Shown piece by piece: positions 1 to 64,000 of a stretch of DNA of 64,000 bases. The notes beneath the pieces are model-generated. The model ran no database searches, was not told where the DNA came from, and saw nothing but the letters and a program-made list of their open reading frames with translations. The DNA lies in the NCBI RefSeq assembly GCF_003711225.1, contig NZ_CP031030.1, forward strand, positions 5,817,501-5,881,500, read 5' to 3'. Source of the stretch: Runella sp. SP2 (GTDB lineage Bacteria > Bacteroidota > Bacteroidia > Cytophagales > Spirosomataceae). Position numbers and translations under genes: made by a program. The first letter of the stretch is position 1; each line of letters begins with the position of its first letter.

Positions 1-118
1 TTCACCCGCCCTCGTTGTTTGGGGTTGCAAAAGTCCCACTTTTTCCAACACACTCCAAATATTTTAACAACTATTTTTGAAAATATTTCACAATCACCTA
101 ACAACCAAACCATTACAC

Positions 119-478
119 CTACAAAAAAATACCCAGCTCCTCCCCAAAATATCGTAAAACGTGCTCACGCAAAACGTTTTCTTGGCTAATTAATGAGATA
201 CGAGGCAGTTTTTCGTTCAATTTCCAGTGTGGCCAACCATCTTTATCAAGTCCTTCGAGGGTATAAAAGCCCGATAAACTGAGAACTTTACAGGTAGCAA
301 TGTGCATTAAATCCTGTTTTTGCTCTTTTGTAAAGTGCAAAGGCCCCTTCCCCAGCTCTTGAACTCCTATTAGAAATAGGACGCTGTTCAAATCTTCTGG
401 TCTTTTACCCACCATTGACTGGAGCGTATCCAACAGTTTTTCCCAATTTTTTTCGAGTTGTTCGTTTACCTCTATCAT
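119..478 (-). CDS. Conserved hypothetical protein, 119 aa
   Basis: I do not recognise this family. The protein is soluble, with no signal peptide or membrane segment, and has a predicted helical N-terminus (charged residues 1-35). The C-terminal half contains GWPHWKLNEKLP and ends in a hydrophobic tail. It starts 18 bp downstream of the AhpD-like gene on the same strand, so the two are probably one transcript and may share a redox or housekeeping role; that link is inference only. Codon use looks like that of the neighbouring core genes, so I accept it as a real gene. Confidence 0.7.
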   Translation of the reverse strand: MIEVNEQLEKNWEKLLDTLQSMVGKRPEDLNSVLFLIGVQELGKGPLHFTKEQKQDLMHIATCKVLSLSGFYTLEGLDKDGWPHWKLNEKLPRISLISQENVLREHVLRYFGEELGIFL

Positions 479-496
479 ATCCTATATATATAAGCA

Positions 497-835
497 CTAT
501 TTAGAAAGTTCGTCCCAATACTCAACGGCACGACGTAGGTGTGGAATCACGATTGAACCGCCGATGAGTGTGGCGATTGAAAACACTTCTTGAATTTGTG
601 GTTCGGTTACGCCCAATTCTTTGCATTTCCCTAAATGGTATTTTACACAATCGTCACACCGAAGAACCATCGAACACGCAAGCCCCAACATTTCTTTGGT
701 TGCTTCATCAAGATGCCCTTCTGAATAACAATTTGTATCTAAATTGAAAAGGCGCTTAATAATAAGATTATCGGACGACATAATGCGGTCGTTCATTTTA
801 GTCCGATAGCTATTGAAATCTTCTACAAGTGACAT
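497..835 (-). CDS. Carboxymuconolactone decarboxylase / AhpD-like protein
   Basis: A 112-aa all-helical protein with the AhpD-family signature CDDCVKYHL: Cys60, Cys63 and His67 form the CxxCxxxH motif used in thiol-disulfide or peroxide-reducing chemistry. Length fits the single-domain CMD family. This family covers decarboxylases and alkylhydroperoxidase-like enzymes; the paired cysteines favour a redox role over a decarboxylase, but the substrate cannot be told from sequence. It precedes the 119-aa gene by 18 bp, probably as an operon. A long inverted repeat lies directly upstream. Confidence 0.85.
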   Translation of the reverse strand: MSLVEDFNSYRTKMNDRIMSSDNLIIKRLFNLDTNCYSEGHLDEATKEMLGLACSMVLRCDDCVKYHLGKCKELGVTEPQIQEVFSIATLIGGSIVIPHLRRAVEYWDELSK

Positions 836-849
836 ACGTATAAATAGTA

Positions 850-923
850 AATGCTTTGGTCAATGATATGGTTAACAAAACTGAGGTTATGCCTATTTTG
901 TTCCCTACCTTGACCAAAGCATT
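850..923. repeat. 14-bp perfect inverted repeat (long hairpin)
   Basis: The arms aatgctttggtcaa (850-863) and ttgaccaaagcatt (910-923) are exact reverse complements around a 46-nt spacer. The spacer holds a second nested pair, aacaaaa (874-880) and ttttgtt (896-902). It sits between the glucosidase stop (949) and the AhpD start (835). It could terminate the glucosidase transcript, act in the AhpD leader, or be a small repeat element. Confidence 0.7.
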
Positions 924-948
924 GATTCAACAATGAATTAATGGATGA

Positions 949-3618
949 TTAATGAGCTGATAGTTCGCTCATTTTCTGTTTATGAACCGAAGTAATTTCT
1001 ATCAAATCAGCGACTAACCCCGTCCAGCCCATCTGGTGGGATGCTCCTAGCCCATCTCCGTTATCTCCATTAAAGTATTCATAGAATAAGTACAAATCTT
1101 TGAAGTGTTCGTCTTCTTGGAACAACTTCGATGAAGTATAGACTGGGATATTGCCGTTTGCGTCTCTACGGAAAATATTAATCAGTCGCTCCGCTACGCA
1201 CATAGCAGCTTCCCGAACAGTCATAACGTTGCCTGAATTGGTAGGATATTCAATCTCGTAGTCGTCGCCGTAGTAGTTATAGAACTTCAACAGTGAATCG
1301 ACGATTAGGAAGTTAAGCGGGAACCAAATGGGGCCACGCCAGTTAGAGTTTCCACCGAAGATACTGCTTTCGGATTCGGCAGGCGTATATTTCACTCGAA
1401 GCACTTCCCCATTTACGTAAAACTCGTACGGATGTTTTTCGTGGAATTTTGACAAAGCACGGATACCATAGTCCGACAAAAATTCGGTTTCGTCAAACAT
1501 TCGTTTGAGCAACATCTTCATTCGGTGACCGCGAAGCAAAGCTAATAAGTGTGATTCTCCTTTGCCTGGTTCGTGCCAACGAGACACCAACGACGCCAAA
1601 TCGGGTCGATTGGTGAGTACCCATTCTACCCTTCTTTTAAAGTCAGGGAGCTTTTCGAGCAAATCGTCGTCCAAAATCTCGACGGCAAATAGCGGAATCA
1701 GACCGACCATAGACCGCACTTTCAACAACATACTTCTATTGTCAGGGGTATGGAGTACATCATAGTAAAATTGGTCTTCTTCGTCCCAAAGGCTAATTTT
1801 ATCTCCCCCCAATGACTTCATGGCAGCAGCAATGTGCAAGAAGTGCTCAAAAAATTTCGATGCCATGTCTTGGTACGCAGGTCGTACCAACGAAATTTCA
1901 CAGGCAATGCGAAGCATGTTCAATGTGTACATGGCCATCCAACCCGTTCCATCGGCTTGTTCCAAATACCCACCTGTTGGTAATTCTGCACTTCTATCAA
2001 ATACCCCAATATTATCAAGCCCTAAGAAACCACCTGAGAAAACGTTGTTTCCTTCGGCATCTTTACGGTTGACCCACCATGTAAAGTTGAGCAGCAATTT
2101 ATGGAAAACACGTTCAAGGAAGGCCACATCTCCCTGTCCGTTCATTTCACGGTCAATTTCATAGACTTTCCAAGTTGCCCACGCGTGTACAGGCGGGTTT
2201 ACGTCCGAGAAGTTCCATTCGTAAGCAGGCAACTGACCATTGGGGTGCATGTAATACTCCCGAAGCACTACTGCCAGTTGTCGTTTGGCAAAATAAGGAT
2301 CAAGTCGAGCCAAAGTAACGGTATGAAATGCCAAGTCCCAAGCTGCAAACCAAGGATACTCCCATTTATCGGGCATCGACAAAATATTGGCCGTGTACAT
2401 GTGCTTCCACGTAAGGTTACGCGGATAGGCTCTTCCTTTGAACTCGAACGGCATCTTAGGATCACCTTTGAGCCATTCGTTTACATTATAATAAAAGAAC
2501 TGTTTATTCCACAACATTCCCGCAAAGGCTTGACGCTGCACGGTACGAAGCTCAGGGTCAGTAACATTTTTTTGCAAGTCATCGTAAAACTCGTCGGCTT
2601 CGGCTTTGCGTTGTTCAAAAATTTCGTCGAAATCCTCAAACGCGTTCATCAAGTGGGTTTGATTTGAAAAACGAAGGCGAATTTCTACGCTTCCACCAGC
2701 AGGTACTATTTTTTTATAATGCCCCGCCGCTTTCGAACCAATTTGATTTCGATTGATAAATTGCTTTTTCCCCGTAACAATGTAATTATTGATACCATCT
2801 TTGGTATAAGGGATGGCATTCGGTTTTCCAAATATCTTTTCTGTATTGGTTTCGTTTTCACAGAAAATTAGCTCATCGGCTCCATCCAAATAAAACTTAT
2901 ACCGTCCCAGCAAGCGGTGGTTTACGTCAATTTGACGATTGGCAATACCATTCAGAATGGGTTTGTAATTGAACTGCTCGTATCCCCACGACCACGTGTT
3001 GCGAAACCAGAGTGTGGGCAAAATGGTCAATGGCGCTTCTTTGGTATAGCGGTTATGTGCCGTAATTTTTACCAACAAGTCGTTTTCATCCGCTTTGGCA
3101 TACTCTATATATATATCAAAGTAGCGATTATCATTAAAAACGCCCGTATCCAAGATTTCATACTCGGGTTGAAGGCGGTTTCGTTTGCGGTTTTCCTCCG
3201 ATAGTTTGGCATAGGGAAATGCTTGCTGCGGGTATTTGTACAGCAATTTCATGTAAGAGTGAGTCGGTGTACTGTCGAGATAATAGTACAATTCCTTCAC
3301 ATCTTCCCCGTGATTTCCTTCGGGTCCTGTTAGGCCAAACAAACGTTCTTTGATGATGGGGTCTTGGTGATTCCAAAACGCAAAAGCTAGGCAGATGTGC
3401 CCTTTATTATCCGAAATACCACCGATGCCATCTTCACCCCAACGATACGCATACGAACGAGAAAGTTCGTGTGAGATGAACCCCCACGAATCGCCCCAGT
3501 AACTATAATCTTCGCGAACAGTCCCCCATTGGCGTTCAGCTAAGTAAGGCCCCCATTTTTTCCAGCCTTTGTTGTCGGCACGCGCATGAATACGCTTTCT
3601 TTCAGCAGTATCTTTCAT
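949..3618 (-). CDS. GH63 / MGH1-like glucosidase family protein
   Basis: An 889-aa cytoplasmic protein (no signal peptide). It has the (alpha/alpha)6-barrel landmarks of the GH63 / mannosylglycerate-hydrolase-like clan: the EYPWFAAWDLAFHT segment, where the clan carries its catalytic Asp, and a late SNWRGPIWFPLNFL substrate-site motif. The N-terminal half (W-rich, GDSWGFISHELSRSYAYRW) looks like the beta-sandwich lead-in of this family. The likely reaction is hydrolysis of an alpha-glucosidic or glycosyl-glycerate bond; the substrate is not predictable. Length is normal for bacterial members. It reads away from the divergent nucleosidase gene. Family assignment is firm, function only generic. 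Confidence 0.85.
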   Translation of the reverse strand: MKDTAERKRIHARADNKGWKKWGPYLAERQWGTVREDYSYWGDSWGFISHELSRSYAYRWGEDGIGGISDNKGHICLAFAFWNHQDPIIKERLFGLTGPEGNHGEDVKELYYYLDSTPTHSYMKLLYKYPQQAFPYAKLSEENRKRNRLQPEYEILDTGVFNDNRYFDIYIEYAKADENDLLVKITAHNRYTKEAPLTILPTLWFRNTWSWGYEQFNYKPILNGIANRQIDVNHRLLGRYKFYLDGADELIFCENETNTEKIFGKPNAIPYTKDGINNYIVTGKKQFINRNQIGSKAAGHYKKIVPAGGSVEIRLRFSNQTHLMNAFEDFDEIFEQRKAEADEFYDDLQKNVTDPELRTVQRQAFAGMLWNKQFFYYNVNEWLKGDPKMPFEFKGRAYPRNLTWKHMYTANILSMPDKWEYPWFAAWDLAFHTVTLARLDPYFAKRQLAVVLREYYMHPNGQLPAYEWNFSDVNPPVHAWATWKVYEIDREMNGQGDVAFLERVFHKLLLNFTWWVNRKDAEGNNVFSGGFLGLDNIGVFDRSAELPTGGYLEQADGTGWMAMYTLNMLRIACEISLVRPAYQDMASKFFEHFLHIAAAMKSLGGDKISLWDEEDQFYYDVLHTPDNRSMLLKVRSMVGLIPLFAVEILDDDLLEKLPDFKRRVEWVLTNRPDLASLVSRWHEPGKGESHLLALLRGHRMKMLLKRMFDETEFLSDYGIRALSKFHEKHPYEFYVNGEVLRVKYTPAESESSIFGGNSNWRGPIWFPLNFLIVDSLLKFYNYYGDDYEIEYPTNSGNVMTVREAAMCVAERLINIFRRDANGNIPVYTSSKLFQEDEHFKDLYLFYEYFNGDNGDGLGASHQMGWTGLVADLIEITSVHKQKMSELSAH

Positions 3619-3732
3619 TGTGTATTAGAGTGGGTTATTACAAGGAATTACAAAAATAGCGGAATCAGCGATAGGTTTTTCTGCAATTTTGCATCAAATA
3701 AGCATTTATTCCCATCTTCAACTATCTTTTTT

Positions 3733-4557
3733 ATGTATTTTTTGCGCTGGAAACTACTATTTATCTTTCTATGGGGCAATATTCCCTTGCTTTTTTCTCA
3801 AGTTTATTCTCCTACCTCTACCATCGCGCTGGTAGGAGCAATGGACGAAGAAATTGAATTACTTCAACGTTCATTGCAACATTCCAAGACAAAAATCATA
3901 CACGGAATTCCGTTTTATACGGGGAAAATTGGAAAACAAAAGGTCGTTATTCTCAAAACAGGAATTGGAAAAGTAAATGCCTCGATGGCAGTGGCTTTTC
4001 TCCTTAATGAATTTCGTCCTAAACAGCTGATTTTTACGGGAATTGCGGGTGGTTTACATCCCGATTTGGAGGCAGGCGATATTGTCATTGGTAAACAAAC
4101 CCTCCAATACGATTATGGCCAAGCGACCAACGACAGTACATTTACCCGAAGTACTCGCAACCCGATGACGAAACAACTCAATCCTTTGTATTTTTTGGCT
4201 GACTCTATGTTATTAACAACAGCTCAAGAAGTAGCCAAGCATACCAATTTTCAGCCATTGGGTACGACTCATCGTTCACCAAAAATTTTGACAGGAACGA
4301 TTGTCACGGGCGATTTGCTCGTTACTTCTGAAAACAAAGCCAACGAACTGCGTCGAAAATTTGGGGCGGACGCCACCGAAATGGAAGGAGCAGCCGTGGC
4401 GCAAATTTGCTGGCAACAAAAAGTACCTTGTTTGGTTATCAGAAGCATGAGCGATAAAGCCGACAGCAAAGCGCGCGATAGCATCGAAAATTTTAAACAG
4501 GTGGCATCTTACAATTCAGCGCACCTTTTACTAAATTTATTGGGGAAACTTCCCTAA
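3733..4557 (+). CDS. 5'-methylthioadenosine/S-adenosylhomocysteine nucleosidase family, with signal peptide
   Basis: A 274-aa protein. I place the start at the ATG at 3733, because it gives a clean signal sequence (MYFLRWKLLFIFLWGNIPLLFSQ) directly before the catalytic domain; an upstream ATG at 3586 would add 49 residues of unlikely composition. MTAN/PNP-family landmarks are all present: VGAMDEEIELL with the N-terminal acid, TGIAGGL, TEMEGAAVAQ with the ribose-binding Glu, and SMSDKAD with the catalytic Asp. MTANs are normally cytoplasmic and recycle MTA or SAH to adenine; export here suggests nucleoside salvage in the periplasm. It is followed 46 bp later by the carboxylase gene. Confidence 0.85.
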   Translation: MYFLRWKLLFIFLWGNIPLLFSQVYSPTSTIALVGAMDEEIELLQRSLQHSKTKIIHGIPFYTGKIGKQKVVILKTGIGKVNASMAVAFLLNEFRPKQLIFTGIAGGLHPDLEAGDIVIGKQTLQYDYGQATNDSTFTRSTRNPMTKQLNPLYFLADSMLLTTAQEVAKHTNFQPLGTTHRSPKILTGTIVTGDLLVTSENKANELRRKFGADATEMEGAAVAQICWQQKVPCLVIRSMSDKADSKARDSIENFKQVASYNSAHLLLNLLGKLP

Positions 4558-4603
4558 AAAGGTGCATTTTGTGACATCATTCATTCCCTAAATCAGGTCA
4601 ATT

Positions 4604-6232
4604 ATGACGAATCGTGAATTTCATCAACAGCTTTTAGACGAATTGAACCGTCGTTACGAAAAAGTAAAATTAGGCGGTGGACTTAAAAACATCGAAAAAC
4701 ACAAAGCAAAGGGAAAACTAACCGCCCGCGAGCGCATCGACTATATGGTGGACGACGCTAACGATTTTGTGGAAGTAGGCGCATTTGTAGGCGAAGGTAT
4801 GTATCCCGAAGAAGGCGGCTGCCCATCGGGCGGTGTGGTGATTGGGATCGGGAAAGTATCGGGGCGGCAGTGCGTGATTGTGGCCAATGATGCGACGGTG
4901 AAGGCAGGCGCTTGGTTTCCGATTACAGCCAAAAAGAACTTACGGGCCCAAGAAATTGCCATTGAGAACCAACTTCCCATTATTTACCTCGTCGATAGTG
5001 CGGGGATTTACCTACCCCTTCAAGCCGATGTATTTGCTGATAAAGAGCACTTTGGAAGAATTTTCCGTAACAATGCCGTGATGTCGTCCATGGGCTTACT
5101 GCAAGTAGCGGCCATTATGGGAAGCTGCGTTGCAGGCGGGGCTTACTTGCCTATCATGTCGGACGAAGCGCTGATTGTGGAAGGGACGGGTTCGATATTT
5201 TTGGCAGGTCCTTACTTAGTCAAAGCGTCCATTGGTGAAGACGTAGATGCCGAAACCTTGGGTGGTGCCTCCACCCACTGTGAAATTTCGGGTGTTACCG
5301 ACAATAAATACCCCGACGACCCTTCCTGTTTGGACGCTATCAAACGCATTTTTGACCGAATTGGCCATTCGCCTAAAGCTGGGTTTGACCGCATTGTACC
5401 CGCTCCACCCAAAAAAAATCCCGACGAAATTTTTGATTTGCTCCCCGCCGACCGCAACAAGCCCTACGATATGCGGGAAATCATTGAGCGAATTGTAGAT
5501 AACTCCGAGTTTGAAGAATATAAACAATTGTACGGTCAGACTTTGCTCTGCGGTTATGCTCGAATTGACGGTTGGTCGGTAGGAATTGTGGCCAATCAGC
5601 GAAAAATGGTCAAAGCTAAAAAAGGAAGTGGAAGCGGTAACGAAATGCAAATGGGCGGCGTGATTTACTCCGACTCCGCCGACAAAGCTGCCCGTTTTAT
5701 CATGAACTGTAACCAAAAGAAAATTCCGCTGGTGTTTCTGCACGATGTGACAGGTTTCATGGTAGGCAGTCGTTCGGAACAAGGCGGGATTATTAAAGAC
5801 GGCGCTAAGATGGTCAATGCCGTAGCCAACTCGGTGGTGCCCAAGTTCACGTTTATCATCGGAAACTCTTACGGCGCGGGTAACTATGCCATGTGCGGCA
5901 AAGCCTACGACCCGCGTTTGATTTATGCGTGGCCAACGGCTCAATTGGCCGTTATGAGTGGGGCTTCGGCGGCCAAAACGCTGCTTCAAATTCAGGTGGC
6001 TACGCTTAAAGCCAAAGGTCAAACGATTGACCCCGAAGTTGAAAAAGAGCTTTTATCCGACATCACCAACCGTTACAACGAACAGCTTTCACCGTATTAT
6101 GCGGCTGCACACTTGTGGACCGACGGTATCATTCATCCCTTAGACACGCGCCGCACCATTTCGGCAGGTATCGAAGCGGCCAACCATGCGCCTATTCAAA
6201 AGCCATTCAATGTAGGAGTGATTCAGACGTAA
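4604..6232 (+). CDS. Acyl-CoA carboxylase, carboxyltransferase (beta) subunit
   Basis: A 542-aa protein with the two crotonase-like halves of biotin-dependent acyl-CoA carboxyltransferases. The N-half carries KGKLTARERI and LVDSAGIYLP; the C-half carries VFLHDVTGFMVG and IIGNSYGAGNYAM. These resemble methylcrotonyl-CoA carboxylase beta more than propionyl-CoA carboxylase. It would transfer carboxyl from carboxybiotin to an acyl-CoA, in leucine or fatty-acid breakdown. No biotin carboxylase or biotin carrier gene is next to it, so its alpha partner must lie elsewhere. The downstream gene starts 11 bp later. Confidence 0.92.
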   Translation: MTNREFHQQLLDELNRRYEKVKLGGGLKNIEKHKAKGKLTARERIDYMVDDANDFVEVGAFVGEGMYPEEGGCPSGGVVIGIGKVSGRQCVIVANDATVKAGAWFPITAKKNLRAQEIAIENQLPIIYLVDSAGIYLPLQADVFADKEHFGRIFRNNAVMSSMGLLQVAAIMGSCVAGGAYLPIMSDEALIVEGTGSIFLAGPYLVKASIGEDVDAETLGGASTHCEISGVTDNKYPDDPSCLDAIKRIFDRIGHSPKAGFDRIVPAPPKKNPDEIFDLLPADRNKPYDMREIIERIVDNSEFEEYKQLYGQTLLCGYARIDGWSVGIVANQRKMVKAKKGSGSGNEMQMGGVIYSDSADKAARFIMNCNQKKIPLVFLHDVTGFMVGSRSEQGGIIKDGAKMVNAVANSVVPKFTFIIGNSYGAGNYAMCGKAYDPRLIYAWPTAQLAVMSGASAAKTLLQIQVATLKAKGQTIDPEVEKELLSDITNRYNEQLSPYYAAAHLWTDGIIHPLDTRRTISAGIEAANHAPIQKPFNVGVIQT

Positions 6233-6243
6233 TTAAACGCTTT

Positions 6244-6942
6244 ATGAAAAATCTACCTCGACTGGTTGTATTATTCATACTACTCCTGTCCCACCAAGTG
6301 ATGGGGCAGGAGTTTTCGCCTTATTTCGAAGGGCTTACCAAGCAATTACGTTTGAATAAGCCTAGATTGCCGCGAAACTCCTACCAAGTAAGGCTCTGGG
6401 TTAACCTTTCACTAGCTATTGGAGAGGCCGAAGAATTGTACATCATTACCCAAAAACGAAAAAAATTATCCCTCGAAAAACGTACTCTTTTTCACACCAA
6501 AGAAGGATTTCTACGTTCTACGGTTGATTTCAAAGTCAGTTTAAAAGAAACCACTTTTTTTAATGAACTGATTGCCAACGCTGTCTTATCAAGCCGCGAC
6601 CAATCCATCGTTACAGATTCATTATACAATGTATATCGTTCTTTTAAACAAACGACTCGGGTTGAAATACAAGATGGCGAAGTACAAGTGATTTCTAATA
6701 AACCTCCAAAATTGACCATGTTGCTAGACGGAACTACGTATTATTTTGAGGTGATGGGAAATGATTTTTTCAGAAAGTATAAATTTCATTCACCCAAATC
6801 CTACGCAAAAATGTATCCTGAAATAGGAGAATTGAGTCGAAACGTAGATTTGGTTCGGCGTATTTACATCGCCTTCTCTGAAAATACGAAAGACATCAGC
6901 TATGTGTCCAGCTCAAGTAACCGTCATTTTGCCCGTTTTTAA
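6244..6942 (+). CDS. Hypothetical secreted protein, 232 aa
   Basis: Unrecognised. The ATG at 6244 gives a signal peptide (MKNLPRLVVLFILLLSHQVMGQ) with a Gln after the cleavage site, as is common in this phylum; an in-frame upstream ATG overlapping the carboxylase is rejected. The mature part is basic, alpha/beta in character, with no obvious motif. Its 3' end overlaps the next glycosyltransferase gene by 41 bp, so it is probably co-transcribed with the glycan-assembly genes. Confidence 0.75.
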   Translation: MKNLPRLVVLFILLLSHQVMGQEFSPYFEGLTKQLRLNKPRLPRNSYQVRLWVNLSLAIGEAEELYIITQKRKKLSLEKRTLFHTKEGFLRSTVDFKVSLKETTFFNELIANAVLSSRDQSIVTDSLYNVYRSFKQTTRVEIQDGEVQVISNKPPKLTMLLDGTTYYFEVMGNDFFRKYKFHSPKSYAKMYPEIGELSRNVDLVRRIYIAFSENTKDISYVSSSSNRHFARF

Positions 6943-7669
6943 CGGTGAAACTACGCTCGCAAGGGCAGTAAAATCAATTCAGCAACAGACCTACCCACAC
7001 TGGAAACTCCTCCTCCTCGACGATGGTTCGACGGACTCTACCCTGAAAATTGCACATTCATTTCAAGATTGTCGGATTACAATCATCAGTGATGGGCTTC
7101 ACAAAGGCATCGTCGAGCGGCTTAATCAAGGGGTGAAGCTCGCCGATACACCCTACATTGCACGAATGGATGCCGACGATTTTTCCTTGCCCGAACGATT
7201 AGAACAACAAATCATTTTTTTGGAAAATACCCCCCAAGTTGACCTTGTAGGTACGGCAATTCACTTAGTTAGCCCCACTGGCGAAGTAATTGGAAAGCGT
7301 ATATTTTCTACTTCACATTCGGGTATAGTTTCTAAACCTTGGCTCAAAACCATTTCAATCGCTCATCCCACTTGGTGTGGACGTACTGCATGGTTTAAAA
7401 AATGGCCTTATCAAGATTTTTCCAGAAATGAAGACCAAGAACTTCTCCTGAGAGCAGCTTCTTCGAGCACATACTCAAATCTCTCAACTCCTTTGCTAGA
7501 ATATACCTTTAAAAATAATTTCTACCAAAATTTTCAAACTCGCTTTAGCTGGTTAATCGTTTTGGTAAAATACTATCTAAAAAGATGGCATTTTATTAAA
7601 CTATTCTTAGGTATATCTGTATTTTTTGTTAAAATTTTTCTAGATTTTTTGCGAAAGCTCTTGCACTAA
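6902..7669 (+). CDS. Glycosyltransferase family 2
   Basis: A 255-aa GT-A fold enzyme. VTVILPVFNGETTLARAVKSI opens the nucleotide-sugar site, LLLDDGSTDST is the typical acidic loop, and ARMDADDFSLPERL carries the metal-binding DAD motif. The C-terminus ends in a basic hydrophobic helix (about 215-250) that probably holds it at the inner membrane. It would add a sugar to a lipid-linked or surface glycan; donor and acceptor are unknown. It overlaps the upstream gene and leads a four-gene glycan cluster with a GT4, a phosphoglycosyl transferase and an acyltransferase. Confidence 0.9.
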   Translation: MCPAQVTVILPVFNGETTLARAVKSIQQQTYPHWKLLLLDDGSTDSTLKIAHSFQDCRITIISDGLHKGIVERLNQGVKLADTPYIARMDADDFSLPERLEQQIIFLENTPQVDLVGTAIHLVSPTGEVIGKRIFSTSHSGIVSKPWLKTISIAHPTWCGRTAWFKKWPYQDFSRNEDQELLLRAASSSTYSNLSTPLLEYTFKNNFYQNFQTRFSWLIVLVKYYLKRWHFIKLFLGISVFFVKIFLDFLRKLLH

Positions 7670-7712
7670 TTACCTATTTTAAAGTCACCAAGGTTTTAAA
7701 AAGTGACTCATT

Positions 7713-8915
7713 ATGAAGGTAATACACACATTTACTGTACCCATTTCGCTTTGTTTCTTAGAAAATCAATCGTCGTTTTGGAATATAAACCAATATAATC
7801 TGCACGTCCTTTCGTCAGAACACCGTGGGCTTTTGAAGGAGTTTGGTCAAAAGAATCATCTCACCACTTTTGCGATTCCTTTTACCCGCAACAAAGACAT
7901 TCTCAATTCGCTCTCAAATATAAGAGTGCTTTACGCTTACTTCCGTAAGCATCGCCCTACCCTAGTTCACGGCAACACCCCCAAGGCCGCCTTTCTAAGC
8001 ATGATGGCTGCGACGTTCGCCCGTGTGCCTGTTCGCGTGTATGAAATGCACGGGCTTCCACTCGAAACGGCCCGCTGGCCTTGGAAACTATTCTACTGGG
8101 GAATAGAAAAAATGACATGTGCGTTGGCTACCCACGTCATCGCGGTCAGTCCTTCCCTACGGCAAAGTGCCATCCAAAAACGTTTGATTTCTACGCAGAA
8201 AATTTCGGTTATGCACCACGGCAGTTGCAACGGCATAGATGCCAAACAGAAATTTAACCCTGCTTTTATCGACTTAGAAAAAGTAGAAAATTTACGAAAA
8301 AAGTGGAATCTCAATCCTGCTCAGCCCATCGTCGGATTTGTGGGTAGGCTCACGCCCGACAAAGGTATTCAAGAATTGTATGATGCTTGGCAATGGGTAA
8401 AGCAGGTCATTCCTGCCGCTAAACTTTTGATGGTGGGTGACTGTGACGACCGACAGCCTATTTCCCATCGGTTGCTTTCACAATTGAAACACGATACTTC
8501 GATTGTACACATCAATCACCAATCAGACATTGCTTCCGTGTATGCACTGATTGATTTTTTGGTATTGCCCAGTCACCGCGAAGGACTCGGGAACGTTGTC
8601 CTAGAAGCCGCTGCCATGGGCAAACCCGCAGTGGTGAGTAACGTCACGGGCTTGAAGGATGCCGTTGACGATAACCGAACAGGCACATTTTGCGCGCCCC
8701 GCTCAGCCCAAGACCTTGCAGCGAAAATAATTGCCTACCTCCAAAACCCGCAGCTCATCCACCAACATGGGCAAGCAGCCCAGCTCCGCGTCCGCAAATG
8801 GTTTGTTCCAGAAGACGTATGGCACGCAAAACTTATGCTTTATCGGCGTTTGGTAGCCGCTACCGAATCCGTAACTTTGCCGCATGTACCCACAATTTTT
8901 CAAACCGCTGATTGA
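7713..8915 (+). CDS. Glycosyltransferase family 4
   Basis: A 400-aa GT-B enzyme. The N-domain includes [15 protein letters not shown]. The C-domain has [20 protein letters not shown] and the GT4 hallmark [21 protein letters not shown], whose [10 protein letters not shown] stretch contains the E-x7-E nucleotide-sugar motif. Probably transfers a hexose or acetamido sugar onto undecaprenyl-diphosphate glycan made by the next gene product. The 3' end overlaps the phosphoglycosyl transferase start by 32 bp, which indicates translational coupling. Confidence 0.9.
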
Positions 8916-9489
8916 CAAAACCGTCGCTGGTATTTTACTACTCCTTACTTTACCTATTACGCTGTTGGTAAGTGGATTGTTGTATTTTTATAACGACGGA
9001 AAACCTTTCTTTTTTCAACTGCGGCCTGGACTTCATGGGCAGATTTTTAGGATTTGGAAGTTTAAAACCATGAACGACCGTAAGAATAAACAGGGAGAAC
9101 TATTACCCGACCACGAGCGCCTGACAGCGGTAGGGAAATGGGTACGCAAAACTTCGCTAGATGAATTGCCTCAGCTTATCAATGTATTGAAGGGCGATAT
9201 GTCGCTGGTTGGGCCTCGTCCGTTATTAGTGGAATACTTACCGTTGTACAATCTCCGTCAACAGCGCCGACATGAGGTCAAACCTGGGATTACGGGCTGG
9301 GCACAAATCAATGGGCGCAACGCGATTTCATGGCAGCAAAAATTTGAGTACGATGTTTGGTACGTAGAAAATCTTTCCTTCTTTCTCGACTTGAAGATTT
9401 TATGGCTAACGGCCATGAAAGTGGTTAAATCGGAAGGAATAAATGCTTCGCAGACAATGACAATGGAAAAATTTACGGGAAATAACTAA
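8884..9489 (+). CDS. Undecaprenyl-phosphate sugar phosphotransferase (bacterial sugar transferase family)
   Basis: A 201-aa small-format (PglC-like) phosphoglycosyl transferase. One hydrophobic re-entrant helix near residues 10-35 is followed by the family core [36 protein letters not shown] and [14 protein letters not shown]; the Asp-Glu pair in LDELPQ is catalytic in the family. It starts a glycan by moving a sugar-1-phosphate onto undecaprenyl phosphate at the inner membrane. With the downstream PglD/NeuD-like acyltransferase it resembles an acetamido-sugar initiation pair. Confidence 0.92.
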
Positions 9490-9500
9490 CTCCAACGACT

Positions 9501-10100
9501 ATGCTCTTATACGGTGCCAGTGGTCACGCCAAGGTAATCATCAGTTGTTTGCGGGCCCAAAATGTAGAAATCAACGCCATTTTTGATGATGATTTATCGA
9601 AAAACGAACTTTGGGGAATTCCTGTCGTTGGAAAGTATCGTGCCCAACAATCGCCGTCTCTTCCCCTCATTATTTCTATAGGCTACAATGCCATACGAAA
9701 AAAAGTAGCTTCAAGCATACAACATCGTTTTGGAAAAGTGGCTCATCCTACGGCTATCATTGACGAATCGGTGGTATGGGATGAAGGGACCGTTATTTTT
9801 CACAACACGGTAATTCAAGCCGACGCTTATATTGGTAAACACGTGATTGTCAACACCGCCGCCTCCATCGACCACGACTGTATTATTGGAGATTTTGTAC
9901 ACATTGCACCCAGAGCCACGCTGTGCGGCAACGTTCGGGTAGGAGAAGCGACGTTGATTGGCGCTGGGACAGTCGTCGCTCCTAACTTAACCATTGGCAA
10001 AAACTGTATGATTGCCGCAGGAAGTGTTATCACCAAAAACATTCCTGACAACGCCATTGTACGCGGCAATCCTGCTCGGGTTATCAAAATAAGTGCTTGA
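9501..10100 (+). CDS. Sugar O/N-acyltransferase, NeuD/PglD family
   Basis: A 199-aa protein with an N-terminal Rossmann-like domain (MLLYGASGHAKVIISCL) and a C-terminal left-handed beta-helix of hexapeptide repeats from about residue 85, including TAASIDHDCIIGDFVHIAP with the catalytic His of the PglD group. It would acetylate an amino sugar or sialic-acid-like precursor for the glycan started by the preceding gene, 11 bp upstream. Last gene of the cluster. Confidence 0.9.
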   Translation: MLLYGASGHAKVIISCLRAQNVEINAIFDDDLSKNELWGIPVVGKYRAQQSPSLPLIISIGYNAIRKKVASSIQHRFGKVAHPTAIIDESVVWDEGTVIFHNTVIQADAYIGKHVIVNTAASIDHDCIIGDFVHIAPRATLCGNVRVGEATLIGAGTVVAPNLTIGKNCMIAAGSVITKNIPDNAIVRGNPARVIKISA

Positions 10101-10168
10101 TTACAAGTTAACTGTTATTTGTTAGCCGTTTGAGTGTGCCGAGGGATGCTCACACCCCGAGCTTTAGC

Positions 10169-10501
10169 TTAGTTCTTCTTAAAGATGTGGTATAAAAGCC
10201 GACGGACAATGTTGTTGACCCAACCTCCTGCCCGAATCCAAACAATTGTTTTTATTAAAAGGAGTCCAAACACAATAGCAAAGCCCCAATAACGGCTATC
10301 GAGCCATTCGTTGAGTAAAACGGCTAACATTATAAAAACAAAAATGCCCGTCAGAGAAACCAGCAACAACAAAACCACCAAATAGATGATTTGAATAACA
10401 ATGTTTTCAATCTGCTCTTGGGCTTCGGTTTTGAATAAATCCAGGCGGGCTTCGAGGTATTTGTATAAATAATCCCGAATTTCTTCGATTTTTTCTATCA
10501 T
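10169..10501 (-). CDS. Phage-holin-family (holin superfamily III) membrane protein
   Basis: A 110-aa protein with an amphipathic N-terminus (MIEKIEEIRDYLYKYLEAR, then an EAQEQIENIV helix), two membrane spans at about 40-67 and 72-95, and a basic C-terminal tail. This is the layout of chromosomal Phage_holin_3_6-type proteins, which are common in Bacteroidota and not necessarily phage-derived. I use the ATG at 10501 rather than 10531, because family members start right at the amphipathic helix. Function unknown. It is divergent from ubiE. Confidence 0.75.
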   Translation of the reverse strand: MIEKIEEIRDYLYKYLEARLDLFKTEAQEQIENIVIQIIYLVVLLLLVSLTGIFVFIMLAVLLNEWLDSRYWGFAIVFGLLLIKTIVWIRAGGWVNNIVRRLLYHIFKKN

Positions 10502-10581
10502 TCTGGGTAAGTATTTCAATACGATTAACAATTTTACGTAAAACTCTTTAGTCTTACAAAGCGTTTCACCAATGTCGTTCG

Positions 10582-10589
10582 TACCTTTG
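10582..10589 (+). promoter_or_regulatory. Candidate -7 element for ubiE
   Basis: TACCTTTG matches the Bacteroidota -7 consensus TAnnTTTG and lies 23 bp before the ubiE ATG. I do not see a convincing -33 TTTG at the usual 19-20 bp spacing, so this is tentative. Confidence 0.35.
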
Positions 10590-10612
10590 TATCCTTATTT
10601 ATTGATACTCAC

Positions 10613-11335
10613 ATGACTGTAGTTCCTTATAAAGATAAAGACGCTTCTAAGCGTGAGCAAATTGCTGAAATGTTTGATAACGTATCGGCAAAATATGATT
10701 TTTTAAATCACTTCCTGAGTGCAGGAATTGATTTTTACTGGCGCAAACGTGCCATCAAACTTCTTCAACCCGAAAAACCTCAAACGATTTTGGACATTGC
10801 CACGGGCACGGGTGATTTTGCCATTGAAGCCCTCAAGCTAAATCCCACCAAAATCGTTGGGGTCGATATTTCGGAGGGGATGTTGGCGGTAGGCCGTGAG
10901 AAAATCAAAAAAATGGGCAAGGAAAACGTGATTGAACTTCGCAGTGGCGACTCGACCAATCTCATGCTCGAAACCAATTCGTTCGATGCGGTCATTGCCT
11001 CTTTTGGAGTCCGTAACTTTGAAAACCTATTAGCGGGCCTCACCGAAATGTGCCGGGTGACCAAACCAGGCGGAACTTGCGTTGTTTTGGAGTTTTCAAA
11101 ACCGAAAACTTTCCCTTTCAAACAATTATACAACTTTTACTTTCGTTACATTTTACCAGTTATCGGACGAATGGTTTCCAAAGATGCCTCGGCCTACACC
11201 TATTTGCCCGAATCGGTACAGGCGTTTCCTGATGGAAACGCCTTTTTGAAAGTTTACGAACAGGCAGGTTTTAAAAACACGAAATGCATACCACTCACTT
11301 TCGGAATTTGCTCCATTTACGTTGGCAAAAAGTAA
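10613..11335 (+). CDS. ubiE: Demethylmenaquinone methyltransferase (UbiE/MenG)
   Basis: A 240-aa class I SAM methyltransferase. It has the UbiE signature YDFLNHFLSAGIDFYWRK, the SAM-binding TILDIATGTGDFAIEAL, and the late motif GVRNFENLLAGLTEMCRVTKPGG. It performs the last C-methylation of menaquinone at the inner-membrane surface. Bacteroidota use menaquinone, so MenG is the likelier activity. Its 3' end overlaps the porT start by 52 bp, the usual ubiE-porT arrangement in this phylum. Confidence 0.95.
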   Translation: MTVVPYKDKDASKREQIAEMFDNVSAKYDFLNHFLSAGIDFYWRKRAIKLLQPEKPQTILDIATGTGDFAIEALKLNPTKIVGVDISEGMLAVGREKIKKMGKENVIELRSGDSTNLMLETNSFDAVIASFGVRNFENLLAGLTEMCRVTKPGGTCVVLEFSKPKTFPFKQLYNFYFRYILPVIGRMVSKDASAYTYLPESVQAFPDGNAFLKVYEQAGFKNTKCIPLTFGICSIYVGKK

Positions 11336-12024
11336 TTGTTGGCGCGTTGCTCCTTGGGCAAGCAATCTTGTTTTCGGCAAACGCCCAAACGTCAAGCTAT
11401 TACCGCAAACATTTAGAACACTACGACGATAAGCCCGTACATTACGGCTTTTTGTTTGCCCTGCCCGTCACCCGTTTTGGTATCGTGCATAGCAATACGT
11501 TTTTAACCCAAGATACCCTCAATCGCATTACGGCACCTGCCACGGCAGGTTTCCGCATGGGCTTTGTGGTAAATGGCTATCTCAATGATAGTTGGGATAT
11601 TCGTACGACGCCTTCGGTATCGCTGTATGACCGCCAAGTTCGGTATGAATTTGCCAAGGGAAGTACCCGCAGTGAACTTCGTGAGGCTACGTGGATTGAA
11701 ATCCCTGTCTTGTTCAAATACAAATCTCAACGTCGCATGAACACCCGCATGTACATGCTTGGGGGTATGACATTTGGTTTTGAAACCAACGTTCGGAAGC
11801 GTCTTCGCCAAGGTTCGGATTTTCTCAATACCCGTGGTTCAGATTTGACGGTGGACTACGGTTTCGGGCTTGAGCAATTCTTGGCCTACACAAAATTTTC
11901 CCCTGAAATTCGATTTTCGCACGGCATTGTTAACTTATTCCGTGCCAATGACCTCAATACCGTAAGTAACGGAATCCGTCGTTTGACTTCCCACTCCGTT
12001 ACAATTTATTTGATGTTTGAATAA
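11284..12024 (+). CDS. porT: PorT-family outer-membrane beta-barrel protein
   Basis: A 246-aa protein with a signal peptide ending in SANAQ and then alternating beta-strand sequence ending in an aromatic C-terminus (TIYLMFE). Size, position behind ubiE and the motif KPVHYGFLFALPVTRF fit PorT (SprT), a component of type IX secretion found by its effect on gingipain export. No other T9SS gene lies in the window. A perfect 12-bp terminator hairpin follows. Confidence 0.82.
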   Translation: MHTTHFRNLLHLRWQKVIVGALLLGQAILFSANAQTSSYYRKHLEHYDDKPVHYGFLFALPVTRFGIVHSNTFLTQDTLNRITAPATAGFRMGFVVNGYLNDSWDIRTTPSVSLYDRQVRYEFAKGSTRSELREATWIEIPVLFKYKSQRRMNTRMYMLGGMTFGFETNVRKRLRQGSDFLNTRGSDLTVDYGFGLEQFLAYTKFSPEIRFSHGIVNLFRANDLNTVSNGIRRLTSHSVTIYLMFE

Positions 12025-12072
12025 ACCGATTGTTTTTTCAAACTTTGTATAAATGAATCCCAAATTGTTGGG

Positions 12073-12110
12073 CTATCCGCTATTTGACCAATAGCGGATA
12101 GTTTCTTTTA
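12073..12110 (+). terminator. Intrinsic terminator after porT
   Basis: The stem ctatccgctatt / aatagcggatag (12 bp, perfect) has a 5-nt loop and is followed by a T-rich run (tttctttta). It ends the ubiE-porT transcript. Confidence 0.85.
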
Positions 12111-12129
12111 TTCCAAATCATCAACTATC

Positions 12130-13089
12130 ATGTCAGAAATTGCTCTTTTAGACGAAATCCCGTCTTTAGACTTATCCGATTTTACCTCGGGCAATCCTGA
12201 GCGCAAAGCCAAATTTGTTCAAGATTTAGGTTCTGCTTTTAATAATATTGGCTTTGTAGCCATTTCTAACCACGGCCTGACGGAAGACATTCGGGTAAAA
12301 CTTTATGAAACTGTTCAGGCGTTTTTTAAACAACCAGACGAAGTCAAATACAAATACGAGTTTCTTGAACTCAACGGTCAGCGTGGCTACGTCAGCAAAG
12401 GGCGTGAAAAAGCGAAAGGGTTTAAAGTAGCTGATTTAAAGGAGTTTTATCACGTAGGCCAGCCTACTCCCGAAGGCGAAATGCCGTCCAATGTTTTCCC
12501 CGAAGAAGTACCTAACTTTGAAGAATACACAACCTTGGTTTTCAATACATTTGAAAATACAGGAAAAACCCTTCTTCGCGCCATTGCCCTGTATCTCGAC
12601 TTGGAGGAAGATTATTTTGAAGACAAGGTACGTAACGGAGATAGCATTTTGCGGGCGTTGCATTATTTTCCACTTGACCCCGAGACTGTACCCGAGGGAG
12701 CCGTTCGGGCGGCGGCCCACGGCGACATCAACCTCATTACGTTGTTGATGGGTGCCAGTGCGGAAGGATTAGAAGTGCTCCGTCGCGATGGAGCTTGGAT
12801 TGCTGCAACGCCTTCGCCCGACCAAATCATCATCAACGTAGGCGATATGCTCGACCGCCTCACCAACCACAAACTCAAGTCAACGATTCACCGCGTAGTC
12901 AATCCTCCACGTGAAAAGATGAATACGTCGCGGTACTCGATTCCGTTTTTTATGCACCCACGTGCCGAGATGAACTTGACTTGTTTGAGCAGTTGCGTTA
13001 CGGCCGAACATCCCAAACTGTACGTTGACATGACCGCAGGTGAATTCCTAAACGAACGCCTCATCGAGCTTGGATTGAAAAAAGCATAA
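12130..13089 (+). CDS. Isopenicillin-N-synthase-like 2OG-Fe(II) oxygenase
   Basis: A 319-aa non-haem iron oxygenase of the IPNS/DIOX superfamily. The N-terminal DIOX_N region has DLGSAFNNIGFVAISNHG. The iron triad sits in AAHGDINLITLL (His-x-Asp) and the distal His of STIHRVVNPP, with SRYSIPFF providing the Arg-x-Ser co-substrate motif. The substrate is unknown. It is cytoplasmic and stands alone between a terminator and a downstream hairpin. Confidence 0.9.
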   Translation: MSEIALLDEIPSLDLSDFTSGNPERKAKFVQDLGSAFNNIGFVAISNHGLTEDIRVKLYETVQAFFKQPDEVKYKYEFLELNGQRGYVSKGREKAKGFKVADLKEFYHVGQPTPEGEMPSNVFPEEVPNFEEYTTLVFNTFENTGKTLLRAIALYLDLEEDYFEDKVRNGDSILRALHYFPLDPETVPEGAVRAAAHGDINLITLLMGASAEGLEVLRRDGAWIAATPSPDQIIINVGDMLDRLTNHKLKSTIHRVVNPPREKMNTSRYSIPFFMHPRAEMNLTCLSSCVTAEHPKLYVDMTAGEFLNERLIELGLKKA

Positions 13090-13097
13090 TCATCCCC

Positions 13098-13130
13098 CTC
13101 CTCACTGCTTTTTCAGAAGGTAGTGAGGAG
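13098..13130. repeat. Hairpin covering the chrA-family start codon
   Basis: The arms ctcctcact (13098-13106) and agtgaggag (13122-13130) are perfect complements. No T tract follows, so a plain intrinsic terminator is unlikely. The 3' arm contains the GTG I use as start of the next gene. Confidence 0.6.
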
Positions 13131-14349
13131 ACTAAGCCCACCTACTCACTTGTCGGAATCAGTTTTACACTCACACGTTAGGCAAATTCGCTACCTCATC
13201 TTTCTCAAAGATGTTCTTATTCTTGCATTGACGTGTTTCGGAGGCCCACAAGTGCATTTGGTGATGTTTTTGGAGCGTTTTGTTCAAAAAAGACGCTACA
13301 TTACCGAAGCAGAACTCCTTGAATTACAAGCACTTTGTCAAGTACTTCCTGGCCCTACTTCCACTCAAACCATCACAGCCTTGGGCTTTAAAATCGGAGG
13401 CCCTACCCTTGCTTATCTTACCGTGCTGATTTGGTCGTTGCCTGCCGTAATTGTGATGACGTTGGCAGCTTTAGGGATTTCTTACCTCCAGCAGCATCAC
13501 ATTTCATTATCGTTTATGCGTTTTGTAGAGCCAATGGCCATTGGTTTTCTAGCGTACGGCGGCTATTCAATTGGTTCCAAAGTCATTCATGATCAGCTTC
13601 ATTGGATTATTTTGGGAATATCGGCGGTCGTATCGTACATTTTTCCCTCGCCCTACATGACCCCCATTGTCGTGATTTTAGGTGGCGTCATTACATCTTT
13701 TCAATACCAACGACTCCAAAAATTGGACAAAACGCCTATTCGCATCGAGTGGGCCAACTTTTTTCTTTGGCTTGGCGTACTCATTGCAGCTGCCCTTCTT
13801 GGGAAAATCACCAACTGGCTCCCGATTCGCTTATTTGAAAACTTTTACCGAAATGGTAGTTTGGTATTTGGCGGAGGGCAGGTACTTAACCCCATGCTTT
13901 ACACTGAGTTTGTGGAGTTTAAACAATGGCTCTCAGAGCAAGAGTTTTTAACAGGTATGGCCTTGGCTCAGATTGTCCCTGGCCCTGTTTTCTCGATAGC
14001 GTCTTACATTGGCGCACTTTCCATGCGTAACGATGGCGTTTTTGGGCAGCTCGTTGGCGGTGCTGCCGCAAGTTTTGGAATTTTTCTCCCAGGCACGTTT
14101 TTAATTTTCTTTGTGTATCGTTTTTGGAATGAATTAAAAAAATACCGAGGCGTCAGGGCTTCGCTTGAAGGGCTCAATGCCGCCAGTGTTGGCCTAACCA
14201 CCGCGGCAGTCATTCGGATGTTTATGGCGACTGCTACTTCTTCTACGGGTATTTTTAGTATTCTGCTCACAATTTGTTTACTTTACTTCACCAAAACGCC
14301 CCCTTATATGATTGTTTTTGGTGGCATTTTGCTGGGAATCCTGCTTTAA
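13123..14349 (+). CDS. Chromate transporter (ChrA) family protein
   Basis: A 408-aa inner-membrane protein with two homologous CHR halves. Each half carries the family motif: LALTCFGGPQVHL with LCQVLPGPTSTQ, and LVFGGGQVLNPML with LAQIVPGPVFSIA. About 10-12 membrane spans. ChrA members export chromate or related anions; many homologues have untested substrates. No ATG occurs before the first membrane span, so the start is GTG 13123, or alternatively TTG 13150. The GTG lies inside a hairpin arm. Confidence 0.88.
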   Translation: MRRLSPPTHLSESVLHSHVRQIRYLIFLKDVLILALTCFGGPQVHLVMFLERFVQKRRYITEAELLELQALCQVLPGPTSTQTITALGFKIGGPTLAYLTVLIWSLPAVIVMTLAALGISYLQQHHISLSFMRFVEPMAIGFLAYGGYSIGSKVIHDQLHWIILGISAVVSYIFPSPYMTPIVVILGGVITSFQYQRLQKLDKTPIRIEWANFFLWLGVLIAAALLGKITNWLPIRLFENFYRNGSLVFGGGQVLNPMLYTEFVEFKQWLSEQEFLTGMALAQIVPGPVFSIASYIGALSMRNDGVFGQLVGGAAASFGIFLPGTFLIFFVYRFWNELKKYRGVRASLEGLNAASVGLTTAAVIRMFMATATSSTGIFSILLTICLLYFTKTPPYMIVFGGILLGILL

Positions 14350-14434
14350 AAGCAGCTCTTTCCTTTCCGACAATCAGAAAAATCTACGTTCAACCAATAG
14401 TTTCTTTTTATTACATTTCTGTTTTTAGCAAACC

Positions 14435-16582
14435 ATGAATAAACTTAAAACAACCCTGTGTGCATTGTTGGCAAGCTCGCTGGCATGGGCTGGGAATCCC
14501 TCCGACGAAGGAATGTGGCTTCCGCTTTTGATTGGAAAAAATGAAGCCCAAATGAAAAAACAAGGCTTTAAACTCTCCGCAAAAGAGATTTATAACGTCA
14601 ACAATGCCAGTTTAAAAGATGCCATCGTTCGCATGGGTGGCGGTTTTTGTACGGGCGAAATCGTGTCTGACCAAGGTCTTTTGTTTACTAACCACCATTG
14701 CGGCTACGATGCCATCGCGACAAACTCTACCCCACAAGACAACATTCTCGACAACGGTTTTTGGGCAAAATCCTCCAACGAAGAACGCCCCATCAAAGAC
14801 CTTTACATCGACATTTTGGTACGTATGGAGGATGTAACAGACAAAGTTCTCCCTCAATTGGCAGGTCTTAACGAAAAAGCCCGCGCTGCCAAAGTCAACC
14901 AATTGGGCAATGAGCTTTCTCAAAAAGCGACCGAAGGCACCAATTACAACGCTTCTGTACGCGAGTTTGCCAAAGGGAATGCCTATTATTTGTTTGTTTT
15001 TGAAAAATTCTCCGACATTCGTTTGGTAGGAACTCCTCCGCAAAGCATCGGAAAATACGGGGGTGATACCGATAACTGGGTTTGGCCTCGCCACACGGGC
15101 GATTTCTCGGTATTTCGTATTTATGCCAACAAAGACAACAAAGGAGCTGACTACTCCAAAGACAACGTTCCGTACCGTCCCAAAAAATTCTTACCTATTT
15201 CCCTGAAAGGCATTAAACCAGGGGATTTTGCGATGGTATTTGGGTTTCCAGGACGTACCAACCGCTACGAGACTTCTATGGGAATCAAATTGGCGATTGA
15301 AAAAGTGAACCCAGGCATTGTCAAAAATCGTGGAGTACGTTTGGAAGCATGGAAAGAAGAAATGGACAAAGACGTGGCAGTCAAACTTGCTCTTGCGTCT
15401 GAATATGCCAGCATTGCCAACTATTGGAAATATTTTATTGGTCAAACCGAGCAACTCGTTCACCTCAAAGTGTATGACCAAAAAGTAGCCCTCGAAAACC
15501 AATTTAAAGAATGGGCCAAAGGAAAAGCTGAGTACGAAAGTATTTTTGAGGAATGGCAAAAAGCCTACGCGGCCTACGAACCTTACTCGACTCACTCGGT
15601 GTATCTTTCTCAGGGAATTTTTGGGGCTCATTTGGTCAACATCGCCCTTCCAGCAGTGATGAGTGCCAATGGATTTAAAGAAGCTGCCACGACCAAAGCT
15701 GCTTCTGAGCGTTTAAAAACCGCAGGAGAGGCTTTCTTTAAGTCTTTTAATTTGCCTTCTGACCAGAAAATTGTCGCCCAAACACTCCTTGCTTTCTACA
15801 ACGATATTCCGAAAGATCAACATCCTGCCATCGTTGCGGAGATTTTATCGAAATTTTCGGCAGGAACACCCGAGGAGTCGTTCAAAAAATTTGCCCAAGA
15901 CCTTTATCTTACAAGCATTTTTACTGATAAAGGACGATTTACGCAGTTTTTGGAAAGCCCTGATTATGAAAAATTGACCAACGACTGGGCATTTAAGTAT
16001 TTTTCTGATTTTCAGCGAAACTACGTCTCAAAATACGCAAAATACAACACTGATTTTCAGGAAGTTGACAAACGATTGGCGCGTACTTACATCAAAGGAC
16101 TTGGCGAAATGAATCCAGCTTTGGTTCAATACCCTGATGCCAATAGCACTTTGCGCGTAAGCTACGGAAATGTGCAAGACTATGACCCACGCGACGGCGT
16201 TCACTACAAATACCGCACGACGATTTCGGGTATTATTGAAAAGTACAAGCCCAAAGACGACGAATTTGATTTACCACAGAAGTTTCTTGACCTGTACAAA
16301 GCCAAAGATTTTGGTCAATACACGGATAGCGACGGAGAAGTCAGTGTAGCTTTTATTACTAACAATGACATTACGGGTGGTAACTCGGGCAGCCCTGTGC
16401 TCAATGCCAAGGGTGAATTGATTGGTTTGGCTTTTGACGGCAACTGGGAAGCGATGTCGGGTGACATTGTCTTTGACCAAAAATTCAAACGTTGTATCAA
16501 CGTTGACATCCGCTACGTGCTTTGGTGCATAGAGAAACTAGGCGGTTCTGATTTGGTAAAAGAGCTAAAAATTGTGAAGTAA
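14435..16582 (+). CDS. S46-family dipeptidyl-peptidase, DPP7-like
   Basis: A 715-aa exported serine peptidase (signal peptide MNKLKTTLCALLASSLAWAG). The catalytic His is in LLFTNHHCGYDAI and the nucleophile is Ser651 in GNSGSP. In S46 enzymes the residue 18 after the nucleophile sets specificity: Gly in DPP7 (aliphatic/aromatic P1), Arg in DPP11 (acidic P1). Here it is Gly669 (FDGNWE), so DPP7-type. It releases dipeptides from peptides in the periplasm for peptide-based nutrition. Stands alone. Confidence 0.93.
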   Translation: MNKLKTTLCALLASSLAWAGNPSDEGMWLPLLIGKNEAQMKKQGFKLSAKEIYNVNNASLKDAIVRMGGGFCTGEIVSDQGLLFTNHHCGYDAIATNSTPQDNILDNGFWAKSSNEERPIKDLYIDILVRMEDVTDKVLPQLAGLNEKARAAKVNQLGNELSQKATEGTNYNASVREFAKGNAYYLFVFEKFSDIRLVGTPPQSIGKYGGDTDNWVWPRHTGDFSVFRIYANKDNKGADYSKDNVPYRPKKFLPISLKGIKPGDFAMVFGFPGRTNRYETSMGIKLAIEKVNPGIVKNRGVRLEAWKEEMDKDVAVKLALASEYASIANYWKYFIGQTEQLVHLKVYDQKVALENQFKEWAKGKAEYESIFEEWQKAYAAYEPYSTHSVYLSQGIFGAHLVNIALPAVMSANGFKEAATTKAASERLKTAGEAFFKSFNLPSDQKIVAQTLLAFYNDIPKDQHPAIVAEILSKFSAGTPEESFKKFAQDLYLTSIFTDKGRFTQFLESPDYEKLTNDWAFKYFSDFQRNYVSKYAKYNTDFQEVDKRLARTYIKGLGEMNPALVQYPDANSTLRVSYGNVQDYDPRDGVHYKYRTTISGIIEKYKPKDDEFDLPQKFLDLYKAKDFGQYTDSDGEVSVAFITNNDITGGNSGSPVLNAKGELIGLAFDGNWEAMSGDIVFDQKFKRCINVDIRYVLWCIEKLGGSDLVKELKIVK

Positions 16583-16601
16583 TGGCTGGTTGATAGTCAA
16601 C

Positions 16602-16661
16602 GGTCGATAGTCCACAGTTTGTAGGTATAAATGCAATACCATCGACTGTTTACTATCGACC
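16602..16661. repeat. 60-nt imperfect hairpin, REP-like, between convergent genes
   Basis: The outer arms ggtcgatagt (16602-16611) and actatcgacc (16652-16661) pair perfectly, with inner pairs acagt/actgt and ggtat/atacc. Further copies of the tatcgac/gatagtc theme lie just outside on both sides. It separates the convergent S46 peptidase and der genes, and may be an interspersed repeat or a two-way terminator. Confidence 0.65.
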
Positions 16662-16680
16662 ATGGCCTATCGACTAAACC

Positions 16681-17988
16681 CTATTTATCGCGGAAGAATA
16701 TTGTAATCGGAACTCCCTCAAAATCAAAGTTTTCACGCATTCTATTCTCCAAATATCGGATATACGATTCTTTGATGTATTTAGGGTGGTTTGTGAAGAA
16801 AACAAAAGTTGGCGACGGCGTTGGCAATTGAATCATGTACTTGATTTTGATATGCTTACCACGGTGTGCTGGTGGCGGATAACGCTCAATCTCCGCTTGC
16901 ATTACTTCATTCAATTTAGAAGTCGTGATTTTCTTCGTTTTGTTTTCGTACACCTCCATCACCTTTTCCATCACCTGGAAAATCCGCTGCTTTTCGTGAA
17001 CCGACGCAAAAATGATGGGCATATAGTCCATTGGCGCCAATCGTTCAATCATCTCTTTACGGAGTTTGTCGGCGGTTTTTGAGTCTTTCTCCATCAAATC
17101 CCACTTATTGACCATCACCACAATGCCTTTTTTGGCTTTGTGAGCCATTCCAATAATATGGAGATCTTGGGCTTCTAAACCACGCGAAGCATCTAACATC
17201 ACAAGCACAACGTCCGAATCCTCCATGGCCTTTACCGAACGCAGTGTTGAATAAAACTCAATGGCCTCTTTCACCCGTGATTTACGACGAATACCTGCCG
17301 TGTCAATCAAGATAAAATCTTTACCGTAGGCTTTATAACGCGTATTGACGGCATCACGGGTAGTTCCAGCAATGTCGGTCACAATGCTTCGCTCTTTGCC
17401 CGTTAAAACGTTCAAGAACGACGATTTTCCTACATTAGGGCGGCCTAGGATTGCAATTTTAGGGATGCCTGCGTCAGGATCCTCAATCCCTGCGTTTTTG
17501 AAATTTTTCACTACTTGGTCGAGCAAATCACCCGTACCAAAACCTGTTTGTGACGAAATTGCATAAGGCTCGCCCAGACCGAGTTCGTAAAATTCGGCAG
17601 CAGCCATTTCACGGTCACGGGTTTCAGCCTTGTTTACAACCAAATACACTGGTTTTTTTGACTTACGTACGACATTTGCAAACTCTTTGTCGAGGTCGGT
17701 GAGTCCTGTCATGCTATCGACCATAAACAAAATCACGTCGGCTTCGTCCATTGCGATTTCAACTTGTTCACGAATGGCACCTTCAAAGACATCTTCCGAA
17801 CCCACTACGTATCCACCAGTATCGATCACTGTAAAATACTGTTCTGTCCAAAAGGAATTGCCGTAATGACGGTCGCGGGTCACCCCACTTTGGTCATCCA
17901 TGATGGCTTGTCGTTGTTGAATCAACCTGTTAAACAGCGTTGATTTGCCCACGTTTGGGCGTCCTACTATTGCTACTATATTTGACAT
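16681..17988 (-). CDS. der: Ribosome-assembly GTPase Der (EngA)
   Basis: A 435-aa protein with tandem G domains, the Der hallmark. Walker-A GRPNVGKSTLF occurs near residue 8 and GRPNVGKSSFL near 184; DTGG and DTAG provide the G3 motifs, and NKAE and NKWD the G4 motifs. A KH-like C-terminal domain (from about 350) ends in FEGVPITIFFRDK. It acts in 50S subunit maturation. It lies 93 bp downstream of era on the same strand. Confidence 0.97.
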   Translation of the reverse strand: MSNIVAIVGRPNVGKSTLFNRLIQQRQAIMDDQSGVTRDRHYGNSFWTEQYFTVIDTGGYVVGSEDVFEGAIREQVEIAMDEADVILFMVDSMTGLTDLDKEFANVVRKSKKPVYLVVNKAETRDREMAAAEFYELGLGEPYAISSQTGFGTGDLLDQVVKNFKNAGIEDPDAGIPKIAILGRPNVGKSSFLNVLTGKERSIVTDIAGTTRDAVNTRYKAYGKDFILIDTAGIRRKSRVKEAIEFYSTLRSVKAMEDSDVVLVMLDASRGLEAQDLHIIGMAHKAKKGIVVMVNKWDLMEKDSKTADKLRKEMIERLAPMDYMPIIFASVHEKQRIFQVMEKVMEVYENKTKKITTSKLNEVMQAEIERYPPPAHRGKHIKIKYMIQLPTPSPTFVFFTNHPKYIKESYIRYLENRMRENFDFEGVPITIFFRDK

Positions 17989-18081
17989 TGAAAAAAGTGT
18001 AAAATGTTGGTAATCGAGACTCGGGTCAAACTATACCCCCTTTCGCACATTCGCTTGAGATGTGCCTACAGCCCTTTTCCC

Positions 18082-19005
18082 TTAGTTATCGTATCCAAAC
18101 TGTTTCAAGCGTTGAATTTTGTTTCGCCAGTCGGGTTCTACTTTTACGTATTGTTCTAAGAACACCTTTTTGCCAAAAAACTGTTCCATATCTTCCCGGG
18201 CTTGGGTTCCTATCTTTTTCAACATCGCGCCTTTATCGCCGATGATAATTCCTTTTTGACTTTGTCTTTCTACCAATATCACCGCCCGAATCACGATGAT
18301 GTCTTTTTTCTCCTTAAACTCCTCAATCACAACCTCTGTACTGTATGGAACTTCTTTTTTGTAGTTCAAAAACACTTTTTCTCGAATGATTTCCGAGGCA
18401 AAAAAGCGCTCTGGCTTGTCGGTAAGCTCATCTTTTGGAAAATAAGGTGGATGTATCGGTAAATACTCCATGATGGCCGTGAAGAGCTTGTCTATCCCCT
18501 CTTGCTGCAAAGCCGATACCGTCACAATAGCCGCCGTAAATAGCTTTTCTTTCCAATATGCTATTTTTTCTTGAACTTGTTCTTCCGTGGCTAAGTCAAT
18601 CTTATTGATGACTAAAATTAGGGCGCCTTCCGTTCTTGAAAGTTGTTCTAGTACTTCACTTTCGTCGTGTTTTTCAAAAATATCGGTGACAAACAAAACG
18701 ATATCCGCATCTTCCAACGAACCTTTTACAAACTCCATCATTGATTCGTGTAGTTTGTATTGGGGCTTTATGATGCCTGGGGTATCTGAATAAACCAATT
18801 GAAATTCGGTTTCTTCGTGAACTCCATTCAAAATCCCCATGATGCGGTGGCGGGTCGTTTGCGCTTTTGACGTAATAATAGAAAGCTTTTCTCCGACCAA
18901 AACGTTCATTAGCGTCGATTTTCCTACATTAGGTTTTCCTACAATACTAATAAACCCCGCCCGATGATTGGGATTGTTATACACCTCTTTATCTTCAATT
19001 GTCAT
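18082..19005 (-). CDS. era: GTPase Era
   Basis: A 307-aa protein. The N-terminal G domain has GKPNVGKSTLMNVL (G1), a switch with TTRHRIMGI, DTPG (G3) and NKID (G4). The C-terminal KH domain has the typical IIGDKGAMLKKIGTQARED. It binds the 16S rRNA 3' end during 30S maturation. Divergent from the initiator tRNA gene. A 15-bp hairpin lies in its leader. Confidence 0.97.
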   Translation of the reverse strand: MTIEDKEVYNNPNHRAGFISIVGKPNVGKSTLMNVLVGEKLSIITSKAQTTRHRIMGILNGVHEETEFQLVYSDTPGIIKPQYKLHESMMEFVKGSLEDADIVLFVTDIFEKHDESEVLEQLSRTEGALILVINKIDLATEEQVQEKIAYWKEKLFTAAIVTVSALQQEGIDKLFTAIMEYLPIHPPYFPKDELTDKPERFFASEIIREKVFLNYKKEVPYSTEVVIEEFKEKKDIIVIRAVILVERQSQKGIIIGDKGAMLKKIGTQAREDMEQFFGKKVFLEQYVKVEPDWRNKIQRLKQFGYDN

Positions 19006-19020
19006 TGTTTTCGTATTAAT

Positions 19021-19059
19021 ACACCTAGCCCCTCTGGCACATGTAGAGGGGCTAGGTGT
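19021..19059. repeat. 15-bp perfect hairpin upstream of era
   Basis: The arms acacctagcccctct (19021-19035) and agaggggctaggtgt (19045-19059) have a 9-nt loop. It lies between the era start codon (19005) and a candidate minus-strand -7 element (19082-19089), so it would be in the era 5' leader. No T tract follows in the era direction. Confidence 0.75.
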
Positions 19060-19090
19060 CGATAAAAAAAAATATTTTTTGCAAAGATAG

Positions 19091-19120
19091 TTGTTTTTTT
19101 GAAAATAGCTCTTACCTTTG
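19091..19120 (+). promoter_or_regulatory. Promoter of the initiator tRNA gene
   Basis: TTG at 19091-19093 and TACCTTTG at 19113-19120 are 19 bp apart, matching the Bacteroidota -33/-7 promoter (TTTG, 19-20 bp, TAnnTTTG). It lies 14 bp before the tRNA 5' end. A back-to-back minus-strand -7 (CAAAGATA on plus, 19082-19089) may serve era. Confidence 0.7.
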
Positions 19121-19134
19121 CAGTCCCATTATAT

Positions 19135-19207
<73 letters not shown>

Positions 19208-19212
19208 CAAGC

Positions 19213-19253
19213 AAAAGGCGTAACAAGTTGAAAAACAACGAGTTACGCCTTTT
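19213..19253 (+). terminator. Element-borne terminator behind the tRNA
   Basis: The stem aaaaggcgtaac (19213-19224) / gttacgcctttt (19242-19253) is 12 bp and perfect, followed by caatttt. It lies inside the element directly after the core and replaces the tRNA terminator that was displaced to 28204. Confidence 0.8.
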
Positions 19254-19263
19254 CAATTTTACA

Positions 19264-19285
19264 GCGTAGGCATTAGCGTAGGCAT
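19264..19285 (+). promoter_or_regulatory. Putative integrase arm-type sites, left end
   Basis: A tandem pair of CGTAGGCAT, in cgtaggcattagcgtaggca, recurs with one change in the same orientation at 28025-28045 near the right end. Paired, element-terminal direct repeats are typical arm-type binding sites of tyrosine recombinases; binding is inferred. Confidence 0.6.
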
Positions 19286-19379
19286 ACAAAGAAAAACGAC
19301 TACGCACAGAAAAAAATACCCCTCACTCAACCACCGTTTAAACAGCCTCTTTTATTTAAACACCATTTAAACACCCCCC

Positions 19380-19895
19380 CTAAATAGTGGGCTTAGAAAC
19401 TGGAACGCCTTTAGACCTTTCAAAAAAATCATTCAACCATTTACAGGCAAACCAAACCGTAGCACGGTCGCGACAATTTGAACCGTCCGTAAGTTCCGAA
19501 CTTACCCAACACTCGAACATTTCCCAAATTGCTTTTTGATATTCCTCAGCCTCCGTTTGTACTAACAATTCCTTTGCAGCCTCTAAAATTAGACGGTCGT
19601 TATCGGTAAACACTACGGGCGCGCTCATACTCCCCCCCTCCTTTCTGACCGTAGCGGCCTTTATGGCATCGGTAGCGGCAAACATTGCATCAGCCTGAAA
19701 CACCTGCATAGCATTTGCCAAATAGCGTAAATACGTAATGCTTGTTTTAGGGTCAAATTCACCCTCGGCATAACGAACCGTTTGAAGTGTGTAATCGTAG
19801 GCATTAAATAGGGCAGCGTTTAGGCATAACCACCCCTCAAATGTACCCTCATTGGGGATTCTTATCACCAAGTCCCCGTTGTCGAATGTAACCAT
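19380..19895 (-). CDS. Hypothetical element protein, 171 aa
   Basis: Unrecognised. Soluble, acidic, mostly helical (residues 55-160), with W/F-rich segments (GTFEGWLCLNAALF, ATVWFACKWLNDFFE) and no signal peptide. It is the last gene before the left end of the element and reads toward it. Its ATG is preceded by an 18-nt leader that recurs upstream of a small open frame at 20041. Could be a structural, superinfection or accessory protein; nothing in the sequence decides. Confidence 0.65.
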   Translation of the reverse strand: MVTFDNGDLVIRIPNEGTFEGWLCLNAALFNAYDYTLQTVRYAEGEFDPKTSITYLRYLANAMQVFQADAMFAATDAIKAATVRKEGGSMSAPVVFTDNDRLILEAAKELLVQTEAEEYQKAIWEMFECWVSSELTDGSNCRDRATVWFACKWLNDFFERSKGVPVSKPTI

Positions 19896-19926
19896 AAGTC
19901 TGTAATTTTAGGAAGTAAATAAAAAA

Positions 19927-20021
19927 TGCCCGTCTAAGGTGTCCTAACGCTTACAGAAGCGTTTGGGGGCTTTCGCATAGGGGTACGCCAAAGGGTACAC
20001 CAACCCACACCATCACGGGCA
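19927..20021. ncRNA. Candidate structured RNA or DNA segment
   Basis: Nested pairings: tgcccgt (19927-19933) with acgggca (20015-20021), ggtgt (19938-19942) with acacc (20007-20011), and an inner perfect hairpin aacgctt-acag-aagcgtt (19946-19963). The multi-branch shape suggests a folded RNA or single-strand DNA structure in the leader of the 171-aa gene. It overlaps a possible 35-codon minus frame. No known family recognised. Confidence 0.35.
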
Positions 20022-20041
20022 AAATGTTGATTTCGTAGCAT
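19934..20041 (-). CDS. Possible small ORF, 35 aa
   Basis: An ATG at 20041 preceded by the same leader as the 171-aa gene opens a 35-codon frame (starts MLRNQHFARDGVGW) that ends 38 bp before that gene. It overlaps the structured segment, so coding is uncertain; the shared leader is the only positive sign. Confidence 0.25.
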   Translation of the reverse strand: MLRNQHFARDGVGWCTLWRTPMRKPPNASVSVRTP

Positions 20042-20062
20042 TATCTGTAATTTTTAGGAAGT

Positions 20063-20579
20063 CAAAGGTTCAAAAAATGCGTAGAATTTTGCAATAGTTT
20101 TGAACATCTTTTTTTATTGACCCTAAAAACCCACGTTTTGCCCGTTTAAATGCCATAAAAAGCCCCCAAAAGGCGCAAAACACCGAACGGGCGCAAAAGT
20201 CCCCAAAAACACCAATAAAGCCAACAAAGACTTATTAAACGGGAACTAAAGCCCCCTTTGTTCATGTTTCACTAACGCCCAAGGACGCTGTCTTTAGGCT
20301 CCGAACCAAAAGCACCGTTGAGAAATCGCGGTGCTTTTGGCGTTTAAAGGCTGAGGAACAAAGTATAAGACAATTTTGTTACCATCATTGCCAGACCTGA
20401 GCGGTCAGGCTCACACGGGTTCGGCTCAGGCTTCACCCGTACAAAAAAAGGGTTTGTGCACGGGGCGCTCTGCGGGAGTACTCCACCGACTTGTAAAACT
20501 TTCCAACGAGTTCTTACATTTTAGCAAACCACTATAAACGGCACTTTGAGCAATCAGAGTGCCGTTTATGTTTTCAACA
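20063..20579. other. Non-coding region with clustered inverted repeats left of the array
   Basis: No gene is supported. It contains a 12-bp hairpin ccaaaagcaccg/cggtgcttttgg (20306-20340). At 20396-20457 there is a cluster of overlapping inverted repeats: cctga-gcgg-tcagg, cctgag/ctcagg, acgggt/acccgt and acaaa/tttgt. A 10-bp palindrome ggagtactcc follows at 20475-20484. The motif ccccctttgttcatgttt (20252-20269) recurs with one change at 23442-23459. Such clusters are typical of nicking or replication origins, but no nick site can be named. Confidence 0.5.
20534..20576 (+). terminator. Hairpin with GCAA tetraloop facing the array
   Basis: ataaacggcactttga (20534-20549) pairs with tcagagtgccgtttat (20554-20569) except for one G.T, closed by a GCAA (GNRA-type) loop and followed by gtttt. 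It would end plus-strand transcripts entering the array; the T run is weak. Confidence 0.5.
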
Positions 20580-22414
20580 CGCTGAGGCTAAAACCATCAA
20601 TCGGCCAGGAACCACCAGGTGCCCGCGCTGAGGCCAAAACTGAAAGCCTGGTACCAACACTTGCCAGGAATGACCAGGCACCCATACGCTGAGGCTAAAA
20701 CCATCAATCGACCAGGAACCACCAGGTGCCCACGCTGAGGCCAAAACTGAAAGCCTGGTACCAACACTTGCCAGGAATGACCAGGTGCCCATACGCTGAG
20801 GCTAAAACCATCAATCGGCCAGGAACCACCAGGTGCCCGTGCTGAGGCCAAAACTGAAAGCCTGGTACAAACACTTGCCAGGAATGACCAGGTGCCCATA
20901 CGCTGAGGCTAAAACCATCAATCGACCAGGAACCACCAGGTGCCCGCGCTGAGGCCAAAACTGAAAGCCTGGTACCAACACTTGCCAGGAATGACCAGGT
21001 GCCCATACGCTGAGGCTAAAACCATCAATCGGCCAGGAACCACCAGGTGCCCGTGCTGAGGCCAAAACTGAAAGCCTGGTACAAACACTTGCCAGGAATG
21101 ACCAGGTGCCCATACGCTGAGGCTAAAACCATCAATCGACCAGGAACCACCAGGTGCCCGCGCTGAGGCCAAAACTGAAAGCCTGGTACCAACACTTGCC
21201 AGGAATGACCAGGCACCCATACGCTGAGGCTAAAACCATCAATCGACCAGGAACCACCAGGTGCCCACGCTGAGGCCAAAACTGAAAGCCTGGTACCAAC
21301 ACTTGCCAGGAATGACCAGGTGCCCATACGCTGAGGCTAAAACCATCAATCGGCCAGGAACCACCAGGTGCCCGCGCTGAGGCCAAAACTGAAAGCCTGG
21401 TACCAACACTTGCCAGGAATGACCAGGTGCCCATACGCTGAGGCTAAAACCATCAATCGGCCAGGAACCACCAGGTGCCCGCGCTGAGGCCAAAACTGAA
21501 AGCCTGGTACCAACACTTGCCAGGAATGACCAGGCACCCATACGCTGAGGCTAAAACCATCAATCGACCAGGAACCACCAGGTGCCCACGCTGAGGCCAA
21601 AACTGAAAGCCTGGTACCAACACTTGCCAGGAATGACCAGGTGCCCATACGCTGAGGCTAAAACCATCAATCGGCCAGGAACCACCAGGTGCCCGTGCTG
21701 AGGCCAAAACTGAAAGCCTGGTACAAACACTTGCCAGGAATGACCAGGTGCCCATACGCTGAGGCTAAAACCATCAATCGACCAGGAACCACCAGGTGCC
21801 CGCGCTGAGGCCAAAACTGAAAGCCTGGTACCAACACTTGCCAGGAATGACCAGGTGCCCATACGCTGAGGCTAAAACCATCAATCGGCCAGGAACCACC
21901 AGGTGCCCGTGCTGAGGCCAAAACTGAAAGCCTGGTACAAACACTTGCCAGGAATGACCAGGTGCCCATACGCTGAGGCTAAAACCATCAATCGACCAGG
22001 AACCACCAGGTGCCCGCGCTGAGGCCAAAACTGAAAGCCTGGTACCAACACTTGCCAGGAATGACCAGGCACCCATACGCTGAGGCTAAAACCATCAATC
22101 GACCAGGAACCACCAGGTGCCCACGCTGAGGCCAAAACTGAAAGCCTGGTACCAACACTTGCCAGGAATGACCAGGTGCCCATACGCTGAGGCTAAAACC
22201 ATCAATCGGCCAGGAACCACCAGGTGCCCGCGCTGAGGCCAAAACTGAAAGCCTGGTACCAACACTTGCCAGGAATGACCAGGTGCCCATACGCTGAGGC
22301 TAAAACCATCAATCGGCCAGGAACCACCAGGTGCCCGCGCTGAGGCCAAAACTGAAAGCCTGGTACCAACACTTGCCAGGAATGACCAGGTGCCCATACG
22401 CTGAGGCTAAAACT
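20580..22414. repeat. Tandem array: 17 copies of a 107-bp unit plus a 16-bp partial copy
   Basis: Seventeen head-to-tail units start every 107 bp from 20580 to 22292; a partial copy starts at 22399. Each unit is two related monomers of 46 and 61 bp, both opening with cgctgaggcyaaaac and ending in a ccaggaa..accaggtgccc block, with different centres. Units differ only at four sites, giving six variant types (P-U). Their order is P Q R S R T Q U, repeated exactly, then U. GC content is about 57 percent, higher than the host. The length is not a multiple of three, so translations cycle through frames and are not taken as genes. Confidence 0.97.
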
Positions 22415-22415
22415 G

Positions 22416-22448
22416 AAAAAAAAGGCACTCCGTGTAAAACAGAGTGCC
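22416..22448 (-). terminator. Minus-strand intrinsic terminator at the right edge of the array
   Basis: Read on minus, ggcactc and gagtgcc form a 7-bp stem around an 11-nt loop, followed by eight T residues. It ends the minus-strand HTH/replication genes before the array. Confidence 0.75.
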
Positions 22449-22590
22449 AAAGCCTAACCCAAATACCACCTAAACACCTTACTAACGCCTGCGGGTGACT
22501 ACGCCCCCCACGCCCCCCGTGCCTCAACCCCAACAGCCGAACCCGCACACACCCACACACGGCCAAAGGTTCAACTATTGGCGTCGAGGT

Positions 22591-22776
22591 CTAACCCTCC
22601 TTTCTCAAATTGTGATACCCGCCCCTAGTCCAAATAATAGCCTCAATGGTAACTTTAGAGTAAAAAAACTCTTTTGCCAATTGCTCATAAATTACGTCAT
22701 CCCTCAAACCTTGCTTATACAATTTGAGGTACTTTTCTTTTACTGCTTTGTGCCTAGCTTCTACGTGTTCTTTCAT
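22591..22776 (-). CDS. Small helix-turn-helix-like protein, 61 aa
   Basis: I use the ATG at 22776 (MKEHVEARHKAVKEKY); a longer frame to 22866 would begin with an implausible hydrophobic leader. The protein is highly basic and helical; LYKQGLRDDVIYEQLAKEF followed by YSKVTIEAIIW has the spacing of an HTH. Likely a DNA-binding regulator or replication accessory protein of the element. It is the last gene before the terminator that borders the repeat array. Confidence 0.6.
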   Translation of the reverse strand: MKEHVEARHKAVKEKYLKLYKQGLRDDVIYEQLAKEFFYSKVTIEAIIWTRGGYHNLRKEG

Positions 22777-22928
22777 TGAAGTTGAATGTTTAAAGTGATG
22801 AAAAAAAAGAAATAACCAAGGGAAGGAAACGGGACGAACCACGCCCATTTTGCCGCGCAATTCCAACGCCTTTTTAAAAAAGTCTCAAAAATCCCGTTTT
22901 AGCACCTAACAAAACGCTATCAATTTGC

Positions 22929-23228
22929 CTATAATAGCCCCTCTTTTGCCTTATATCGCTTCATATAATTAAAAACAGTCCCTTTACTTACTTGCAACAT
23001 TTGGGCGATTTCTGCGTAAGTTTTACCCCCTTCGTGGAGGTCATACGCTTTTGCCTCAACATTTTTGCCCGTTGTCTGTTCTTTCCATTCTCCAAGCTGC
23101 ATATATCTCTCAATTGTTCTCGTTGAAAGGTCTAGCAGCTTTCCTATTTCTTGACAATTCAACCCCATGACGTAATAACGAAACGCCCGTTCCTGAGGCG
23201 TTACTTGTTTCGTGCTTTTGCTTTTCAT
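22929..23228 (-). CDS. Double helix-turn-helix protein, 99 aa
   Basis: Two HTH units in tandem: YYVMGLNCQEIGKLLDLST followed by RTIERYMQ, and GGKTYAEIAQMLQVSKGT followed by VFNYMKRYK. This resembles resolvase or sigma-like HTH repeats. Basic N-terminus MKSKSTKQVTPQERAF; start at 23228, although an ATG nine codons upstream exists. Predicted DNA-binding protein; its two units could bind repeated DNA such as the nearby array, which is inference. Confidence 0.75.
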   Translation of the reverse strand: MKSKSTKQVTPQERAFRYYVMGLNCQEIGKLLDLSTRTIERYMQLGEWKEQTTGKNVEAKAYDLHEGGKTYAEIAQMLQVSKGTVFNYMKRYKAKEGLL

Positions 23229-23578
23229 GCGTATTGTTTTAAAAAGTTCAACCAAAATTTATACTTCTTTAAAAATTGGCGTGTCGGCTTTTTATGTACG
23301 CAAGTGTGCGTATTTTTTTGCATTGTTTTTGCTTCGTTTTTAACACACCCCCACATTCCAATATTTAGCCCCTGACACCCGTTTTTTAGTCAAATCACTA
23401 CCTTTTTTATTGATTTTCACCCCATGAAATAGGGAATTTCACCCCCTTTGTTCTTGTTTGCGTATTTTATTGATACACTTTTAAACACAGTCCAAAAAAG
23501 GTTTAATTTTACCCTAATAAATACCCATTTTATCACTGATTATCAGACACTTATTAAGTATTGAACAGGTTTGAACAA
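23229..23578. other. AT-rich intergenic region in the element
   Basis: No gene or RNA recognised. It carries two ttcacccc copies (near 23415 and 23437) and ccccctttgttcttgttt (23442-23459), which matches 20252-20269 in 17 of 18 bases. It probably holds the promoter of the double-HTH gene. Confidence 0.5.
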
Positions 23579-25009
23579 CTAAGAGGCACATTGCTCCCCC
23601 AAATTACTATTTGTCAACCCCTGTAACAGTTCTTTAGCAGTCGAACCCGCCAAAGTTCCGGGTGTTTCCTTCAATAGTTCAACCCTCACCACCCTATCCA
23701 ACCACTCCCGCGAAACCGCTATTTCAGAAGAATGAAGCACGTCCGAAAATTGCTCCCCTTCATTGTTGGCCGCGTGGTATGTAATCCTGACATACATATC
23801 TTTCTCTTTGGCTCTCATTACTTGCAATCGTTTTGTTTTTCGTTGGTTGCTATCCTTATTTCTACATTTTTTCGCCCCTACTCCTTTGTACTTTTCCGCG
23901 CAAAAGCGGCTTTTCTTTCGTTGGTGCGAAATATCCGAACCACACGAACAACACACCCGCGTTTCTACTTCCTTCGGAGGTATCATTTTTGTTTGTTCGT
24001 CGCAAAGGGTAAAACCCATGTTTTCACCCATACATTCAAGCGGTGAAAACATGGGTTTTTCAACTGCTTCTTTTGGCTCAAAAATCGGTGAAAACGTGGG
24101 TATTTTTTCCGCTTCCGAATCTCCGTTTTTAAGCCTTTCCCATTCTTCAAAAACCCGTTTTTTTAAGTCTGCGTAAACGTTAAAAGCGTTGCATTTTTCC
24201 AATATTCTTTTAACCTGTTCTCGCTTACTTCTCCGTTGCTCAAAACCAAGTCCCGCCCATCTTTCGGGCTGTCTGAATGTTTCCAAAACCAACCTTTCGC
24301 GCTGATTTAGAAAATTCAATTCTGCGTAAGGGTCTATAAAAACCGTATGTTTTAACGCATCAAAAAGAACCTCAATCAATGCGTAAACCTTGCCCGTGTT
24401 AAGCAAATCCGCCAACGTTTCGAGTCCGTAAGCGTCAAGAAATCTCATTTTCAAAACCTTTACTTCTAGTCTCAAAATCGGCTTTTCAATTCCGCTCTCA
24501 TTCCCTTTATGGTAAATTTTAACCTCATATTCTCCACGGCTACACATTTTACCATTTATACGACTTCGTGGAGGCCATGAATAAGCCTTATCCTTATGAA
24601 CAATCGCGGATTTTATCACCCTAACAACCTGACTATTAGACGAGTATTCCAAATTTACACCAATTTCCAAGCCGTGTAAATATGCCTTTGAAGGGTCAAT
24701 ACAAAAGCGTTTTTGCATTTCAGCCACTACGTTACGTATGTCGGTAAACGTGAACCTGTCATAATTATACAAACCATCGTTTTTGTACTTATGAATAGAA
24801 CCATCTACCCAACACCTAACGCCCCCACTTTTTGACGGTGATACGCTGAAAGTCAAGCCTTTATATTTGGCCTTTCGTGGCTTTTCCAGTATTTCCCCCG
24901 TACTCTCCATGACCTCCAACGGAAACCCATCGACCCCCAAAAGTTCGGGCGATTCAAACCATTTTTTAGGGTCTAGGGCATGACAAACTATATTGATACC
25001 GTCGAGCAT
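23579..25009 (-). CDS. Putative rolling-circle replication initiator (gene II/X-like)
   Basis: 476 aa from the ATG at 25009 (MLDGINIVCHALDPKKW); an ATG at 25081 is possible. Signs of a phage/plasmid Rep of the II/X or Rep_trans kind: GLEIGVNLEY, then VKIYHKGNE with a candidate active-site Tyr, then ILRLEVKV. A Ser/Pro-rich stretch with repeated MFSP/TFSP and MGENMG follows, and the C-terminus has a CxxC...C...C zinc-ribbon-like segment (CCSCGSDIS, FCAEKYKG, KKCRNK). It would nick and start replication of the excised circle. It is the third gene of an operon behind the excisionase-like and 141-aa genes. The family call is from motif layout only. Confidence 0.6.
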   Translation of the reverse strand: MLDGINIVCHALDPKKWFESPELLGVDGFPLEVMESTGEILEKPRKAKYKGLTFSVSPSKSGGVRCWVDGSIHKYKNDGLYNYDRFTFTDIRNVVAEMQKRFCIDPSKAYLHGLEIGVNLEYSSNSQVVRVIKSAIVHKDKAYSWPPRSRINGKMCSRGEYEVKIYHKGNESGIEKPILRLEVKVLKMRFLDAYGLETLADLLNTGKVYALIEVLFDALKHTVFIDPYAELNFLNQRERLVLETFRQPERWAGLGFEQRRSKREQVKRILEKCNAFNVYADLKKRVFEEWERLKNGDSEAEKIPTFSPIFEPKEAVEKPMFSPLECMGENMGFTLCDEQTKMIPPKEVETRVCCSCGSDISHQRKKSRFCAEKYKGVGAKKCRNKDSNQRKTKRLQVMRAKEKDMYVRITYHAANNEGEQFSDVLHSSEIAVSREWLDRVVRVELLKETPGTLAGSTAKELLQGLTNSNLGEQCAS

Positions 25010-25105
25010 CAGCCAACAAAATAAATACCTGATTTTTAAGACATTAAAGCCTTTCTCTATGAAGAAACGAGAAAGAAACAACTACCAACACAAGACCAAA
25101 CCGCC

Positions 25106-25531
25106 CTAATGTTTTTTCTTTGGCACTACCTTATCTTCTACCAAAGCGTAACAATCAAAAAGCGTCCCCAATGCCTCACTTAAATGCTCCTCAATAGCAT
25201 TTAAAACATCCAAACTTATCACGTCTAACCCATGAAAGAGCAATAAAGCCATAGATTTAGCAATCAATAGCGAACCATCAGCCAACGACAAACAAACCTT
25301 TTGAGGTACTGTAGGATAGTCAACCATTCCCACGGGATAAGCGTCAAACGCTTCTATCAAAGGCTTTAAATCCCTTAGTATCGGCCTTTTCTTGGCCAAA
25401 ATGTACCCTTGTAAAATTTGCCTTACAGTTTCCAACTCATCAAGCACTTTTTCAAAAGCATCTATTTTGCTTTGAATTAGTGCGTACTTGTGAGCATGGG
25501 CATAGTTTGGAGAATGAGAAAACGGAGTCAT
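25106..25531 (-). CDS. Hypothetical element protein, 141 aa
   Basis: Unrecognised helical, slightly acidic protein: a coiled-coil-like segment (SKIDAFEKVLDELETVRQIL) at 22-45, a hydrophobic middle (SLLIAKSMALLLFHGLDVI) that is too short and amphipathic for a clear membrane span, and a basic tail. Its ATG overlaps the stop of the excisionase-like gene by 4 bp (ATGA), so translation is coupled. It precedes the replication gene by 96 bp to that start, or 24 bp if the longer start is used. Confidence 0.65.
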   Translation of the reverse strand: MTPFSHSPNYAHAHKYALIQSKIDAFEKVLDELETVRQILQGYILAKKRPILRDLKPLIEAFDAYPVGMVDYPTVPQKVCLSLADGSLLIAKSMALLLFHGLDVISLDVLNAIEEHLSEALGTLFDCYALVEDKVVPKKKH

Positions 25532-25836
25532 TGACGCACCCCCTTCCCTGTAGCTTTGGCCGCGTCCAAAACCTCGCTTTTAAGATAGCGTACTTTGTTC
25601 CCAATGTGACGGGGGAAAAGAATACCTATCTCTTTTTTACTCCATTGCCAAACTGTCACCTTTGAAATTTTCAAAAGTGCAGCAACTTCATCACGGGTTA
25701 GGTATTCATCAGAAGAAGCGGGAGGGGCTACACGGTCATATAATTTATGTATAGCATCTTTCAAGTTCGCAAACTCTGAAAGGATTGTTTCAGCGTCTAA
25801 GTGCTGAATTTGTGTACTAACAATTTGCTTTTGCAT
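25528..25836 (-). CDS. Excisionase-like winged-HTH protein
   Basis: 102 aa from the ATG at 25836. The C-terminal half is a MerR/excisionase-type winged HTH: EYLTRDEVAALLKISKVTVW followed by QWSKKEIGILFPRHIGNKVRYLKSEV. A helical N-terminus (residues 8-40) probably dimerises. Such proteins bend DNA during excision or control the integration genes. First gene of the xis-141-rep operon, with a 4-bp overlap to the next gene. Confidence 0.8.
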   Translation of the reverse strand: MQKQIVSTQIQHLDAETILSEFANLKDAIHKLYDRVAPPASSDEYLTRDEVAALLKISKVTVWQWSKKEIGILFPRHIGNKVRYLKSEVLDAAKATGKGVRQ

Positions 25837-25929
25837 TGAGCGTATTTTTTTGTTTACACCGCAAAACAAAGCAAAACAAACTATCTCAAACGGGGCGCAA
25901 TGGTGCGCACTGTATTTTTCAAATATTTA

Positions 25930-26622
25930 TTATGAAAATTCTATTAATTCAGGTATTCTAAACCTATCCCTATTAGCTTCACTTAATCCTTTTTCATTGT
26001 CAGGACTAAGCGCCTGTCGTAAATTTTGCTCACTACCAAGTTCGCCATCAAATGTAGATTTTAACAATTTGGCAAAGGCTGTATAATTAATTTCACCATT
26101 GCGCTGACGGGGCGGCTTAATATACCCCTTTACCGCTAATTCGCTCATTAAATGAGCTAATAACGAAGGTGTAGCAATCCACTCTAATTTTTGATTTTTA
26201 GCGGGAACATCCTGATACTCTGCATATAACCGTTTGATATATTGGTAAAAATCATAACGCCCCAAATCTTCTGCCAAGTCGCTAATTACCCTTAATCTAT
26301 CATCTACTTTTGTATCAAGATTATAGGCAATTGGCATCATTATACTTGATTCGTAACTACGCTTAAAATGATACTCAAAATCCGTATCCAAATACTCACT
26401 TAATAGCTGTAATTGGTCTAAGCTTTTATCAAAGTCGTTATTCAAATCCCTCAATTGCCGCCCAAACTCCTCTTTTCTCAACTGATTAATTAGACTTACT
26501 TCATCATCATTTGGCAAAAAAGGGCTACAACCAACATAATGACCATCAAAACGCCCTTTATCATTTCTAAGCTCCAATAGAACATCAAAATATTTTGCTA
26601 CTTTAATTTCAGGACTTTTCAT
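25930..26622 (-). CDS. Hypothetical protein, possibly RteC-like, 230 aa
   Basis: An acidic helical protein (FDKSLDQLQLLSEYLDTDFEYHF). The C-terminal segment IATPSLLAHLMSELAVKGYI followed by INYTAFAKLLKSTFDGELG has the pattern of RteC-type domains that control excision in Bacteroidota mobile elements; the resemblance is weak. Lies 34 bp downstream of the integrase on the same strand, so probably in its transcript. Regulatory role is a guess. Confidence 0.55.
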   Translation of the reverse strand: MKSPEIKVAKYFDVLLELRNDKGRFDGHYVGCSPFLPNDDEVSLINQLRKEEFGRQLRDLNNDFDKSLDQLQLLSEYLDTDFEYHFKRSYESSIMMPIAYNLDTKVDDRLRVISDLAEDLGRYDFYQYIKRLYAEYQDVPAKNQKLEWIATPSLLAHLMSELAVKGYIKPPRQRNGEINYTAFAKLLKSTFDGELGSEQNLRQALSPDNEKGLSEANRDRFRIPELIEFS

Positions 26623-26656
26623 ATCAAAATTTAATTTGGATTAATAACTAAACACT

Positions 26657-27964
26657 TTATTTACTGACCTCGAAAAGTCGTTTTTGTTTCCCTTCCCATG
26701 CAGCGGCTATAATTTGGGCGTGTTCCTCCTCCGATAGTTTGATATAAGACAAAAACGCCTTTTCCGTTCGATGCCCCGTTATTTTCATAATGGTTATAGT
26801 AGGTATATCCATTTTGTAAGCGTTTGTAGCAAATGACCGTCTAGCCGTGTGAGTGCTGACCAATTCCCATTTTTCAAAAGTCTGTGTAATTCTTACCCCC
26901 GCTTTAGTGATTGATTTATGCACTAATTCATCCATACCCGAAAGCCTACATAGTTCTTTCAAGTAATCATTCATTTTTTGATTAGAAATGGCACGGGGTA
27001 AATTGCCGTCATATCTCCCTAATATAGCCTTAACTATTGGATGGCATGGTATTACTACCTTTCCGCCTGTTTTTGCTTGTTCTAGCCTAATTACACCCTC
27101 TTTTACGTGTTCGGGGCGTACATTGGTTAAGTCAGAAAACCGTAAACCAGTCCAACAGCCCACTAAGAACAAATCACGTACACGTTCTAAGCGAACATTT
27201 TTAGATAGGTCAAATTCATAAAGCGCCTGTAACTCTGCTTCTGTCAAGTAAATACTATCGGCACTTTCTTTGACTACTTTAAACCGCCTACTTTTATAAT
27301 CAGCCTTTACATTAATTCCTTTAGCCGTCGCCTCATTGAGAAACGTTTTTAAAGTCTGTATGTACTTGCCTACGTTGTTAGCTGCAAATTTTTTACGGTT
27401 GGTTAGATACTCCGTAAAATCCCCGTAGAAATCCAAGTCCATTGAATCAAAATCAATTTTTCTTGAATACCCTTTACCAAATTCTTGCAGCACATCAAAA
27501 ACCGTTTTATACTTCTGTATAGTCCTATACTCAATTTTTTTGCCGCTTGATGGGTTGACCCGTTCGGGAGACTTTTCTATAAATTCTCGAATGAAAGCAA
27601 ATAAAGGCGACTCAGTAGGCACAACGGGTACAGGTACAGGAGTTAGAAAAGCCTCAATTTTTTGCCTAAATGTATCTTTGGTTAAAGTTAGTTCACTCCG
27701 TAACTCCTCTATTATCCCCAATGCCTCTACCTCAATTTTATGCAATCGGTCATTTATTTTTCTAGCATTGGGAAAATCACTAACCAACCTCACTTTATTA
27801 TTTCCCCACCATTTAGACAAAACAAACTGACCCGTATTAATCCGAACCCGTTGTTTATCAAAACAAGCTACCAAATAAATAGGGCGTGGCGAATCTAGTT
27901 CAGGGCGTATTACTTCAAATTTTATGCCTGTCCTTTCGTTGCGAACTCTTTTCAATTTTGCCAT
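26657..27964 (-). CDS. Tyrosine recombinase / integrase
   Basis: A 435-aa phage/ICE-type integrase. Arm-binding-like N-terminus, SAM-like core-binding domain around 118-220, catalytic domain from about 235. Catalytic residues visible: Arg275 (TGLRFSDL), Lys298 or Lys302 (QAKTGGK), His372 and Arg375 (THTARRS), His398 (TGHRTEKAF), Tyr407 (SYIKL). It would recombine the tRNA-end core sites. Located at the right end, reading inward. Its promoter lies beside the right arm motif, so binding could repress its own expression. Confidence 0.95.
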   Translation of the reverse strand: MAKLKRVRNERTGIKFEVIRPELDSPRPIYLVACFDKQRVRINTGQFVLSKWWGNNKVRLVSDFPNARKINDRLHKIEVEALGIIEELRSELTLTKDTFRQKIEAFLTPVPVPVVPTESPLFAFIREFIEKSPERVNPSSGKKIEYRTIQKYKTVFDVLQEFGKGYSRKIDFDSMDLDFYGDFTEYLTNRKKFAANNVGKYIQTLKTFLNEATAKGINVKADYKSRRFKVVKESADSIYLTEAELQALYEFDLSKNVRLERVRDLFLVGCWTGLRFSDLTNVRPEHVKEGVIRLEQAKTGGKVVIPCHPIVKAILGRYDGNLPRAISNQKMNDYLKELCRLSGMDELVHKSITKAGVRITQTFEKWELVSTHTARRSFATNAYKMDIPTITIMKITGHRTEKAFLSYIKLSEEEHAQIIAAAWEGKQKRLFEVSK

Positions 27965-27989
27965 TTTCTACAAAATATTTAGACGTTCA

Positions 27990-28020
27990 CAAACATACCA
28001 TTTTTACCGACACCAAACAA
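27990..28020 (-). promoter_or_regulatory. Promoter of the integrase gene
   Basis: On minus, TTG (28020-28018), 20 bp, then TATGTTTG (27997-27990) fits the Bacteroidota -33/-7 pattern. It lies 26 bp before the start codon and abuts the arm motif at 28025. Confidence 0.55.
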
Positions 28021-28024
28021 TTAT

Positions 28025-28045
28025 CGTAGGCATTAACGTAGGCAT
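28025..28045 (+). promoter_or_regulatory. Putative integrase arm-type sites, right end
   Basis: cgtaggcattaacgtaggca, the right-hand counterpart of 19264-19285 (one base different, same orientation), next to the integrase promoter. Confidence 0.6.
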
Positions 28046-28180
28046 AACTATTTATTTTATTTGAATCTAGCTTAATTTAACTTAATCAACAAATAGTCAA
28101 AAACAAAGCTAAAAGCATTAAAAACAACACTTTATGGGCTTTTTCAGAAAGACAACAAGGAAACAAAATTAAAAAGGTTA

Positions 28181-28200
28181 GAGTCCTGTTCCCGCTACAA
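28181..28200 (+). repeat. Attachment site, right (attR core)
   Basis: Identical 20-bp copy of the tRNA 3' end; not a second tRNA because the rest of the cloverleaf is missing. Confidence 0.92.
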
Positions 28201-28203
28201 AGT

Positions 28204-28250
28204 AAAAGTGCAACAAGTTGGTCATCAATCTGTTGCACTTTTTTGTTTTT
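28204..28250 (+). terminator. Displaced native terminator of the initiator tRNA
   Basis: The stem aaaagtgcaaca (28204-28215) / tgttgcactttt (28231-28242) is perfect and followed by ttttgttttt. Before integration it would have been just behind the tRNA. Confidence 0.8.
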
Positions 28251-28274
28251 CTACAATGGACAGCTTAGAGGACG

Positions 28275-28808
28275 TTATGGCAACGTCTGTGCACCGTATG
28301 TTTTTTCTTCCAATGTTTTACGGCTACCTCCTACTCCTTTTTTTACCGTAATCACATACAAATTATCATAATCCGACGATTCTATTTTTGCTTTTGTTGG
28401 TGTTACACCAAATCCCTTGACGATTTCTAACACCGTGTCGCTGTGGCCCACAATTACTACATTTTGCTTGCCTATTTTTTCCACTGTTTTTACAATGGCT
28501 TCGGTAGGATATGGTTCGTACACCTCGTATCCTTTTCCTGTAACATCACAAAGAACTTGAGCCGTCTGTCGGTTTCGTTGGTATTTTGTTCCAAAAATTC
28601 GGTCAATGTTTTTGTTTTTTAAGCTATCTGCCAAAGCCTGCGCCCGTTGTAAGCCCGCGCTAGACAACGGCGTATCTGCACTTTGGTCAAGCCGCTCGGC
28701 GTGTCGAACTACATATATTTTTGAAGTGTAACAAGCCGATAAACTCAGCCATAAACCTACCATCAACAAACTATTTATTTTCCCTAACTTATTCACGTTT
28801 GTGCACAT
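28275..28808 (-). CDS. Histidine phosphatase (SixA/PGM-like) lipoprotein
   Basis: 177 aa from the ATG at 28808, which gives a lipoprotein signal ending in LSLSAC with the lipidated Cys26; an upstream ATG at 28907 would overlap the TPR gene and is rejected. The branch-1 histidine phosphatase motif is YVVRHAERL (RHA rather than the usual RHG), with LSSAGLQRAQALADSL and the second catalytic GHSDT. Likely an envelope-anchored phosphohistidine or small phosphate-ester phosphatase. Starts 22 bp after the TPR gene; same operon. Confidence 0.85.
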   Translation of the reverse strand: MCTNVNKLGKINSLLMVGLWLSLSACYTSKIYVVRHAERLDQSADTPLSSAGLQRAQALADSLKNKNIDRIFGTKYQRNRQTAQVLCDVTGKGYEVYEPYPTEAIVKTVEKIGKQNVVIVGHSDTVLEIVKGFGVTPTKAKIESSDYDNLYVITVKKGVGGSRKTLEEKTYGAQTLP

Positions 28809-28811
28809 TAT

Positions 28812-28820
28812 TGTGGATAA
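28812..28820 (-). promoter_or_regulatory. Perfect DnaA-box 9-mer
   Basis: TGTGGATAA, the reverse complement of TTATCCACA, lies between the TPR gene and the phosphatase start, about 2 kb left of the DnaA-box cluster. Confidence 0.5.
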
Positions 28821-28830
28821 CTGTTGATTC

Positions 28831-30669
28831 TTAAAGGTTGTCTCCCCGCAGTTGTCTAAATCGTTTTCGTGCATCAGCCGCGTAAATACTCGCTGGATAC
28901 TTTTCAAGCAATTTTTGATACAACTCCATTGATTTGTCTTTGTCCTTGAGTCGATTTTGGTACAAATCGGCCATCATGTAAAGTGCATCATCGCCAAGAA
29001 TGTCCATTGCATACTTATCCACAATTACCTGCAAGTTTTCCACTGCTTTTACATTATCCCCCATTTTGGCGTAGGTTTTTGCTTTAAGCCACAAAATTTC
29101 GTCGGCCAGTGTATGGTCTTTGTATTTTTTCAACATCTCGTCTAAGCGCCCTAGCGCAAGCTCTGGTTGATTCTGATACAAAAGCAGGTCAATCGACGCA
29201 TATTCCTTCATCGCGTCTTCTGAGGTATCTAAACCCGTATTATCTTGAATTAATAGACTCAACGAGCCTGCATCGTTCGCAATCTCGCGGGATGTGGCCA
29301 TTTTCAGGATGTCCAGTAAGGCTTTCGACAGTTCAAAATCGCCCGTATAATAAAATTGTCGTGCGTTTCTAAGTTTGGCCTCATACCCAAGAGGGGTTTC
29401 TTTTTGTGACTTTTCCACTTGAGAGTACAGCAATGTGGATTCCCAAGGCTCATTTTTCAACAAATAAATATCTCCCAAGTCTAATTTACATTTGTCGATA
29501 AAATCACTTTCAGCACGTCCAATTTTAACAGCATCTTGAAGCACCACAATGGCCGAATCTTTGTCATCCATGTAAAACGCGTATAAATTGGCCATGCTGC
29601 GCATCGCTTCTAAGGTGCGGTTGTTTTGTCCCAACTCCGATAATAATTTTCGATAATCATCAATCAGTTTACGCACGCTTGGTTTTTCAATCGGAAACGT
29701 GTTTTTCACTTGTTCTTCTCTGGCCACAATCACCATACGGCGTGCATAAGGATACAACTGCCCTTGCGGATATTCTTTGATCAGATAATCGAATGATTGA
29801 ATGGCCGCGTTGTAATCTTTGTTTTGCAGCGCCAAGTTTCCTAAGTCAAAAACTTTTGTTCCGTTGTATTTGAGCCTTCTATCAAGTGCTCTTTCCTGGA
29901 TGAATGCTTTTCCGAATTGTTTTTTCTGGGTAAAAAACCAAATCAGCATCTCAGCATAGAAAGTTTCATTTGGGTGCCGCTGAATTTTTTCATACAATAC
30001 TTTCTCAAATTTCGCTTGGTCTTTTTCTTCTTTGAGAAAATCTTGCAAATAGTTTTGAATCACTTCTTTGTTTTGAATGGCCAAACCAAGACTCAGCAAT
30101 TCTTCAATCATTTGTTCGGTCTTTCCCGTTTGGGCATACAATGACGCCAGCTCCATTTTGAAAATAGATTCGTTGCCCGCCGCAGCACGTCCTTTCAGTA
30201 AGGCCCCTATCGCCGCTTCTGTGTTGTCTATTTCCCGAAACTCATCAGAGAGTTCTTTATACGCATTGATGTCCTTAGAAGGCACTTGTGCTAGGCTTTC
30301 ATCGTATTTCTGCATTGCTTGGGGCATTTGTCCCGTTTGTTCGAGCATGCGTCCCCAATAGAGCGTATATAAATAGCCAAACCGAGCGTCTGATTTTTGC
30401 TGGCGTTTGAAAAACTTTTCCGCTTCTTCAAAATCCTTCAATTTAATTGAACAGCTCACATACCTTCTCAGATAAATCTTGTTGAAGTCTTTGCGTAATA
30501 TTTTTTGATAAAGCGCAACGACTTTATCACACTCTCCTTTTTGAAAATAGGCATCCGCTAAGTCAGCGTCGCTTTGCGCATAAGCCACACTGGTCATTAA
30601 CCACAAGCCTAGCCCCACGAGTAGTATCCACACCCGATTTGGGGTTATACACACTTTTTCTTTTCCCAT
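28831..30669 (-). CDS. Secreted tetratricopeptide-repeat protein
   Basis: 612 aa from the ATG at 30669 (MGKEKVCITPNRVWILLVG); signal peptide ending near SVAYAQ. The rest is nearly all TPR helices (for example DADLADAYFQKGECDKVVALYQKIL and DDALYMMADLYQNRLKDKDKSMELYQKLLEKYP). Probably a periplasmic scaffold protein. The C-terminal repeats resemble YbgF/BamD-like outer-membrane helpers, but no specific partner can be named. Forms an operon with the phosphatase. Its upstream region is the DnaA-box-rich gap. Confidence 0.85.
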   Translation of the reverse strand: MGKEKVCITPNRVWILLVGLGLWLMTSVAYAQSDADLADAYFQKGECDKVVALYQKILRKDFNKIYLRRYVSCSIKLKDFEEAEKFFKRQQKSDARFGYLYTLYWGRMLEQTGQMPQAMQKYDESLAQVPSKDINAYKELSDEFREIDNTEAAIGALLKGRAAAGNESIFKMELASLYAQTGKTEQMIEELLSLGLAIQNKEVIQNYLQDFLKEEKDQAKFEKVLYEKIQRHPNETFYAEMLIWFFTQKKQFGKAFIQERALDRRLKYNGTKVFDLGNLALQNKDYNAAIQSFDYLIKEYPQGQLYPYARRMVIVAREEQVKNTFPIEKPSVRKLIDDYRKLLSELGQNNRTLEAMRSMANLYAFYMDDKDSAIVVLQDAVKIGRAESDFIDKCKLDLGDIYLLKNEPWESTLLYSQVEKSQKETPLGYEAKLRNARQFYYTGDFELSKALLDILKMATSREIANDAGSLSLLIQDNTGLDTSEDAMKEYASIDLLLYQNQPELALGRLDEMLKKYKDHTLADEILWLKAKTYAKMGDNVKAVENLQVIVDKYAMDILGDDALYMMADLYQNRLKDKDKSMELYQKLLEKYPASIYAADARKRFRQLRGDNL

Positions 30670-30719
30670 TATAAAAACAATAAACATTAATTTTTAAAAC
30701 TATTAAAGTTAATTAAGGC

Positions 30720-31245
30720 CGGGGATAAGTGGAAAACAAAACTATTCACAAGTTTTCCACTTTATTCTAAAACGCTTTTGTGAATAAAATATAAGGTTAT
30801 CCACTTGTTTTTATTTTTTTCCACAACTGAAATTACTGTTTTTCAAGCAAATAAACAATTGTTCACATTTTGCCGTGGATTGTGGATAGTCTTATCAACG
30901 ATGTGGATGACTATTTGTCCACAAAATTCAGTGTGAAAAACACCTTGAAATGATGTGCAAAACCTGTGTAGATTCCCACACAGTGGATGTGGACAAATAA
31001 TTCTCCACAATTCAAAAAGGTTATCGACACCCTTATCCCCGGATTATCCACTAAATTGTGTGAATGAAAACAGTTATCCACAATGTTGTTAACATTTTTT
31101 CCGCCAAATGTTCTTTTTTGTGAAAATGACGTTTCACAAAGTAAAACCTACCTACGCTCATTTTGAGTATGTACAAAAAATGCGCCAAGAGGCGCATTAG
31201 CTTTTCCACATTGTATGTGAATTGTGAATTATTTTGTGGATAAGT
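30720..31245. other. DnaA-box cluster, candidate replication origin
   Basis: A gene-free AT-rich stretch with many 9-mers close to TTATCCACA. Perfect boxes: 31074-31082 (+) and 31235-31243 (-). One- or two-mismatch boxes on + at 30753, 30797, 30817, 30859, 30915, 31001, 31021, 31044 and 31202; on - at 30881-30889, 30902-30910 and 30988-30996. AT-rich runs border it. mnmG, a frequent origin neighbour, and a parS-like site lie 2-4 kb to the right. The head-on orientation of the genes to the right argues against it. Confidence 0.6.
31171..31198 (-). terminator. Terminator of the Ig-like lipoprotein gene
   Basis: aatgcgcc-aaga-ggcgcatt (31179-31198) is a perfect 8-bp stem; on minus it is followed by a T run (ttttgtac). 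Confidence 0.8.
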
Positions 31246-32890
31246 CTATATCTATACCACTCAAGACAAAATTTTTCTTGACTTTGATGACATCAGGATA
31301 AAAAAGAATGGGTTCGGCCAATTTTCGGGTTTTAAAATCGCCCGTATCCCACTTCCCATTCTGGTTTTCATCTACAATGACCCGAATATTATATAGGGCT
31401 GGTTTTAAGTAACTGAATTGGAATGATGGTTTTGTGGATGTTTTGACGACCTCAAATTTCTCGTCCAATAACTCTATAATAAATGGTTGCTTAGCTCCCT
31501 TAATTTCGCCTTCTAACATACCATATTCTTCTTCTTCCATGATGGGAAGTTTATATATCCGCTCTGGAATGGTGTCATTTTCTACGCTAAAAAAAGTGCT
31601 TTTGGGAAGGATTACCTTCAATAACTTACGGGCTGAAATTTGGTGGGTAAGGGTAAGGATTGTTTTATTATTTTCCCATGTATAATCGCTAGGAAGTAGC
31701 TGTTCGGTTTTGAGGCTATCGCTTACCAACTGAATTTGGTTCAACCTAGCCTCTGCTAAGGGTTTATTGAAGGTGAGTTTTAAAGTAAATAATCGAGGTT
31801 CGATTGGGTCATTGTCTTGGTGACTGGCTTTCATATCAAACGGTTCTCTATTGCTTTCGCTATTTTTTCCTGTGTTTCGAGCTTCTCGAAATTTGATTTT
31901 TTGAACGTGTTCAAAAGTGAGTCCTACGGAGTCTCGAATCATAATTTTTGCCACTAATGTATCTTTCCTACTTTTGGTATTGAAGAATTTCAACTCGCTT
32001 GGACCGTTCTGAAGGTAGGGAATGGAGTCGTTTGGATTATCAAATTTTACTTTATAATCCACAAATCCTTTGTCATAATTGATAGAATAATAATAAGTTC
32101 GTGGGATGGTTCCCTTTACTTTTGCAGGGGTAGTATTGGCTAAAAACAGCTTGAGGGAAGCGCCTGAGAATTGCGTAGAATCTTTAATGACGAGGCTATC
32201 TCTTAAATATGCAATCCTCTCCGTCTTCGGATTGTAGGTAAATGAACGGTTTTTGTCATCGAAAGCTACAAGTCGATAAAGGTTGGACTGAATATTTTCG
32301 ATACTAAACCTTCCCGAACTATCAGACCGTGTAAAATACATTGGCTTCATTTTTTCGATATTGAGTGTATCCGAATGTGGGTAGAGGCCAACCAAAACAT
32401 CAATCATGGGCTTGTTGGTCTGTACATCTTTCACCTCTCCCCTAACGAGTGCAGAGTCGATACCAATCCCTGTACTAAACACGAGTCGTAAATTTTTAGC
32501 AGGATTTTTTTCGCTAAAATCTTTGATAGCATCCCCAAACGAAAACGAATATGTCTTGGCTGAATCCAATGATTTTTTAAATACAAGCCGAACACTCGTT
32601 GGTTTGGCTTTGTACTCATACTCGCCTGGGTCGGGTGTAACCAACAATTTTTGCTGTAGGTTTTCGGCTACAATGTACTCGTCAAATTCAAGTTCAATGG
32701 TTTTTCCTTTGTAGTTGGTTTGCTTATTTTCAGGAATACTCTTTATCAACTTTGGCGGAATTGTATCTCGTTTTCCTCCCGTTGGAGAAATGGGTTGAGA
32801 GCAACCTAGTAGTAAGAAGTAAAAAGCAGCCGTCAGCAGACTGTAAATTCGAAGTGTATTTACTAACTGTTTTATGTCGAAGGAACTCAT
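31229..32890 (-). CDS. Ig-like (SbsA/Big_5-type) domain lipoprotein
   Basis: 553 aa from the ATG at 32890; the lipobox FLLLGC follows a hydrophobic h-region. After it, TGGKRDTIPPKLIKSIPENK opens an Ig-like SbsA domain (about 35-130), followed by a carboxypeptidase-regulatory-like repeat (RGEVKDVQTNKPMIDVLVGL) and a C-terminal segment with DENQNGKWDTGDF, a calcium-loop-like motif. This layout (Ig-like domain-containing protein) is common in Bacteroidota envelopes; function unknown. A longer start at 32944 would place a terminator hairpin inside the coding region. Confidence 0.85.
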   Translation of the reverse strand: MSSFDIKQLVNTLRIYSLLTAAFYFLLLGCSQPISPTGGKRDTIPPKLIKSIPENKQTNYKGKTIELEFDEYIVAENLQQKLLVTPDPGEYEYKAKPTSVRLVFKKSLDSAKTYSFSFGDAIKDFSEKNPAKNLRLVFSTGIGIDSALVRGEVKDVQTNKPMIDVLVGLYPHSDTLNIEKMKPMYFTRSDSSGRFSIENIQSNLYRLVAFDDKNRSFTYNPKTERIAYLRDSLVIKDSTQFSGASLKLFLANTTPAKVKGTIPRTYYYSINYDKGFVDYKVKFDNPNDSIPYLQNGPSELKFFNTKSRKDTLVAKIMIRDSVGLTFEHVQKIKFREARNTGKNSESNREPFDMKASHQDNDPIEPRLFTLKLTFNKPLAEARLNQIQLVSDSLKTEQLLPSDYTWENNKTILTLTHQISARKLLKVILPKSTFFSVENDTIPERIYKLPIMEEEEYGMLEGEIKGAKQPFIIELLDEKFEVVKTSTKPSFQFSYLKPALYNIRVIVDENQNGKWDTGDFKTRKLAEPILFYPDVIKVKKNFVLSGIDIDLSTK

Positions 32891-32920
32891 GTGTTGGGCG
32901 AAATTTTTAACAAAAATAAA

Positions 32921-32940
32921 AAGGGCTTTTGTTAGCCCTT
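32921..32940 (-). terminator. Hairpin between mnmG and the Ig-like gene
   Basis: aagggc/gccctt with an 8-nt loop, followed on minus by tttttatttttg. A second, tandem terminator behind mnmG. Confidence 0.65.
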
Positions 32941-32986
32941 GCAAATTAACATCTTTTAAAATGAGTTTATTGTTTGACGACTTTCT

Positions 32987-33029
32987 ACCAAAATAAAAGG
33001 GAGCTTTGAAAGCCCCCTTTTATTTTGGT
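32987..33029 (-). terminator. Terminator of mnmG
   Basis: accaaaataaaaggg (32987-33001) pairs with cccttttattttggt (33015-33029) around a 13-nt loop; 15-bp stem with a T-rich 3' arm. Confidence 0.8.
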
Positions 33030-33041
33030 AATCAATAAAAA

Positions 33042-34904
33042 TCAGCGTCCTATGTGGATTAATAAAACCGAAACATCTGAAGGACTAACTCCGCTGATTC
33101 TGGAGGCTTGCCCCAAAGTGTGCGGTCTAATGGTTTTAAGTTTTTGTCGGCCTTCAAAAGAAAGCGCAGGGACTTTGTCATAATCGAAATTGGGGATGAT
33201 TTCGAGGTCTTCCAACTTGTTCATTTTTTCGACCATTAATCTTTCCTTTTCGATGTAGCTTTCGTATTTCACTTTTATCATGGCCTGTTCTGCCGACTCT
33301 TCATTAAAGCCATTTAAAAATGTGGCAAAGCTTTCACTGAGTTTTTTGATGTCTTCGATTTCTACATCAGGCCGTTTTAGCAATTGATACAGGGGCTGTT
33401 TTTCTCGAATAGGAGACGTACCTATCTCTGCCAAAATCGGATTTACTTCATTGGGCGTTACTTTCACTTTTTGAAGCTCTTCTAAAATTACCTCGGTATT
33501 GGCAATTTTTTCTTGTACACGAACTAAACGTGCTTCGCTGGCCAACCCTATCTTATGCCCTAATGCCGTGAGTCGAATATCGGCATTGTCTTGGCGGAGT
33601 AAAGTACGGTACTCTGCCCTAGAGGTAAACATTCGGTACGGTTCTTCCGTCCCTTTGTTAACGAGGTCATCAATCAATACACCAATGTATGCTTCGGATC
33701 TTTTTAAAATAAAAGCATCTAACTCGTGCGCATTTTGGTGCGCATTGATTCCTGCAATGAGTCCTTGACATGCTGCTTCTTCGTACCCTGTCGTTCCGTT
33801 GATTTGACCTGCAAAGAATAAATTACCAATCAAGTGAGTTTCTAGGGTGAGTTTTAGTTGAGTTGGGGGGAAATAATCATACTCAATGGCGTACCCTGGT
33901 CGGAACATTTTTGCATTTTCAAAACCTGGTATAAGTCGAATGGCTTTGTATTGAATATCCTCTGGAAGTGATGTCGAAAAACCGTTGATATACATTTCTA
34001 CGGTTGACCAGCCTTCGGGTTCTACAAAAATTTGGTGACTGTCTTTGTCTGCAAAACGATTGATTTTATCTTCTACTGATGGACAGTAACGCGGTCCAAG
34101 CCCTTTAATCCGCCCCGTAAACATGGGTGATTTGTCGAACCCAGTTCTTAAAACACCATGTACTTTTTCATTGGTATAGGTAATCCAGCAACTTCTTTGA
34201 TGGGTAAGGGGTGGGGTGTCGGTATAAGAAAACTTGCTTGGGATTTCATCGCCTGGCTGTTCTTCCATCTTTGTATAGTCTAGCGAACGACCGTCTATGC
34301 GAGGTGGCGTACCTGTTTTCATTCGCCCTGACTCAAACCCCAATTGAATAAGTTGTTCGGTGATTCCAGTGGCAGCCTTCTCCCCTACCCTACCTCCTCC
34401 AAATTGTTTTTCGCCAATATGGATTAATCCGTTTAAGAATGTACCGTTGGTTAGCACCACAGCCTTCGCGGTAATTTCCACGCCGAGTGAGGTTTTTACC
34501 CCAACAGCTCTGTTATCTTTTACAATAATTTCTTTCGCTGTGTCTTGCCAGATGTCCACGTTTGGGGTTTGTTCCAATGTCATTCGCCATTCTTCCGCAA
34601 AACGCATACGGTCACTTTGGCATCTTGGCGACCACATTGCGGGCCCTTTTGAGCGATTCAACATTCGGAATTGAATCATGGTTTTATCGCTAATTATTCC
34701 TGACTGTCCTCCAAGTGCATCAATTTCTCGTACAATTTGCCCTTTTGCTACACCGCCCATTGCTGGGTTACACGACATCTGAGCAATCGTGTGCATATTC
34801 ATTGTGATGAGTAAAACGTGGGAGCCCATGTTTGCCGCTGCCGCCGCTGCCTCACAACCTGCGTGCCCCGCTCCTACTACAATCACGTCGTATTCTGGAA
34901 ACAT
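33042..34904 (-). CDS. mnmG: tRNA uridine-34 carboxymethylaminomethyl modification enzyme MnmG (GidA)
   Basis: A 620-aa FAD enzyme. The N-terminal dinucleotide fold is VIVVGAGHAGCEAAAAAANMG. The MnmG core includes CNPAMGGVAKGQIVREIDAL and FRMLNRSKGPAMWSPRCQ, and the motif GQINGTTGYEEAACQGL is intact. The C-terminal helical domain binds MnmE and tRNA. With MnmE it modifies the wobble uridine of several tRNAs. Full length for the family. Often found beside oriC in bacteria, in keeping with the DnaA-box cluster 2 kb downstream. Confidence 0.97.
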   Translation of the reverse strand: MFPEYDVIVVGAGHAGCEAAAAAANMGSHVLLITMNMHTIAQMSCNPAMGGVAKGQIVREIDALGGQSGIISDKTMIQFRMLNRSKGPAMWSPRCQSDRMRFAEEWRMTLEQTPNVDIWQDTAKEIIVKDNRAVGVKTSLGVEITAKAVVLTNGTFLNGLIHIGEKQFGGGRVGEKAATGITEQLIQLGFESGRMKTGTPPRIDGRSLDYTKMEEQPGDEIPSKFSYTDTPPLTHQRSCWITYTNEKVHGVLRTGFDKSPMFTGRIKGLGPRYCPSVEDKINRFADKDSHQIFVEPEGWSTVEMYINGFSTSLPEDIQYKAIRLIPGFENAKMFRPGYAIEYDYFPPTQLKLTLETHLIGNLFFAGQINGTTGYEEAACQGLIAGINAHQNAHELDAFILKRSEAYIGVLIDDLVNKGTEEPYRMFTSRAEYRTLLRQDNADIRLTALGHKIGLASEARLVRVQEKIANTEVILEELQKVKVTPNEVNPILAEIGTSPIREKQPLYQLLKRPDVEIEDIKKLSESFATFLNGFNEESAEQAMIKVKYESYIEKERLMVEKMNKLEDLEIIPNFDYDKVPALSFEGRQKLKTIRPHTLGQASRISGVSPSDVSVLLIHIGR

Positions 34905-34966
34905 AAAGTTTTTGTTTAATTAATCAAATGTCGTGAAAATGTACTGTTTTGTGGAAAATCTAAAAA

Positions 34967-34982
34967 TGTTTCACATGAAACA
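34967..34982. promoter_or_regulatory. parS-like site
   Basis: TGTTTCACATGAAACA differs from the bacterial parS consensus (TGTTTCACGTGAAACA) at one base. It sits within a 12-bp-arm palindrome, 34962-34987, in the mnmG upstream gap. ParB sites cluster around chromosomal origins, which supports an origin nearby. No parA/parB gene in the window. Confidence 0.55.
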
Positions 34983-35001
34983 TTTTTGTAAAGAGTCAGA
35001 T

Positions 35002-35427
35002 TTAAGACTTCGGAAAGGTGGCAATGTATGTATCTTCCTTTTGTCTCATTACTAATTCGTCTTCATCTTCGTGGTCGTCATATCCCACTAAATGAAGAAC
35101 ACCGTGAGCAAGTACCCTTAATAATTCTTCTTTGAAGGTTTTTGATAATTGTTCGGCATTTTCTTTTACTCTGTCGATACTGATAAAAATATCTCCTTCA
35201 ACAATCCCTTCTATTTCTTCTGAATTATCAAAAGTGATAATATCGGTATAAAAATCATGATTAAGGTATTGCTGGTTTACGCTAAGTAAGTACTCGTCAG
35301 AACAAAAAATGTAATTTAATTGGTTCAGTTCAAACCCTTCGGACTCAATGATGTCTTTGAGCCACGTCTTTGTTTTACGCGGATTAGGAATTTTAAAATC
35401 CACGTCTTCGTTGAAAAATTGAATCAT
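35002..35427 (-). CDS. ybeY: Endoribonuclease YbeY (16S rRNA maturation)
   Basis: A 141-aa metal-dependent RNase. The zinc motif HxxxHxxxxxH is HGVLHLVGYDDH (His108, His112, His118). The upstream DIITFDNSEEIEGIVEGDIFIS strand-turn is the family core. Required for 16S 3'-end maturation and ribosome quality control. It lies 97 bp upstream of mnmG, separated by the parS-like palindrome. Confidence 0.95.
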   Translation of the reverse strand: MIQFFNEDVDFKIPNPRKTKTWLKDIIESEGFELNQLNYIFCSDEYLLSVNQQYLNHDFYTDIITFDNSEEIEGIVEGDIFISIDRVKENAEQLSKTFKEELLRVLAHGVLHLVGYDDHEDEDELVMRQKEDTYIATFPKS

Positions 35428-35682
35428 TGGGAGGATTGAATATTGGTCGTAGTTCTACTATAATATGCTCGATAATAACCCAGTTTTGCCCGTAAATTAC
35501 TGAAAACCAGCGTATTTTGTTGCTAGAAAGCATGGTTTCCCTAGACATTTGGGCGAAAATGAGTATCTAAAACGGGATGCTAAAACACTAAAAAAGCAGA
35601 GTAAAAGTAACCTTACTTCCTCTAAATTAATGAGTTAGCTTCTAATAATATAAGACAAAATTAAGGAAGAATAAGGGAAGTA

Positions 35683-36654
35683 TCAAAAGAGTTGTTTCCA
35701 CGTCCCTTTGATTCTGTTGTATTTGAGGGTGCTCGGAAGAGCTTTCCACCAATATTTATTGATAGTCACGGCAAAAGACGGTTGCATGTAACAATTGATG
35801 GCACAACCCTCGCAAGCAGGAAGACGGCCTTCTAGTGCGACTAACTTTTGAACTTCGTCAGAGAGATATAGCTCATATAAATTATTCTCAATCGCAAATT
35901 CTTTCAGCCCTAAATGATAACAGGGTAGTACGAGTTTGTTTTCAGGAGAAATGACAATGGTAGTACTACCAGCAAGGCAAATGGGGGAATCTGTGTGGTT
36001 TCCACCATCAAGACGTAACTGAATGAAGGCATCATTGAGATAAACATTGCTTTTTTTTCCCCACTGCCTAAGCTGCTGTAATGCCGCTGGAGACAGCTGT
36101 GAGCCCACTTTATTGTACTCAAAGACGGGATTTAGGATAAGTACAAGGCCGTGAGGTTTGCATATTTCTTGCCAAACCTTTTCTATCTGGTGAATATTCG
36201 ACTCAAAAACGGTAAAAAGTATGTCTGGACGCTCTCCCAACGACTTCGCGATTTGGATAGACTCCATGACTTTGTCGAAACATTTTACCCCTCGGGATAA
36301 ATCATGTTCGTCTCGCTCAGGAGAATCAAGAGAAAAATGGAGCATGTCAACCAACCCCCGAAGGCGATTGGCATATTTAGGATATAACAGGCAGTTGGTG
36401 GTAATGGTAGTCAACAGACCCAGCCGTTTACATTCCTTTAGCAGCTCGTCAAGCTGACGATGTAATAATGGTTCTCCTCCTGTGAAGTCAACGACTTTCA
36501 CCCCTAATCGTTTCAGGGCAGCAAGATTAGCTTTGGCTTCTTGGAGGGTTATGTATGGTGAAGGTCGCTCCCAAATGTCACAAAAACTACAAGCGGCGTT
36601 ACAGCGATACGTCACATAGTAATTACACAAGACAGGGTGGGATACAAGACGCAT
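35683..36654 (-). CDS. Radical SAM protein with C-terminal cysteine cluster
   Basis: 323 aa from the ATG at 36654 (MRLVSHPVLCNYYVT). An upstream start at 36735 would overlap accD and run through its terminator, so I reject it. The 4Fe-4S motif is CNAACSFC (Cys18, Cys22, Cys25), followed by VDFTGGEPLLH. A SPASM/Twitch-like auxiliary region has ICLAGSTTIVIS, CYHLGLKEFA and ACEGCAINCYM. Family includes peptide- and cofactor-modifying enzymes; no substrate peptide is seen nearby. Confidence 0.88.
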   Translation of the reverse strand: MRLVSHPVLCNYYVTYRCNAACSFCDIWERPSPYITLQEAKANLAALKRLGVKVVDFTGGEPLLHRQLDELLKECKRLGLLTTITTNCLLYPKYANRLRGLVDMLHFSLDSPERDEHDLSRGVKCFDKVMESIQIAKSLGERPDILFTVFESNIHQIEKVWQEICKPHGLVLILNPVFEYNKVGSQLSPAALQQLRQWGKKSNVYLNDAFIQLRLDGGNHTDSPICLAGSTTIVISPENKLVLPCYHLGLKEFAIENNLYELYLSDEVQKLVALEGRLPACEGCAINCYMQPSFAVTINKYWWKALPSTLKYNRIKGTWKQLF

Positions 36655-36667
36655 AGGGTGCAATAAA

Positions 36668-36700
36668 ACTTTCTGGAAAGCTTTATACTTTCCAGAAAGT
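36668..36700 (-). terminator. Terminator of accD
   Basis: actttctggaaag/ctttccagaaagt, a perfect 13-bp stem with 7-nt loop, followed on minus by ttttatt. Confidence 0.85.
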
Positions 36701-36706
36701 GGGAGT

Positions 36707-37549
36707 TTATTGAAGCATTCGTAGTAAACTCGCAAGCTTATCTTTTAAATCTTTGCGATCGACGATAAAATCTAGGAAGCCGTGTTCTAAGACAAATTCT
36801 GCACTTTGAAAACCTTTGGGCAAATCTTTACCAATGGTTTCGCGAATAACACGTGGTCCCGCAAATCCAATAAGTGCGCCAGGTTCGGCAATATTAAAAT
36901 CACCTAACATGGCATAGGATGCCGTAACACCACCAGTAGTGGGATCTGTAAGTAAAGATATATAAGGAATTTTTGCCTCCGACAAGAGCGCAAGCTTGGC
37001 CGAAGTTTTTGCCATTTGCATTAATGAATAGCCTGCTTCCATCATTCGTGCGCCACCAGAGCGAGAAATCATCAAAAACGGCATTTTGTTTTGCAATGCG
37101 TGGTCAATCCCTCTGGCTATCTTCTCTCCTACTACCGAGCCCATAGAACCACCAATAAAGTTGAAATCCATGCAACTTACCACAATGTCGAGCTCATCCA
37201 TTTTCCCATAAGCGGTACGCACGGCATCTTTTAATCCTGTTTTCTTTACGGTGTCACGGATACGATCGGGATACTTCTTTGTATCTTCAAAATTCAGAGG
37301 ATCTCCCGAGAGCATATTGGCATCGAGTTCGGTGTATTCTGCATTGTCAAAAAGAACTGAGAAATAGGCTTCCGAACCAATTTTTTCGTGATAATTACAT
37401 TTTACGCACGTATAAGCATTGACTTTATGTTCGCGAGTGTGCATAACATGCTTGCAGCTAGGGCACTGATACCAAAGCCCATCAGGAGCTTCGCGTTTCA
37501 TTTCGGTGGGCGTCTGAATGCCCCTTTCTTTTCTAGTAAACCAAGACAT
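36707..37549 (-). CDS. accD: Acetyl-CoA carboxylase carboxyltransferase subunit beta
   Basis: A 280-aa crotonase-fold protein with the N-terminal zinc ribbon of AccD: CPSCKHVM and CVKCNYHEK. The core includes [20 protein letters not shown] and the [16 protein letters not shown] acyl-CoA-binding strand. With AccA it carboxylates acetyl-CoA to malonyl-CoA, the first step of fatty-acid synthesis. AccA is not in the window. Ends at a strong terminator. Confidence 0.96.
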
Positions 37550-37672
37550 GAGTTAGATTCGAGTTTTGATTTGTGTACATTGAGTTTAGATAAGACGCTG
37601 ATAATCAAACTCAATAGTGTTTTGAGCCTTTTAAAGGCCGCGCCAAAGATACATAAGAAATCAATCTATGTG

Positions 37673-38380
37673 TCAAAGTGATAGATAATACTTGCGTTTT
37701 GACTCAGGAAAACGTTCAATAGCGTACCGTAATGCGGTTCGAGGCATTTGTTGGGTATGGGTATCTAAAAACTCTTCAAGGACAAGCTCGTCACGTTTTC
37801 CTACCTCGCGCAACATCCACCCTACTGCTTTGTGGATAAGATCGTGAGAATGAGATAATAGAAGCTCTGCAATACGCAAGGTGTCACTAAATTGATTGTG
37901 TTTGATAAAATACCAAGTGGATACCATTGCCACGCGTTGCGCCCAAAGATGAGGGCGTTGTGCCAAGTCATAAAGAATGCTGCGGTCTTGTTTCAATAAA
38001 TAAGCACCAACAATATCGCGGCAGGTGACATCTACCAAATCCCAATTGTTGATGTAATCAAGGTGCGTAAGGTAAAAATCAAAAATTTGTTTCTGAGCGG
38101 TGGGGTCTTTTTTTGATTTCTGAAAATGCTTCATTAAACCAATCAAAGAAGCCATTCTAATTTCGTGATAAGGGCTAATAAGAAGCGCTTGCCATTCTGA
38201 AATAGACAGGTACGCGTATTTTGCAACCACAGACCGTATTTCGGGCATGGTAATGCCTAAAAATAAATCTCCTTCTCCATATTGGCCTTTCCCTGTTTTA
38301 AAAAAGCGCGAAAGAAAGGCAGCCTTTTCGGGGCTGCCTAGGGAGTATAAATCTTTTTGAATCGAATCAATTCCTGCCAT
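37673..38380 (-). CDS. DNA alkylation repair protein (AlkD-like)
   Basis: A 235-aa all-helical HEAT-like protein matching the AlkD family: FLSRFFKTGKGQYGEGDLFLG, NNWDLVDVTCRDIVGAYLL (WD/VD catalytic segment) and LLSHSHDLIHKAVGWMLREVG followed by KRD. AlkD removes N3- and N7-alkylated bases. The start lies one base after the ftsZ stop, so it is expressed with the division operon. Confidence 0.92.
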   Translation of the reverse strand: MAGIDSIQKDLYSLGSPEKAAFLSRFFKTGKGQYGEGDLFLGITMPEIRSVVAKYAYLSISEWQALLISPYHEIRMASLIGLMKHFQKSKKDPTAQKQIFDFYLTHLDYINNWDLVDVTCRDIVGAYLLKQDRSILYDLAQRPHLWAQRVAMVSTWYFIKHNQFSDTLRIAELLLSHSHDLIHKAVGWMLREVGKRDELVLEEFLDTHTQQMPRTALRYAIERFPESKRKYYLSL

Positions 38381-38381
38381 T

Positions 38382-39914
38382 TTACCTTTTGTGCTTGTCT
38401 AAAACAATCTGAATGAACACTTCGTCAGGTGAATTTGGTTTTTGGAATAAAACAACGTTTTGACGCAGGAAAGCAGGTTTGTCGAGTTCTTTCTCCGAAT
38501 ATTTTCCAAAGGAAATATCGTGCACAAGGCGACGCAAAATTTCGGGGTCTTCCTGTGGTTCTTCAGGTGTTTTTTCAACAACTGGCGGTTTCGGCGGTTT
38601 TGGTGGCTCCTCAAAGGCAGGTTTTGGCGGCTGGGTTTGTTGTACTTCCACCTTTGGCAGCTCTTGCACAGGCTTTGTTACCTCAATTTTTGCTTCTTTC
38701 ACCTCTGGCTTTTGCGGTGATACAGAAATAGGTGAATTGCTAGTAGTCGCTGTCGATTGCCTTGGATTATACTCCGTTGTCTTACGCTCTGTTGAAGGGG
38801 GTAACGAAGTATTTCTCTGTATGGTATCAGAAACCGATGGTAGTTGAACGGGCTCTTTTCGCTGCTTTACACTTGTGTCATAATTAAACGGCAAGTGAGA
38901 GTCTTCAAAACCCGCCGCAATAACTGTCACCAACAACTGATCACCAAGGGCATCATCAAAAATAATACCCACTTTACACATGTCAGCTTCGTCTCCGATG
39001 AGTCCTTCGATGTAGTCAGTAATAATCATTTGCTCATCAAGCGTAGCCATGTGTTCTTCTTGCGTACTTGAAGCAAGCGTCACAAGAATACGTTTGGCAC
39101 CACGAATGTCACGGTTGTTGAGAAGTGGAGAGTTAAGCGCGGCCTCAATCGCCAATTCAGCCCGATGCTCGCCCGATGAAACCGCAGAACTCATCACAGA
39201 CGTACCAGCACCTTGAAGTACTTTTTTGACGTCCATGAAATCGGAGTTGACACTTCCGTGGACGGTGATAATTTCTGCAATACTTTTTACGGCGTTTGAG
39301 AGAACGTTATCAGCGTGCTCGTAAGCACGGAGAATCGGTAATTTTCCGTATAACTTAGCCAATTCGTCGTTAAGAATCACCAGCACAGTGTCGCAATGTT
39401 CTTTGAGGGCATTGATACCATCGATGGCTTGGTTCTTCTTAATACGGCCTTCGTGGCTGTAAGGGGCAGTTACAACCGCAACGGTTAACATCCCCATTTC
39501 TTTGGCCACTTTTGCAATGACAGGAGCAGCACCAGTACCTGTTCCTCCCCCCATACCAGCAGTAATAAATACCATCTGGGTTGGAGGTTGCATCAATTGA
39601 CGAATATATTCAATACTCTCTTCTGCAGCGCTGCGGCCAGTAGCAGAATCAGTTCCTGCTCCTAAGCCTTTGAGACTATCGGCTCCTAATTGAATTCTGT
39701 TATTGATAGGACTACGCATCAACGCCTGTTTGTCGGTATTACATACCACAAACACCACATCTTTGATGCCTTTTTTATACATGTGGTTGACGGCGTTGCT
39801 ACCTCCCCCTCCTACACCAATTACTTTGATGATAGGGGCATCGTCTAAGTGGGTTGACTCTTCCATAACAAACTCGTAGTCGTGCTCAAAAACGTTTTTT
39901 CGTGCAAAAACCAT
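38382..39914 (-). CDS. ftsZ: Cell division protein FtsZ
   Basis: A 510-aa tubulin-like GTPase. The start gives [22 protein letters not shown] site [20 protein letters not shown] and the tubulin signature [16 protein letters not shown]7 loop around NLDVKKVL-like [14 protein letters not shown] long Pro/Gln/Glu-rich linker (about 345-455) is extended compared with E. coli, typical for this phylum. The C-terminal conserved peptide is [12 protein letters not shown]. Forms the Z ring; FtsA precedes it by 46 bp. Confidence 0.98.
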
Positions 39915-39960
39915 ATTTTCTTAAAAATAAACAAACTAGGTAGGGATATTTTGGCCTTTA

Positions 39961-41325
39961 TTAATAATCGTCGTGTCCTTTGATGTCATCTTGGGTAAGA
40001 CCTTTCCAAATAAAGGTACTGATTTCTTTAATGGTTGATTCCTGAGACGTGCTTTTGCGAAAACCAGGGATAGACCAGCTACTGCTTGGTTTTTTTTGCT
40101 CTGGCTCAGGACTAACCGTTGTTTTTTCGATTCGTTTATCGAGTGGTTTTACACTAGACCAGGCCAACCCTAGTGCTGTAGTGTAAGATGGGTCAGTGAT
40201 AAGCGAATCAAGCGCGCTATTGCTTCGTTCGAGGTTTTTTGGCGAGCCAATCTGAACGTACATTCCTGTGATTTCTCGAAAAATGCTCTCAATTCCCTTA
40301 ATTTTTGACGTCCCACCCGTCAATATGATTCCTGCACGTAATTTGTGCTCATATCCTGCTTTTTTGATTTCGGACAGAACTAAAGCGGCGATTTCACGCA
40401 ATCTAGCTCTGGCAATCAAAATGACATTTCGTGCTACAATTTCGATGGGTGGAATACCTTCGGCAGTTGGGATAACCAACATTGTGTTGAGTGAACAGTT
40501 TTTTGGCTCGGTTTCGCCAAGGAATATTTTGGCTTCTTCAGCGCTTTCATGGGTAAGATGACAGCCCTCGCGAATATCGTTCGTAATGTGATTGCCTCCA
40601 AAAGGTAAGACTACAGTATGACATAATAACCCATCGTGATAAATGGCAATGTCGGTAGTTCCGCCGCCAATATCAACAAGTACAACCCCTAGGCTTTTGT
40701 GGTCTTCGGAAAGAATAGCCAAGCCAGAAGCCAGTGGAGAAGCCGAAAAACCATCTTCTTCATTGACCGAAAGGTTCGCTTTTTGGAGTGAGTCTTTGAT
40801 TTGGTGCAACGCCGATTTTTTTGCGGTAATGATTTTAAAATCACCGCTTAATTTAAGTCCAGTATGCCCAACAGGGTCAATAATTTCGTGCTGTTCTCCA
40901 ACCGAAAACTTGAGTGGAAGCAAGTGAATAATTTGATTCGTATCAGAATCAAACGTTTGCTGCATGGTTTCAAACAACGATTTTACATCTCTTCCTTGCA
41001 CACCAACGGCGTGGCAGGCCACGGAGCCTGTTTCCGACGTTGTTGCTAAGTGTGTCCCACTTACATTGACAGATGCGAATAGGTTATGAGATAACAAATC
41101 AATGCGATCCGCTTTTTTGGCTGCCATTTCGAGCGCTTGACGAATGGCGTCTTTGGTTTTAATAGGGTTATTGATGTTCCCACGATGAACACCTTCATTG
41201 CGGGCTGACCCCATCCCTATCACCTGAAGCATCGTATGGTTACTTAGCTTTTTGGGTTTTGCTAAAACCGCAGCTACTTTGGTGCTACCAATGTCTATTC
41301 CTAAATAAATTTCGTGTTCTGACAT
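39961..41325 (-). CDS. ftsA: Cell division protein FtsA
   Basis: A 454-aa actin-like ATPase: YLGIDIGSTKVAAVLA phosphate-1, the 1C subdomain, VVLVDIGGGTTDIAIYHDG phosphate-2, and ILTGGTSKIKGIESI adenosine motif. An amphipathic C-terminus (FIWKGLTQDDIKG) tethers FtsZ to the membrane. Between ftsQ and ftsZ in the division operon. Confidence 0.97.
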   Translation of the reverse strand: MSEHEIYLGIDIGSTKVAAVLAKPKKLSNHTMLQVIGMGSARNEGVHRGNINNPIKTKDAIRQALEMAAKKADRIDLLSHNLFASVNVSGTHLATTSETGSVACHAVGVQGRDVKSLFETMQQTFDSDTNQIIHLLPLKFSVGEQHEIIDPVGHTGLKLSGDFKIITAKKSALHQIKDSLQKANLSVNEEDGFSASPLASGLAILSEDHKSLGVVLVDIGGGTTDIAIYHDGLLCHTVVLPFGGNHITNDIREGCHLTHESAEEAKIFLGETEPKNCSLNTMLVIPTAEGIPPIEIVARNVILIARARLREIAALVLSEIKKAGYEHKLRAGIILTGGTSKIKGIESIFREITGMYVQIGSPKNLERSNSALDSLITDPSYTTALGLAWSSVKPLDKRIEKTTVSPEPEQKKPSSSWSIPGFRKSTSQESTIKEISTFIWKGLTQDDIKGHDDY

Positions 41326-41394
41326 GATGTGCTAAGGCTTTAATAAAAACTTATGATATGTACTATTGATAGGTTGGTGATGAATAGAAAAGGA

Positions 41395-42159
41395 TTATTC
41401 ACACACTATCTGATTTTTAAATTTTACACTTACTCGATGGTATTTTTCCCAACCACTGATGGGAAGGATGGTCTTATAAAAGACCTTTAACTTCTCAAAT
41501 TTGAGGTCTGCGTCTTCTGGAAAACCAAAATCAATTTGGTGTTGTCCCACTTGGGGGGTTAATGTTAGTTCTCCGTCTTCTGCCACAATCACTTCGGTCA
41601 CTTGAGATTTCCAAAAAGAATTTTGCTGTAGCTGTTTTAAAAACTCTATCAGCTGTTCTCCTTTGGGAGATTTGATGGCTTTGGCATTTTTGAAAAAATC
41701 GCCTGAAAGAATAACCGTACGAGCGGCAAATCGTCCAGAAAGAGGAATAATGTCCCCAGATTCCGTTAAGTACCCCCCTGATTCGGCCGTTATTGACTGA
41801 GTTGCTTCGTTAAAGTTACCCATTATTCGGCCAATGGGGCGTTGCTGTTCGATTGCTACGACCAAATTTCCTGATAAATCTCGAAAAACGTCACATTTTT
41901 TTATCAAACGGTTTTTTAGGACTCTTTTTTCGAGCCCTTTAAAGTTAATATCCGAAAAATTCATCCCTTCAACCACATCAACTCCTTTCACAGTGAGTAG
42001 GTCTTTGATGTCTTGTTCGCTAAAAAAAGGATACTCTGCTTTGTTATCGAGCCTCACCACGACACTTTTACATCGTTTGTTATTTTGTTGATACTCAACG
42101 TAAAATAACACTGCTCCAATCGTTAATACCCCTAAAATGATCCAAATCCAGCGTTTCAT
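41395..42159 (-). CDS. ftsQ: Cell division protein FtsQ/DivIB
   Basis: A 254-aa bitopic protein: one N-terminal membrane span (WIWIILGVLTIGAVLFYVEY), then a POTRA-like domain (about 32-105, FSEQDIKDLLTVKG) and a beta domain ending in EKYHRVSVKFKNQIVCE. Divisome scaffold linking FtsA/FtsZ to FtsL-FtsB and the cell-wall synthases. Position between murC (5 bp) and ftsA supports the call; sequence alone is diverged. Confidence 0.9.
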   Translation of the reverse strand: MKRWIWIILGVLTIGAVLFYVEYQQNNKRCKSVVVRLDNKAEYPFFSEQDIKDLLTVKGVDVVEGMNFSDINFKGLEKRVLKNRLIKKCDVFRDLSGNLVVAIEQQRPIGRIMGNFNEATQSITAESGGYLTESGDIIPLSGRFAARTVILSGDFFKNAKAIKSPKGEQLIEFLKQLQQNSFWKSQVTEVIVAEDGELTLTPQVGQHQIDFGFPEDADLKFEKLKVFYKTILPISGWEKYHRVSVKFKNQIVCE

Positions 42160-42164
42160 GGTCG

Positions 42165-43547
42165 TTAAGTTGTTTGCAACACGTCTTTGATGGGTAAAAT
42201 GTACCGATCAATATCCCCTGCCCCAATGGTTGTTACAACATCACATGTTTGTTGTTTAAGTACATCTATTAACTCCGACTTCAAACATTGCACTTTGTCA
42301 CATGTTATCTTTTGGAATATTAAATCGGAGCTTACCCCTTCGATTGGTAACTCACGAGCGGGATAAATATCCAATAAGATAACACGGTCTGCCAACGATA
42401 AACTTTCAGCAAATTCGTCGGCAAAATCACGCGTACGGCTGAACAAGTGCGGCTGAAAAATAGCCGTTACGTGCCGATTTGGGTAAAGCGCCTTGGCTGA
42501 TGACAAAAATGCTTTTACCTCTGCGGGGTGATGGGCATAATCATCAATTAAGACTTTGGTATCGGTTTTGAGGTAATATTCAAAACGGCGTTTTACACCT
42601 CCAAACGATGCGATGGCTGCACGAATTTGGTCGTCTGAGAGACCTATTTCCAAACCTACGGCGATGGCAGCAATGGCATTTTCAACGTTATGAAAACCAG
42701 GGACTTTGAGGGTTAGGTCTTTGATGATTCCGTTTGGATGTACCGCATCAAAGAGGAAACAAGCATTTTCGATACGCACGTTTTCGGCGTGGTAGTCACC
42801 TTCGTCGATAGAATACTCAAAAACCTTGGCTTGGGTCTTTTCGGCTAATTGTAGCCCTTTGCGCATGAACAAGCGCCCTTGGGGCTTTATCTGACTTACA
42901 TAAGCCGAAAAAGAAGCAAGTACCGAGTCGTGAGTGCCGTAAATATCCAAGTGGTCGGCATCAGTGGAGGTAACTATCGCAATTTCGGGAAAAAGGGTCA
43001 AAAACGACCGATCAAATTCGTCGGCTTCAACAACACATGGTACTTTTTTTAATTCGTCTGTTGGTTCATTTAGCAACATATTGGTACCATAATTTTGCGT
43101 GATTCCACCCAAAAAAGCGGCACAATTGATGCCCGAATGCCGTAAAATATGCGCTGTCATCGAAGAGGTTGTTGTTTTACCGTGGGTTCCCGCCACCCCA
43201 ATCGTAAACATTCCACCCGCGATTAAACCTAAAACCTGAGAACGTTTTTGAAGGATAAACCCATGTTGTTTAAGGTAATTATACTCTGAGTGATCAGCTG
43301 GTATAGCAGGGGTAAATACAACCAATGTTTGAGCGGTGTCCTTCAAAAAATTCGCAGGAATGCGCGCAATATCATCTTCGAAATGAACCGAAATTCCTTC
43401 TTGTTCTAAGGTGTCGGTGAGGGCAGTAGCAGTACGGTCATAGCCAGCTACTGCAAAGCCGTTGATGTTGAACCAACGCGCCAATGCACTCATACCGATG
43501 CCTCCGATGCCAAGAAAGTAGATGTATTTGAAATGTTGAATATTCAT
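42165..43547 (-). CDS. murC: UDP-N-acetylmuramate-L-alanine ligase MurC
   Basis: A 460-aa Mur ligase. UDP-binding start YFLGIGGIGMSALARWFNING, ATP site GVAGTHGKTTTSSM, and the HHPAEVKAFL region of the C-terminal domain (DDYAHHPAEVKAFLSSAKALY). Adds L-Ala to UDP-MurNAc, the first stem-peptide residue, in the cytoplasm. Starts 1 bp after the murG stop. Confidence 0.97.
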   Translation of the reverse strand: MNIQHFKYIYFLGIGGIGMSALARWFNINGFAVAGYDRTATALTDTLEQEGISVHFEDDIARIPANFLKDTAQTLVVFTPAIPADHSEYNYLKQHGFILQKRSQVLGLIAGGMFTIGVAGTHGKTTTSSMTAHILRHSGINCAAFLGGITQNYGTNMLLNEPTDELKKVPCVVEADEFDRSFLTLFPEIAIVTSTDADHLDIYGTHDSVLASFSAYVSQIKPQGRLFMRKGLQLAEKTQAKVFEYSIDEGDYHAENVRIENACFLFDAVHPNGIIKDLTLKVPGFHNVENAIAAIAVGLEIGLSDDQIRAAIASFGGVKRRFEYYLKTDTKVLIDDYAHHPAEVKAFLSSAKALYPNRHVTAIFQPHLFSRTRDFADEFAESLSLADRVILLDIYPARELPIEGVSSDLIFQKITCDKVQCLKSELIDVLKQQTCDVVTTIGAGDIDRYILPIKDVLQTT

Positions 43548-43548
43548 T

Positions 43549-44640
43549 TTAAATCAGACTTAGTACGGTTTCTGCAATTTCTTTTGCCGCGTTAGGTTTT
43601 GCTAGTTTCTTGATATTTTTGCTTAATTCTTGCTGTTTATCGACATCCTGTAACAACCGCAATGTGGTTTGAACAAGTTCGTCTTTGGCGTCTTTGTCCT
43701 TCACCAAAAGTGCCGCGTTTTGTTCTACCAAGCTCATCGCATTTTTGGTTTGATGGTCTTCGGATGCGTAAGGGAAAGGAACCAAAATAGCTGGTTTTTC
43801 TACCAAACATAACTCCGATACTGATAATGCACCAGCCCTAGATACCACTACGTCGGCAAGGGCATAGGCCAAGTCCATTTCATAGATAAAATCAAAAGCC
43901 CGAGCATAGGGTGTTTTTAGTGCCTCTACAGCTGCTTTTGCACGTTCTGCATAGGGTTTTCCTGTTTGCCAAAGCACTTGGTAGCCCGAATCTATGATCA
44001 TTTTCAGGCCAGCTTCGATACTTTCATTGATGGTTTTTGCGCCCAAACTTCCACCAATGACGAGCAAAGTTTTGTGATTAGGTTGCAAACCAAAACGCTC
44101 ATAGGCTAATTCGCGTTTGTTTATACTATCCACAATATCATTCCTAACGGGATTACCTGTTAGTTTGAGCTTATTTTTTGGAAAGAAAGCCTCCATGTTG
44201 GGGTAGGCTACACAAATGGCTTTGGCACGTTTTGCCAAGAGTTTATTGGTAATTCCTGCGTACGAATTTTGCTCCTGAATAAGCGTTGGAATGCCCATCA
44301 AGGAAGCAACCATCAACAATGGTCCACTGGCAAATCCTCCCACGCCAATGGCTATATCGGGCTGAAAGCTTTTGATAATGCTTCTGGCCTTCAACAAACT
44401 ACGCGTTAGTTTGAAAGGAAACGAGAGATTATCGGCCGAAAGCTCACGTTTTATTCCCGAAATAGGCAGGCCAATGATTTCATAACCCGCTTTGGGGACT
44501 TTTTCCATTTCCATCTTTCCCAATGCTCCCACAAACAAAATCTGTATGGTAGGATCAATGGCTTTTAGGGAATTGGCAATGGCGATGGCAGGGTAAATAT
44601 GCCCTCCAGTACCTCCTCCGCTTATGATTACTTTCTTCAT
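43549..44640 (-). CDS. murG: Lipid II synthase MurG
   Basis: A 363-aa GT28 enzyme: GGGTGGHIYPAIAIANSLK glycine-rich loop 1, GVGGFASGPLLMVASLMGIP, and the C-domain VVSRAGALSVSELCLVEKPA with the UDP-GlcNAc-binding Glu. Transfers GlcNAc to lipid I at the inner membrane face, making lipid II. In the murD-ftsW-murG-murC order typical of dcw clusters. Confidence 0.97.
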   Translation of the reverse strand: MKKVIISGGGTGGHIYPAIAIANSLKAIDPTIQILFVGALGKMEMEKVPKAGYEIIGLPISGIKRELSADNLSFPFKLTRSLLKARSIIKSFQPDIAIGVGGFASGPLLMVASLMGIPTLIQEQNSYAGITNKLLAKRAKAICVAYPNMEAFFPKNKLKLTGNPVRNDIVDSINKRELAYERFGLQPNHKTLLVIGGSLGAKTINESIEAGLKMIIDSGYQVLWQTGKPYAERAKAAVEALKTPYARAFDFIYEMDLAYALADVVVSRAGALSVSELCLVEKPAILVPFPYASEDHQTKNAMSLVEQNAALLVKDKDAKDELVQTTLRLLQDVDKQQELSKNIKKLAKPNAAKEIAETVLSLI

Positions 44641-44648
44641 AGGTTTTC

Positions 44649-45818
44649 TTAAATAGCACTTTCGTCGGTTTCGCCTCTACTTACACTCAGGATGATTCCG
44701 AGTGAGATACAAGTAAAGAATACAGATGTTCCTCCCATACTGAGAAGAGGTAGTGGTTGGCCAGTGACTGGGAAAGCCCCTACAGCGACGGCCATATTAG
44801 TAAATGCTTGTAAACCAATACTTAATGTGAGCCCTGCGGACAGTAGCCCACCGAAGGCTCGATTGGTGCCGCCAATATTTTGGACGCCCCTCACGAGTAA
44901 AATGGCGTAGAGTAACATAATAAAAACCCCTCCCACAAGACCATATTCTTCGATGATAATGGCATAAATAAAGTCAGAATAAGCTTGGGTAAGGTAATTG
45001 CGCTGGTGACTGTTACCAAGCCCTTGGCCAAAAGTTCCCCCGTTGGCAATGGCAATAAACCCTTGTTTTGCTTGGTATTCGTCATTGTCGAGGAAACGCT
45101 CGATACGCCCAACCGCGGTTTCAAGTCGTTGACCAGCAACAAGCCCTAGTCCACCAGTGATGCCGATGGCAACAATCATGGCAATCAGATATTTTCCAGG
45201 AACTCGTCCGATATAGAACATTAAAAAACAAGATAGACCAAGCAATACGGCGGTGGAGGTACTGGTGAGGGCAATGAAAAAACAAATAATACCTACCCAC
45301 AAAATCATTTTACCAAAAACCTGCCAGCTGTATTCCACGCGTTGGCGTTTGGCGAGCATCGCAGCGAGGTTCGCAATGAGGGCTAAACGGGCAAAATCGG
45401 CTGGCTGGACAGTAAAACCTGTGCCAGGAATGGCTAACCAACGTGTCGCGCCGTTGATGGTAACCCCTGCTACTTTTACCAAAATCAACAAAGGAATGGA
45501 AATAAGAAGTGCCGCTCGTGAGAGACGAGAAAAGTACGTGTAATTGACGCGGTGAACCCACCACATCACAAACAACCCAATACTGGTATAAAAAACGTGT
45601 TTGAACAAAAATGTTTCTGGATAACCACCTCCACGTTGGTACGCGAGTGTACCTGTAGCGCTGTAAACAATCAGTAAGCTCACAAGCGACAAAATGGCGA
45701 CAATCACCCAAATGACGACATCGCCTTTGAGGTTTCTACTCAACCAATTTTTGATATTGTCCCAATGCTCTAATGTAGAAGGGCGAATTGTCCCCGTGTT
45801 CATCTCGTTCTTGTTCAT
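44649..45818 (-). CDS. ftsW: Peptidoglycan polymerase FtsW (SEDS)
   Basis: A 389-aa polytopic SEDS protein with about 10 membrane spans. Core motifs: NGATRWLAIPGTGFTVQPADFARLA (contains the catalytic-region R/Q and the Asp of PADFARL), and SHQRNYLTQAYSDFIYAII. Ends with GGTSVFFTCISLGIILSVSR. Polymerises septal glycan with its PBP partner. 8 bp upstream of murG. Confidence 0.96.
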   Translation of the reverse strand: MNKNEMNTGTIRPSTLEHWDNIKNWLSRNLKGDVVIWVIVAILSLVSLLIVYSATGTLAYQRGGGYPETFLFKHVFYTSIGLFVMWWVHRVNYTYFSRLSRAALLISIPLLILVKVAGVTINGATRWLAIPGTGFTVQPADFARLALIANLAAMLAKRQRVEYSWQVFGKMILWVGIICFFIALTSTSTAVLLGLSCFLMFYIGRVPGKYLIAMIVAIGITGGLGLVAGQRLETAVGRIERFLDNDEYQAKQGFIAIANGGTFGQGLGNSHQRNYLTQAYSDFIYAIIIEEYGLVGGVFIMLLYAILLVRGVQNIGGTNRAFGGLLSAGLTLSIGLQAFTNMAVAVGAFPVTGQPLPLLSMGGTSVFFTCISLGIILSVSRGETDESAI

Positions 45819-45833
45819 CTTTCTAAATGTGAG

Positions 45834-47192
45834 TTAGGAAATAAAACTTCGTACAGTCGCTTTGAACTGTTCACCACGGTCTTCGTAGTTGTTGAACAAA
45901 TCAAAACTAGCGCATGCTGGAGATAGAAGAGCAACGTCATTTGGTTGACCAAACGACAAGGCATACTGTACCGCTTCTTTAACGTCCTGTGTCTCAATGA
46001 CTACGGGGACAATAGAAGCGAAAAACGAGAGAAGTTTGCTGTTATCTTTGCCCAGACAGATAAGGGCTTTTACTTTTTGGCGTACCAAAGGTTCGATTTG
46101 GGTATAATCGTTGCCTTTGTCAAGTCCGCCAGCTATCCAAATTATAGGGGTATCAAAGCTATTTAACGCATAAAAAACGGAATCGACGTTGGTGGCCTTT
46201 GAATCATTAACGAAACTGATTCCGTTGATTTCGGCTACAGGTTCCAAGCGGTGGGCCGCATTTTGGAAAGTCAGCAATCCATTCTTGATTTGCTCATCGG
46301 TCAATCCTACCGCCATAGACGCCAAGGTTGCTGCCATCGCGTTTATAGCATTGTGAGGGCCTTTGATGGGCAACTCGTTTGCGTTTATATCAAAAGTACG
46401 TGTATTGCGAGTGAGATGCAAAATTCCTTCCTGAAAAAAACCGCCATTCTTTTCTTTTTTCAAGAAAGAAATAGGTAAGTGGTTGACATTGAATGATTTC
46501 TTGGCAAGTTCGAGGGCAATAGGTTCGTTGTCGATGAAATAAATAAAATCGTCGCTCGCTTGGAGATTTTGTAACAAACGAAATTTTGAATCGACGTACT
46601 TTTGGAAAGTATAGTCGTAACGGTCGAGGTGATCGGGGGTAATGTTGAGTAGAACTGCAACATCGGCTTTGAACTCGTACATGTTGTCCAACTGAAAGCT
46701 GCTAAGTTCGAGTACAAACCAGTCGAAGGTATCGTCGATGACTTGTTTGGCAAAACTCTCACCGATATTTCCTGCTAATCCAACGTTGATGCCTGCCGAT
46801 TTAAGAAGGTGATAAATCAATAAAGTCGTGGTAGTTTTACCATTGCTGCCCGTAATGGCAACTTTTTTTGCTTTTGTATAACGTGATGCAAACTCAATTT
46901 CAGAAATAACGGGTGTGCCTTGTTCATATAATTTTTTAATCAACGGCACTTTGTCAGGAATACCTGGACTTTTTATTACTTCTTTTGCCGAAAGAATAAT
47001 AGTTTCGGTATGTTTACCTTCTTCAAATGGTATATTGTTTGCAGCCAAAATACCCCGATATTCCTCGGTAAGGGAGCCCTTATCCGATAAAAATACGTCA
47101 AAACCTTTGGCTTGAGCCAATAAGGCCGCGCCAACGCCACTTTCGCCGCCACCTAAGACGACGATTCTGAACGAATCTTGGGGGTTCATCAA
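45834..47192 (-). CDS. murD: UDP-N-acetylmuramoylalanine-D-glutamate ligase MurD
   Basis: A 452-aa Mur ligase. N-terminal IVVLGGGESGVGAALLAQAKG, ATP loop AITGSNGKTTTTLLIYHLL, NHxxR-like region FQNAAHRLEPVAEINGISFVN, and C-terminal NDVALLSPACASFDLF. Adds D-Glu to UDP-MurNAc-L-Ala. First gene of the local dcw run. MurE, MurF, MraY and the division PBP are not in the window, so the cluster is split in this genome or continues elsewhere. Confidence 0.97.
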   Translation of the reverse strand: MMNPQDSFRIVVLGGGESGVGAALLAQAKGFDVFLSDKGSLTEEYRGILAANNIPFEEGKHTETIILSAKEVIKSPGIPDKVPLIKKLYEQGTPVISEIEFASRYTKAKKVAITGSNGKTTTTLLIYHLLKSAGINVGLAGNIGESFAKQVIDDTFDWFVLELSSFQLDNMYEFKADVAVLLNITPDHLDRYDYTFQKYVDSKFRLLQNLQASDDFIYFIDNEPIALELAKKSFNVNHLPISFLKKEKNGGFFQEGILHLTRNTRTFDINANELPIKGPHNAINAMAATLASMAVGLTDEQIKNGLLTFQNAAHRLEPVAEINGISFVNDSKATNVDSVFYALNSFDTPIIWIAGGLDKGNDYTQIEPLVRQKVKALICLGKDNSKLLSFFASIVPVVIETQDVKEAVQYALSFGQPNDVALLSPACASFDLFNNYEDRGEQFKATVRSFIS

Positions 47193-47302
47193 TAAAAATG
47201 TAAGAGGTAAAGCAAAGAATGAAAACTCAACCCAAATTAAGGCTTTTTTATAGGAAATTGCAAAGAAATAAAAACGACTAATCTTTAAAAAAAACCTTAA
47301 AT

Positions 47303-48112
47303 ATGCTTAATATCGAACCCCAAAAAAACACGTTTCTCACTGATATGCCACGAATTATAGACCTTTCCAAACCAATTCGCTTTAATGCCGAAGACCCTTG
47401 GTTTATGCGGGTAAAAATTAAACATAAACCTCATAAAGCCGCTCGGTGGCTGATTCGCTTTCTGGGTTTACCTTTCCGACTCTTCCCCAAGGATTTTGTA
47501 GGCTGGGCAGATGACACTATTAAACATATGGGAGTTCATGCGACTACGCATCTTGATGCGCCTTGGCATTATTACCCAACCGTGGCGGGACAACCCGCCA
47601 AAACCATTGATGAAATACCATTGGAATGGTGTTACGGCGACGGAGTGGTTATTGATATGACTCACAAAGCAGATTTTGATGTCATTACATTACAGGATAT
47701 ACAAGAAAATTTGCAAAAAATGGGCGTTCGCTTACAAGCAGGAATGATTGTACTCATCCGAACAGGACGCGATAAATTCAACGGAACGAAGCAATTTGCA
47801 GATGTAGGAACGGGGATGAGCAAAGAGGCGACCGAATGGCTCATTGACCAAGGAATCAAAGTAATGGGTATTGACCAATGGGGATGGGATTTACCCATGC
47901 GGTACATGATTCAGAAAGCCAAAGAATCGGGCAATCGTGATTTGTTTTGGCAAGCTCACCTAGTAGGTCGCGAAAAAGAGTACTGTCACATCGAACAGTT
48001 GGTCAACTTGGGCGCATTACCGCCAACGGGCTTTAAAGTATGTGTTTTTCCCCTCAAAATTGTGGGAGCATCGGCTGCCCCCGCGCGTGTTGTGGCAATT
48101 TTAAACGAATGA
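47303..48112 (+). CDS. Cyclase-family (kynurenine formamidase-like) metal hydrolase
   Basis: A 269-aa protein with the cyclase/KFase signature HATTHLDAPWHY (HxGTHxDxPxH variant, with Thr in place of Gly), which binds a di-metal site, and later IDQWGWDLP and FWQAHLVG. Substrate unknown; the family includes arylformamidases. The start used is 47303; an ATG at 47345 (MPRIIDLSKPIRF) is possible and matches the usual N-terminus. Its stop directly abuts that of the convergent gene. Confidence 0.82.
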   Translation: MLNIEPQKNTFLTDMPRIIDLSKPIRFNAEDPWFMRVKIKHKPHKAARWLIRFLGLPFRLFPKDFVGWADDTIKHMGVHATTHLDAPWHYYPTVAGQPAKTIDEIPLEWCYGDGVVIDMTHKADFDVITLQDIQENLQKMGVRLQAGMIVLIRTGRDKFNGTKQFADVGTGMSKEATEWLIDQGIKVMGIDQWGWDLPMRYMIQKAKESGNRDLFWQAHLVGREKEYCHIEQLVNLGALPPTGFKVCVFPLKIVGASAAPARVVAILNE

Positions 48113-49618
48113 TTATTTTTTCTTGGCCTCTTCGGGTTTGGGAGCGCTTTGACCCAATTTAACAAACTCAGCAATTTGTTGCTCGTTAATGCCTGTGGTG
48201 ATTTCTAAAGTAGCATTGGCTTGTTTCAACGCGCTCACCCCTGCTTCGGTTACGTTAGTTTTCCAAAGGTGAAGGCTGGTCAATTTTTTAGCAGCTGCGA
48301 GTTCTTTAAGCCCTTGGTCGGTGATTTTTGTGCCGACCAAATTGAGGTACGTCAGACGAGGTAAGTCCTTGATTTTTTGGAGTAAGGCATCTGAAATCGC
48401 TGTATTTTCAAGATGTAATTTTTGCAAATTTTTGAGTTGGCTGAGGGTGCTTGCGGCTTGGTCGGTGATGCGAGTATTGTTTAATTTTACCCAAACGATT
48501 TGTTCGCTAAGAGGTTCCAAAAGCGCAAGTTGGCTATCTGTTAGACCGCTGGCGTTGACGGCGTTGATGTCTAACAAATGGCTGCCTGTGGCAATGGGCG
48601 TAACCAAAACGCCTACTTTTTTGAGGGCTTCGATGTCGTTGGCATTGGGAGCGGACACGTTAAGAGACGCTAACTCATCTTTTTGGCTAGTAGAAGATGC
48701 GTTACCTTCAGCAGACTGTGGTTTGTTGAGGGCTGCCAACGCGGGTTTAACGGCGTCGGTTGTTTTAAGTTCTGCCACTTTTTTGTCCACGGGTGCACCT
48801 TGGTCAATCCACCAAGATAAAATAGCCACTTGCCCTTCCGAAAGTTGGGTTTTTCCTTTGGGGGGCATGTGATTTTCGTCTTCTAGTGGGAGCAAACAGC
48901 GCTTAATGAGTTCACTTTCGTCGGATTTTCCTGCAATAAAAACTGGGCCATTTTCTCCCCCTTTTTTCAATAATTCTATTTCATCCATTCGCAAATCGCC
49001 CTTGGATTTTTTTGCGTTATGGCACTGAACACATCGTGCTTTCAGTATGGGGTTGACGATGTCTTGATAGACCAAAGCATTGTTGACGTCGGTAATGGGC
49101 TTGATTTCATCACCCCCTTTTTCGGTTTTGGGTTCCATGCCCGCCCACGCTCGAAAGGGTTCGGGCGTTTCTTGGGTAAGATACCCCTCTCCGTGCGTCA
49201 GAGAACCGCCATGATGCCCTGCGACCATTGTAAAAAGGCCACCTATTGCCAAGGCAGGAAGGTACAAAAGACCGCCAAATTTGAAGTTTTGAAATAACAA
49301 ATCGGTCTTAGAAACCCACGCAACCCACGAAGCGACAGCCACCCAAATCCCTTGCCATTTGTGCTCTTCAAGCAGTTCGGTTTCATAGCCTCCGCCCAAC
49401 GACAACAAATAGCCCGCAATGCAGGATGCCGTAGCTCCAATGGCTGACCAAAACAAAATAAATGAAATCGTCGAGTCTTTTACTTCTACCTTATTGGTCA
49501 AGCGCGCCAGTTCGAGTAGTCCCGCTAGGAGTAAAAACCCAATGGGTAAGTGCACCAATACAGGGTGAAAACGTCCAATAAAAGCGGCCCAATCGGAAGA
49601 AGCTTGTAACAAAATCAT
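48113..49618 (-). CDS. DUF2231-like membrane / planctomycete-type cytochrome c / LRR fusion protein
   Basis: 501 aa in three parts. An N-terminal membrane domain (about 1-140, FHPVLVHLPIGFLLLAGLLEL) with four spans. A cytochrome-c-like segment with haem motif CVQCH (KARCVQCHNAKKSKGDL) and MPP at HMPPKGK. Then from about 330 leucine-rich repeats (for example LTYLNLVGTKITDQGLKEL). Probably an inner-membrane electron-transfer protein with a recognition tail facing the periplasm. The start codon overlaps the preceding glycosidase-like stop by 4 bp, so the two are co-translated. Confidence 0.85.
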   Translation of the reverse strand: MILLQASSDWAAFIGRFHPVLVHLPIGFLLLAGLLELARLTNKVEVKDSTISFILFWSAIGATASCIAGYLLSLGGGYETELLEEHKWQGIWVAVASWVAWVSKTDLLFQNFKFGGLLYLPALAIGGLFTMVAGHHGGSLTHGEGYLTQETPEPFRAWAGMEPKTEKGGDEIKPITDVNNALVYQDIVNPILKARCVQCHNAKKSKGDLRMDEIELLKKGGENGPVFIAGKSDESELIKRCLLPLEDENHMPPKGKTQLSEGQVAILSWWIDQGAPVDKKVAELKTTDAVKPALAALNKPQSAEGNASSTSQKDELASLNVSAPNANDIEALKKVGVLVTPIATGSHLLDINAVNASGLTDSQLALLEPLSEQIVWVKLNNTRITDQAASTLSQLKNLQKLHLENTAISDALLQKIKDLPRLTYLNLVGTKITDQGLKELAAAKKLTSLHLWKTNVTEAGVSALKQANATLEITTGINEQQIAEFVKLGQSAPKPEEAKKK

Positions 49619-51603
49619 GGTTTGATGGCGACGATGGAGTGAATGTCTAATTTGCTTATGGTAAAGGTAATTTCTCCGTTTTTATACGCAAACGGAATCG
49701 GCTTATTTTCGGGTTGAAGCGTTACTTGTTTGGGGCGCAAGAGTGCTTTCACAGTTACTTTTAAATTGTATAAAGGGGGAATTTCGTCACTGGCATGAAT
49801 GGCCTTGTTGGCGTGATTTCCTGCCATATTGATGAGGTTTACGAAAGTGGTTCCTTGTTTTTGATTGAGTGCAACGTTCACGTACTTAGAACCACTCACG
49901 GTTACTTGGGGTTGAAACAATTGTTTGGCCAATGTACCTAAAAAATCTCTTCCGACGTAGGTTTCGCGCTTGTAATGTTGTTCGCCAAAATTAAAATAAA
50001 TGCCCGCGATTTTGCCCTTGCCAAATGAAGCAATGGATGCAACAGGACCTTCTCCATAATGGAGGTCGCCTCCCGAAAACCACTGTCCAAACGTCTGAGT
50101 ACCCGAAAGTGGCTCAAAAGGCCGAAACGTAGCTTTGGTACCCGTCAGAAGTTGGCCAAATCCCCAATTGGAAATGGTTTGGGTGGAAGTGCTGAGACGA
50201 ACGCCTAATTGAGCTTCAAATAATTTCACCGTTTCACTGCCAGTAACCAACAAATTTCCACCTTGGCGCACGTACTCGATTAACTCATCTTTAAGCGTTT
50301 CGTCGATTTTTTTCCATTCGGGAATGACGATAAGCGGGTAGGCTTGTGTACGGCCACGGAGGTGATGTTCTTGCAAAATTTCGACGGGTAATTGACTGTA
50401 CAGTAGCGCATTGAGGGTGCCAATCATGGGTTGTTGTTTGCCATCTCCAGTGTTATAAACAGTCGTTAGCTGACTTTTGTAACCTACGTTGGAATAAAGC
50501 AAGGCCACTTGCGGGATGGGCTTGGTATTTTGGGTGAAAGCTTGTCGTTGGCGGCAAAACTTCGCCAAATCGCTCATGGTTTGGTACGAAAAAGTAGGCA
50601 GACTTCCGTCTCGCTCTTGGGTCCAATAGGCTTGAAAACCGCCTCCCATCGAAATCACTTGAGCAGCTTCTTGCGAAAGTTGAATGGCGTTTTTGGGTGA
50701 TTTTACTTGGTCTTCCCATCCGTACCCAAAACTCCACGACATCAAGTCCCAGGGTTTGCCCTGAGGCGCTAGACTGCGCGCCTGAAAAGCCGATTGGTTG
50801 GCGCCGTTGAGGGGTTCGGTATCGCCCGATAAGAAATCGACGTTGATGTCCACTTTTTCGGGCATCATGGCCGAAAAAGACCAATTGCTTGCTACCTGAA
50901 AACGAGGGTTGTAAGCGTGGAGGGCATCGGTATATTTGCGGACGTACCGACGGAAAGCATCGCGGTGGAACTCCAGCCATTTGTCATAGTTAGGGTCGGT
51001 TTTTTTACGAGGAATGTCTTGGATGCCAGTGATAAATCGAAATTCGTCGATAGCAGCTTGGCAATAATCGGGGTTGGTTGCCCAGCAGTCGCCATCGACC
51101 CATACTCCGTTGACGCCATAATCGCTGATTTCTTTTAACTGTGGAATGAGCAAACTATCGGCATAAGCGCTCCAGAGCGAGGCTTTTTGGCGGTCTGGTT
51201 TGCCTTCTGAATCAATCTGCGACCAATTGGGATGGTGTTTAACGGCTTCATCGTCCCACACACCTGAGTAATGAACGTACAACGCTACGCCTCGGCGCAG
51301 GGTAACTTCTCGAAAGAGTTTTAAGATGTCTTTTTCGACCCGCTTGGGCGGGTTTCCTACTTTGGTCGGGTAGCTCGTAACGCCTGAATGACCTTTACAA
51401 TCTACCTGAATAAAATCGGGTTTTACTTTTGTTAAAAGTGAGTCTATCATCTTATCGGTGAGGGTTTTACCGATGAGTGTGTCTTGCAAAGTGGCATGAA
51501 AATCAAAATGTAAGCCGAAATAACTTTCGGAGCGGCGCAAAGGCGTTTGGGCAAGGGCCGTACAGGAAAGTAGCCCGAACAGGAAGATGTATAACCGTTT
51601 CAT
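49615..51603 (-). CDS. Secreted glycoside-hydrolase-like protein (TIM barrel plus GATase-like domain)
   Basis: 662 aa from the ATG at 51603 (MKRLYIFLFGLLSCTALAQ); an ATG eight codons upstream gives a worse signal peptide. N-terminal TIM-barrel segment (FIQVDCKGHSGVTSYPTKVG, DYGVNGVWVDGDCWATNPDYC) resembles GHL6/GH42-type hypothetical glycosidases. A middle GATase-like domain (EWKKIDETLKDELIEYVRQ, GGNLLVTGSE) fits the beta-galactosidase trimerisation fold. Substrate unknown. Coupled to the cytochrome/LRR gene. Confidence 0.75.
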   Translation of the reverse strand: MKRLYIFLFGLLSCTALAQTPLRRSESYFGLHFDFHATLQDTLIGKTLTDKMIDSLLTKVKPDFIQVDCKGHSGVTSYPTKVGNPPKRVEKDILKLFREVTLRRGVALYVHYSGVWDDEAVKHHPNWSQIDSEGKPDRQKASLWSAYADSLLIPQLKEISDYGVNGVWVDGDCWATNPDYCQAAIDEFRFITGIQDIPRKKTDPNYDKWLEFHRDAFRRYVRKYTDALHAYNPRFQVASNWSFSAMMPEKVDINVDFLSGDTEPLNGANQSAFQARSLAPQGKPWDLMSWSFGYGWEDQVKSPKNAIQLSQEAAQVISMGGGFQAYWTQERDGSLPTFSYQTMSDLAKFCRQRQAFTQNTKPIPQVALLYSNVGYKSQLTTVYNTGDGKQQPMIGTLNALLYSQLPVEILQEHHLRGRTQAYPLIVIPEWKKIDETLKDELIEYVRQGGNLLVTGSETVKLFEAQLGVRLSTSTQTISNWGFGQLLTGTKATFRPFEPLSGTQTFGQWFSGGDLHYGEGPVASIASFGKGKIAGIYFNFGEQHYKRETYVGRDFLGTLAKQLFQPQVTVSGSKYVNVALNQKQGTTFVNLINMAGNHANKAIHASDEIPPLYNLKVTVKALLRPKQVTLQPENKPIPFAYKNGEITFTISKLDIHSIVAIKP

Positions 51604-51751
51604 TGGAAAAGGGAATTTAGTAGCCATACTACCAAAGACAAAGAGTAGGCTATTCTTTAACGGCTAACTGAGAAGAAAGAGAGGTTTGTTTTTCTATGAT
51701 TTTGAATGTAAACTTGTTGTGAGTTTAAACTTATTGAAAACAAACAAAGCT

Positions 51752-51942
51752 ATGGAAACGCTTCTGGAAAGAATTACAATAAATCCTGCTGTCTGTAACG
51801 GACGTCCGACGATTCGTAACATGCGATTTACAGTAGCACAACTGCTACAATTATTAGCTTCTGGCATGACTGAACAGAGATATTAGCAGATTATGAGTAT
51901 TTAGAGAGTCAAGACATAAAAGCAGTGTTGCTTTACGCATAA
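51752..51942 (+). pseudogene. Frameshifted DUF433-type antitoxin
   Basis: METLLERITINPAVCNGRPT is a clear DUF433 start, and the frame runs to LLASGMTEQ and then stops (TAG near 51883). Removing the frame break, by restoring one base near 51876, gives EILADYEYLESQDIKAVLLYA, the usual continuation, ending at a stop at 51940. The frame is therefore broken by a one-base deletion, and no DUF5615-type toxin partner follows. A decayed toxin-antitoxin remnant. Confidence 0.75.
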
Positions 51943-51989
51943 ATAATTGGTTTTAAGCGTTCTCAAAGAGTGCTATTTGTAAAATTCTT

Positions 51990-53039
51990 ATGAGGAGTCT
52001 ATTGTTTTTACTTGTGCTTCTGGAGTATTCTGAGCTATCTGCGCAAAATTTAACAGGAAAATGCCCCAATATCAAATCGGGTAAGGTTTACGTAATTAAT
52101 CAATCTAATGAAACTATCGACTCCGTAAGAATTGTAAATGAGTGTTTTGTAGTTACGAGTAAGCTCAGAGAACCAAGTTTGTTTACATTACGCTCTAGTG
52201 CGTTTGATGGAGAAGTTTACCTAGTGTTAGAAAAAAATAGGCCATTATCTATTGAGATTAATCCAAGAGGAGAAGTAAAGTACCTCATCAATACTCTCAT
52301 AAACGTTTCTTTTCAGAAGGTACATAAAGACTATATAAATTTTCAACAACAGATTTTAAAATTATCACCTTCCGTCGATTCATTGGATAATGACTCATTA
52401 ATGAGTCTTCGGAGCACTGCTTATACCCAATTTATACAAAAAATTACGGATTTTATTGTTCAAAAGTCGGCGAATCAAGTGTCAGCTTTGGTTCTTTTTG
52501 AAATAGTTCATCTGAGTAACTTGCTTCCTGTTAATGAATTAAAAAAACGCTTTGATATGCTCTCTGAAGCGGTAAAAAAATCATCGTATGGGCAAAAAAT
52601 AAGTGAATATCTAATAAAAGAATTTACCCTACGAGAGGGAAATATAGCTCCAGAATTTGAACTCGTTGACGTAGAAAATAAAGTACACAAGCTGTCAGAT
52701 TACAGAGGTCGTTATGTTTTACTTCACTTTTGGGCTTCATGGTGTGGCCCGTGTCGGGGAGAAAATAAAGAATGGCCAATGATGATGCCTGTTTTAAGCC
52801 AGTTACCTGTAACCATTATTCATGTCTCACAAGATTCGGAGAAAAAAGAGTGGCTAAAAGCCATTAAAGCAGATGGCTTGGAATGTTTTATTCACGTTTT
52901 GAATACCAAGGGAAAAAAAGGGGATGTCGTTTATGATTACCAGATTTCAGGAATTCCCGATAATGTGTTGATTAGCCCCGATGGTACAATCAAACAAAAA
53001 AAGATTCGTTGGACGGACTTAGAAAAACTGGTAAAGTAA
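51990..53039 (+). CDS. TlpA/thioredoxin-fold periplasmic disulfide reductase
   Basis: A 349-aa exported protein (signal peptide ending near ELSAQ). The N-terminal domain, about 20-215, resembles the DUF4369-like module of Bacteroidota thioredoxins. The C-terminal AhpC/TSA-like domain has HFWASWCGPCRGENKEWP (Cys252, Cys255) and a cis-Pro loop SGIPDNVLI. Likely reduces cytochrome c apoproteins or other envelope thiols. Monocistronic. Confidence 0.88.
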   Translation: MRSLLFLLVLLEYSELSAQNLTGKCPNIKSGKVYVINQSNETIDSVRIVNECFVVTSKLREPSLFTLRSSAFDGEVYLVLEKNRPLSIEINPRGEVKYLINTLINVSFQKVHKDYINFQQQILKLSPSVDSLDNDSLMSLRSTAYTQFIQKITDFIVQKSANQVSALVLFEIVHLSNLLPVNELKKRFDMLSEAVKKSSYGQKISEYLIKEFTLREGNIAPEFELVDVENKVHKLSDYRGRYVLLHFWASWCGPCRGENKEWPMMMPVLSQLPVTIIHVSQDSEKKEWLKAIKADGLECFIHVLNTKGKKGDVVYDYQISGIPDNVLISPDGTIKQKKIRWTDLEKLVK

Positions 53040-53107
53040 GGGGCGGCTTTCGCAAAAGTTAGGTTTTCGTATTATCTTGCAGCCAAAACGAAAAGCCTCA
53101 ACAAACC

Positions 53108-53485
53108 ATGACATTTCCAGCAGAGCTTAAGTACACCAAAGACCACGAGTGGATTCGCCTAGAAAGCGACGGTACTGCCGTTGTAGGTATTACTGATTTT
53201 GCCCAAAGAGAATTGGGTGATATTGTTTATGTTGACATTAACACCGTCGGCGAAACCATCAGCGAAGGTGAATTATTTGGAACAGTAGAAGCCGTAAAAA
53301 CCGTTTCTGACCTTTATTTGCCAGTTTCAGGAGAAATTCTTGAATTTAATACGGCTTTAGAAGCTGACCCCGATTTGGTCAACTCTGATCCTTACGGTGA
53401 AGGTTGGATGATTCGTGTTAAAATAACTGGCTCAACCGATGACTTACTTTCTGTAGAAGCCTATAAAGAATTGATTGGCGAATAA
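53108..53485 (+). CDS. gcvH: Glycine cleavage system H protein
   Basis: A 125-aa lipoyl carrier protein: [20 protein letters not shown], then [20 protein letters not shown] with lipoyl Lys64, and a C-terminal [11 protein letters not shown]. Shuttles the aminomethyl group between GcvP, GcvT and dihydrolipoamide dehydrogenase. The other gcv genes are not in the window. A terminator follows at once. Confidence 0.97.
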
Positions 53486-53489
53486 GAAA

Positions 53490-53514
53490 AAGCTCCGAAA
53501 GGGGCTTTTTTTTA
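53490..53514 (+). terminator. Terminator of gcvH
   Basis: aaagctcc-gaaa-ggggcttt (8-bp stem including one T.G pair, GAAA tetraloop), then a T run. Confidence 0.85.
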
Positions 53515-53554
53515 GCCCTAATCTCAACGGGAAGCCAAGAAAGTTGATAAAAAA

Positions 53555-54826
53555 ATGTTACTGATTCGTTCTGTAAAAATTACCGATATTCGTTCGCCTT
53601 ACAATGGGCAAGTGAAAGATATTTTGGTCGAAAATGACCAAATTTCTCAGATTGCTGATCACATTGAGGCTCCTAACGCCCAAGTACTTGAAGGCGACAA
53701 CTGGCACCTTTCACCTGGTTGGGTGGATATGCGCGTTCATGCGTATGACCCAGGATATGAACACAAAGAAGACTTGCGTTCGGCGTGTGCAGCGGCGGCG
53801 GCGGGTGGTTTTACGGAAATAGCCGTCTTACCTAATTCAAAACCTGCCCTCGACTCAAAAGATACCCTTGTCTATGTAAAGCACAAGGCAAAAGGGCAAG
53901 CGGTGAATGTCCACCCGATTGGCGCGGTTACAAAAAGCTGTGAGGGGAAAGATTTTACCGAAATGATTGACCTGTCGAATGCAGGTGCGGTGGCATTTTC
54001 GGATGGTTCACACCCCATCTACAACACGCATATTTTGTTGAAATCGTTGCAGTACCTGCAACAGGTTGACCGAGTGTTGATGAACCGTCCCGAAGACTAC
54101 GATTTGACCGTGTTTGGTCAAATGAATGAAGGGGAAATGAGCACATTGCTTGGCATGAGGGGAATCCCGACCATTGCAGAAGAACTCATGGTCATGCGCG
54201 ACCTAAAAATGCTCGAATACATGGGTATTAAAAGTGAAGCTCCCCTCCTCCACTTCTCGACGATTTCGACGGCGACGACGGTTGAACTGATTCGGGCGGC
54301 GAAAGCTAAGGGGTATCCCGTGTCTTGCGACGTAGCAGCGCATCAAATTGCGTTTGACGATTCGGCCTTGTTGAATTTTGATACCAATTATAAAGTCAAC
54401 CCACCCTTTAGAGCGAAAGCTGATATTGAAGCGATTTGGGAAGGATTGGCCGATGGTACCATCGACGCCGTCGTGTCGGATCATAATCCCCAGGATGAAG
54501 AGTCTAAAAACCTAGAGTTTGACTTGGCAGAGTTTGGAATTACGGGATTAGAAACTGCTTTTGCATTGCTCAATACGCACAATAAACATGTATCGCTTCC
54601 TCAGTTAGTAGAAAAGTTGACGCATCAGCCACGTACTATTTTACGATTGCCTTCGGTGACCGTCTCAGAAGGAGAAGTGGCCAATTTTACCATTTTTAAC
54701 CCTGATTTGGAATGGATTTTTAAGGAAACACGTTCAAAATCAAAGAATTCACCATTTTTTGGAACCCAATTTAAAGGCAAAGCCGTCTATGTTATCAACC
54801 GTGGAATGGTGGAAAAATGTGGATAA
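53555..54826 (+). CDS. Dihydroorotase-family protein with degenerate metal site
   Basis: A 423-aa amidohydrolase of the PyrC class I type: SPGWVDMRVHAYDPGYEHKED, AVAFSDGSHP, LLHFSTIST and VVSDHNPQDEE. Compared with catalytic enzymes, the first His of the HxH metal pair is Arg60 (R-V-H62), and the HCED motif is NRPED, so two histidine ligands are missing, while LLH and SDH remain. This resembles the non-catalytic PyrC'-type paralogues. A structural or altered-specificity role is likelier than normal dihydroorotase activity. Starts a three-gene run with DUF4199 and the J-like protein. Confidence 0.8.
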   Translation: MLLIRSVKITDIRSPYNGQVKDILVENDQISQIADHIEAPNAQVLEGDNWHLSPGWVDMRVHAYDPGYEHKEDLRSACAAAAAGGFTEIAVLPNSKPALDSKDTLVYVKHKAKGQAVNVHPIGAVTKSCEGKDFTEMIDLSNAGAVAFSDGSHPIYNTHILLKSLQYLQQVDRVLMNRPEDYDLTVFGQMNEGEMSTLLGMRGIPTIAEELMVMRDLKMLEYMGIKSEAPLLHFSTISTATTVELIRAAKAKGYPVSCDVAAHQIAFDDSALLNFDTNYKVNPPFRAKADIEAIWEGLADGTIDAVVSDHNPQDEESKNLEFDLAEFGITGLETAFALLNTHNKHVSLPQLVEKLTHQPRTILRLPSVTVSEGEVANFTIFNPDLEWIFKETRSKSKNSPFFGTQFKGKAVYVINRGMVEKCG

Positions 54827-54838
54827 CTTTGTGGATAA
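54818..54838 (-). promoter_or_regulatory. Two perfect tandem DnaA boxes
   Basis: TGTGGATAA occurs at 54818-54826 and 54830-54838, 12 bp apart, over the stop of the dihydroorotase homologue and just before the DUF4199 start. A regulatory or titration site is possible; chance is not excluded. Confidence 0.5.
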
Positions 54839-54841
54839 CCT

Positions 54842-55390
54842 ATGCAAAGTGTGATTAACTTCTTCAATAAGCCATTGCTCAAGCTCCCGTTATTCTTCGG
54901 GGTGATTGCTGGTGTGGTTTGCTTTTTGTTCTTTTTGCTCGTTCAGAGCCTAGAAAAGTTCTCAAGCACAAGCCGAGCGCTCGACGTCGGTTTTTTTGCC
55001 ATTATCATTGCGGCGGCTACTTGGTATTACCGTAAGAAAGTCGGGCAAGGCTACCTACACATGTGGGAAGGAATCTCGATTGGCTACGTAGTGTGGATTA
55101 CGGGGGCGTTGGTCTGTGGATATTTATCCAGCTTGTACTTCTATTTTTCGCCCAAAGCTCTGACGCATTACCAAGGTATTTTGCGCCAATCGTTGTTGGT
55201 CAACAAAGCGGAAGCGATAAAAGTATGGGGTAATGAAAGTTTTCAGCAAAAACTGGCCGACATTGATAAACTTGAGCCTTCTAGTTTTATTTTTGATGAG
55301 TTTCGGTTTACCTTGATGCTCGTTGTGATGCCTATTTTATTGATTTCGTTGGTGCTTCGTAAACAACACCCCAACAGTTTGAGTCGTTAA
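54842..55390 (+). CDS. DUF4199 membrane protein
   Basis: A 182-aa protein with four predicted spans (about 15-38, 46-65, 75-100, 152-172) and a soluble loop (FSPKALTHYQGILRQSLLVN) between the third and fourth. This is the standard DUF4199 layout, found almost only in Bacteroidota. Function unknown. Starts 15 bp after the previous stop; same operon. Confidence 0.88.
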   Translation: MQSVINFFNKPLLKLPLFFGVIAGVVCFLFFLLVQSLEKFSSTSRALDVGFFAIIIAAATWYYRKKVGQGYLHMWEGISIGYVVWITGALVCGYLSSLYFYFSPKALTHYQGILRQSLLVNKAEAIKVWGNESFQQKLADIDKLEPSSFIFDEFRFTLMLVVMPILLISLVLRKQHPNSLSR

Positions 55391-55417
55391 AAATTTATCC
55401 CATTACTCCCTTGACTG

Positions 55418-56542
55418 ATGGCAAAGATTATCCAAATCACCAAAGAGAAAGCCGAACAATCAAAAGTTCAGAAGGAATTTAACCGTCTCATCAAAAAGAT
55501 AGAAAAGCTGGAACAAGAGATTGCCGAGTACCGTGCTGGGGTGGATGAAGTAAATCAACGTCTTCAAGTCGCATTGACTCCCGTTCGGAAAGAATATTAT
55601 GTTCAGAAAGCGGAATTGGTGAAGTGTTTTGACCGCGCGCACGACTCTGGTTATTTCAAAAAAAGGGAACAGAAAAAACTTACGTACCTCATTTGCGAAC
55701 TTGCGCACGATGTGATTGAATACGGAGGCATGGAGGAGTTGATTCCGATTTACGATAAATACAACGAGACATCGTACGAAGAAGAAAACGAACAAGCCAA
55801 CGAACAAGCGGCCGAACAGCTAAAAGGAATTTTTTCAATGTTTGGCATCGAATTGGATGATGATGTAGATATGAAAAATCCTGAAGTTTTTCAGGAGCAG
55901 ATGGCAAAAAAACTAGCAGAAAAGCAAGAAGAATACGATTCAGAGCAGCGCCAAGCAGAAGAACGAAAAGCTAAACGTCCGAAGAGTAAAAAGCAGCAAG
56001 AAAAAGAAGAGAAAAAAGAGTTGGAAGCCCGCAACATTACTAAATCGGTGCGGACTATTTACATGGATTTGGTCAAAGCTTTTCACCCTGACCGTGAGCC
56101 TAATGAAGAAGAACGTGAGCGCAAAACGCAAATCATGCAGCGCGTGACGGAAGCCTACGAAAAAAATGATTTATTGGGGCTGTTGCGTTTGCAGTTGGAG
56201 TTTGACAGAATCGACCAAAACCACATTGAAAATATAGCCGAAAGCCACCTCAAAAATTATAATAAACTCTTGCGCGAGCAGGCCGAAGAGCTAAGTTATG
56301 AGCTAGAAAATATGGTTTCGCAGGTTGCTCAAATGAGCGGTAAGCCTGACTACATTGTGAGCAATATCCACCGACTCCGCCTTTCGCTTGAGCAGGACAT
56401 TAAAGAATTTAAAAGTGCGGCTGCCAGTATTAAAAATGACGTAAAAGCGTTTGGAAGTCAGTTGGTTTTGAAAGAGTTTTTGAAAAGCTATAAAATTCCT
56501 AAAGCAGAGAAAGATATGGATTTTTTTGAAGGGATTTTTTAA
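55418..56542 (+). CDS. J-domain-like coiled-coil protein
   Basis: 374 aa. Long charged coiled-coil at 1-60 and 160-205 (EERKAKRPKSKKQQEKEEKK). A J-domain-like segment TIYMDLVKAFHPDREPNEEE carries the HPD motif at 223-225, followed by a helix (RVTEAYEKND). A helical C-terminus follows. HPD is needed for Hsp70 activation, so a DnaK co-chaperone role is plausible, but flanking helices are shortened. Follows DUF4199 by 27 bp. Cytoplasmic. Confidence 0.75.
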   Translation: MAKIIQITKEKAEQSKVQKEFNRLIKKIEKLEQEIAEYRAGVDEVNQRLQVALTPVRKEYYVQKAELVKCFDRAHDSGYFKKREQKKLTYLICELAHDVIEYGGMEELIPIYDKYNETSYEEENEQANEQAAEQLKGIFSMFGIELDDDVDMKNPEVFQEQMAKKLAEKQEEYDSEQRQAEERKAKRPKSKKQQEKEEKKELEARNITKSVRTIYMDLVKAFHPDREPNEEERERKTQIMQRVTEAYEKNDLLGLLRLQLEFDRIDQNHIENIAESHLKNYNKLLREQAEELSYELENMVSQVAQMSGKPDYIVSNIHRLRLSLEQDIKEFKSAAASIKNDVKAFGSQLVLKEFLKSYKIPKAEKDMDFFEGIF

Positions 56543-56563
56543 CGAACATCACCAAAAATTGTT

Positions 56564-56571
56564 TAGTTTTG
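56564..56571 (+). promoter_or_regulatory. Candidate -7 element for the DUF4920 gene
   Basis: TAGTTTTG matches TAnnTTTG 46 bp before the start codon; a matching -33 TTTG is not clear. Confidence 0.35.
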
Positions 56572-56617
56572 AAGAAAATTTGTCATTTCATCAATTGTTT
56601 TATTGACTAGAATTACC

Positions 56618-57070
56618 ATGAAAAAAGTACTCTTAACAACCTTGTTTGCCGTGTTTGCTTTGGGAGCATTTGCGCAAAGTGATAGCTATTTTGGCGAAAA
56701 AATCAGCGATAAAGGAGCCGTGGCGGCTACTGAACTTCCTAAAAAAATGGGAAGTAAAGAAAAAATGACGGCCAAAGTAACTGGGACGGTGGAGTCGGTG
56801 TGCCAAGCAAAAGGCTGCTGGATGAAAGTAAAAACGACCGACGGACAAACCATGCGCGTGTCGTTCAAAGACTATGGTTTTTTTGTGCCTAAAGACATTG
56901 CGGGCAAAACCGTTGTGATTGACGGTGAAGCTAAAATGAAGACTACTTCCGTAGCTGAATTACAACACTACGCCGAAGATGCAGGTAAAAGCAAAGAAGA
57001 AATTGCTAAAATCACTGAACCTAAGCGCGAATTGACATTCGTAGCAGATGGGGTTATCGTGAAAAAATAA
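56618..57070 (+). CDS. DUF4920 family exported protein
   Basis: 150 aa from the ATG at 56618 (an ATG five codons upstream lacks a signal peptide lead). Signal MKKVLLTTLFAVFALGAFAQ. The mature OB-fold-like domain has KVTGTVESVCQAKGCWMKVK with a Cys pair near residue 70 and MRVSFKDYGFFVP. Family members occur near metal and copper genes; function unknown. Followed by a strong terminator. Confidence 0.85.
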   Translation: MKKVLLTTLFAVFALGAFAQSDSYFGEKISDKGAVAATELPKKMGSKEKMTAKVTGTVESVCQAKGCWMKVKTTDGQTMRVSFKDYGFFVPKDIAGKTVVIDGEAKMKTTSVAELQHYAEDAGKSKEEIAKITEPKRELTFVADGVIVKK

Positions 57071-57087
57071 TAAACCAGATTACCAAG

Positions 57088-57129
57088 AGCGGTCAGTCGG
57101 CTAACCACCGACCGACCGCTTTTTATTTG
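57088..57129 (+). terminator. Terminator of the DUF4920 gene
   Basis: agcggtc and gaccgct arms with an inner agtcgg/ccgac stem, followed by tttttattt. Confidence 0.85.
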
Positions 57130-57137
57130 TACTTTTG
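57130..57137 (+). promoter_or_regulatory. Candidate -7 element for prfB
   Basis: TACTTTTG matches TAnnTTTG, 32 bp before the prfB start. It directly follows the preceding terminator; no clear -33. Confidence 0.4.
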
Positions 57138-57169
57138 CAATCCATTTAACTTTTGAAATAAATAATTCA

Positions 57170-58247
57170 ATGACCACAGAACAGTTGAAAGACTTGAAAG
57201 CCCGCGTTTCGGCTTTGAGGGGGTATCTTTGACTACGATACTAAAAAAGAACGATTAACCGAATTAGAACAAATTCAGAACCAACCTGAATTTTGGAACG
57301 ACAACACCAAGGCCGAACAAACCATGAAGGAGGTTCGGGGCTTGAAAGGATGGACCGAAGGGTACGAATCCGTAGAAGGACGCCTTGGTGACTTGGAAAC
57401 GCTTCAAGAGTTTTTCGAGTTAGGCGAAGCCACCGAAACGGAGGTTGAAGCCGAATACCAAGCCTTATTGAAGGTGTTGGAAGAGGTCGAGCTTAAAAAA
57501 ATGCTCTCCAACGAAGAAGATCAGCTCAATGCCGTCCTCGAAATTAACTCGGGTGCAGGTGGTACTGAAAGCCAAGATTGGGCAGATATGCTGTATCGGA
57601 TGTACGTGCGCTGGGCCGAAAAACACGGCTACAAAGTAACCCAAATCGACTACCAAGAGGGAGACGGAGCGGGGATTAAATCGGCGTCCATTCAGATAGA
57701 TGGGCCACAAGCCTATGGTTATTTGCAATCAGAAAACGGCGTTCACCGTTTGGTGCGTATTTCGCCGTTTGATTCCAACGCCCGCCGCCACACTTCGTTT
57801 GCTTCGGTGTATGCGTATCCGTTGATTGACGACAGCATCGAAATCGAAGTAAACCCTGCGGATATTGAATGGGATACGTATCGTTCAGGAGGCGCTGGTG
57901 GACAGAACGTCAACAAAGTGGAAACGGCCGTTCGGCTTCGTCACAAACCTTCGGGCTTGATGATTGAGTGTCAACAAGAACGGAGTCAGCACCTCAACCG
58001 CGATTTGGCCATGCGATTGTTGAAATCGAAATTGTACCAGATTGAGGTTGAAAAACGAAACGCTGCCCGCGCCGAGGTGGAAGCTTCTAAAAAGAAAATC
58101 GAGTGGGGTTCTCAGATTCGTAACTACGTTATGCACCCTTACAAATTGGTAAAAGACGTCCGAACAGGCGTAGAAACCTCTGATGTTCAGGGTGTAATGG
58201 ATGGCGACTTGGACGAGTTTATCAAAGCCTATTTGATGTTGCAGTAG
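57170..58247 (+). CDS. prfB: Peptide chain release factor 2 (programmed +1 frameshift)
   Basis: Starts at ATG 57170 and reads [20 protein letters not shown], then an in-frame TGA (57230-57232). A +1 shift at CTT TGA C (57227-57233) resumes the frame at GAC 57231 ([14 protein letters not shown]), giving about 358 aa. The Shine-Dalgarno-like AGGGGG (57218-57223) three bases before CTT is the known stimulator. The body has the RF2 core and GGQ motif in [19 protein letters not shown]. Releases peptides at UGA and UAA and is autoregulated by its own UGA. Confidence 0.97.
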
Positions 58248-58268
58248 TGGAGTAGTTACTCGGAATAG

Positions 58269-58307
58269 CACAGAAAAGCCCTGATGATGAGTCAGGGCTT
58301 TTCTGTG
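58269..58307. terminator. Two-way terminator between prfB and susD
   Basis: cacagaaaagccctga (58269-58284) pairs with tcagggcttttctgtg (58292-58307); 16-bp stem, 7-nt loop, between convergent genes. Confidence 0.88.
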
Positions 58308-58340
58308 TAGAGGGTTGCTCACAACCCGACGACTCTCCCA

Positions 58341-59666
58341 CTAAATAGCAGGGTCGGCAGGCGTGTTGGCGCGGTTATTATCTTTCTCAATCAACGGATA
58401 TGGATAAAACGTGCGGGTGCGCTCTACTTGCGAAGCGGCATTGCCCGCCACAGGAGCCAAACGATTAAAACGACGGCTATCTTCCAATTTTAATCCCGAT
58501 AAAAACAACTCAATACAACGCTGACGGTAGATTTCGGTCAGTAGTGCATCGGCGGTGTTTGCTCCTGAATAAGCAGGAAGCCCCGCTCCTATTCCCCACG
58601 CATCGGTTGTTTTGGTTAAAACAGCATTCAAAGCCGTAGTTGCGCCTACCAAATCGTTGGTACGGGCACTTGCTTCGGCTCTAATCAACTGAATTTCACC
58701 TGGTAAATACACAGGAATCGCGGCATTGTTGGCAGTAAAGAAACTGGCACGGCCTAAGTTAATACCTCCACTAGCAACCCCCGCTGGATTTGACAAGTAA
58801 AATGCCAAGCGCTTGTCGGCAGCAATAGGGCGAAGCGCTTCGGGTAAACCTAGCGTGGCGTTGACAGGCTCAGTCACGTTACGGTTCCCAAAGGTGTTGA
58901 AGAATAAGGGGTTCTGAGTGGCATCGTCAAAGTTAAATGACGATTTTTTGGTCAAATCTACCCTGTTTGCTGCGGCCAAGGCTTTTGCATTGTCGCCTAC
59001 CATGAGGCTATAACGTGCAATCAACGCTTGAATGGTATTGGCCAAGTCTATCCCCGCCACAATCCGTGTAGTGAAAGTAGAAGAAACGGGCGTAGCAGTA
59101 AGCGTAGTAGCGGCGGTTTCGAGTGTGCGAATGGCTTCTTTTAAGGCTTCATCCCGCGTCACAAACACTGCATTATCGCCTGTGGCAACGGGGAGCTTTT
59201 CCCAGAATTGAGCGATAGTTCCCAACGCCAGTGCCCTAAAAATAGAAGCGTAGGCCGTAATGCCACTTTTGGTACCTGCATCTCCAGCGACCGTAGCTAC
59301 GCTTTTTAAAACAAGGTCGGCATTGGCTTTTACCAATTGATTTTGTGCCCAAAGGTTACGCAAAATACCGTTGTTGGGCGTAACGTTGGCACCGCCAATC
59401 CGAAGCTGCTCCTCGTCGCCGTTACCCGCATTCAGCACCGTAAGTTCTTTGGTGGTAAGCCCACTTGCCGTAATGGCAGTGTAAAGAACCCCCGCGCGGG
59501 TGCTTGAGTAGCGGTATTGGAGCCCGTTGCAGAGGGTAATGAGCCCATTGATGTCGGTTGTTACTTGGGTTTCGCTGGCGGCGCTTGGGTTGAGGTATTC
59601 TTGGTCGCAGGAAGTGGCCGTCAGCATTGTCCCCGCCAAAAGTGTATATAAAATCGTCTTTTTCAT
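58341..59666 (-). CDS. RagB/SusD-family nutrient-binding lipoprotein
   Basis: 441 aa, with a lipoprotein signal (MKKTILYTLLAGTMLTATSCDQEYL, lipidated Cys about 20) followed by the helical SusD core and the C-terminal RCIELFLSGLKLEDSRRFNRL motif. It is shorter than usual (about 500-550 aa), so a divergent member. It caps the SusC pore on the cell surface and captures substrate. It lies 18 bp downstream of susC. Confidence 0.92.
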   Translation of the reverse strand: MKKTILYTLLAGTMLTATSCDQEYLNPSAASETQVTTDINGLITLCNGLQYRYSSTRAGVLYTAITASGLTTKELTVLNAGNGDEEQLRIGGANVTPNNGILRNLWAQNQLVKANADLVLKSVATVAGDAGTKSGITAYASIFRALALGTIAQFWEKLPVATGDNAVFVTRDEALKEAIRTLETAATTLTATPVSSTFTTRIVAGIDLANTIQALIARYSLMVGDNAKALAAANRVDLTKKSSFNFDDATQNPLFFNTFGNRNVTEPVNATLGLPEALRPIAADKRLAFYLSNPAGVASGGINLGRASFFTANNAAIPVYLPGEIQLIRAEASARTNDLVGATTALNAVLTKTTDAWGIGAGLPAYSGANTADALLTEIYRQRCIELFLSGLKLEDSRRFNRLAPVAGNAASQVERTRTFYPYPLIEKDNNRANTPADPAI

Positions 59667-59684
59667 TGGATTACAGGTTTCACG

Positions 59685-62600
59685 TTAGAAAGATAAGTTC
59701 AACTGGAGCTGGTACGTGCGTGGAATGGGGACGTTACCGAAGTCCACCCCGCGCAAAATGTCGCTGTTGTTACCTGCGTTTGTTTCAGGGTCAAAACCGT
59801 TGTATTTATCCCACGAAATCAAGTTACGACCCACGAGAGAAACACTCCAATTGCTGATTCCTTTGAATTTAGGAAGCTGATACGTAAGGGCTAATTCGCG
59901 TAATTTGGTAAAACCACCTTCATCGACGCGGTATTCTTCGATGTTGACTAATGAGAACACATAGCCACGTGGTAGTGTACCCAACATTTCGGCTTCGGCA
60001 ATGTCGCCAATTCCTACGTTGTTGCGCGTACGCTTGTCAGCATTGAACACTTGGAAACCTTGAACGGCATCCAACAAGAAACGAAAACCAAGTTTTTTGT
60101 ACGTCAAATTACCACTGAATGAGCCAGTCCATTTTGGGTTGGGATTGCCAATCACGGTACGAACAAATGCCCCCGAAGGTTGTCCATCAGCAGCTCGGCT
60201 AATGGTATATTTAGTAGGGTCGTTAGCATCTTGTGTTCCACGTTCGCGTTGAGGAAGGTTTTGCGACGTCAGGAGTAAACTTCCATCTGCATTTCTAGCA
60301 TAAGGGAAACCATAGAAAACGCTCGCAGGTTGACCTTCAATCAAGAATACTGGCGCGCCTGCTGAGTTGCCGATGGTCAGTGTTGAAACCAACGGATTCC
60401 CTTGGTCAATGTCTAATACTTTGTTACGGTTTTGGTTGTAAAGAACGGTGAAATCGGCCGAGAAGTCTTTTTTCTTTACTGCTAAGGCGTTGAGGCTGAT
60501 TTCAAAACCTTTGTTTTCCATCGTTCCTACGTTGTTCACAATTCCCGTTCCACCCGTAGAAGGAGCCAATTCGCGGTTGACAACCAAGTCTTTGATTTGT
60601 TGGTTATAGACCGAAATTCCCAAATTGAGTCGGCTTTTTAAGAAAGAAAGGTCGGCTCCCACTTCGATTTCGTCCATGCGTTCAGGACGAACGCGAGGGT
60701 TGGCCAAGGTAGCGCCAGGAATGATGGTGTTTTTGCCAAGGAAAGGAACAGGGCTAAACTGCCAGAAACGGCTGTAACTTCCAATTCCCGTCAAGTTACC
60801 CGCTTGTCCGTAGGACGCACGTACTTTAAAACCGTCCCAAATGTTGGCCAAGCTGCTATTTTTCCAAATATCAAGGTCTGAAACCACAAAACTACCGCTC
60901 AATTTAGGATAGGTTTGGTTGGTTTCGCTCGGAGAAAACTTCGACGAACGGTCGCGACGAACGGCAGCCGTAACGAAGGCTAAGTTTTTGTAACCCAAGG
61001 TCGCTTGTACAAAAAATCCACTCAAATTGTAACGGTCGAGGCCATAACCTGCCGTAACGGTCGTACTTGCCGTACCGCTTACGGTTTCGATGAAAGGCGC
61101 GGTGTTCAAACCACTGGCACGGGTAAAATCCGACTGGTAGAACTGGTAGTTGAAACCAGCAGCGGCGTTTAATTTGAGTGAACTGCTAAGTTCGGTTTCG
61201 TAGGTAGCGTTGATGTCGCTGTTAAACTGCGTGACGTTGTTGTTGGCGTTGGCCGCAAAACCATCGGGATAACGCTCCGCAGGAAGCCCCGCCACGGCTT
61301 GGTAAGGGTACGGCGGAATGTAGTTTTTACCCAATTGCCCGTACGTGTCCACCCCAACAACCCAGTCGATGCCAAGACCTTTGATAGGCGTAAGGTTCAA
61401 TTGAGCATCAGCAATGGTGCGGCTGACGGCCTGCGTAAACTTCATGGTTTCCACGGTTGTGAGTGGGTTGACGCGGGTAGGCTCAACCGCCAACAAGTTG
61501 CCTGCGGCGTCGCGCTGGGTGATGTCGTAGATGTTGTTGGTGATAGTTACCGAGTTTATCGGGCTATAAAACACGTTTCCGTTGGCTTTTTCGTTGGAAA
61601 AGCTATTTGAATAATTCAAGCCCGCCGATAGTTTTGCCCAATTGTTAAGACGTTGGTCAACGCGCGCCCGCAAACTCGCCCGCCGAAAATCGACGCCCTT
61701 GACAATCCCTTCGTTTTTCATGTAAGAAGCCGACACAAAATACTGCGTACGGTCAGTTCCGCCCGAAATCGAAAGCGTATTGTCGTTGCCAAAACCCGTA
61801 CGGAAGATTTGGTCGAAATAATTGTAGCGAGTTACGTCCACTAGGTTAGAGGCCAACAAAGAAGTGGCTCCATCGCGAACGATGCCCGTAGTCGTCATGG
61901 TAGGGTTGGCGGCACTTTGAGCTGCGCTAATTACCCCGATGGTGTGAAGACGCAAGTCTTTGAAACCAAATTGTTTACCCAAGGTAGAAATGAAAACGCC
62001 TTTGCGAAGCTCGTTGGAAGAAAAACTGGTCGTAAAGTTGATTTTTGGCGCGCCCGATTTCCCGCGTTTGGTCGTGATAATAACCACCCCGTTGGCAGCT
62101 CGTGAACCGTATTGAGCGGCGGCGGCGGCACCGTTGATAACGTTTAAAGACTCAATGTCACTGGGGTTAATATCGGCCAAACGGTTGGTACCGAGCGCAG
62201 TACTTGGCGCTTGGTTGCCGAGCGAAAGGGCCAACTGAGAAGCAGGCGACGTTTCGTTGTTAATGATTACACCGTCAATGACATACAGCGGGTCAGAACT
62301 TCCTTGAATGGATTTTACCCCGCGCAAACGCACCGTAATCCCTCCTGCGGGGTCGCCTGAGTTTTGGGTGATTTGTGCACCTGGGATTTTCCCTTGCAGG
62401 GCGCTCACGAGGTTGGGTGAGCCTGTTTTTTCAAGGTTATCCGCCTTAATGGTCGTAATTGCGTTACCGAGTTGTCGGCGCTCGGCCCGAATGGTAGAAC
62501 CCGTCACGACGACTTCGTCGAGGTTCATTTGGTCTTCTCGAAGCGAAACATTGACAATCGACTGGCTCGAAGAAACCTCCCGTGTAACTGTGCTGTAGCC

Positions 62601-62816
62601 TACCGCGCTGAACGTGATTTTGACATTACCACTTACATTAAGCGAAAAATCTCCTTCTACATTGGCAGTTGTCCCGAGCGAAGTTCCTGCTACTTGTACC
62701 GTAGCGCCAGGGATTGGCTGACCATTGTTGTCAGTTACTTTCCCTTTGACGGCGTACGATTGGGCCCATCCATTGAGCGAAAAACAAATCGCTACAATTG
62801 CCACAATCGTCCGCAT
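59685..62816 (-). CDS. SusC/RagA-family TonB-linked outer-membrane protein
   Basis: 1043 aa from the ATG at 62816 (signal MRTIVAIVAICFSLNGWAQ); an ATG at 62870 would add 18 residues. Carboxypeptidase-like domain (VKGKVTDNNGQPIPGATVQV), TonB box LDEVVVTGS, plug with VIDGVIINNE and NGVVIITTKRGKSG, then the beta-barrel ending in YQLQLNLSF. Imports oligosaccharide or other large nutrients together with SusD. No polysaccharide-lyase or glycosidase gene of a PUL is nearby, so the substrate is unknown. Divergent from a DeoR-type regulator. Confidence 0.95.
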   Translation of the reverse strand: MRTIVAIVAICFSLNGWAQSYAVKGKVTDNNGQPIPGATVQVAGTSLGTTANVEGDFSLNVSGNVKITFSAVGYSTVTREVSSSQSIVNVSLREDQMNLDEVVVTGSTIRAERRQLGNAITTIKADNLEKTGSPNLVSALQGKIPGAQITQNSGDPAGGITVRLRGVKSIQGSSDPLYVIDGVIINNETSPASQLALSLGNQAPSTALGTNRLADINPSDIESLNVINGAAAAAQYGSRAANGVVIITTKRGKSGAPKINFTTSFSSNELRKGVFISTLGKQFGFKDLRLHTIGVISAAQSAANPTMTTTGIVRDGATSLLASNLVDVTRYNYFDQIFRTGFGNDNTLSISGGTDRTQYFVSASYMKNEGIVKGVDFRRASLRARVDQRLNNWAKLSAGLNYSNSFSNEKANGNVFYSPINSVTITNNIYDITQRDAAGNLLAVEPTRVNPLTTVETMKFTQAVSRTIADAQLNLTPIKGLGIDWVVGVDTYGQLGKNYIPPYPYQAVAGLPAERYPDGFAANANNNVTQFNSDINATYETELSSSLKLNAAAGFNYQFYQSDFTRASGLNTAPFIETVSGTASTTVTAGYGLDRYNLSGFFVQATLGYKNLAFVTAAVRRDRSSKFSPSETNQTYPKLSGSFVVSDLDIWKNSSLANIWDGFKVRASYGQAGNLTGIGSYSRFWQFSPVPFLGKNTIIPGATLANPRVRPERMDEIEVGADLSFLKSRLNLGISVYNQQIKDLVVNRELAPSTGGTGIVNNVGTMENKGFEISLNALAVKKKDFSADFTVLYNQNRNKVLDIDQGNPLVSTLTIGNSAGAPVFLIEGQPASVFYGFPYARNADGSLLLTSQNLPQRERGTQDANDPTKYTISRAADGQPSGAFVRTVIGNPNPKWTGSFSGNLTYKKLGFRFLLDAVQGFQVFNADKRTRNNVGIGDIAEAEMLGTLPRGYVFSLVNIEEYRVDEGGFTKLRELALTYQLPKFKGISNWSVSLVGRNLISWDKYNGFDPETNAGNNSDILRGVDFGNVPIPRTYQLQLNLSF

Positions 62817-63092
62817 GAGTTCAGAACGAAAACGGTTCTGAATGATTTGGCCGTAATTGTTGTGAAGCATAAGTTATTAATTAAATGTTTATTTTTAAAA
62901 TCGGCATAAAACCGCAATAAATAAACAATAAAAACAGCAAACTCCGTCATTTGTTTGGTGAAAAATATTTGTATCAGTAGAATAAAATGAAAAAATTTTA
63001 AGATTTTGGCGAAAATTTGAGCTGAATCAAAAAATGTCTCTAATTTTATTGCAACTTTTTGCGGATTTGATTTTATATTTTTTTGAACCATT

Positions 63093-63857
63093 ATGCACCC
63101 AATTCAAACCCAAATGCTAAAGCGAGAACGACAGGCATTCATTATGAAACAAATCAATCTTCACAATCGGATATTGTCTGCCGATTTGGGATTGATGTTG
63201 AACGTTTCGGAGGATACCATCCGCCGTGACCTTAATGAACTGGCGGAGGCGGGCGAACTGGTGAAGGTTCACGGTGGAGCTTTGTCAAAATCGTACCATT
63301 ACGATTATGCCCCGAGTACAACGTATGCTTTATCGGAAAAAACGGTCATCGCGCAAAAAGCCGCTACCCTCATCGAAGACGGAATGTTTGTTATTCTAGG
63401 TGGAGGAACGACCGTTAGGGAGTTGGCGAGGTTATTGCCTGTCGATTTAAAAGCTACTTTTTTTACCATAAGCCTGACAACCGCCCTTCAGTTGTGCGAC
63501 CACCCGACGATTGACGTAATATTTTTGGGGGGAACGCTGGTCAAAAATTCGCAGATTAGCGTGGGAGGCGAAGTCATTAGCCGTCTCAATGAAATCAAGG
63601 CTGATTTGTGCATCATGGGTACCAATGCCATTGATACCGAATGTATTACGGATACGGATTTAGAGGCAGTTCAGGTGAAAAAAGCCATGATAAAAGCGTC
63701 TAAACGAAGTGCGGTGGTGACCATTAGTGAAAAACTGGGCAGTACCCAAAAACTTCAAGTGTGTGAGTTATCGGACATTGATTATTTGGTGACTGATTTG
63801 CCTGCCGATGCACCGCAGTTTTTAGGCTACCGCCGTGAAGGTCTGGTTATATTGTAG
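63093..63857 (+). CDS. DeoR/GlpR-family transcriptional regulator
   Basis: A 254-aa protein: N-terminal HTH LSADLGLMLNVSEDTIRRDL with ELVKVHGGAL wing, and the sugar-phosphate-sensing DeoRC domain (VILGGGTTVRELARLL, GGEVISRLNEIKADLCIMGT). Such repressors respond to sugar phosphates. The divergent position suggests it controls the SusC/SusD pair or the downstream gene. Confidence 0.93.
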   Translation: MHPIQTQMLKRERQAFIMKQINLHNRILSADLGLMLNVSEDTIRRDLNELAEAGELVKVHGGALSKSYHYDYAPSTTYALSEKTVIAQKAATLIEDGMFVILGGGTTVRELARLLPVDLKATFFTISLTTALQLCDHPTIDVIFLGGTLVKNSQISVGGEVISRLNEIKADLCIMGTNAIDTECITDTDLEAVQVKKAMIKASKRSAVVTISEKLGSTQKLQVCELSDIDYLVTDLPADAPQFLGYRREGLVIL

Positions 63858-63869
63858 AATTTTGCCAAG

Positions 63870-64000
63870 ATGCTCAGAGCCCTATTAATACATATTCGAG
63901 ACTTTTGTTATCACTATTCTAAGAAACAAGGAGGCGAAAAGTTTGCGGAAGAAAATTACAAGTTACGTCTTTTGGGCTTTGTATTTATCTATTACATAGG
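63870..64000 (+). CDS. Partial gene at the window edge
   Basis: An ATG at 63870 opens a frame that runs off the end: MLRALLIHIRDFCYHYSKKQ..., with a hydrophobic start of a membrane span (LLGFVFIYYIG). Unrecognised; likely a membrane protein co-transcribed with the regulator. Confidence 0.4.
   Translation, partial: MLRALLIHIRDFCYHYSKKQGGEKFAEENYKLRLLGFVFIYYI

Follow-up and report, generated by a model that had tools for sequence, protein, structure and literature searches.

The 541-bp intergenic gap at 30688–31228 is almost certainly the chromosomal origin of replication (oriC) of Runella sp. SP2, whose chromosome measures 7.43 Mb. Positions are given in the window, the whole 64-kb stretch of DNA that was analysed, which covers 5817501–5881500 of a contig of 7,432,530 bp. 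The gap had been put forward as a candidate oriC in the original prediction, and this is borne out by a skew fit whose origin, 5.85 Mb, falls within the window, and by a gene-level skew switch at the gap itself. Judged from its sequence, it would be an ordinary oriC of the mnmG-linked kind. DnaA binding, the unwinding site and the origin activity at this gap are predictions.

DnaA boxes and other features of the gap

In the 526 bp at 30720–31245, 25 nine-mers lie within two mismatches of the DnaA box TTATCCACA, 13 lie within one mismatch and two are perfect. When these 526 bp were dinucleotide-shuffled 1000 times, the mean counts were 2.93, 0.27 and 0.007, and the maxima were 10, 3 and 1, respectively. 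The dense cluster described in the original prediction is therefore present, but its count of about fourteen boxes within two bases was too low. The perfect boxes that it placed at 31074, 31235 and 28812 have all been found there, and a fourth one nearby, at 29015, had been missed. Its description of the region as AT-rich also holds, with a G+C content of 0.34 in 30720–31245, which is almost wholly intergenic.

The cluster is denser than expected by chance, against both the shuffles and 40 other stretches of the chromosome. When the 64-kb window was scanned in 526-bp segments, the best segment started at 30561 and held 14 boxes within one mismatch, and segments starting outside 30100–31300 held at most four each. 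The whole window holds 37 matches within one mismatch (16.0 expected), 13 of which are located in 30720–31245. The comparison sample, about 11% of the chromosome, was made up of 40 stretches of 20 kb, and the best 541-bp segment of a stretch held one box in 22/40, two in 16/40 and three in 2/40. Two perfect boxes, 12 bp apart, are also observed at the end of an ORF (54818–54838; starts 54818 and 54830).

The features of the region are as follows, where rows are those of the 14-row alignment described below and a box is a match within one mismatch.

28831–30687, minus: gene for a TPR-repeat protein, on the left side of oriC (ORF, family synteny)
30668–30717, no strand: candidate DNA-unwinding element, 90% A+T, holding the conserved block TTAAAACTATTA (putative function)
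30688–31228, no strand: oriC, a 541-bp gap between genes that carries the DnaA-box cluster; genome 5,848,188–5,848,728 (boxes, skew fit, GC3 skew)
30720–30736, minus: two weak boxes overlapping in tandem, TTTTCCACT at 30728 and TTATCCCCG at 30720 with an offset of 8 bp, next to the AT-rich element
30779–30787, minus: DnaA box TTATTCACA, box in 14/14 aligned rows
30797–30805, plus: DnaA box TTATCCACT, 13/14 rows
30817–30825, plus: DnaA box TTTTCCACA, 13/14 rows
30826–30845, plus: conserved non-box block ACTGAAATTACTGTTTTTCA, intact in 12/14 rows
30881–30889, minus: DnaA box CTATCCACA, 13/14 rows
30902–30910, minus: DnaA box TCATCCACA, 11/14 rows
30915–30923, plus: DnaA box TTGTCCACA, 13/14 rows
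30988–30996, minus: DnaA box TTGTCCACA, 9/14 rows
31001–31009, plus: DnaA box TTCTCCACA, 13/14 rows
31021–31029, plus: DnaA box TTATCGACA, 12/14 rows
31044–31052, plus: DnaA box TTATCCACT, 14/14 rows
31074–31082, plus: perfect DnaA box, box in 14/14 rows
31179–31198, minus: hairpin then T-run on the minus strand, inside the box region (31160–31215 folded as DNA, z −4.95)
31202–31210, plus: DnaA box TTTTCCACA, 14/14 rows
31229–32944, minus: Ig-like (Big_5) protein gene, right neighbour of oriC, elsewhere in some relatives (ORF, family synteny)
31235–31243, minus: perfect DnaA box within the last codons of the Ig-like gene, box in 14/14 rows
33042–34904, minus: mnmG (gidA), GIDA match, E 3e-165
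34967–34982, no strand: parS-like site TGTTTCACATGAAACA with one mismatch, located between the genes mnmG and ybeY (motif match)

The location of mnmG 1.8 kb from the gap agrees with the original prediction. The hairpin at 31179–31198 is likely the transcription terminator of the Ig-like gene.

A mobile element of about 9 kb is inserted next door and runs from a tRNA-Met gene to about 28.2 kb. Each of its edges is marked by a 20-bp repeat of the 3' end of the tRNA, an integrase gene lies at 26657–27964, and the boxes could in principle belong to the origin of this element. It ends 2.5 kb left of the gap, however, and a close relative (locus L100) has the box cluster without the element. In addition, an integrase match was found in 0/40 family loci of 6 to 16 kb each, and this explanation is therefore given hardly any credence. 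The element itself (19191–28200) is inserted in the 3' end of the tRNA-Met gene (19135–19208), and its integrase is of the tyrosine type. It also contains an Rfam match to c4-2 RNA at 19924–20022 on the minus strand (49 bits, gathering threshold 41).

GC skew and gene orientation

The original prediction had named the GC skew of the chromosome as a check, and this was run on sampled stretches. The data comprised the 40 fetched 20-kb stretches (0.8 Mb), one of which overlaps the window, and the first 60 kb of the window itself, taken as three 20-kb pieces. Fitted over a grid of 25 kb, a two-arm model placed the origin at 5.85 Mb, at the site, and the terminus opposite, at 2.075–2.25 Mb, a bracket that includes the antipode of the gap at 2.132 Mb. 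The fitted mean skews of the arms were +0.047 and −0.056, with a residual sum of squares of 0.038 of 0.152. Four of the 43 pieces (starts 937501, 1875001, 7125001 and 4500001) have the wrong skew sign for their arm, which counts against the fit. No match to an E. coli-like dif pattern was found in the genome.

At the gap, the skew switches from negative to positive. Across the minus-strand gene block at ~31–46 kb, plain GC skew is about zero, and the skew at third codon positions (GC3 skew) is −0.16 in the TPR gene and +0.17 in the Ig-like gene, both on the minus strand. The sign change in GC3 skew thus falls between the two genes that bound the gap. Left of the gap, with the mobile element excluded, GC3 skew is negative in 15/17 ORFs, and right of it the values are zero or positive in 24/25, for mechanically called ORFs and values rounded to two decimals.

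A high number of boxes is not in itself proof of an origin, and the cluster may instead be a locus for DnaA titration or DnaA reactivation, like datA or DARS of E. coli, with the true origin elsewhere. The second small group of boxes (perfect at 54818 and 54830), 24 kb from the gap, is compatible with this. On the other hand, none of the 40 sampled stretches, which cover about 11% of the chromosome, has more than three boxes per 541 bp, and the skew switch coincides with the gap at both gene resolution and chromosome scale; both argue against a titration locus, which is considered very unlikely. A datA- or DARS-like locus would not be located at the start of replication, and by skew only, the gap is.

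The dcw genes to the right of the gap had been raised as a counter-argument in the original prediction, as they would be transcribed head-on to replication. The orientation is mostly as described: 16 of the 22 long ORFs right of the gap are on the minus strand, head-on to the rightward fork, and on this side minus-strand long ORFs account for 22.8 kb versus 5.9 kb for those on the plus strand. This carries little weight against oriC, because the sampled stretches hold 209 long ORFs co-directional with the fork and 210 against it (53.8% of coding bases run with the fork), and because mnmG points the same way relative to the gap in every one of the 34 family loci where mnmG and the Ig-like gene occur together.

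In a dnaA-linked origin of the Bacillus subtilis type, dnaA is expected within a few kb. Here, the one DnaA match is located at 1.322 Mb (1,322,438), 2.9 Mb from the gap. DciA and ParB_N also have one match each, at 1.222 Mb and 1.122 Mb; the three matches are 2.7 to 2.9 Mb from the gap. Together they span about 200 kb (1.12–1.32 Mb). In 12 family genomes, Runella sp. SP2 and 11 relatives, dnaA and the TPR or mnmG locus are 1.1–2.9 Mb apart, with distances worked out by hand and contigs taken as circular. In 3/12 of these genomes, dnaA is in the first 1.1 kb of the contig, as if the record started there.

Conservation in Runella and synteny in the family

DNA of the gap was matched in 12/12 other Runella genomes, in one of them (G005) only in pieces. 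Outside the genus, it was matched in 3/26 genomes: over most of its length in a sister genus (G018), and over about 56 bases each in G023 and G029. At the G023 locus (L036), as many as 10 boxes fall within 520 bp. The G029 piece (L037), a weak match at order level, lacks a box cluster, which counts against the assignment. The re-oriented 14-row alignment contains the window (in place of L022), 12 same-genus loci and G018, and omits the short partial matches L036, L037 and L038. Of the box positions in the window, 14 hold a match within one mismatch in 9/14 rows or more, five of them in 14/14. Mean column identity is 0.93 in boxes within one mismatch versus 0.75 at gap positions outside all boxes, and a box-against-rest identity difference of 0.16 was reached by 0/5000 circular shifts.

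At the position of the tandem boxes (30720–30736), relatives L026 and L030 carry TTATCCACTTATCCACGG. The 3' part of the 20-bp block ACTGAAATTACTGTTTTTCA (30826–30845) is common to one sister genus, G018. The 12-base part of this block also occurs a single time each in L075, L080 and L185, off the gap in L075 and L080.

The Ig-like gene was found in 58/61 genomes, including Runella sp. SP2, and 40 of its loci were fetched, 37 outside the genus and three within. It adjoins mnmG in 34/40 loci, and the segment richest in boxes is at the gap in 30 of them, with at least five boxes in 27 loci and three or four in L080, L082 and L096. The place of the cluster is therefore shared by relatives, with L086, L087, L091 and L099 as exceptions; in these 4/34 loci the densest segment is away from the gap, which counts against the assignment. 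Over a wider stretch, three of the four (G053, G059 and G074) still have their densest segment, with 4–6 boxes, on the far side of the TPR gene at 5.4–6.6 kb from mnmG. The Ig-like gene is away from mnmG and the TPR gene in the other 6/40 loci, and 0 or 1 box was found within 700 bp of it there. Seven genomes have an mnmG locus without the Ig-like gene (G014, G016, G044, G055, G063, G064 and G069), and all seven have a box cluster (5–10 boxes) between the TPR gene and mnmG, 1.5–1.6 kb from mnmG. The six displaced Ig-like genes with 0 or 1 box belong to six of these seven genomes. As the cluster stays at the TPR gene and mnmG when the Ig-like gene is absent, in most loci it tracks these two genes and not the Ig-like gene.

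Two family genomes were compared with their skew. In G016, the skew origin bracket of 6.42–6.76 Mb includes mnmG (6.626 Mb) and excludes the Ig-like gene (4.32 Mb). In G052, the skew is weak and its origin at 2.36–2.62 Mb is about 0.17 Mb off the orthologous gap (~2.786 Mb), which counts against the assignment. The box cluster near mnmG is not phylum-wide: among 20 loci outside the family (20 of 59 other genomes fetched), only five have at least four boxes within one mismatch per 541 bp. In eight draft genomes (G020, G042, G050, G057, G065, G067, G080 and G082), the contig starts 5.7–5.9 kb left of the stop of the Ig-like gene. This shared contig start, ~5.7 kb from the gene, points to a repeated sequence at that position, for instance an rRNA operon.

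The parS-like site, proposed initiation and comparison with known origins

Clusters of parS mark the origin region. In the 7.6-Mb genome of Runella sp. SP2, TGTTTCACATGAAACA is the only parS match within one mismatch (two positions free), and it is located 3.7 kb from the gap; a perfect site was not found in this genome. By our own arithmetic, about one such match per genome is expected by chance, and the weight of this site therefore comes from its place. A site within two mismatches is present on the mnmG side in 12/40 family loci and was not found in 28/40, which counts against it, and in some of the latter a more degenerate copy is visible near mnmG. In background stretches of three family genomes (80 stretches, 1.6 Mb), no parS site within two mismatches was found. 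Outside the family, 20/20 mnmG loci have at least one site within two mismatches. Perfect parS sites are present in 43/60 genomes of the phylum. Among the 75 perfect sites listed (41 genomes), 66 are within 2 kb of mnmG and 73 within 8 kb, and one is on another contig than mnmG; 36 of the 41 genomes listed have parS within 200 bp of mnmG. The combination of parS clusters and skew is described for gut bacteria, including two Bacteroidetes, in PMC10197239.

The gap could also be explained as the promoter region of the TPR gene, regulated by DnaA, without an origin, as the cluster is upstream of this gene and remains with it. This leaves both the skew switch and the parS-like site near mnmG unexplained, and it is regarded as extremely improbable. 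The gap could, however, serve as both origin and TPR promoter.

With the gap taken as oriC, an AT-rich element adjoins the boxes, as seen from both composition and conservation. Positions 30668–30717 form the 50-mer with the highest A+T content of the window, tied with one other start. The TPR ORF, when counted from its first start codon, extends over the first 20 bp of this 50-mer, and a later in-frame ATG of the ORF ends at 30669. In the basal unwinding system (BUS) described in PMC8287927, tandem boxes are directly beside an AT-rich stretch, with usual 3'-GAT-5' trios. The tandem boxes of Runella likewise adjoin an AT-rich stretch, but unlike that system, only a loose middle-A pattern is visible by eye. 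The BUS criterion applied was a box, a spacer of at most 16 bp and at least three trios with a middle A. Four middle-A triplets start 13 nt past the box at 30720 (by eye), and 3'-GAT-5' trios were not evident after the tandem boxes when read by eye. From the sequence, the trio pattern appears too loose and too weak for a BUS claim. A regular expression for tandem boxes matched 6/40 family loci, two of them elsewhere in the locus, and not the Runella window; no clean unwinding motif was therefore derived.

Initiation may proceed as follows. DnaA, encoded 2.9 Mb away, would bind the box cluster, and the DnaA oligomer would spread to the tandem boxes at 30720–30736 and melt the adjoining AT-rich element at ~30668–30717, beside the TPR gene. 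A loader of the DciA type would then place the replicative helicase, and forks would depart in both directions. ParB at the parS-like site just upstream of mnmG would gather the newly copied origins for segregation.

The oriC of E. coli has an AT-rich unwinding element, as in the Runella gap, and fewer boxes than this gap. It is described as adjoining gidA and mioC (PMC4446571, PMC10225481), and the TTATCCACA boxes and the mnmG (gidA) neighbour are common to both origins. Unlike in E. coli, the direct neighbours in Runella are the TPR and Ig-like genes, with mnmG 1.8 kb off and one gene between, and the Runella genome has a DciA match. For the Flavobacteriaceae Mariniflexile litorale (PMC11278836) and Algorimicrobium (PMC12843772), oriC is reported beside mnmG on the basis of Ori-Finder 2022 and GC skew. 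In the Mariniflexile report, the position of dnaA disagreed with the skew plot, and a figure legend swaps the oriC and ter labels relative to the text (PMC11278836). As in these predictions, the Runella origin is beside mnmG and not at dnaA; unlike them, it belongs to another family, and its support includes skew at gene level, synteny within the family and a parS-like site. The gap is a well-supported further case of the mnmG-adjacent oriC already predicted in Flavobacteriaceae.

A broader reading is tentative and rather doubtful: in Bacteroidota, the cis side (parS, and oriC in the family of Runella) may be fixed around mnmG, with the trans genes dnaA, parB and dciA now distant, and the 20-bp non-box block of Runella, part of which is common to a sister genus, may bind an origin factor. 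The gap provides a precise origin for a genus whose origin cannot be inferred from the position of dnaA. The order TPR–oriC–mnmG–parS is a possible marker for origins in draft genomes of the family, and it could also aid growth-rate estimates from coverage.
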